DNA from: a virus
IMG/VR virus record: IMGVR_UViG_3300045922_000530
Location: 1 to 20,631 of that record
Reading direction: 5' to 3' (one strand)
DNA: 20,631 nucleotides
In this document: positions 1 to 20,631 of the stretch, piece after piece
Numbering within the stretch: the first letter of the stretch is position 1
Layout: each line of letters begins with the position of its first letter
Made by a program: the position numbers and the translations under genes
Notes under the pieces: model-generated
What the model saw: the letters and a program-made list of their open reading frames with translations, nothing else
What the model was told of the DNA's origin: nothing
Database searches by the model: none

Positions 1-53
1 AAAACCACCAATCCTACCGTCATTATAAATTTCCTGCTTATTAGTTTTTCCAT
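1..53 (-). CDS. Start of a probable holin (partial, runs off the window)
   Basis: An ATG at 53 opens a frame reading MEKLISRKFIMTVGLVV before the window ends. A short charged stretch with the pattern MEKLxSRKF followed at once by hydrophobic residues is typical of small phage holins and similar membrane proteins. It begins 6 nt after the stop of the 95-aa membrane/coiled-coil protein and follows a peptidase gene, which is where a lysis cassette is expected. Only 17 residues are visible, so the family call is an inference from the N-terminus and context. No clear SD precedes the ATG. Confidence 0.5.
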   Translation of the reverse strand, partial: MEKLISRKFIMTVGLVV

Positions 54-59
54 ATTTTT

Positions 60-347
60 TTATCTAACTTTTAATATAGACTTAACCTCTGCTAATCCAA
101 CCTCCAAATCACTAATTCTTTTTTCTTCTTGCTTTTTCCACTCTTTAAACTCTTGCGCTAACTCTTCTTGCCTTTGAGCGACAAAATCTAATTTTTGATT
201 AAGTAATTCAATCTTATTTGCCAATGAAGCCCAAGATATAGCAACTACTACCGCAGACACCAATATCGCCCATAAGTTATTGGTCTGTAATGAAATCCTT
301 GTTTTTTCGTCTATTATAGTTGGCTCTTTTTTAATCCTCGCAATCAT
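60..347 (-). CDS. Small single-TM protein with coiled-coil tail, lysis-associated (XhlA/holin-like)
   Basis: 95 aa. Residues 1-23 are polar with several Lys/Glu. Residues about 24-43 (NLWAILVSAVVVAISWASLA) form one membrane segment. The rest is a heptad-rich charged helix with no Gly or Pro until near the end, predicted to be a coiled coil. One TM plus a coiled coil resembles XhlA-type haemolysin/holin helper proteins and some spanin-like proteins, but no lipobox is visible. It lies between the C39-like peptidase and a probable holin start, so a role in lysis or envelope docking is likely. AAAGGT lies directly before the ATG as a very close SD. Function is inferred from topology and neighbours. 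Confidence 0.6.
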   Translation of the reverse strand: MIARIKKEPTIIDEKTRISLQTNNLWAILVSAVVVAISWASLANKIELLNQKLDFVAQRQEELAQEFKEWKKQEEKRISDLEVGLAEVKSILKVR

Positions 348-369
348 ACCTTTACTTTGCTAAAAATCC

Positions 370-1314
370 TTAACTTTTAATTTGGGTTTTTCCGTAAATA
401 TAATCTATTAATAACTTTTTCAATGGTGATTTAGTTGCTTCATACTTTGTCTGTAAAGTCTTAATCTGTTTTAGATATCCTTGCTCTTTTATTACCCATT
501 CCTCTTTCGCATTTCCAAAATCAATCTTTAATTGCGTATGCTCTTTTGTCAACTCTTCTAATTGTTTTCCAAATTCACTGTATTTATTTTTATAATCATT
601 AAGCATTTCGTTATCTTTAATTAGTTGAAGATTTTGCTTTGTTAAGTTATCAATCTGGGTATTAAGATTTATAATTGTCTTTTCCTTATCGTCAATCTCT
701 CTTTGGTATTTATCGTTTAATTCTTTTATCTTTGCTTCATATTCTTCTTTTTTCACATAATAACCATCAACAACTCTCTTCCACTCATCAATACACACCT
801 TTACGCTTTCTTTATTATTCATATCAATACCTTTGTAATAATTATCTTGACTATTGCTAAATTGATTTTTAAAGTAAGCCTTCGCTTTCTCAATATCATA
901 AACTACATAACCTTTCAAAATAGAATAAGTTGAAGTCGGTTTTTCTTTTCCGTCCCACACATCAAATAATTTCTGATTGCCAATGAAGATAACATAATGA
1001 CTACCATCTGTTCTTGGATTTCCGTCCCAATCCACCTCAACTATACAAGCACCATATTGACTAATTGCTTTTTTAACCTCATCATTATTGTAAGACCAAC
1101 CTCTATAAACAAAGCCCGGTATCTTTGCCCAGTATGTTAAATTTTGATTTACGAATGCTCCATTATTCTTCATCCATTCATTCATTTGTAAAGGAGTGAT
1201 TTCAAAAATGTTAGATAGGCAGGTGATAACGCAGCCAAAATTTCCGATGGTTTCATTGCTGAAACCTAATTTTTCGTTTTTCCATTTTGGATCATTTTGA
1301 CTTTGGTATAACAT
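370..1314 (-). CDS. C39-like papain-fold cysteine peptidase with coiled-coil stalk (putative endolysin or virion lysin)
   Basis: 314 aa. The N-terminal half (about 1-145) matches the Peptidase_C39_2 pattern. The start MLYQSQNDPKWKNEKLG is followed by NFGCVITCLSNI with likely nucleophile Cys28, GSHYVIFIG with His106, and DVWDG supplying Asp118 or Asp121. Proteins of this family cleave peptide bonds and in phages often act on the wall peptide. From about residue 175 the chain becomes a long charged coiled coil (KKEEYEAKIKELNDKYQREI and onward), ending in a short basic tail, with no recognisable wall-binding domain. The gene follows the fibre gene and precedes small membrane proteins, which fits an endolysin. 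A virion-bound lysin or fibre-associated protease remains possible. The upstream gap is 36 nt and shows no obvious SD. Confidence 0.65.
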   Translation of the reverse strand: MLYQSQNDPKWKNEKLGFSNETIGNFGCVITCLSNIFEITPLQMNEWMKNNGAFVNQNLTYWAKIPGFVYRGWSYNNDEVKKAISQYGACIVEVDWDGNPRTDGSHYVIFIGNQKLFDVWDGKEKPTSTYSILKGYVVYDIEKAKAYFKNQFSNSQDNYYKGIDMNNKESVKVCIDEWKRVVDGYYVKKEEYEAKIKELNDKYQREIDDKEKTIINLNTQIDNLTKQNLQLIKDNEMLNDYKNKYSEFGKQLEELTKEHTQLKIDFGNAKEEWVIKEQGYLKQIKTLQTKYEATKSPLKKLLIDYIYGKTQIKS

Positions 1315-1350
1315 AGGTTATATTTTGTAAATTAGTTTGTTCTCTCATAA

Positions 1351-2577
1351 TCAAGCAATTCTCTCAACTATTATTTTACCGCTTGATGATTGTGGAAAGA
1401 CAACAGTGCCCAACGATGTCCACGCTGTTGATGTATCATTCCAAACAGATGTTGCTATATCTAAAATTGGGAAAGCATAATGCGCACCATACATTATATT
1501 AGTTGATAATACCATTTTTGATGTAGTGTCATTTTTTATTACTATATCACAAAAGGAAAAATTGTAGCCTACTCTAAAAGCATTCATTATTATTTGATAA
1601 CCCGAACCAACTGATGCATCATTTATGTATATTTCTGTATAATGAAAAGCATTTGTATATGTGGTATTATTTGGGTTTATCAACACAGGATTATTTCCCC
1701 CCCCAAAATTGGCATAATTATTTGAAGGTGCTAAAATCATTCTATAAACTCTCCCACTTGCTGTTGCTATTCTTAATGGTTTTGAGGTAACTGATGAAAA
1801 ACTAATCACTGCTCTTTGTCCTATTTGCAAATCATAATCTGATCCAGCGTTACTTAAATCAACATAAGTGGGATAAACATCAACTCCTGAATAACCTGTT
1901 CCTGTTGGTGAAATTATCTTTACATTTGAAAGATTAGCATCTGCAATCTCTAAAACATTAGAACTATTTACTTTTGCTATACTTCTTGCCGTTCCGCCAC
2001 TGTCTTTGCCTTGATAAGCAACATTATTATCAACAATAGGGGGATACCATCTTCGCTCAACTCCGCTACTGTTTAAATAGTAAAGATAGCCATCCGATTT
2101 GACATAAACGACATTTTTCCCACTCGCTGGATTTGAGGGAGTGGAGGATTGTTGGGTTAGGACAGTTACTCCTCCCACCTCAACATCTCCTGTTGTGGTT
2201 AGAGATGTTGCGGTAATGTTTTTATGAGTGCCGTCTTGATTATGCTCTACTTCCAAAAAAGACCTTAACTCATCCCAATGAGTTGCGGTAAAAAGAATTT
2301 CAACCGTTGCCCCCGCTGCGTGAGCCTGCGCTGTTCCCTCAACTCCTCTTGTGCAATTGATAAAATTCGTTCCTGATAACTGTCCTGTTGCCACTTCCCA
2401 TTTACTTGGTGTTTTATTTCCGTTGGCATCAACTCTATCAATTGAAAAAACATACCATTCTCCGTTTGTCAATCCGGTAGCAGATGATAATGGGATGGTG
2501 GTAACCGATCCGTCAGCAACACCACCCGAGCCGATTGTTCCCGTCCAGGCTGATGCGGCTTTATATATTCTTGGCAT
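1351..2577 (-). CDS. Tail fibre / receptor-binding protein
   Basis: 408 aa. The N-terminal region (about 1-120) contains the phage tail-protein pattern CTRGVEGTAQAHAAGATVE followed by THWDELRSFLEVEHNQDGTH. This pattern recurs in many fibre and baseplate-attached proteins and probably anchors the fibre. The remainder is Ser/Thr/Asn/Gly-rich with few charged residues and predicted beta-rich, as in fibre shafts and host-binding tips (short repeats such as TSLTTTGDVEVGGVTV). It ends in a hydrophobic strand, SGKIIVERIA. It lies directly after the hub-like gene and before the peptidase gene, the usual fibre position. The receptor specificity cannot be read. No SD is visible before the ATG. Confidence 0.65.
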   Translation of the reverse strand: MPRIYKAASAWTGTIGSGGVADGSVTTIPLSSATGLTNGEWYVFSIDRVDANGNKTPSKWEVATGQLSGTNFINCTRGVEGTAQAHAAGATVEILFTATHWDELRSFLEVEHNQDGTHKNITATSLTTTGDVEVGGVTVLTQQSSTPSNPASGKNVVYVKSDGYLYYLNSSGVERRWYPPIVDNNVAYQGKDSGGTARSIAKVNSSNVLEIADANLSNVKIISPTGTGYSGVDVYPTYVDLSNAGSDYDLQIGQRAVISFSSVTSKPLRIATASGRVYRMILAPSNNYANFGGGNNPVLINPNNTTYTNAFHYTEIYINDASVGSGYQIIMNAFRVGYNFSFCDIVIKNDTTSKMVLSTNIMYGAHYAFPILDIATSVWNDTSTAWTSLGTVVFPQSSSGKIIVERIA

Positions 2578-2596
2578 ATTATTAAATTAAAAACTT

Positions 2597-4564
2597 CTAA
2601 TTCCAAGCGCTTGGGGCTCGTTTTGGCAATAGCGAGCCTGCTGCTTGAATTCCTAATATCTCAAAGTATGCTCTGTTTGTCGTGTATATCTTAAATTGGA
2701 TAGCGTAGATTTTCTTGTTTACCCGTAGTTTCTTTTTTATTGTATCATAGGTAAAAACAGTTGGGGTACCCTCTGTCACCGAAAAAAGAAAACCAGAAAA
2801 CAATTCTGTCCCCCATCCCGATGTTCCAATTTCTGTCTCGATTGTTTTTGTTGATAGCGATGTCACCTGTTTGTCTTTTGTTACTCCAATCACTTCAATA
2901 GTTGCCGAGCCTTTGAATTTACCAAGTTCATATATCACCTCTTTAATCTTTGCCATTGTTGTATAGTCCTTGTCAACTGGGATAATAGGTGATATATAGG
3001 CTTGGTAAAATGGTGTTCCGTAATCTCCTTCGTAATTGTCCGATATCTCAACTAATCTATTGCCCGATGTTGGGATGGCAAGAAAATGCGTTGTTCCGCT
3101 ATTGTCGGTATATTCAAAAAATCCGTTAAAGCCAATGCTCCATTTCCATATCCAATTGTTTCTTTCCATATCAAAACAAGCGGTTGAGTCGTTTTGCGAG
3201 CCAACAGCAAATGAAAAATATACTCGTGGATGCTTGTAATACCCAACAACATCTGAAATTTTAGCCTGATTGATACTTTCCCATTGGTCTCGAACGGGCT
3301 GGATGAGATTATCGGTTGATAAAACATTAAACATCTGCGGTTTGTTTCGTAAGGCAAATATCCCAGTCTTATTAGCAAAAAAGATATTATCGCCCACCTT
3401 AACAACCGCCCGATAGCAATCTGTTCCGATTGAACCAACGACTTTATAGACGGCCGGGATTACAATCGTCTCGTCTCCTACCGATGTTGACACCAACTCA
3501 ATCTGAAATGTCATCCCTTTTCCATCAGCCGATGATGTTAAAACAGTTGCGATAGGGTCACCTTTTCCTGTGCGGTAATGAACCACTGCAACAGGCTTGT
3601 TTTTTGAACCATACTCGATATCTACCCATCCACCGCCATAAAAAGGTGAAAATGCCCCGATATACTGCCCAACACCGCTCCAATATACCCGCCAGGGATT
3701 ATTGGGGTCATAAGTTGCCCATATCATATTTGATGATACCTCCATTGACTTAAATTTAGGAGCAGCGGTTGTATTGCCATCGGGGGTTTCGATATAGTTA
3801 TTCTTTGGTGTTACCGCCTGTCCTCTGTCTCTAAAACTATTAGTTGATGTTGAGCCTAAATATGTCTCATACCCGTTTTCTGTTCCGTGCCAAACATCAT
3901 ATGATGTTGCATTCGTTACCGCAGTCCAAGTCAAATCAACATATTCATTACTTGTCTCATTCCAATAATTTCTGTCTTTATTAGTTGTTATATTTACGGA
4001 TGCTGATGCCTCTGTTGAGCCAATTCTGTTATTTGCTGTTACTCGATAATAGTTATTATAACTTCCTGATGATAAACCAGAGCCCCTTGTCCCTGATAAT
4101 CCCGTTGGTGCGGTTAGTTGAGAATAAGTTGTTAACGTGCTTCCGTCATAAACGGCTAAATTATTATGCCCGTTTGAGATATACAAAAGGTTATTGATAT
4201 GCAAAAATGACGGTTTATGGCCTACGGTAAAAGTTGCTCCCGTCAACTGTGTCCACGCTCCGCCATCCTGACTTTTCCAAGCATAACCGCCTGCAATTGC
4301 AATCACCTCTCTTGTCCCATTGCTTTTAATATACTCAACTGCTCCGTCAATACTTGTTACACCGCTAATTGGTTGTCCCCAATAATTAACTCCCGGTCTT
4401 GTTCTCCATATTCCATCCTGATCTTGAATAAGATTAATGCTTTGAACCGCAAATCGTGGGTCAAGACGGGCGGGGTTTATCAAGGTTGCCGTCCCACCGG
4501 TAAACTTATCAATCTTTATCAAAAAATTCTTGGTTGATTGTCCCGAAATTTTTGGTGCTATCAT
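2597..4564 (-). CDS. Tail hub / DNA-stabilization-type protein with Fn3-like insert
   Basis: 655 aa. The N-terminus (NPARLDPRFAVQSINLIQDQDGIWRTRPG, given here as the region about 30-60) resembles podoviral tail proteins that sit below the connector, such as P22 gp10-type stabilization or tubular proteins. The following repeats of short beta strands look like a propeller (VAIAGGYAWKSQDGGAW, FLHINNLLYISNGHNNLAVY, IFFANKTGIFALRN, YFSFAVGSQNDSTACFD). Residues about 145-265 form an insert with Fn3 character (TAPTGLSG, NNYYRVTANN, VDLTWTAVTNATSYDVWHGT). The start overlaps the stop of the adaptor gene as ATGA, implying translational coupling. Size, context and strand pattern suggest a tail hub; the specific family is not certain. 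Confidence 0.6.
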   Translation of the reverse strand: MIAPKISGQSTKNFLIKIDKFTGGTATLINPARLDPRFAVQSINLIQDQDGIWRTRPGVNYWGQPISGVTSIDGAVEYIKSNGTREVIAIAGGYAWKSQDGGAWTQLTGATFTVGHKPSFLHINNLLYISNGHNNLAVYDGSTLTTYSQLTAPTGLSGTRGSGLSSGSYNNYYRVTANNRIGSTEASASVNITTNKDRNYWNETSNEYVDLTWTAVTNATSYDVWHGTENGYETYLGSTSTNSFRDRGQAVTPKNNYIETPDGNTTAAPKFKSMEVSSNMIWATYDPNNPWRVYWSGVGQYIGAFSPFYGGGWVDIEYGSKNKPVAVVHYRTGKGDPIATVLTSSADGKGMTFQIELVSTSVGDETIVIPAVYKVVGSIGTDCYRAVVKVGDNIFFANKTGIFALRNKPQMFNVLSTDNLIQPVRDQWESINQAKISDVVGYYKHPRVYFSFAVGSQNDSTACFDMERNNWIWKWSIGFNGFFEYTDNSGTTHFLAIPTSGNRLVEISDNYEGDYGTPFYQAYISPIIPVDKDYTTMAKIKEVIYELGKFKGSATIEVIGVTKDKQVTSLSTKTIETEIGTSGWGTELFSGFLFSVTEGTPTVFTYDTIKKKLRVNKKIYAIQFKIYTTNRAYFEILGIQAAGSLLPKRAPSAWN

Positions 4565-5220
4565 TGTCCAAAAGCAATGCCATCTAACTTATAGGCAACA
4601 TCATCGTCAATAATGCTAAACTCATTATTAAAAGGAGGCGCTTCATTCTCAAGCATCATATCCGCTAACCTATCAGCCGCCTTTTGCTCATAAAATGACA
4701 TCTTGTTATTATCCCCATCCGCCTCATATAATCTTGCCAAAACCCAATAGACAATAAACATCGGTTTTGACATCTCGGGAATATCTGTTGCATTAACTAA
4801 CGAAGTAGGTGATTTGTAGTAGTAAAAAGTATATGTATCGCCAACGGTTGGTGTTGGATTAACATTAATGATATAAGAGCCATAAGAGCCTGTTATCCAA
4901 AACATTTTTTTTGACGGATTAGTTCTTAAAATATTCATCGCATCATCTACTTTCTTATAAACATAATAGTTGCTTGAAATTTTAAGAAGTGATGAGATTG
5001 AGACAAAATCTGCTGGTGCTGAAATGGTTGCTCCCGAAATGGTTCCTGTTGCAGTTTTATATAGTTGTTGCCATTTAACATTTTCAGTCTCTGCCCATTC
5101 TAATATTGCATCATTAACAAGTCCTAATCTTACATCATAATCATCAGATCCTGATGTTGGATAATCGGTGTTGTTCTCGTAAAGACGATGGATTGTTTTT
5201 AAAATTTTATCTAATGTCAT
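4561..5220 (-). CDS. Head-to-tail adaptor / connector protein
   Basis: 219 aa from the ATG at 5220. A TTG-initiated version begins four codons earlier, inside the conserved post-terminator junction, and is less likely. The N-terminal helices (MTLDKILKTIHRLYENNTDY, DDYDVRLGLVNDAILEWAE) precede a beta-rich middle (YGSYIINVNPTPTVGDTYTFYYYKSP) and a C-terminal helix pair (MFIVYWVLARLYEADGDNNK, ADRLADMMLENE). This arrangement is typical of podoviral and siphoviral head-completion/adaptor proteins that dock on the portal. It precedes and overlaps the hub gene. It is the first gene after the terminator at 5231-5260, so its transcription must pass that hairpin. No SD is present. Confidence 0.6.
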   Translation of the reverse strand: MTLDKILKTIHRLYENNTDYPTSGSDDYDVRLGLVNDAILEWAETENVKWQQLYKTATGTISGATISAPADFVSISSLLKISSNYYVYKKVDDAMNILRTNPSKKMFWITGSYGSYIINVNPTPTVGDTYTFYYYKSPTSLVNATDIPEMSKPMFIVYWVLARLYEADGDNNKMSFYEQKAADRLADMMLENEAPPFNNEFSIIDDDVAYKLDGIAFGQ

Positions 5221-5223
5221 ATT

Positions 5224-5238
5224 TTTATACAAAAAAAA
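5224..5238 (-). repeat. 15-nt junction identical to that upstream of the portal gene
   Basis: The minus-strand string TTTTTTTTGTATAAA covers the U-tract of the terminator and the first bases after it, just before the adaptor start (AATATG follows). The same 15 nt occur at 18067-18081 before the portal gene, also followed by an SD-less ATG. Eight of the bases are just the U-tract, so the informative shared part is GTATAAA. Confidence 0.6.
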
Positions 5239-5260
5239 GACACCCCTTTTTGAGGTGTCT
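5231..5260 (-). terminator. Intrinsic terminator in the leader of the tail module (site B)
   Basis: The minus-strand RNA forms a GACACCTC / GGGGTGTC stem of 8 bp (one G-U pair, extendable to 9 by an outer A-U) with an AAAAA loop, followed by eight U. It sits between the promoter at 5301-5329 and the adaptor gene, so it acts on transcripts from that promoter and on read-through from the ejection module. Confidence 0.85.
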
Positions 5261-5261
5261 G

Positions 5262-5283
5262 TAGGGAAGAGTGAACTTCCCTA
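5262..5283 (-). other. Upstream stem-loop of leader B
   Basis: A perfect 8-bp stem TAGGGAAG / CTTCCCTA with a 6-nt loop lies between the promoter and the terminator. Flanking GTCT and AGAC could extend the stem, but AGAC shares bases with the foot of the terminator stem, so the extended form and the full terminator would partly compete. No U-run follows this hairpin, so it is not a terminator itself. Confidence 0.6.
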
Positions 5284-5300
5284 AAAGACTAACTAATAAA

Positions 5301-5329
5301 ATTCTAAACCTTTTCCTCTATTTTGTCAA
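5301..5329 (-). promoter_or_regulatory. Sigma70-type promoter, site B
   Basis: TTGACA at 5324-5329 and TAGAAT at 5301-5306 are separated by exactly 17 nt. The -35 box overlaps the last codons of the 1289-aa gene. Transcription would start near 5294 and meet the terminator about 60 nt later. Two further sites with the same spacing and position at module boundaries support it. Confidence 0.75.
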
Positions 5330-8300
5330 TAACAAAATCTTCTTGGCTAACTTGCTGTAATTGGTTGGTTTCCTTTTTGCTATCTTAATGGTAGGTGGTT
5401 TTAGCCTGTATCCTCTTGATATTTTGCCTGTTGATATTCGAACCTTTGGTATTCTAACACCACCGCCAACACGAAGAGCGGGGGGTTTGCCGATTTTAAT
5501 CTTTTTTGACTTTTCCGATGTTTTTATTTTTACTTTTCCCCCCTCTTTTTGAGTGCCTTTTATTGATTTTAAGTATCGCTTTTCGCTCTCGGTTATTATA
5601 CCCTCATCATAAAGTTCATCAATCAAATTATCAGTTAAAAGTTTTTTTGATGAGATAATGCTTTTTTTTCTAAACAACGCTAAAGCCTCAATCATTTTTT
5701 GTCTATCTTCAATTCCTTTAATTGAGGCTAATATAAATTCTTTTCTCGCATCACTATCTTGATTTGATAGGTAATTATATAACCCCTCTTCAAAATCAAG
5801 CCCCATACTCCTTACATTTTGCTCAATTTTGGTTCTTACATCTTCTCTGTCGGCTTTAATATACAACTCAAAAAGATGATTGGCTTTTTTATAACTTGCC
5901 TCAAGTTTAGCCCTTTCTCTCAAAGCTTCAAGCGGTGTAGTTGGTTCTTTTTTGGTTTGAGATTGTAAAGCAAGTTGTAATTCTTGTGGTGATAGTTCTT
6001 CACCTTCCTCCATTTTTTTCTTTAATTGATTGATGTAGCGGGTGGTTTGTCTTTCTTGCTGTCTTTCTTGAAGAAGTTGGTTATAAATACCGCTTGTATC
6101 TTTTTCTATTCCGATACTGTAAGGCAAAAATTGATTAATAAGCAATCGTCTTGCTGGTTCTCCCGTTGGTTCTTGATAATATTCTTTTATTGTTTTCGTT
6201 AAGAACGGGATGCCTGAGATAAACTGCTCTCCAAATGTTTTTGGTTTTCTGTAGATATCATCAACGAAGTTTGAAATCCAACGCAAAAGCGAGTTGTATG
6301 GGATAACCTGTTGAGCGGTATATCCTAAGTTTCTTATCACATTCCAATCAATATCACCCTGCAATGTTCTTACAAAACCCCCTAATCCTGACATTGGTGT
6401 TGATTGAGACCAAAAATATAATACCGAACCAATTGTTTTTGTTAACTTTTTCCAATCCTCCTCACTTAAGGCATCAGGTGATTGTTCATATTGATATTTG
6501 ACAGCAGCAGGAAGAAGCAATGATAAAGCATAAGGACCAAAATAAGCAGCTGGTATCCATTTACCATTAATCTCTATTGAGAATGGTTTTTTTCCTGATG
6601 CATAAAAGTATTTCTTCTCCTCAGGATCGGTAGGTGGTGCCCAAGTAACTCTGTTTTGTAAGGCGAGTGTTGTCCCAATTGATGTTAAAACCGAGCCTAT
6701 TAATGCTTTTGATAAAACCATTCTTTTATCTTCTGCCCCGATTAGATTAGCAAAACCAATAGGCGAATATTCAACCTGAGCAGCGGCAAAATTAAATGGA
6801 GTTCTGATAAAAGGAACAAACCATCTAATTGGTTTAAATTTTCTTCCTGCAAACTCAAGCATTTCTCCCATTGCTCTTAAACTATCCGAAACTATTCCAT
6901 ACCCTCTTGCCGACATTGGTTTTCTGAAAAGAAACTCCTCGGCCAACTTTGCCGCCTCTTCTTCTTTCATACCGGTAGCAATAAGCGATGGCTTTATTAT
7001 GTTTTGAAAAAACATATCCGCCGACTCCATTAAATCTGTTGATATCCTTAACGCTCTTGGTATTCTTTGATATTTTGCCTCTGAAATTATTGTCTCTGTT
7101 TTTGACAAATCGGTTGGTGTTTTCCCAAGAAAAGTATCAATAAAAGCATCAAGTCCTCTTCCAACATTCTTAATCGCATTAACCTCGTATTCTAATGCCT
7201 GTTTTGGTTTTCCTGAGGTTGCTAATGTCAGTGGTAAATTAAAATAGGTTTGGAATAAATTAGAGAAGAAGTTTTTCAGATGCGTTAATGGGCCAGAGAG
7301 CATATTATTGAAGCGATAAACATCAAGAATCTCGCTTACTCCAAAAGGTATTTTTTCTGAAATTATTTTAAGTGCCTGTCTTGAATAATAGCCTTTTGTC
7401 TGATCATCGGGTGCAGTCATTGCCTTTTGCATTAAATCATAAATCATCTTTTTTTCATCATTGGTTAAGTTAAAATCAACTTTTTTAAATATCTTTCCTG
7501 TAAATGATTTTTTATAGTTCTCTTCCGCCTGTTTTAATAACTTATCGGCATAATTCAACATTCCTTCAGGAGTAAGTCTTGACCAGATAGCAAAACTCTG
7601 AACTCCTCTTCCTAATCTTGTTCCTTTTTTTGCCATCTCCTCCACTATCTTAAATCCCTCATCCCATCGCCCCTCAGAAAAGGCTTTTCTTGCTAATAAA
7701 TCACCTAATGCTACCGCTTTTTCATAACTTACTTTATCGTCAAAAAATGCTTTTGTGGCTTTTTCAACCCCCAAATCATCAATTATCTTTGATGCTTCTT
7801 TTAATAATTCGGGATTTGATTTAGGTTGGTAATATCTCTCAGCACTTTCTTTTGTTTTTCCTAATATTTCCTCAGGCGTTGATTTTGCTTTTTCTACTGT
7901 CTGAAAGAATTGTCTTTCTTTAAGAGGTGGCTGGGGGACTGTTTCTGGGGCTTTTGGAGGCTTCATTCCTCCCTCTCCCCCACCGCCCATTTCTCCGATA
8001 GGGGAGAGCGGGGAAGTGGTTTCTTGAGGTTTGATTTTGATGGTGGGTTTTGGTTGATCTCCCCCAATCCTTACAAATCCCGCTTGTGCCTCCATTCTGT
8101 CTTGTGGAAACATTCTCTTCCACGCCTGCCATACATACTCTGGCAAACTATCCGCTGATTTTGCTTTCTCTGGTTTTATTCCTACCACCTCATAATGAGG
8201 TCTTGTATCAAGATTTAATTTATTCCCTGCTTTTATTAAAAAGTCTTTTGTTTCTTTTTTTAATCTATTCCAATCCTCAATATCACCACCACTTGCAACT

Positions 8301-9187
8301 AATGCTCCTATTGCAAATGATGTTAATCTGTCTAATGATGTTGGGTCTCGTCTGTCAAGTCTTGCAAGAAATTCATCTTCCGTCACATTCCCAAGACCAC
8401 CCACCGCTCTTGCTAAAAGTTGTTTTGCTAACGGATTATTGACAAAAGTTTTAGATTTGCCAACAAGACCTGATATTAATGGATTAGTGTATTGAAAAAC
8501 CGCACTCGCCTGAATAGTTGCCCCCATTCCTTTTCCAGCCTCCTCAAAAAAATCTCTTCCTTGTGCTTTTCCTATTCCACCCTGTATTAGTCCCCCCAAT
8601 CCCACCATCAATGGATTTCTTAAAGCAAAACCCGCCCCAAGTATTGATTGACCTACTTTAATTCCGCTACTTATTGTTTTTTCTTTTTGTGCTTGAAGTG
8701 GTTTTTCAAACTTTTCAAATTCCCTTGATTGTTGATTGTAAATATCTTGCGCTCTTTTGAATAACTCTCTTGATTTTTGCGGGTCTGTTTTGGCTAATTT
8801 TATTGCCATCTGTTGGTATCTGTCGGCTATCTCAAATTGTTTTTTTTGAGTATCAAGCATTCGATTAACCTCAATATTGCTTGCTATTGCACCACCAAGT
8901 CCTTTACCAAGCTCATATCCGGGCTTAATTGCCACTTCATTAATAAAGGTGGGGATTGTTTTTGTTAGGGTGTTATTAACTAAATTACCGGTAAATTGAA
9001 TTGGCCTAAATGCAGGTTCAAACTTAGTGATTGCCTGTGCTTTTTGAGGATTAGCCTGAGCCCACGAGGAGATCGCCTCTCTTATTGGTTCAATCGTTGG
9101 TTTTCCTTGTCTTATAAATCCTTGATTATCCGAGATAGCGGATTGAATATCCTCTAATTTTTTTTTCAAAACTGATAGGATGTTCAT
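5318..9187 (-). CDS. Giant internal virion / ejection protein with polyvalent-protein features
   Basis: 1289 aa, the largest gene in the window. The N-terminal third is helical with Gly/Ala-rich, weakly hydrophobic stretches (about 175-235, SILGAGFALRNPLMVGLGG). A Pro/Gly-rich linker follows (about 385-425, containing GGGGEGG). Around residue 626 the segment LSGPLTHLKNFFSNLFQTYF resembles domains of phage large polyvalent proteins (LPD38-like pattern of 'N-LSGP-TH-N--SN'). Residues about 820-900 hold membrane-compatible helices (SKALIGSVLTSIGTTLALQ, AAYFGPYALSLLLPAAVKY). The region from about 1060 is charged and coiled, and the last ~90 residues are very basic (KVKIKTSEKSKKIKIGKPPA and repeats of RI/KI). 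Such proteins are packaged in the capsid and injected with the DNA. It has no visible catalytic motif. No SD precedes the ATG. Confidence 0.6.
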   Translation of the reverse strand: MNILSVLKKKLEDIQSAISDNQGFIRQGKPTIEPIREAISSWAQANPQKAQAITKFEPAFRPIQFTGNLVNNTLTKTIPTFINEVAIKPGYELGKGLGGAIASNIEVNRMLDTQKKQFEIADRYQQMAIKLAKTDPQKSRELFKRAQDIYNQQSREFEKFEKPLQAQKEKTISSGIKVGQSILGAGFALRNPLMVGLGGLIQGGIGKAQGRDFFEEAGKGMGATIQASAVFQYTNPLISGLVGKSKTFVNNPLAKQLLARAVGGLGNVTEDEFLARLDRRDPTSLDRLTSFAIGALVASGGDIEDWNRLKKETKDFLIKAGNKLNLDTRPHYEVVGIKPEKAKSADSLPEYVWQAWKRMFPQDRMEAQAGFVRIGGDQPKPTIKIKPQETTSPLSPIGEMGGGGEGGMKPPKAPETVPQPPLKERQFFQTVEKAKSTPEEILGKTKESAERYYQPKSNPELLKEASKIIDDLGVEKATKAFFDDKVSYEKAVALGDLLARKAFSEGRWDEGFKIVEEMAKKGTRLGRGVQSFAIWSRLTPEGMLNYADKLLKQAEENYKKSFTGKIFKKVDFNLTNDEKKMIYDLMQKAMTAPDDQTKGYYSRQALKIISEKIPFGVSEILDVYRFNNMLSGPLTHLKNFFSNLFQTYFNLPLTLATSGKPKQALEYEVNAIKNVGRGLDAFIDTFLGKTPTDLSKTETIISEAKYQRIPRALRISTDLMESADMFFQNIIKPSLIATGMKEEEAAKLAEEFLFRKPMSARGYGIVSDSLRAMGEMLEFAGRKFKPIRWFVPFIRTPFNFAAAQVEYSPIGFANLIGAEDKRMVLSKALIGSVLTSIGTTLALQNRVTWAPPTDPEEKKYFYASGKKPFSIEINGKWIPAAYFGPYALSLLLPAAVKYQYEQSPDALSEEDWKKLTKTIGSVLYFWSQSTPMSGLGGFVRTLQGDIDWNVIRNLGYTAQQVIPYNSLLRWISNFVDDIYRKPKTFGEQFISGIPFLTKTIKEYYQEPTGEPARRLLINQFLPYSIGIEKDTSGIYNQLLQERQQERQTTRYINQLKKKMEEGEELSPQELQLALQSQTKKEPTTPLEALRERAKLEASYKKANHLFELYIKADREDVRTKIEQNVRSMGLDFEEGLYNYLSNQDSDARKEFILASIKGIEDRQKMIEALALFRKKSIISSKKLLTDNLIDELYDEGIITESEKRYLKSIKGTQKEGGKVKIKTSEKSKKIKIGKPPALRVGGGVRIPKVRISTGKISRGYRLKPPTIKIAKRKPTNYSKLAKKILLLTK

Positions 9188-9203
9188 TTATCATATTAAA
9201 AAC

Positions 9204-10520
9204 TTAAAGTCCCAACTGTTGTCGGCGTTTTTTTGCTAAATCAAGCATTGAGCCATAGATATCTTCACCCCATCCTGCGCTTGTTCCGCCTTGTAATCCA
9301 CCAAGACCCTGCAAAGCTTGATAGGTTAACTCTTGTGGCGAGAAGTTTCCCATTTGCCCAAGTTGAATTTTGTAATCTTGCAACTGTGCAATTCTTTGCA
9401 AAGCCCAGTTTTCAAGCATTTGACTTCTTTGCACAGCCTCTTGTCTTATGGCGTTTGCGGTATTGATGGCGTTTGCTAATAAACTTTGGTCAAGTGCGTT
9501 TAATGCATCAAGTTTTCTCCAAGACGCATTAGCCTTTTCCGTATCAATCCATTGCTTTAATTGTCTATATTTATCAGCAACATCTTGCATTTTCTGAGTA
9601 AAGTCTTGCTCTAACTGATTTTTGGCTAAATCATAGGTGGATTTAACATCTACTTCTTTTTGAGCAATTTGATTAAGATTATCTAATGCTCCTCTTGCCA
9701 CCTGTGCGCTTGATCTTGCCGCCTGCTTTCCCAAAACCGCTGGTAAAACCTCTTGAGTTGCCGATGACCATCCTGCCCCCATTAATCCCGCTCTCATCTG
9801 TGAGGCTTTCAAAAGTTGTCTTAATTGAGATAGGATATCATTACTTGCCTGTTGCTGTTTTTGCTCAACATCTTGCCTTGCTGTTTGTAATTTCTCCAAT
9901 GAGCCTTGTTTTGCAATATCAAGTCCTTGAATTCCTTGCTGTTTTGCTGTTTCAAGTCGTTGGATATCCTCCTGTTGCCATTGAGGATATAATCCTGCCA
10001 TTTCATCAAGTCGTCTTACAAAATCTGAATAAGCCGCCTCAATATTTCCTCTTATCTGATCGGCTGATGGTCCAGACGACTCTGGTCTAATTAGATAATA
10101 ACCAAAGGGCAACTTGTTTACATCCCATCCTCTTGCTAATGCCTCGCCTTCCGTAATTCCTCTTGTTCCGCCGCCACCACCACCTGTATTAGTGTTAGTG
10201 TTAGTATTGGTATTGGTGTTGGTATTAGTAGTGGGTTGGGTTGTTGTTTGTTGTGTTGTTGAGCGATTAGTAAATTGAACCGAAGAAGTGGGATAAACTT
10301 GACCAGTATCAAACAACGTATAGCCACCAGGTACACTCATAATAGGCTGTGCCGATGAAGATAACATTGGTCCTGTTGTTCCCGGTGATAAATAAGGATT
10401 TCCCCCTTTTGACGGTGGTTGATATGGTGTTGGGACAGGATAAAGATAAGGATAATTTGTTGCCATAATAATATTTTTGTGAACTATTAATAAAAACAGG
10501 ATTATAAAAATCCTTTTCAT
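9204..10520 (-). CDS. Coiled-coil virion protein with Asn-Thr and poly-Gly linker (ejection or internal protein)
   Basis: 438 aa from the first ATG, which has a good AAGGGA SD. A second possible start is ATG at 10466 (MATNYPYLYPVPTPYQPPSK). The longer form begins with MKRIFIILFLLIV, a signal-like hydrophobic segment that is unusual for a virion protein. Residues about 20-90 are Pro/Tyr/Ser/Thr-rich. Residues about 96-117 are an (Asn-Thr)7 run followed by six Gly. From about residue 145 the chain is helical and Gln/Ala-rich (LETAKQQGIQGLDIAKQGSL and similar 11-residue-like repeats), with a Gly-rich break near 243 (MRAGLMGAGWSSA) and a second one near the C-terminus. Such Gln/Ala coiled coils are common in podoviral internal proteins. 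It sits just before the 1289-aa gene, suggesting both belong to the ejection apparatus. Confidence 0.55.
   Translation of the reverse strand: MKRIFIILFLLIVHKNIIMATNYPYLYPVPTPYQPPSKGGNPYLSPGTTGPMLSSSAQPIMSVPGGYTLFDTGQVYPTSSVQFTNRSTTQQTTTQPTTNTNTNTNTNTNTNTGGGGGGTRGITEGEALARGWDVNKLPFGYYLIRPESSGPSADQIRGNIEAAYSDFVRRLDEMAGLYPQWQQEDIQRLETAKQQGIQGLDIAKQGSLEKLQTARQDVEQKQQQASNDILSQLRQLLKASQMRAGLMGAGWSSATQEVLPAVLGKQAARSSAQVARGALDNLNQIAQKEVDVKSTYDLAKNQLEQDFTQKMQDVADKYRQLKQWIDTEKANASWRKLDALNALDQSLLANAINTANAIRQEAVQRSQMLENWALQRIAQLQDYKIQLGQMGNFSPQELTYQALQGLGGLQGGTSAGWGEDIYGSMLDLAKKRRQQLGL
10167..10232 (-). repeat. In-frame Asn-Thr dipeptide repeat followed by Gly6
   Basis: Seven Asn-Thr units (about 10185-10232) followed by six Gly codons (10167-10184) within the 438-aa virion protein. 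At DNA level it is a degenerate hexamer array; synonymous codons are mixed (ACA, ACC, ACT; AAT, AAC), so the amino-acid pattern is more regular than the DNA. It probably forms a flexible linker. Confidence 0.8.
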
Positions 10521-10532
10521 TTTTATCCCTTT

Positions 10533-10730
10533 TTATCCTAATTTTTCCAATTCTTTCAATGCTATCTTTGTGAAGCCGATTACTTTGGATATCTTTTTGT
10601 TTCCTTCCTGCAAAGTTGCTTTTTCAACCGCTCTGTAAAAGTTAATCGCTTGCCTTAATGCTTCAGCGACTAATTCTTTTCCTTGCAGTTTTTTTTCATT
10701 GGCTTCTTGCTTTTTTTCCTCTTTTGCCAT
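10533..10730 (-). CDS. Small charged helical protein, unknown function
   Basis: 65 aa, starting MAKEEKKQEANEKKLQGKEL. It is Lys/Glu-rich and predicted wholly helical, with an amphipathic part at about 20-45 (VAEALRQAINFYRAVEKATL). It has no Cys and no TM. It lies between the basic 62-aa gene and the 438-aa virion protein, with gaps of 33 and 12 nt, in the transcript that starts after terminator C. AGGA lies about 13 nt before the ATG, a weak SD. Family not recognised; a minor internal or assembly protein is possible from position alone. Confidence 0.6.
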   Translation of the reverse strand: MAKEEKKQEANEKKLQGKELVAEALRQAINFYRAVEKATLQEGNKKISKVIGFTKIALKELEKLG

Positions 10731-10763
10731 AGTTTCTTTTTTTTCCTGAACTTTTAACGATTT

Positions 10764-10952
10764 TTAGCCCTTTAGATGCTTTTTTACTTTCTCCCAGAAA
10801 ATTTTTCCAGCAATTTTTTCTCCTATTTTTTTGCTATGGTATTTTCTACCAGCTTGCATTGCTATTTTCTCAAAATTGCCAGTCTTGTAATTTCTTCCTA
10901 ACTTTCTAACCATTGCTCTTCCTCTCGCTCCTTTTGGTTTAAGTTTTGCCAT
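10764..10952 (-). CDS. Small highly basic protein, unknown function
   Basis: 62 aa starting MAKLKPKGARGRAMVRKLGR. It has about twenty Lys/Arg against only four Glu and no Asp. Two short Gly-containing turns separate predicted helices (NFEKIAMQAGRKYHSKKIGE, KIFWEKVKKHLKG). The charge would suit DNA binding or packaging inside the head, but no fold is recognised. It is the first gene after the promoter-terminator leader C and the first of the ejection module, with AAAGAAG a few bases before the ATG as a modest SD. Confidence 0.6.
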   Translation of the reverse strand: MAKLKPKGARGRAMVRKLGRNYKTGNFEKIAMQAGRKYHSKKIGEKIAGKIFWEKVKKHLKG

Positions 10953-10970
10953 ATCTTCTTTTTAACTTAT

Positions 10971-11028
10971 AAAAAAACCGCCCTCTTAAGATAACACAAG
11001 CATTACTGTGCCATCGTAAGAAGGCGGT
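10971..11028 (-). terminator. Long-stem intrinsic terminator in the leader of the ejection module (site C)
   Basis: On the minus strand ACCGCC (11028-11023) pairs with GGCGGT (10982-10977), and the inner arms continue pairing for about 23 positions with one mismatch and several G-U pairs around a short loop. A run of U follows directly (10971-10977). Two tiny frames lie within the hairpin, ATG-GCA-CAG-TAA and an overlapping ATG with five sense codons. It lies downstream of the promoter at 11045-11073 and upstream of the 62-aa gene. Confidence 0.85.
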
Positions 11029-11044
11029 CAAGCCTCTGATAATA

Positions 11045-11073
11045 AATCTATCATATTATATTTTTCTTGTCAA
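11045..11073 (-). promoter_or_regulatory. Sigma70-type promoter, site C
   Basis: TTGACA (11068-11073) and TAGATT (11045-11050) are spaced 17 nt apart, beginning just after the TAG of the small glycosyltransferase gene. A start near 11038 would give a transcript of about 67 nt if it stops at the following terminator. Same design as sites A and B. Confidence 0.7.
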
Positions 11074-11076
11074 GGG

Positions 11077-11631
11077 CTAATTATGTTCCCACAATACTTC
11101 ATCAACCTTTCCCCATTTAGCCTGATTTTTAACCAAATCCTCAATAAAAAGCCCATCGGCTTGATAGGAGCGGTAATTATAACCAATCTTTTTTGCAAAC
11201 TCCGTTTTTGCGATAAATCCGCCTGATGAGATATGATTGACTTGAGGCTGGCAGTTTAAAATCCCACCAAACTTATTATTCTTTTCATTGCATATTACAA
11301 AATCCAAGTTTTCATTTTCCGCCTTTTCAATCAGTTTCTCAAAAAAAGTAGGATAATATCTATCGTCGCAGTTTAGAAAACAAGTATATTTTTCATTTGA
11401 CACGCTTAAAATCTTTGCCCGTTTTTCATGTCCAAAGTCATTGTAGTTTTTGTCTATCAAATAGCCCGCCCATTTCAGATCAAAACTTAAAACTCTTTCT
11501 ATATACTCTTTGATACTGTCTGATACTGTTAGAAAACAAACAAAGTCTTTATAGGTTTGATTTTTCAAATCAGCCAATAGATTAAAAATCGCCTCATTGT
11601 TTTGATGGCTTGTTATCCCCACGAACAGCAT
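11077..11631 (-). CDS. Small GT-A (family 2-like) glycosyltransferase
   Basis: 184 aa, at the short end for a GT2 domain. It begins MLFVGITSHQNNEAIFNLL and contains LNCDDRYYPTFFEKLIEKA. The Cys-Asp-Asp element sits where the metal- and nucleotide-sugar-binding DXD motif of GT-A enzymes lies. A later HISSGGFIAKTEFAKKIGY matches the acceptor-side region of GT2 enzymes. It lacks the usual C-terminal extension. It overlaps the nucleotidyltransferase gene by 38 nt, and its stop is followed directly by promoter C. With its two neighbours it probably transfers sugars to a virion protein or a cell-surface glycan; the substrate is unknown. Confidence 0.65.
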   Translation of the reverse strand: MLFVGITSHQNNEAIFNLLADLKNQTYKDFVCFLTVSDSIKEYIERVLSFDLKWAGYLIDKNYNDFGHEKRAKILSVSNEKYTCFLNCDDRYYPTFFEKLIEKAENENLDFVICNEKNNKFGGILNCQPQVNHISSGGFIAKTEFAKKIGYNYRSYQADGLFIEDLVKNQAKWGKVDEVLWEHN

Positions 11632-12052
11632 TTTTAATCATCGTTGAACTGATAAAGTCGGAGTAAGGAACATAGATTAAGACGATATCGTTTTTATCAA
11701 GCCACTCTTGAGTAAATCCCATTTGTTTATAGTAGTCTTTTTTTGCCCAATCGCTTCCTATCACAATAAAATCAGGTTTAATCTTTGCGATTGTTATTTT
11801 ACTATCCTCTCCCCCTTCATTCTCAACCACCAAATCAACTAAGCCCGTCTTGTAAAGCATTTTTTCTCTTGTTTTGTAATCAAAAACTGTCTTTTTTCCT
11901 TTAAATTTTTCAACAAACCAATCAGGATTTAGGGCAACCACCACTCTTCCATCATCTCCTGCAATTTTTCGGCAAAACTGCAAAAACCTAATATGACCAG
12001 CGTGTAAGATATCAAACGTTCCCCCTGTGTAAACGGTTCTTCCCATAAACAT
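11594..12052 (-). CDS. Cytidylyltransferase-like nucleotidyltransferase (HxGH family)
   Basis: 152 aa from the ATG at 12052; another ATG lies two codons later. VYTGGTFDILHAGHIRFL carries the HxGH nucleotide-binding signature, and VPYSDFISSTMIK near the C-terminus matches the ISSTxIK-type motif of the same superfamily. It also has the central IKPDFIVIGSDWAKKDYY segment. Family members join CTP or ATP to a phosphorylated sugar or alcohol (glycerol-3-phosphate in TagD, heptose-1-phosphate in the HldE C-terminal domain). The exact substrate cannot be read. It overlaps the GT-B gene before it and the GT-A gene after it and has no SD, so it is probably translated by coupling. Its role is likely to make the activated donor for the flanking transferases. 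Confidence 0.75.
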   Translation of the reverse strand: MFMGRTVYTGGTFDILHAGHIRFLQFCRKIAGDDGRVVVALNPDWFVEKFKGKKTVFDYKTREKMLYKTGLVDLVVENEGGEDSKITIAKIKPDFIVIGSDWAKKDYYKQMGFTQEWLDKNDIVLIYVPYSDFISSTMIKNAVRGDNKPSKQ

Positions 12053-13160
12053 CAACTAAATTTTTAATCATTTCAACCCAATCTTTGGCTATTTCCTCCA
12101 AATCTCGGTATTTGAAAACCCAATCATAGGCTTTTTGAGCCACCAATCGTCTTTTTAAGGGATTTAATATCAAAAACTCAAGTTTTTTTTCAAATTCATC
12201 GGTGGTTTCGTATAAATAACCTGTCTCGCCCTCAATTATTTCCTCGTTATAAGGCAATGAATTATATGCCAAAGTTGCAGTTTTGGTGGCAGAGTATTCA
12301 TAAAACTTAATTGAACTTTTGTATTGGTTAAAGACGTGATCTGTTAACGGGCAAAGACCAATATCCAAATTCAGGCAAGCCTGCCTATATCCGTGTCCGT
12401 CGGCATTTATCCAGCCGTAATGATGCAATCTTTCCTTTGGTATCCATTTCTCAACCACGCCAAACCACTGTCCGATATGGTAATAGTGAACGTGAGGATA
12501 TCGCTCCATTATTTTTTTTAATGATGGAAGAATTGAGTATAAATCTTCAAAATGTGATGCACCACCCGCCCAACCAATTTTTACTATCTTATCGTCTTTT
12601 TTGCAATCAAGGCAAGGGAAGTATTTTTTTGATAGGCAGTTTGGGATAACAACAACATTATCATCTCGTCCAGTTGTGCTTTTAAGATATTCTTTCATCT
12701 TAAAAGTCGTGGTTGTAATAACGGTTGCTTTTTTTAATGTCGCTTTCATCTTTTCAAGCCTTTTTTTATTCTCCTCAACTGAAAATCCCGCCACCCCATC
12801 TTTCCAAAGCCAAGTGCCGTCAGATAGTCTAACATTTTTTGTTCCATAAACCTCATAAAGATTAGAGAAAGGATTTGGCTCGTCATAATAGTCGTCAATA
12901 TCAATAATCAAAGGCTTATTAGGTGAAATATTAATCTCGGATAAAATTTCATAAGAAGAGGGAGCGGCTAAATGGCAAAGAAAGACATCGGCTTTGCTAA
13001 TCACCTCCTGTAATTGCTCTTGTGATAATCTAATATCAAGATAGGCGACATCAAGCAGTTTATTTTCTCTTGCATATCGAGCAAACTGCTCTATCCTATA
13101 CCAAAAAACACCATTATATGCTTGTGGTTCAAGCACCAAAACCTTTATCTTTTCCATCAT
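12012..13160 (-). CDS. GT-B fold glycosyltransferase (GT4-like)
   Basis: 382 aa from the ATG at 13160. The N-terminal half holds IKVLVLEPQAYNGVFWYRIEQF (start of a Rossmann domain, shown here as the region about 5-27), then PLIIDIDDYYDEPNPF. The C-terminal domain begins near residue 193 with VKIGWAGGASHFEDL. NLDIGLCPLTDHVFNQYKSS and then KFYEYSATKTATLAY mark the donor-nucleotide site of GT4-type enzymes, where the Glu of the EYSA-like element usually contacts the sugar. EEIIEGETGYLY fits the conserved 'G-TG-L' segment. Its start overlaps the 102-aa gene before it by about 30 nt and its end overlaps the nucleotidyltransferase gene. Product and acceptor are unknown; virion or host-surface glycosylation is inferred from context. 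Confidence 0.75.
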   Translation of the reverse strand: MMEKIKVLVLEPQAYNGVFWYRIEQFARYARENKLLDVAYLDIRLSQEQLQEVISKADVFLCHLAAPSSYEILSEINISPNKPLIIDIDDYYDEPNPFSNLYEVYGTKNVRLSDGTWLWKDGVAGFSVEENKKRLEKMKATLKKATVITTTTFKMKEYLKSTTGRDDNVVVIPNCLSKKYFPCLDCKKDDKIVKIGWAGGASHFEDLYSILPSLKKIMERYPHVHYYHIGQWFGVVEKWIPKERLHHYGWINADGHGYRQACLNLDIGLCPLTDHVFNQYKSSIKFYEYSATKTATLAYNSLPYNEEIIEGETGYLYETTDEFEKKLEFLILNPLKRRLVAQKAYDWVFKYRDLEEIAKDWVEMIKNLVDVYGKNRLHRGNV

Positions 13161-13437
13161 CAATTACCTTCCACTCGGGAAACTTATCAAAAAAATGCTT
13201 GTCTTTGTAATAGTCTGGTCCATAAACCCGAGTAAAGAATTGATCTACCTCATAAGGCATTGAAGCAATCTTTCGCCACACCTTTGATTTTGAGCCTTTA
13301 TCATAAATACCCTGCTTTTTGGCCTCAAGCACATATTGTTTAACCGGTGAGTCCCAAGTTAAAAAGTGAGTAATTAACTCCTGTCTTCTTTTTTTATTGA
13401 TATCGTCCGCAATTTTTTTAATCGCCTCATCAAACAT
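13129..13437 (-). CDS. Small conserved-looking head-region protein, unknown function
   Basis: 102 aa starting MFDEAIKKIADDINKKRRQE. It has two helical parts and then an aromatic-rich segment (DQFFTRVYGPDYYKDKHFFD). The stop of the preceding gene overlaps the start as ATGTTTGA. The C-terminus runs about 30 nt into the GT-B gene. Its position, two genes after the capsid gene, would allow a head-completion or capsid-accessory role, but no family is recognised. Confidence 0.6.
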   Translation of the reverse strand: MFDEAIKKIADDINKKRRQELITHFLTWDSPVKQYVLEAKKQGIYDKGSKSKVWRKIASMPYEVDQFFTRVYGPDYYKDKHFFDKFPEWKVIDDGKDKGFGA

Positions 13438-13831
13438 TTTTTAGCCTTTCCACCAAACTTTTAATCTGACTTTCAATTTTAAGATACTGATAAACTCTTG
13501 ATAACGACGGTTTTCCTCCCAATTTATACTGCACCTCCTTTATCACCATTGCTTTATTTTTTTGTCTGTTTAGACCCTGCTCTGTCAATAACTTGTCAAT
13601 TTTTTGAAGATTTGATAATTCGTCTTTATCATCAACTCTTATTCCTAAATATCTTTTGTAGGTGATAAGATGTAATGCCTCATCAGTTAGATTTTCCTCA
13701 TCGTTTTTAATATCTGCCGCTTCTTTGACTTTTGATAAAAACTCATCATCCATTTTTGGAAATCCTTCTTTAACCTGCTCGGAATTTTTTTCTTTTACTT
13801 TTGTTTCGTTTTCTGTTTTTATGTTGTCCAT
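13430..13831 (-). CDS. Small charged protein downstream of capsid gene, unknown function
   Basis: 133 aa. The first 30 residues are Lys/Glu/Asn-rich and probably disordered. The rest is helical (EALHLITYKRYLGIRVDDKD, LQKIDKLLTEQGLNRQKNKA, SLSRVYQYLKIESQIKSLVE). The last part has a helix-turn-helix look (KPSLSRVYQYLKI) without a convincing match. The annotated ATG has no SD and lies just after a very strong hairpin. An alternative ATG at 13753 (MDDEFLSKV) has an AAGGA about nine bases upstream and may be the true start. Confidence 0.55.
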   Translation of the reverse strand: MDNIKTENETKVKEKNSEQVKEGFPKMDDEFLSKVKEAADIKNDEENLTDEALHLITYKRYLGIRVDDKDELSNLQKIDKLLTEQGLNRQKNKAMVIKEVQYKLGGKPSLSRVYQYLKIESQIKSLVERLKNV

Positions 13832-13843
13832 AAAAAATTTGCA

Positions 13844-13881
13844 AGAGCGAGGGGAGGGGAAGCCCCCTCCCCCAACGCTCT
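13844..13881 (-). terminator. Very stable G+C-rich hairpin after the capsid gene (terminator or 3'-end stabiliser)
   Basis: AGAGCG / CGCTCT (6 bp) flanks an inner 9-bp stem of GGGGAGGGG with its complement, closed by a 4-nt loop. It begins 10 nt after the capsid stop. On the minus strand a T6 run follows only after TTGCAAA, so it is not a canonical terminator. It could be a partial terminator or a block that protects the 3' end of the capsid message. It stands out sharply from the A+T-rich surroundings. Confidence 0.65.
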
Positions 13882-13891
13882 ATAAACTTTT

Positions 13892-14785
13892 TTAACTGGT
13901 TGTTAACTGAGTAATTTTTCCTGAACCTGCTTGATTTCTTGCTTCAAGTGTCAACTCGGTTTCAATTACAGCACGAGTTGCAGATCCAACTTTAGCAACA
14001 TCAACTTTTTTGGTTGGTCTAAGAGTTGCTACTTTCCAAAGGTCATTTTGGGTGATAGCAACTTGAGAAGCAGGCATAAACCTGTCTAAGACCACTTTGA
14101 TGCGCCCAAAGTCGGAATCATAAACATCAATTCCAGCAACAAGTTTCTTTTCATCAGCCTCAACAAATTTAGTTGAGGAAGCGGTGAAGCTTGAAATCTT
14201 TCTTTTCTGGAAACCGTTCACCCAAGCAGTATCCGGTCTTCCACCGGCATTCCAGATTGACTGCAAAGCGTTGTTGAACATTGTTTCAGTCAGTGCTTCA
14301 TCACCTGTTCCTGTTCCTGTTTCAACATTGGTTGTAATCCAAGCCAAAACGCCTTTTAGTCGGCGAGCAGTTCCAGAGGCACCAGAATTACCAGTCCCAT
14401 TCACCAGAGCATACTCAATATCTCGGGCATGTTCTTTTAACTTTTTAGCCATTTGATAAGCAAATTCATCTTCAATACCAGCAGTATCAACTGCTCTTTG
14501 GGTATCTGATACTTCAACTGGGGTAACAAAGATTTGGGTATAGTTACCCACTCTTGTTCTTGGTGCTGGTTTGCTAAAGTTATAATCAGCGCCCTCGATA
14601 TTGGCGTTATCGGCAGCGTTTGCCAAAGAATCGGTCAACCATTCGTGCAAAACTCCTTTTGCTTTCACTTTACCAAAGGTCGAATACATCGGTGTTTCCT
14701 CTGGTGAGATATTGGTGATGATATCAGATAAATCTTCTCTGTTACCAACTGCATCATAGGTTAATAATGCGCTTGCTTGTGCCAT
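13892..14785 (-). CDS. Major capsid protein, DUF5309 / SU10-type
   Basis: 297 aa. The N-terminus (GNREDLSDIITNISPEETPM, then KAKGVLHEWLTDSL and EGADY) is the signature of the DUF5309 (phage SU10 major capsid protein) family, which has the HK97 fold. The rest carries expected elements: VGNYTQIFVTPVEVSDTQRA, then EFAYQMAKKLKEHARDIEYA (backbone helix), a Gly/Thr-rich loop, and C-terminal WKVATLRPTKKVDVAKVGSA. The capsid is built from many copies in the cytoplasm around the scaffold. It follows the scaffold gene and has a GGGGGTG SD about ten bases before the ATG, which suits high expression. Confidence 0.85.
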   Translation of the reverse strand: MAQASALLTYDAVGNREDLSDIITNISPEETPMYSTFGKVKAKGVLHEWLTDSLANAADNANIEGADYNFSKPAPRTRVGNYTQIFVTPVEVSDTQRAVDTAGIEDEFAYQMAKKLKEHARDIEYALVNGTGNSGASGTARRLKGVLAWITTNVETGTGTGDEALTETMFNNALQSIWNAGGRPDTAWVNGFQKRKISSFTASSTKFVEADEKKLVAGIDVYDSDFGRIKVVLDRFMPASQVAITQNDLWKVATLRPTKKVDVAKVGSATRAVIETELTLEARNQAGSGKITQLTTS

Positions 14786-14815
14786 GTTCTTTTTTCACCC
14801 CCTTTCGCTAAACTT

Positions 14816-15679
14816 TTACTTTCTAAACAGCCTTCTTTTAAGAAACTTTGCCCAAGCCTCATCAGACCCTTCGGAACGAGCCTGCTGTAGCAAGGCTTGC
14901 TCTTCTTGATCGACAGCCTTAGGCTTCGTAACTGATGGGGGGATTGATGACTCTTGAGACTGCGATTGCAGTTGCGAGAGTGTTTTTGCTCCCTCAACTG
15001 TTGCTCTTTTTTCCAATATCCTTTTTACCCTTGCATATACTTCTGATGGTTTTAGGGTGGGAAAAAAGTCTTCTTGTCCCGTAAGCGGGCTAACCGCAAA
15101 ATTGGCAATTCTGTATTGTTCTTCAATAAATTGCCGTAAATCGGGATCGTTTTTGACTTCTTCATCACTCATCACCTTTTCCCAATCAGCGATATGCTCT
15201 TGCAAGGCTTGCTCATATCTTCTTTTATTCTCAACAGTTGAAACTGCTTTCATTACCACCGCCTGTTCTCGTTGAGCAATTCTTCGCTCAAGTTCGGCGG
15301 GGTCAATCTCGCTCCCATACTCCTCAGGCTTTATAAGCGGCTCATTAAAAGCGCTCATCAGCTCAGGCGGAATTTGCGATGTGCTTTCCGCCTTTGCTTT
15401 TAGCCTTTGGATAAGAGATGAGATTTTCTGCCTATCCTCATCGGTTTTGGCAGTTTGCAGCTTCTCCTGCAACCTCTCAATCCGTCTCTCAAGTCGTGAC
15501 TCCCCTTTTTCGGAAGGCTGTTCTTGAGAACTTTTAATGTTCTCTGATACCTCGTTTGAGGTATCAGTATGTCCTTGTGAGGTTTCCCCCACTTGCTCCG
15601 CCCCGACGGAAGAGGATTGGACCTCCTCTTGAACAGGCGATGTATCAGCCTGCTCTACAGGGATTTTTTGATCATCCAT
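14816..15679 (-). CDS. Scaffold protein
   Basis: 287 aa from the ATG at 15679, chosen for its AAGGA SD; a GTG 13 codons earlier is possible but poorly placed. The first ~60 residues are acidic, Ser/Gln-rich and probably disordered. A long charged helix follows (SRLERRIERLQEKLQTAKTD, then DPAELERRIAQREQAVVMKA). Residues after about 220 are Gln/Ser-rich, and the last ten (KFLKRRLFRK) are strongly basic. An acidic coiled body with a basic C-terminal helix that touches the coat protein is the typical scaffold design. It lies immediately before the capsid gene, 30 nt upstream. Confidence 0.75.
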   Translation of the reverse strand: MDDQKIPVEQADTSPVQEEVQSSSVGAEQVGETSQGHTDTSNEVSENIKSSQEQPSEKGESRLERRIERLQEKLQTAKTDEDRQKISSLIQRLKAKAESTSQIPPELMSAFNEPLIKPEEYGSEIDPAELERRIAQREQAVVMKAVSTVENKRRYEQALQEHIADWEKVMSDEEVKNDPDLRQFIEEQYRIANFAVSPLTGQEDFFPTLKPSEVYARVKRILEKRATVEGAKTLSQLQSQSQESSIPPSVTKPKAVDQEEQALLQQARSEGSDEAWAKFLKRRLFRK

Positions 15680-15683
15680 AAAA

Positions 15684-15765
15684 TCCTTACAACCCTTGTG
15701 GGCGATAACTGTTAACACTATCCTTAAAGGATAGGCAACTTAGCAAACCTTTATTTGCTAAATTG
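15684..15765 (-). promoter_or_regulatory. Inverted-repeat cluster in the scaffold leader (possible translational control)
   Basis: A 12-bp stem (15736-15747 with 15754-15765, one G-U) contains the stop codon of the upstream gene in its loop. Next comes the near-perfect palindrome CTATCC-TTAAA-GGATAG at 15718-15734, then TGTTAACA at 15710-15717. The TATCCTT segment could also pair with the scaffold SD (AAGGA, 15684-15688) or with an AAAGGATA just inside the previous gene, giving alternative folds. No U-run or promoter boxes are seen. Confidence 0.45.
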
Positions 15766-15990
15766 TTTATCCTTTAATATCGGCATTCCGTTTTTGTCAA
15801 TTCCAACTAATATCTTATTTGGCTTTATAAAAAATCCGTGTCTAAACTCGCAACTTTTACAGTAAATATAGTTTCCTTTTTGCCTCCACTCGTGCTTTTT
15901 CTTTTTTGCCTCCTCAATCGCTTTTGCTCTTATCTCCTCAATGTTAACTTCAAACGATAATTCATCATTTTTGCTGCTGTTGTTGTTCAT
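15751..15990 (-). CDS. Small unknown protein with CxxC pair
   Basis: 79 aa starting MNNNSSKNDELSFEVNIEEI. A Lys-rich helix (RAKAIEEAKKKKHEWRQKGN) precedes YIYCKSCEFRHGFFIKPNKI and VGIDKNGMPIL. Only one Cys-x-x-Cys pair plus a nearby His is present, so it may bind metal with partners or be a degenerate ribbon. The start codon lies inside the last codons of the preceding 119-aa gene (26-nt overlap), where one CAA-rich stretch is read as Gln in one frame and Asn/Ser in the other. It precedes the scaffold gene. Function unknown. Confidence 0.6.
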   Translation of the reverse strand: MNNNSSKNDELSFEVNIEEIRAKAIEEAKKKKHEWRQKGNYIYCKSCEFRHGFFIKPNKILVGIDKNGMPILKDKQFSK

Positions 15991-16324
15991 TGAACATTTT
16001 TGGCAAATTTTTTATCTCGTTTAAATACTTGATGATTGCCGACACTATCAAATACTTAAACCCAACCGTCTCAACCGTCTCATCGCCTGATATAATCTCA
16101 CTCCCCGATAACGGGTCAATCATCTGCTTTAAAAAATCAATTCTCTGCTCAATCATCTTCTCAATCAACTCCCATCTTGGATCGGCTGATAAAGTTGCTA
16201 TTTGCTCTTGTTCCTCTTGCGTTTTTTCAAAGTCCGATTTCTCTTCCACCACCTTCTTGAATACCGCCTGAAATTGCGGTATTGGGTTGTCCGATTGGAT
16301 TTTCTGCTTGCTGTTGCTGACCAT
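15965..16324 (-). CDS. Small acidic helical protein overlapping portal gene, unknown function
   Basis: 119 aa. It is helical and acidic (EEKSDFEKTQEEQEQIATLS), with SADPRWELIEKMIEQRIDFL resembling other small phage proteins between portal and scaffold, and ends in a Gln run. The ATG is inside the portal gene, giving a 98-nt overlap. A GTG about 60 nt later (VEEKSDF) with AGAAGG just upstream could be the true start and would shorten the overlap. Family not recognised. Confidence 0.55.
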   Translation of the reverse strand: MVSNSKQKIQSDNPIPQFQAVFKKVVEEKSDFEKTQEEQEQIATLSADPRWELIEKMIEQRIDFLKQMIDPLSGSEIISGDETVETVGFKYLIVSAIIKYLNEIKNLPKMFNEQQQQQK

Positions 16325-18062
16325 AGCCTATTTGCATCAATAAATTTTTAATATCATCAGGCGCATTGGCAATTACATTTTTTAACTCGGGATTTTCAAA
16401 ATTAACCTCGCCCCCTTGCTGATTTTCTGCCCCCTCAACGATTTTATCCCAATCCTGAACCCCGCTTGAAATAATCCAGCGCTTAAATAATTCGCCAAAA
16501 TTAATTGCTACATCACCCAAAACTACTTTTCCACTCTTCATTATTTGATCCATTGCTCCTGGTATCTTAAAGATTAATGACAAAATCTGTGTTAACGTCT
16601 CATTTTCCAACATCTCATCTTTTTTGTAGGTTGAACCAGCATCAATGAAAAAACGACAGTTAACATTTTTTGTCTCATCGGGTTTTACTATCAACTGCCC
16701 ATATTTTCCGCTTTCAAACATCTCAACTACATCAGGATTAATCTCAGCAATCGCTTTTAAGTCTTGCTCGGATAAATAAACTTTAATCGGCTTTTCTTGT
16801 TTTTTGGTAATTAGGTCAACAAATCTATCAATCACTTGCTCCAGAGCCCGCTCCATCATAAATCTATCCCAATTATCTCTTGCTGACTCTCTCATCTGAA
16901 GCATTGCTAATGCTCGTGGTGTTTTCCCCATTCCTGGATCGGTTTCTTTTGAAACAGTGGTATCGGTTGTCCCCATTGCATTTAAAATTGCAGCATTTAA
17001 GAAAGAATAGGTTTGCGTGAATGTGTTTAATCCTAATGGTGATAACGGCAACTGCGCTACTGCTCCTTGTCCTTTCACCAACCATTTCTGCCCCGCCCCA
17101 TACTGAAGGGTTCGCAAAACCACCAATTGCGGATTAATCATTAACGGAGGAAAGATTGACATCTTTGCCCCGTCTAAATAAAGATTAATCAACGAATTAA
17201 TCGCATACTGTAATGTTTTTAATCGCTCAATCTCGCCAAGCCCAATTATTCTATCCAAAAGTGGGAAGCAATGTTTTAAAACTACCGGTAGTTTGCTATT
17301 CTTTTGTGGATTTTCAATCTCACGGAGAATAACTTTATGGGTTGGTGAAAAAGTTGTCCACTTGTCTTTTTCATACTTTGTTATTAACTCATACATCTCC
17401 TCGCCACTTCCCTGCTGTTCATATTTTGTCTCAACATACGACTTATACTCTTTGGTTGTTTTTTCTTTTGCCTCAAGCAATTTATCGATATTTTTCCATA
17501 CCTTTTTGTCTCTTGTCTCAAGCCAGCCTTTGGTGACATATGAGCGAACAAAGACATAGTCGCTGTCATTGTAGTTTTGAATTCCAGGCTGAAAGATTAG
17601 GTTTCGCATTGGGATAAGGTAAAAGTCTGGCCCAACATAATCATCCTTTACCACCCAATCCACCAAGACACCAAAAGAGCCGTAAACATTGCTGTATAAA
17701 TCCCATAATCTTGTCTTTGTCAAGAAGTCAAACTGAACATTGGCATTGGGGATAACATAGTCTTTCAATAAGATGTTAAGAATGATATTTTTTCCTCTAT
17801 CCTCTTTTGTTAGCGCCTGCACTTTTCCTGTTGGATTTTGTGCCATTACCCGGGCGGATCGTTCAATAAGATAGGTTGATAGTTTTGGATCATATACTTT
17901 TGATTTAGTGGTTGCGGTTTCACTATCAGGGGTTTTTCCCAATAAAACCATCTCTTTTTCTTCCCATTCCGAGCGAAGTTGCGACAAGCTATTCTCACCT
18001 TTTTTAAATTCGTCAAGAAGTTGAGTGACGATGACGTCCTGTTTGTATTTTTTGTCTACCAT
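16227..18062 (-). CDS. Portal protein (P22-type podoviral portal)
   Basis: 611 aa. The N-terminal helices and KSKVYDPKLSTYLIERSARV precede the wing and clip region (RLWDLYSNVYGSFGVLVDWV). The stem/crown part holds KTLQYAINSLINLYLDGAKM, then TTDTTVSKETDPGMGKTPRA and LQMRESARDNWDRFM, typical for podoviral portals. The C-terminus is Gln/Gly-rich (QQQQAENPIGQPN) and may reach into the head or be disposable. As the dodecameric ring at one capsid vertex it docks terminase and the tail. It is the first gene after the leader A terminator, has no SD, and begins directly after the conserved GTATAAA junction. It ends in TGA, which argues against TGA recoding. Confidence 0.8.
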   Translation of the reverse strand: MVDKKYKQDVIVTQLLDEFKKGENSLSQLRSEWEEKEMVLLGKTPDSETATTKSKVYDPKLSTYLIERSARVMAQNPTGKVQALTKEDRGKNIILNILLKDYVIPNANVQFDFLTKTRLWDLYSNVYGSFGVLVDWVVKDDYVGPDFYLIPMRNLIFQPGIQNYNDSDYVFVRSYVTKGWLETRDKKVWKNIDKLLEAKEKTTKEYKSYVETKYEQQGSGEEMYELITKYEKDKWTTFSPTHKVILREIENPQKNSKLPVVLKHCFPLLDRIIGLGEIERLKTLQYAINSLINLYLDGAKMSIFPPLMINPQLVVLRTLQYGAGQKWLVKGQGAVAQLPLSPLGLNTFTQTYSFLNAAILNAMGTTDTTVSKETDPGMGKTPRALAMLQMRESARDNWDRFMMERALEQVIDRFVDLITKKQEKPIKVYLSEQDLKAIAEINPDVVEMFESGKYGQLIVKPDETKNVNCRFFIDAGSTYKKDEMLENETLTQILSLIFKIPGAMDQIMKSGKVVLGDVAINFGELFKRWIISSGVQDWDKIVEGAENQQGGEVNFENPELKNVIANAPDDIKNLLMQIGYGQQQQAENPIGQPNTAISGGIQEGGGREIGL

Positions 18063-18066
18063 ATTG

Positions 18067-18081
18067 TTTATACAAAAAAAA
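18067..18081 (-). repeat. 15-nt junction identical to that upstream of the adaptor gene
   Basis: TTTTTTTTGTATAAA on the minus strand, spanning the U-tract of terminator A and the bases up to five nt before the portal ATG. Identical to 5224-5238. Confidence 0.6.
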
Positions 18082-18100
18082 CCAGCCGTTAATGGCTGGC
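18074..18100 (-). terminator. Intrinsic terminator in the leader of the head module (site A)
   Basis: On the minus strand CCAGCC pairs with GGCTGG (18082-18099), with a possible outer G-U, a 6-nt loop and eight U directly after. It lies between promoter A and the portal gene. Confidence 0.85.
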
Positions 18101-18102
18101 AG

Positions 18103-18121
18103 GCTACAGTCCTCCTGTAGC
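18103..18121 (-). other. Upstream stem-loop of leader A with AGGAGGA presented in the loop
   Basis: A perfect 7-bp stem GCTACAG / CTGTAGC closes the loop GAGGA, so AGGAGGA, a near-ideal anti-SD-binding sequence, lies across the stem top and loop. No start codon follows at a usable distance. Position and size match the upstream stem-loop of leader B. Confidence 0.6.
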
Positions 18122-18133
18122 AAACCTATACTT

Positions 18134-18162
18134 ACTCTATCAAATGATTTCTTTTTTGTCAA
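18134..18162 (-). promoter_or_regulatory. Sigma70-type promoter, site A
   Basis: TTGACA (18157-18162) and TAGAGT (18134-18139) with a 17-nt spacer, starting four bases after the stop of the 72-aa ORF. A start near 18126 gives about 50 nt of RNA to the end of the terminator U-tract. Confidence 0.7.
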
Positions 18163-18165
18163 TAT

Positions 18166-18384
18166 CTATTCAAAAGCAATCTTAAACTCTGAGAAAAAAT
18201 CAACTCGCTCAATCCTTCCTTTCTGACAAACAATCTTAAAATCAATAATGACATTTTCTTTCTTATCAATTGCTTTTTTAACCCTGTCAATAATTTGCTC
18301 TAACATCCATAGGTTGTTTTGGAGGTTTGATGGTTTTTTTTCCATAAACGTGAATACTGGTAATTCGCTTATTGTGAATTTCAA
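18166..18384 (-). CDS. Small DUF2292/YezD-like protein (second of a tandem pair)
   Basis: 72 aa from the first ATG, overlapping the preceding gene by 98 nt. The ATG at 18306 (MLEQIIDRVKKAIDKKENVI) would leave a 46-aa protein, about the size of a DUF2292 domain, and nearly remove the overlap. Neither start has a clear SD. The pattern helix, then ENVIIDFKIVCQKGRIERVDFF resembles DUF2292/YezD (helix followed by a short 'V-I--GKI--IE' hairpin). The upstream 66-aa gene has the same layout. Function of the family is not established. Confidence 0.5.
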   Translation of the reverse strand: MKFTISELPVFTFMEKKPSNLQNNLWMLEQIIDRVKKAIDKKENVIIDFKIVCQKGRIERVDFFSEFKIAFE

Positions 18385-18487
18385 AAGAAACCTTTAACTC
18401 TCCATAGACTATCTTCTCAATCAGTCCCTCAATAAAAGTAAAAACAATCGGATTTCTTGTTTTGTAATCTGTTCCGTAATCGGTCAT
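18287..18487 (-). CDS. Small DUF2292/YezD-like protein (first of a tandem pair)
   Basis: 66 aa. After a short polar start, FIEGLIEKIVYGELKVSFEI then HNKRITSIHVYGKKTIKPP follows the DUF2292/YezD pattern: a helix, Tyr-Gly, two strands around an Asn-Lys-Arg turn, and a basic end. It starts 5 nt after the 80-aa gene, with no SD visible. In Bacillus the related YezD is a tiny protein of unclear role. The match here is by eye and weak at sequence level. Confidence 0.5.
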   Translation of the reverse strand: MTDYGTDYKTRNPIVFTFIEGLIEKIVYGELKVSFEIHNKRITSIHVYGKKTIKPPKQPMDVRANY

Positions 18488-18492
18488 AAATT

Positions 18493-18735
18493 TTATATAT
18501 TTTTGATAAATTCAACTTTAATGATTCTTAATCTTAATCTTGGATCTGTCTTCAATTGTTCAATAGAAATTCCTAATACTCTTGCTAATTCACGTTCACT
18601 TTCATCTTTGTTTTTTGCTAAAACTTCAACTATTCTTGGCTGATTATATCTATTTATAAATTCCTCTAATTCGTCGATATCAATAACATAAAATTTCGTG
18701 GATATCTCATAAGTAAAAAGATAATATTTTTCCAT
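18493..18735 (-). CDS. Small unknown protein after terminase
   Basis: 80 aa starting MEKYYLFTYEISTKFYVIDI. The pattern is a beta-strand pair, a helix (DELEEFINRY), a strand (PRIVEVLAKN), a second acidic helix (KDESERELARVLGISIEQLK) and a last strand (RLRIIKVEFI). It has one of the best SD sites in the window, GGAGGTGA about nine bases before the ATG. It lies 17 nt downstream of the large terminase gene and opens a run of three tiny genes ahead of promoter A. No family recognised. Confidence 0.65.
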   Translation of the reverse strand: MEKYYLFTYEISTKFYVIDIDELEEFINRYNQPRIVEVLAKNKDESERELARVLGISIEQLKTDPRLRLRIIKVEFIKNI

Positions 18736-18752
18736 CCTTTTTTATCACCTCC

Positions 18753-20030
18753 CTAATAAAATCCATCTTTTGTAAATAAATTGTCTTTTGGTAACTCATT
18801 AAGGTGTCTTTCAAAATCATCATATTCTGCTTCAATTCTTTCAGGCAATGAAACTATAAAATAAGATAAAGAATCCATTAGATGATCGTTGATTTTAGCA
18901 GGGATTTCTTTGGTATATGCCCCATCTCTAACTTCTTTGTATTGGTAATTTTCAAATTCAAAGATGGTGTTTGTGCAGTTTTTAAAAACAAATAGTTTTT
19001 GGTTTTGAATTTTTTCTGATACTTTTCTTATTCTAAAAGTCGTCCAATCTTCTGTATTATTGCTTGATGTTTTGCTAACAGGCTGAATTGATAAACCATA
19101 TTTTCTTAATTCTTCAATATCGGACATTTGAGCAGAATCGGCAAACGTATTAACAAAATATCTCCCCCCACTTTTTTGTTTAATAAGTTGGGCTAAATCT
19201 GGTGTTTGCAATCCAGTCTGATAAATCTCATCGAAAATAATAATTCTCCCTTTATCATCAATCGCAATAAACAAAACTGCAGTTGGATTAACCCAGCCAA
19301 AATCTATTGAGCGATAATAACTCCAGTTTTCTTGTAATTCAATCGGCTCAATTACATTTACTTCACGTTTAAAATTTTTATAAACAAGCCCGGTAAATTT
19401 TTTAAATTCTGCTAAATATTCTTGGGCAAAAGCATCTTCATCCAACTCTTTTTTTGCTGTTTCTATTTCTTCTTTTGGGATAAAAGGATTATCATAAGTT
19501 GAAAATTTCCAACTTTTCCATTCTTTATTTTCTTTTTGTCCTCTTTCCCATAATTCGTAAAAATGATTATATCCTTTGGGCGTTGAAATAAACAATGCGG
19601 GGGATTGATAATCGGTTAATGTTGGTCTTAATGCCGCCTGCCATATATCATTCCAATTTCTCATTGAAGCAACTTCATCAACTACCAAACCACCAAGTCT
19701 TACTCCTCTTAATCTATCAGGTTTATCTGCCGACCTTAAAGAAATTCTTGATCCGTTTTTTAAAACAACTTCAAGGTCTTGTTCATTTTTTTTTTCAATC
19801 CAATCTTGCGGTATTTCTAAATTAAAGCCATCTTTCCAATGAATGTCTTTTGCCATTTGATAAGTAGGAGAAACAATCCAAAAAAATCTTCCCGGATAAT
19901 CGGTTGCCCATTTTAGTGTTGTCATTCTTGCTAAAACAGATTTTCCAAATCTTCGCCCTGCGCATAACACTTTAAATCTTGTTTTATCTACTGCAATTTG
20001 ATATTGATTTTTATGGAGCTTAACTTTCAT
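18753..20030 (-). CDS. terL: Terminase large subunit
   Basis: 425 aa from the ATG at 20030; a TTG five codons earlier is a less likely start. Residues 24-31 (AGRRFGKS) are the Walker A motif of the packaging ATPase and LGGLVVDE at about 112-119 is Walker B with the catalytic Glu. ALFISTPKG is the coupling motif. The C-terminal RNase H-like nuclease has SIDFGW, then FADSA and DHLMDSLSY, supplying three metal-binding Asp. It cuts the concatemer and drives DNA into the head through the portal. It overlaps the small subunit gene by 11 nt. Sequence and length fit a P22-like or phiEco32-like podovirus, but the packaging mode (cos, pac or direct repeat) cannot be told. Confidence 0.9.
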   Translation of the reverse strand: MKVKLHKNQYQIAVDKTRFKVLCAGRRFGKSVLARMTTLKWATDYPGRFFWIVSPTYQMAKDIHWKDGFNLEIPQDWIEKKNEQDLEVVLKNGSRISLRSADKPDRLRGVRLGGLVVDEVASMRNWNDIWQAALRPTLTDYQSPALFISTPKGYNHFYELWERGQKENKEWKSWKFSTYDNPFIPKEEIETAKKELDEDAFAQEYLAEFKKFTGLVYKNFKREVNVIEPIELQENWSYYRSIDFGWVNPTAVLFIAIDDKGRIIIFDEIYQTGLQTPDLAQLIKQKSGGRYFVNTFADSAQMSDIEELRKYGLSIQPVSKTSSNNTEDWTTFRIRKVSEKIQNQKLFVFKNCTNTIFEFENYQYKEVRDGAYTKEIPAKINDHLMDSLSYFIVSLPERIEAEYDDFERHLNELPKDNLFTKDGFY

Positions 20031-20403
20031 TTTCAATAAATTCAACTTTCATATTTTCAGCGGCGATGTTAATTTGTTGCTGTGTTTGTTGGGGTGATTG
20101 TAACTCTCTCACGGTTTTTAATAGTCCAACCAATTCATAAAATCTTGCTTTCCCAATCTTTTTTTTAATTTCCTTTACAGCAAGTTGTGCCAACTCAAAG
20201 TCTTGTTCTAAATAAATTTTTTTTATAGCACTACTAAACTCCTCCCACTCTTTATCCAATTCCTTATTTTTATACCGCATTACTGTCTTAAAATCTATTC
20301 CCAACATTTCTGCTATTTTCTCGTCAGAAAAGCCTAATTCTTTATATGCGTGGGTTGCCGCTATCTTCGCTGGTTTTGGTAATAACTTTGGATCATCCAT
20401 CAT
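20020..20403 (-). CDS. terS: Terminase small subunit
   Basis: 127 aa from the ATG at 20403; a TTG three codons earlier is an alternative. A helix-turn-helix is visible at about 25-47 (GFSDEKIAEMLGIDFKTVMR). A long coiled part follows (SSAIKKIYLEQDFELAQLAV, KEIKKKIGKARFYELVGLLK), then a Gln-rich tail. This DNA-binding plus oligomerisation layout and the direct overlap with the large subunit gene support the call. It would recognise the packaging start site and load the large subunit. Confidence 0.75.
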   Translation of the reverse strand: MMDDPKLLPKPAKIAATHAYKELGFSDEKIAEMLGIDFKTVMRYKNKELDKEWEEFSSAIKKIYLEQDFELAQLAVKEIKKKIGKARFYELVGLLKTVRELQSPQQTQQQINIAAENMKVEFIENES

Positions 20404-20569
20404 AGGTCTCAACTGTAATTTTAACTAATTGATCCGCCGGTATTCTTGCCAGTTCTAAAATAATCGGGTTATCCGTGTTAAAAACCACCTTATACTCCAA
20501 GTCGTTGGTGATAAGTTTTTTACTTTTAACCTCTCGCACTTCTGCTATAAATTCTATTTTATTTGTCAT
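20393..20569 (-). CDS. Small unknown protein upstream of terminase
   Basis: 58 aa, starting MTNKIEFIAEVREVKSKKLI and ending VKITVETYDG. Strand-rich, with no Cys. Start overlaps the stop of the preceding gene as ATGA and has GAGG directly upstream; its end overlaps the small terminase start by 11 nt, so it is translationally coupled on both sides. Family not recognised. Confidence 0.7.
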   Translation of the reverse strand: MTNKIEFIAEVREVKSKKLITNDLEYKVVFNTDNPIILELARIPADQLVKITVETYDG

Positions 20570-20631
20570 TCCTCTATCTTAAACACATAACGTTTATTGA
20601 AAATAATCGGCTTGCCCTTTGATGAGAGAAT
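20566..20631 (-). CDS. C-terminal end of an unknown gene (partial)
   Basis: The frame entering the window reads ILSSKGKPIIFNKRYVFKIE plus Glu and ends in TGA within the ATGA that starts the next gene. Only 21 residues are visible. The overlap and absence of other stops support real coding. Confidence 0.5.
   Translation of the reverse strand: MLSSKGKPIIFNKRYVFKIEE

Follow-up and report, generated by a model that had tools for sequence, protein, structure and literature searches.

Why a promoter should be followed by a transcription terminator before the first gene that it could serve is the question raised by three sites in the DNA of an uncultured tailed phage. The window, that is the whole 20.6-kb stretch that was analysed, has all of its main genes on the minus strand, and these run from terminase through portal, capsid (DUF5309 type), glycosyltransferase-like genes and ejection proteins to adaptor and tail. 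A sequence-only reading had noted that the promoter stands first and the terminator second at three boundaries between gene blocks, and had offered three phage small RNAs, attenuation or an antiterminator as explanations. Our analysis favours, with a probability of roughly 0.55, the view that each site is a terminator-gated late leader, in which a constitutive host promoter would feed a gate, and antitermination specific to infection would open it through the leader.

Promoters, terminators and gene blocks of the window

The features at the three boundaries are listed below.

18134..18162, minus strand: portal-leader promoter, TTGACA-17-TAGAGT; a TG precedes the -10 box; predicted start near 18127
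18103..18121, minus strand: portal leader hairpin 1, GCTACAG-GAGGA-CTGTAGC, from folding; MFE below that of 98.5% of shuffles
18074..18100, minus strand: portal-leader terminator, GC-rich hairpin GCCAGCC-ATTAAC-GGCTGGT followed by T8; ends 12 nt before the portal ATG
16227..18062, minus strand: portal / head-tail connector gene, opens the head block (phrog_332 and phrog_1216; alignment with relatives)
11045..11073, minus strand: ejection-block promoter, TTGACA-17-TAGATT; predicted start near 11038
10971..11029, minus strand: ejection-leader terminator, long hairpin (MFE -33.5 kcal/mol) followed by T7 at 10977-10971
10764..10952, minus strand: 62-aa basic protein, opens the ejection block (ORF)
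5318..10520, minus strand: ejection block (phrog_6651; protein clusters), with a 438-aa protein at 9204-10520 and an internal virion protein of 1289 aa at 5318-9187
5301..5329, minus strand: adaptor-leader promoter, TTGACA-17-TAGAAT; overlaps the upstream gene's stop codon; predicted start near 5294
5262..5283, minus strand: adaptor leader hairpin 1, AGGGAAG-TTCACT-CTTCCCT, from folding, with a boxA-like AGTCTTTT before it
5231..5260, minus strand: adaptor-leader terminator, AGACACCTC-AAAAA-GGGGTGTCT followed by T8
4561..5220, minus strand: adaptor (head/tail) gene, opens the tail block (phrog_2941; alignment with relatives)

The three promoters that had been described are present with exact boxes, and TTGACA-N17-TAGANT occurs nowhere else in the window, while a mean of 0.01 occurrences was expected from 100 dinucleotide shuffles. 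Each was also found to begin at a stop codon or a few bases away from one: the -35 box lies 4 nt past the upstream stop codon at two sites, and at the third it overlaps the last codons of the upstream gene, with TAG 3 nt after the box. Each promoter is followed, as the sequence-only reading had it, by an intrinsic terminator with a strong hairpin and T7-8, and then by the first gene of the next block. The distance from the start of the -35 box to the start of the hairpin is 62, 44 and 69 nt for the portal, ejection and adaptor leaders, and the predicted leader RNAs are 54, 69 and 64 nt long, respectively. The ejection-leader terminator was overlooked by a simple terminator scan for no other reason than the loop limit of 8 used in that scan. 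A separate small hairpin stands ahead of the terminator in the first and third leaders, and the second consists of a single long hairpin. The GAGGA loop of the portal-leader hairpin could be read as boxB-like, but no weight was put on this reading, the other two leaders of the window being without it. No element common to the three leaders of the window was detectable (mean z -0.29), and Rfam gave nothing credible in the window.

Matches to phrog families support the gene assignments made earlier (portal-like/head-tail connector, internal virion protein and head/tail adaptor). For the adaptor, ATG 5220 is the most likely start codon, not the TTG at 5232 with which the ORF begins. Homologues of the 62-aa basic protein were found in G010 and G011 only. 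The portal protein of the window had no match among 50,697 phage records, and the group therefore seems to be known from metagenomes only. Directly after the portal gene lies a gene for a 79-aa CxxC...H protein (Zn-ribbon; 15751-15990, minus strand), which is kept in 31 of 41 contigs. Within the head block, a very stable hairpin follows the capsid gene (13832-13891, minus strand) and leads through T6 to the ATG with which the following gene starts; there is no promoter close to this hairpin, which is possibly an additional terminator.

Conservation of the units in related phages

Relatives were gathered via capsid, terminase, portal and adaptor, and their contigs were read in pieces. This yielded 93 non-redundant units of promoter, terminator and gene start in 51 related records, at two to seven per phage, in which the order is repeated with hairpin sequences that differ. 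The spacing between the promoter boxes is 17 in 58 units and 18 in 26, and TTGACA is found in 60. The TAGANT form of the -10 box, although exact in the window, proved to be a local one, as relatives have the more general TANNNT with TG before it. When the units were aligned on the -10 box, this TG step was seen and, at the expected start, a T followed by a purine; because neither had been selected for, they support real housekeeping promoters. T7 is the commonest T tract (53/93). An ATG follows the T7 immediately in 26 of the 93 units, and a Shine-Dalgarno-like tetramer stands between in only 9.

The order of the elements was examined by counting promoters in stretches of equal width on the two sides of intergenic terminators. 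For the 84 terminators of 22 contigs, a promoter of at least 10/12 was found upstream of 28 and downstream of 2, and a threshold of 11/12 left 9 upstream versus 0 downstream. The corresponding numbers for 107 terminators in 19 further contigs were 48 versus 6 and, at the stricter 11/12, 22 versus 1. Pooled, a promoter of at least 10/12 lies upstream of 76 and downstream of 8 of the 191 terminators. The inverted order at block boundaries is real and conserved across relatives. The sequence-only reading would have been contradicted by relatives that keep the terminators and lose the promoter boxes; most relatives keep both.

The terminators are found at particular gene starts. In the assembled contigs, they precede the portal gene in 21 of 31 cases, the ejection gene in 13 of 25 and the adaptor gene in 18 of 26, in agreement with the blocks of the window, and the tail genes of about 288 aa in 6 of 24. 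No terminator was found in these contigs at the starts of TerL (0/30), Zn-ribbon (0/30), long tail gene (0/25), capsid (0/13 and 0/16) or glycosyltransferase (0/32) genes. In a separate, larger set of portal loci, some of them near-duplicates, 53 of 71 carry the terminator; about a third of the portals in the group are without the unit. Far relatives found by capsid alone (L012-L087) gave no convincing unit, just low-scoring chance matches, which places the feature in a narrower group. Between the promoter-terminator leader and the adaptor gene, a small HNH-like reading frame seems to be inserted at L282:13070-13260 (G037) and in L240 and L241; the close relatives G036 and G038 are without it there.

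The early genes of the same phages have promoters without a terminator. Near-consensus early promoters with an ATG 3-14 nt past the -10 box were observed in G009/L126, G012/L129, G022, G024, G027 and G034; in six contigs, such leaderless promoters number 16 versus about 1 per shuffle. The early mRNAs are, apparently, leaderless. The G010-G012 subgroup is without terminator leaders and has, at the portal, ejection and adaptor starts, a leaderless promoter of another kind, whose -35 region contains AAACCTCT, followed by N12 and TATAAT. The arrangement TTGAAAACCTCT-N12-TATAAT-N6-9-ATG was seen at late genes of G010/L127 near 3204, of G011/L128 near 2383, 11975 and 14591, and of G012/L129 near 3641 (minus strand). 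This common promoter suggests a dedicated late activator. Since it stands at the same starts as the terminator leaders, these starts may be late control points for which two solutions exist.

Elements in the leader RNA

The leaders of one phage resemble each other more than they resemble those of other phages (mean z 1.24 within versus 0.15 between phages), with a p value of 4e-8 that is optimistic because the pairs are not independent. The promoter spacers show no such difference (0.02 within versus 0.01 between phages), and no motif between the -35 and -10 boxes is conserved beyond the extended -10 TG. In one subgroup, the leaders contain AUCUUU and then a hairpin whose loop is conserved and whose stem covaries; in this stem, 92.9% of cells pair on seven sequences and at most 55% do so when the alignment is slid. 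The covariance model was trained on seven leader rows picked by eye, and the search with the model is therefore the test that counts. On 1.17 Mb, every match with E<0.001 fell in a leader, including four sites outside the training rows, of which one has the same sequence as a row. A match at E 3.9, although weak, turned out to be another leader, with the stem ACCGA/UCGGU. For the 12 distinct model matches, the alignment of which was fitted to the model and is so biased towards it, 12 cells of the stem were changed on both sides versus 3.4 when shuffled (0/500). Covariation in the hairpins, which the sequence-only reading had proposed as a check, was seen in the leader stem of this subgroup. 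G004 and G006 have a linear motif only and no leader hairpin. A boxA-like TCTT is moderately enriched (21/93 leaders versus 10.2 expected). In the terminator hairpins of G002/L115 near 4517 and 7317 and of G010/L127 near 7680, a common internal loop, GAAA opposite GAGUA, was noticed by eye; it resembles the sarcin-ricin (loop E) motif.

Folding in context gave the terminator helix a probability above 0.9 in 87 of 92 leaders. Because of this dominance, switching by alternative pairing is unlikely, and so is attenuation by competing RNA structures, one of the options first considered; riboswitch-like attenuation was rejected on the same folding result and the missing Rfam match in the window. 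Taken together, the likeness of the leaders within a phage, the covarying hairpin and the dominant terminator helix point to an external factor that recognises the leader RNA. For the window phage, this recognition step rests on its relatives, because its own three leaders share no visible element.

Proposed mechanism and alternative explanations

In the mechanism that we propose, the host housekeeping RNA polymerase would initiate at the near-consensus promoter and, by default, halt at the intrinsic terminator after about 55-70 nt; the same terminator would halt transcription arriving from the upstream block. At the late stage, an antitermination activity specific to the phage or to infection would recognise the promoter-proximal leader RNA, the polymerase would then read through, and the portal, ejection and adaptor blocks would open together, each from its own promoter. 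If the terminators act, they block local and upstream transcription alike, and something must allow passage. We infer functioning terminators with regulated read-through, and their release by a factor acting in trans, for which a protein seems likelier than RNA alone. Among the control options named at the outset, gating by an antiterminator fits best, as a conjecture from sequence.

Alternatively, the sites could be static insulators or attenuators, whose leaky terminators end the upstream transcript, pass a fixed fraction of polymerases and set the levels of the blocks without a regulated factor. This explanation is possible but rather doubtful. It requires no additional gene, all data on the architecture are compatible with it, and a conserved regulator was looked for by clustering and none was found; however, it leaves the likeness of the leaders of one phage between promoter and terminator, and the covarying hairpin confined to leaders, unexplained, and the terminators appear strong, with T7 as the commonest tract. 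The hairpin could also be a processing element, in which a nuclease cuts the hairpin and U tract before the AUG, so that the upstream RNA would keep a protected 3' end and the late mRNA would be almost leaderless. A start codon right after a stable hairpin without a Shine-Dalgarno sequence is puzzling for translation; cleavage, like the leaky unregulated terminator, is a serious rival. It would suit a host that translates leaderless mRNAs, and the early genes do look leaderless. Phage T7 uses RNase III sites in a way comparable to the proposed cutting at the U tract. Nevertheless, processing is unlikely, since a canonical U tract of 6-8 marks termination and is unnecessary for cutting, and since the promoter just upstream and the phage-specific leader elements would be left unexplained.

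Each unit is equipped with a promoter and a terminator of its own and is predicted to fold well, as would be expected if it were a stand-alone gene for a trans-acting RNA of 54-69 nt. However, the RNA sequence varies between phages, while the position at portal, ejection and adaptor and the architecture are kept, and there is no Rfam match; the small RNAs of the sequence-only reading are therefore improbable as the main role. Finally, the arrangement might have arisen by chance, or by compaction, with the terminator of the upstream block and the promoter of the next overlapping for want of space. Promoters that overlap or abut upstream stop codons do save space, but both ideas are strongly disfavoured by the positions of terminators per gene start and have very little probability left: chance was rejected from the shuffles, and simple compaction from the order bias and from the early genes, which have compact leaderless promoters without a terminator in the same phages.

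Search for the antitermination factor

The lambda-type Q families PF03589 and PF06530 were absent from 25 records, some of them possibly partial, while the controls matched; other Q types exist. The NusG domain PF02357 was likewise absent from 25 records, with matches in 10 of 14 controls. A search for T7-type RNA polymerase was uninformative, as no control genome matched. Protein clustering gave no early gene that is conserved across the group or that occurs along with the units, and the Zn-ribbon protein after the portal is present also in contigs without units. Family models would hardly detect N-like genes, because N proteins are so short and diverge so far.

Comparison with known systems

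In phages that encode no polymerase, the switch to late genes usually depends on a new sigma factor or activator, or on one antiterminator site. Here, in contrast, gates of a single kind appear to serve several late blocks in a whole group. The closest likeness is to lambda pR'-tR', which has a constitutive host promoter, a short leader and a terminator before the late genes and is thus a promoter-proximal gate; lambda Q binds qut in the promoter and lets the polymerase pass the terminator (PMC6266700). A terminator shortly after the promoter and ahead of late structural genes is found here too. In lambda, however, there is one site and here there are two to seven per phage, and a factor site between the -35 and -10 boxes, as for Q, is not indicated, the spacers not being alike within a phage. 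Because the spacers are not shared, specificity seems to lie in the leader, unlike with lambda Q. As a Q protein was not found either, the units cannot be filed as Q type; nor can they be filed as NusG type or as a riboswitch.

The leaders of one subgroup resemble lambda N/nut in having a UCUU box directly before a small hairpin with a covarying stem. This boxA-then-hairpin arrangement is clear in that subgroup; other leaders have no hairpin, and it is absent as a common element in the window. In contrast to nut, the site occupies the short interval from promoter to terminator at every late block, and no N-like gene was identified. The put RNA of phage HK022 consists of two adjacent hairpins near the promoter, and an adjacent hairpin pair is also found here, but the second hairpin is the terminator itself, and the sequences differ; put is named as a case of RNA-only antitermination (PMC8955417). 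The nearest case of promoter-near loading with terminators that stop all other polymerases is conAn of pLS20-type conjugative plasmids, in which antitermination is loaded near the promoter and only those polymerases pass the operon terminators (PMC8955417); it differs in having a single loading site per operon of more than 30 kb, whereas there is one gate per block here. In the SAS/ESAS of cluster K mycobacteriophages, many phage start codons are preceded by an inverted repeat that is conserved (PMC3203893); the ESAS repeats share sequence and, unlike our units, are not described as U-tract terminators at late block starts. A literature search of partial coverage gave no description of the same architecture in phages.

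The best reading of these comparisons is a working mode most like lambda pR'-tR' multiplied over the late blocks, with what would be a nut-like leader in at least one subgroup. More tentatively, antitermination in these phages might form a new class, separate from N, Q, put and conAn. A factor specific to the phage would then have co-evolved with the leader RNA element, and release of the terminator just before the start codon would open each late block of this uncultured group. The leaders are compact and testable, about 100 bp containing promoter, recognition element and terminator. The factor, if found, would add to the tools for antitermination, and phages that cannot be cultured can be approached through the leader elements.

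Capsid relatives and host

A genome scan with the capsid gave a single close match, in a MAG labelled Desulfococcaceae, which is not enough to name a host. The matching gene, 60% identical, lies on the 114-kb contig L146 (JAQYVU010000004.1) of this MAG, near a VirB4/TraD-like ATPase, and the late region of L146 is without such leaders. Between the capsid and ejection blocks, G022 and G023 carry a long insert (for instance L253:14273-20000) that is conserved in about ten contigs and consists of host-like sugar and methyltransferase-type genes, including pieces resembling transketolase.

Follow-up and report, generated by a model that had tools for sequence, protein, structure and literature searches.

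The gene for a GT-B glycosyltransferase is tied to the gene for the major capsid protein (MCP) in a set of related phages, an observation that goes beyond the original prediction, which started from the position of the gene in a single genome. In the virus record analysed here, this gene leads a cassette of three sugar enzymes. We consider it rather likely that the glycosyltransferases of the cassette glycosylate a virion protein, most likely one of the head, that the nucleotidyltransferase beside them charges one of the sugar donors, and that the coat so formed varies from phage to phage by the exchange of neighbouring genes.

The record, called the window from here on, is 20,631 bases long, has a GC content of 0.368 and is probably a fragment. 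Its main genes all lie on the minus strand, running from a TerS-like gene through TerL, the SU10 portal (PF23899), a scaffold-like gene and the SU10-type MCP (13892-14785; PF17236, 2.2e-99) to two small genes and the cassette (11077-13160), after which come two tiny genes, the gene for a 438-aa protein, the ejection protein (phrog_6651), the SU10 adaptor (PF24175) and the tail genes. As originally described, the cassette stands with the capsid gene on one side and the ejection genes on the other. Capsid, portal and adaptor are those of the SU10-type (Kuravirus-like) podophages, among which the capsids of named phages are at most about 42% identical to that of the window. A 314-aa protein encoded close to where the late genes end (370-1314, minus strand) has an N-terminus that looks lysin-like by eye; Pfam gives it only a coiled-coil match, below the cut-off.

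All three cassette ORFs are present on the minus strand and overlap head to tail. The GT-B enzyme (12012-13160, 382 aa) starts at an ATG, with a TTG 3 nt upstream at 13163; the HxGH nucleotidyltransferase (NTase; 11594-12055, 153 aa) starts at a TTG, or at an ATG at 12052 or 12046; and the last gene encodes a minimal GT-A glycosyltransferase of family 2 (11077-11631, 184 aa). The overlaps measure about 41 nt between GT-B and NTase and 38 nt between NTase and GT-A, and a gene for a 102-aa protein, lying between capsid and cassette (13129-13437, minus strand), shares 32 nt with the GT-B gene. A GGAAGG stretch stands at a fitting distance before the GT-B start; for the NTase and GT-A genes no such stretch is visible ahead of the start codon, a pattern consistent with translational coupling. 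That the cassette shares its transcription with the capsid genes, as had been proposed, is plausible from the overlaps and the common strand; the scan of positions 9000-16500 supports neither side, with promoter-like matches (18 found, 18.1 expected) and terminator-like matches (6 found, 6.2 expected) both at the level of chance. One promoter-like match of this chance-level class (11073-11045, minus strand; 10/12, extended TG) lies just past the GT-A gene, at the transition to the ejection and tail genes.

The three enzyme classes had been named correctly: each passes its family cut-off, and the folds of the two transferases are borne out by models. The GT-B protein matches PF13524 (1e-7; 32.4 bits against a curated cut-off of 25) and phrog_7162 (8e-29), and falls just under the cut-off of PF00534 (25.1 bits against 26.4). 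Its model, built from 16 relatives (pLDDT 89.9, pTM 0.88), has a GT4-type GT-B fold, for which the nearest solved structures belong to GT4 enzymes such as BshA, MshA and PimA, and the list also includes SdgB and TarM; the superposition on BshA (3mbo) gives Z 28.7 and an rmsd of 2.8 over 321 residues, and that on sucrose-phosphate synthase gives Z 29.8. Residues E288 and K281 are invariant in 16/16 sequences. GT4-like GT-B enzymes carry an EX7E motif, of which E288 is the second Glu; in place of the first the window protein has Y280. With the motif incomplete, the enzyme is filed as GT4-like and not as GT4.

The NTase exceeds the cut-off of PF01467 by far (4.8e-18; 66.1 bits against 21) and matches phrog_7878 (3e-30). 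The HxGH motif is present in 15/15 aligned NTases, the ISST motif is found in the window protein as well, and the best sequence match in the PDB is glycerol-3-phosphate cytidylyltransferase (GCT; 1.1e-14). The fold family and the HxGH motif are shared with TagD/GCT and HldE, yet the comparison with these enzymes, suggested at the outset, bore out neither assignment. The protein scores 65.6 bits against the NCBIfam equivalog cut-off of 165.4 for TagD (TIGR01518) and 65.9 bits against 181.5 for the nucleotidyltransferase domain of HldE (TIGR02199), so that it is equally near to both and far under both cut-offs. TagD carries an RTEG motif, and where this has its Arg the window NTase has a Tyr. 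Unlike TagD and HldE, the viral NTases have an insertion with the motif DW-KKDYYKQM, common to the viral members and altered in locus L150. In a search for cellular relatives, five of the 80 loci kept reach 47-54% identity, and four of the five have the insertion motif. L230 resembles a polysaccharide locus, judging by ORFs that carry no annotation, and others may be viral, so the substrate of the NTase is not deducible from this set. In the large phages L013, L024, L030 and L036 and their near copies, a gene of the NTase family adjoins a phosphorylase-superfamily gene, away from the capsid genes; in L013 a C-methyltransferase lies one gene beyond the latter.

The GT-A protein, which is little beyond a bare catalytic domain, passes PF00535 (2.9e-8; 34.3 bits against a curated cut-off of 23.3). 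Its model (pLDDT 91, pTM 0.88) has a GT2 fold whose relatives are WrtF, SpsA, TarP and TarS; for WrtF (9omm) the Foldseek E-value is 6e-12, with Z 22.5 and an rmsd of 2.2 over 178 residues. Queried as a single protein, it had no confirmed relative in the viral contig scan and none among the phage records. Relatives were obtained with an iterated HMM among the contigs from the other scans; some lie beside or near NTases (L210, L004/L006, L017-L022, L044) and others directly before a GT-B gene (L144, L145, L147-L149). The pairing of NTase and GT-A thus recurs in other phages. Active-site residues, the absence of which would weigh against the original prediction, are mostly present on alignment: HxGH and ISST in the NTase, the acidic pair and late Asp in the GT-A enzyme, and E288 and K281 in the GT-B enzyme. 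The departures are Y280 of the GT-B enzyme and the Tyr in place of the RTEG Arg in the NTase.

In the survey of related phages, also suggested at the outset, the GT-B gene is held constant beside the MCP gene, and the accessory sugar genes vary. The survey consisted of capsid-family and GT-B-family scans, for which 80 of 167 GT-B matches and the best 80 of one capsid scan were taken, followed by an HMM search of the 217 loci. Among the matches listed, 23 of the 217 loci hold both an MCP and a GT-B gene, and four same-contig pairs reduce them to 19 contigs. In 19/19 of these, again among the matches listed, the GT-B gene lies downstream of the MCP gene on the same strand, its start 344 to 5136 bases from the capsid gene. 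Seen from the GT-B side, an MCP is present in 14/14 listed loci with at least 230 bits and at least 6 kb upstream, and in 0/36 of the weaker GT-B loci listed. Seen from the capsid side, 6/9 listed contigs with an MCP of at least 355 bits have the GT-B gene; the other three (L053, L054 and L056) offer only 2374, 527 and 1307 bases, respectively, downstream before the contig ends. L053 may be a true exception, as a 779-aa ORF directly follows its capsid gene and its contig holds no GT-B gene.

The descent of the two genes is also correlated. For this comparison, merging near-identical contigs (L145/L148/L149 and L156/L159) left 16 distinct ones; L052, in which the end of the contig truncates the GT-B gene, was omitted, and with the window included the set again numbers 16 phages. 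Among these, drawn from the matches listed, the MCP and GT-B distances are correlated (Mantel r 0.718, reached in 0/20,000 permutations), as they are among the 10 closest (r 0.733, 63/20,000 permutations), the comparison covering the MCP/GT-B pair alone. The two trees have the same main groups and differ in their fine branching. The GT-B gene is retained with capsids down to 33% identity to that of the window. Among more distant SU10-type capsid loci listed, 77/78 are without it and one has it, and it is found in 0/22 of the listed distant loci whose downstream sequence extends to 6 kb or more. The trait therefore marks clades and not all SU10-type capsids, and the enzyme is dispensable in the wider family. 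Most of the GT-B-free distant capsids that were aligned (L062-L120) have an extra loop of about 10-20 residues that is missing from the GT-B-linked capsids; L061 lacks the loop too.

The 102-aa protein is conserved in the GT-B-bearing clade. Its family matches only loci of this capsid clade, with an MCP in 15/15 hit loci and a GT-B gene in 14/15, the remaining one being L056, whose contig is cut short. The gene lies between capsid and GT-B in L049, L052, L055-L059, L140, L142, L150 and L152, and its product is a possible partner or acceptor of the cassette.

What surrounds the GT-B gene changes from one relative to the next. In what follows, "-like" names and several of the methyltransferases denote ORFs read by eye or matches below cut-off. 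The neighbours are LicD-like, NTase, SDR and sulfotransferase-like ORFs in L049; LicD, SDR and NTase in L150; glycosyltransferases and an epimerase in L057 and L059; a GT17-like TOD1, a glycosyltransferase, a sulfotransferase, DUF2334 and a methyltransferase-like ORF in L055; a glycosyltransferase and a nitroreductase in L058 and L152; Polysacc_synt_2 and a formyl transferase in L142; and GT2, methyltransferase, WbqC and kinase-like genes in L151. L148 and L060 have one small GT-like ORF beside the GT-B gene, and in L078 it stands without a recognised partner. The grouping of LicD-like (in L049 below its cut-off), NTase and SDR genes beside the GT-B gene in two diverged phages (L049:7354-8420 and 8445-9173; L150:6766-8469) hints at phospho-polyol transfer from a CDP donor; the window has no LicD, so that this route is only a lead for it.

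The record of the nearest capsid relative of the window, L052, holds GT-B, methyltransferase-like, HNH-like and GT2-like ORFs. It has 43,222 bases, and its GT-B gene is severed by both contig ends (L311:3-458 and L052:11232-12068); the record is thus probably a circularly permuted, near-complete genome. The HNH-like ORF, read by eye inside the sugar cassette (L311:1698-2129, plus strand), is possibly a homing element able to move such genes.

O-antigen conversion of the gtrABC kind employs a membrane flippase and a membrane-bound transferase. By hydropathy (segment of at least 1.6), membrane segments were found in none of 46 hand-picked cassette proteins from 12 loci of relatives and in none of the three of the window. 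The proteins sampled therefore include no flippase or lipid-linked transferase, and the cassettes do not have the make-up of a system of the gtrABC kind.

Phages of an unrelated group, whose capsids are of the HK97 type, have a comparable arrangement in which capsid (PF05065), GT-B, GT-A-like, NTase and gp6-like connector follow one another. All five genes occur in this order in 9/37 distinct NTase loci, and at least GT-A-like, NTase and connector in 11/37; some of the GT-A-like members escape Pfam (L026). The GT-B profile of this group gave no match in the six loci of the SU10 group on which it was tried, and the arrangement has therefore probably arisen more than once. Versions of it are found in the named phages Pontimonas phage phiPsal1, Microcystis phage Mae-JY09 and podovirus ctQWt234. 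phiPsal1 (MG835450.1), a member of the HK97 group, has the HK97 capsid, a GT-B gene (49.4% identical to that of L007), a GT2 gene (39.5%) and then a neck protein, but differs in having no NTase and in a methyltransferase on the opposite strand; its genome paper, in the portions consulted, leaves the phage undiscussed further (PMC6106888). In ctQWt234 (MW202801.1, a complete genome), capsid gene, sugar cassette and structural genes follow one another, and the last cassette gene is a glycosyltransferase 21.7% identical to the GT-B of the window; its annotated accessory genes, however, are an Fe/S oxidoreductase, PhyH, a NodB-like gene and a methyltransferase, and no NTase is annotated. Elsewhere, Streptomyces phages Targaryen and Francob carry an NTase and two glycosyltransferases away from annotated head genes, and the NTase family is thus not tied to capsids. 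Tetrasphaera phage TJE1 and Streptomyces phage Zuko have glycosyltransferases ahead of the terminase genes, and Synechococcus phage S-CBS4 has two between portal and head protease.

The closest functional parallel comes from mycobacteriophages, for which Freeman et al. (2023) are said to have described virion glycosylation involving Che8 gp110 and Corndog gp38. The three reports consulted, each in part, describe virion glycosylation in these phages (PMC11256854, PMC12619734, PMC12363180), and the sections consulted of one of them name Che8 gp110 and Corndog gp38 as essential glycosyltransferases and report capsid glycosylation by such enzymes (PMC12363180). Che8 has three glycosyltransferase genes in a row near its right genome end, and Wildflower, which encodes a 46.6% relative of Che8 gp110, has an O-methyltransferase and three glycosyltransferase genes flanked by the genes for portal and capsid protease. 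This row within a head module supports the reading of head-module cassettes as virion-modifying. Both systems line up two or three phage-encoded glycosyltransferases, but the window has an NTase of its own, its GT-B gene is capsid-linked and stands behind the capsid gene, and its glycans are predicted ones. The transferases of the window reach hhalign probabilities of 0.6% or less against Che8 gp108, gp109 and gp110 (single sequences on the Che8 side), which argues for similar working and not for membership. In open-licence full text, the scope of the search (subscription papers and preprints lie outside it), no description was found of a capsid-linked, variable glycosyltransferase cassette in such phages.

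Could the cassette instead serve the surface of the host? The original prediction had named virion proteins or a surface glycan as the target. A late change of the surface glycan, acting on cytoplasmic nucleotide-activated precursors, might exclude superinfecting phages or keep progeny off debris, and the same kinds of genes that occur in the relatives (LicD, WbqC, Polysacc_synt_2) do build cell-surface polymers, and the folds of the two transferases resemble those of TarP, TarS and TarM. Set against this, membrane segments are missing from the cassette proteins of the relatives (0/46) and of the window (0/3), and the GT-B gene tracks the descent of the capsid and sits within the head module. 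The capsid linkage and the lack of membrane proteins favour modification of the virion, and a host-surface role appears unlikely.

It is less plausible still that the site after the capsid gene is merely a permissive insertion spot and that the sugar genes are passengers with no set role in the virion. Free exchange of the accessory genes would suit such a scenario, as would the HNH-like ORF in one cassette, but it would leave unexplained a GT-B gene that persists with capsids of no more than 33% identity to that of the window and residues invariant in 16/16 sequences. The cassette genes, moreover, have a GC content of 0.34-0.37, equal to that of the window, and thus show no sign of recent foreign origin. 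Finally, the transferases could add sugars to modified bases in the DNA of the phage, and the sections consulted of a report on Shewanella phage Thanatos describe phage-encoded sugar activation and a glycosyltransferase used for DNA modification (PMC12838424). A thymidylate-synthase-type gene is, however, found in 0/6 contigs of relatives, most of them fragments, and the annotations of two complete genomes, MW202801.1 and MG835450.1, list none; the cassette, furthermore, is placed with head genes and not with replication genes. We regard this last explanation as very improbable.

If, as we favour, a virion protein is modified, which one would carry the sugars? The acceptor cannot be read from the place of the genes alone, and the MCP is the candidate that the linkage suggests. 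In the scheme proposed, the NTase would activate a phosphorylated sugar (or sugar alcohol) by joining a nucleotide to it, and the small GT-A enzyme would use the donor so made. The GT-B enzyme, as the capsid-linked core of the cassette, would add the first or fixed sugar to the protein, or else the two transferases may act in sequence. The resulting coat of glycans would alter what the particle displays, and exchangeable accessory genes would let related phages vary it.

A broader proposal, which we hold tentatively, as possible rather than probable, is that of a lineage-wide system. The vertically inherited GT-B enzyme would be a fixed decorator of the head, and the exchangeable block of donor and tailoring genes a serotype locus of the particle. 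Phages with HK97-type capsids, behind the capsid gene, and mycobacteriophages such as Wildflower, next to it, would have come to the same design independently, and the NTases with the DW-KKDYYKQM insertion would be dedicated to supplying virions with an activated sugar, or sugar alcohol, of an unusual kind.

Should this hold, variable glycans of their own making would cover the particles of many uncultured phages, a trait so far reported from mycobacteriophages in those parts of the literature that were consulted. The NTase family would offer an enzyme with a donor to be assigned, and the capsid-linked cassette a simple genomic marker for virion-glycan candidates. For the phages themselves, such a coat could affect the stability of the particle, its adsorption, and its recognition by grazers, surfaces and immune systems.
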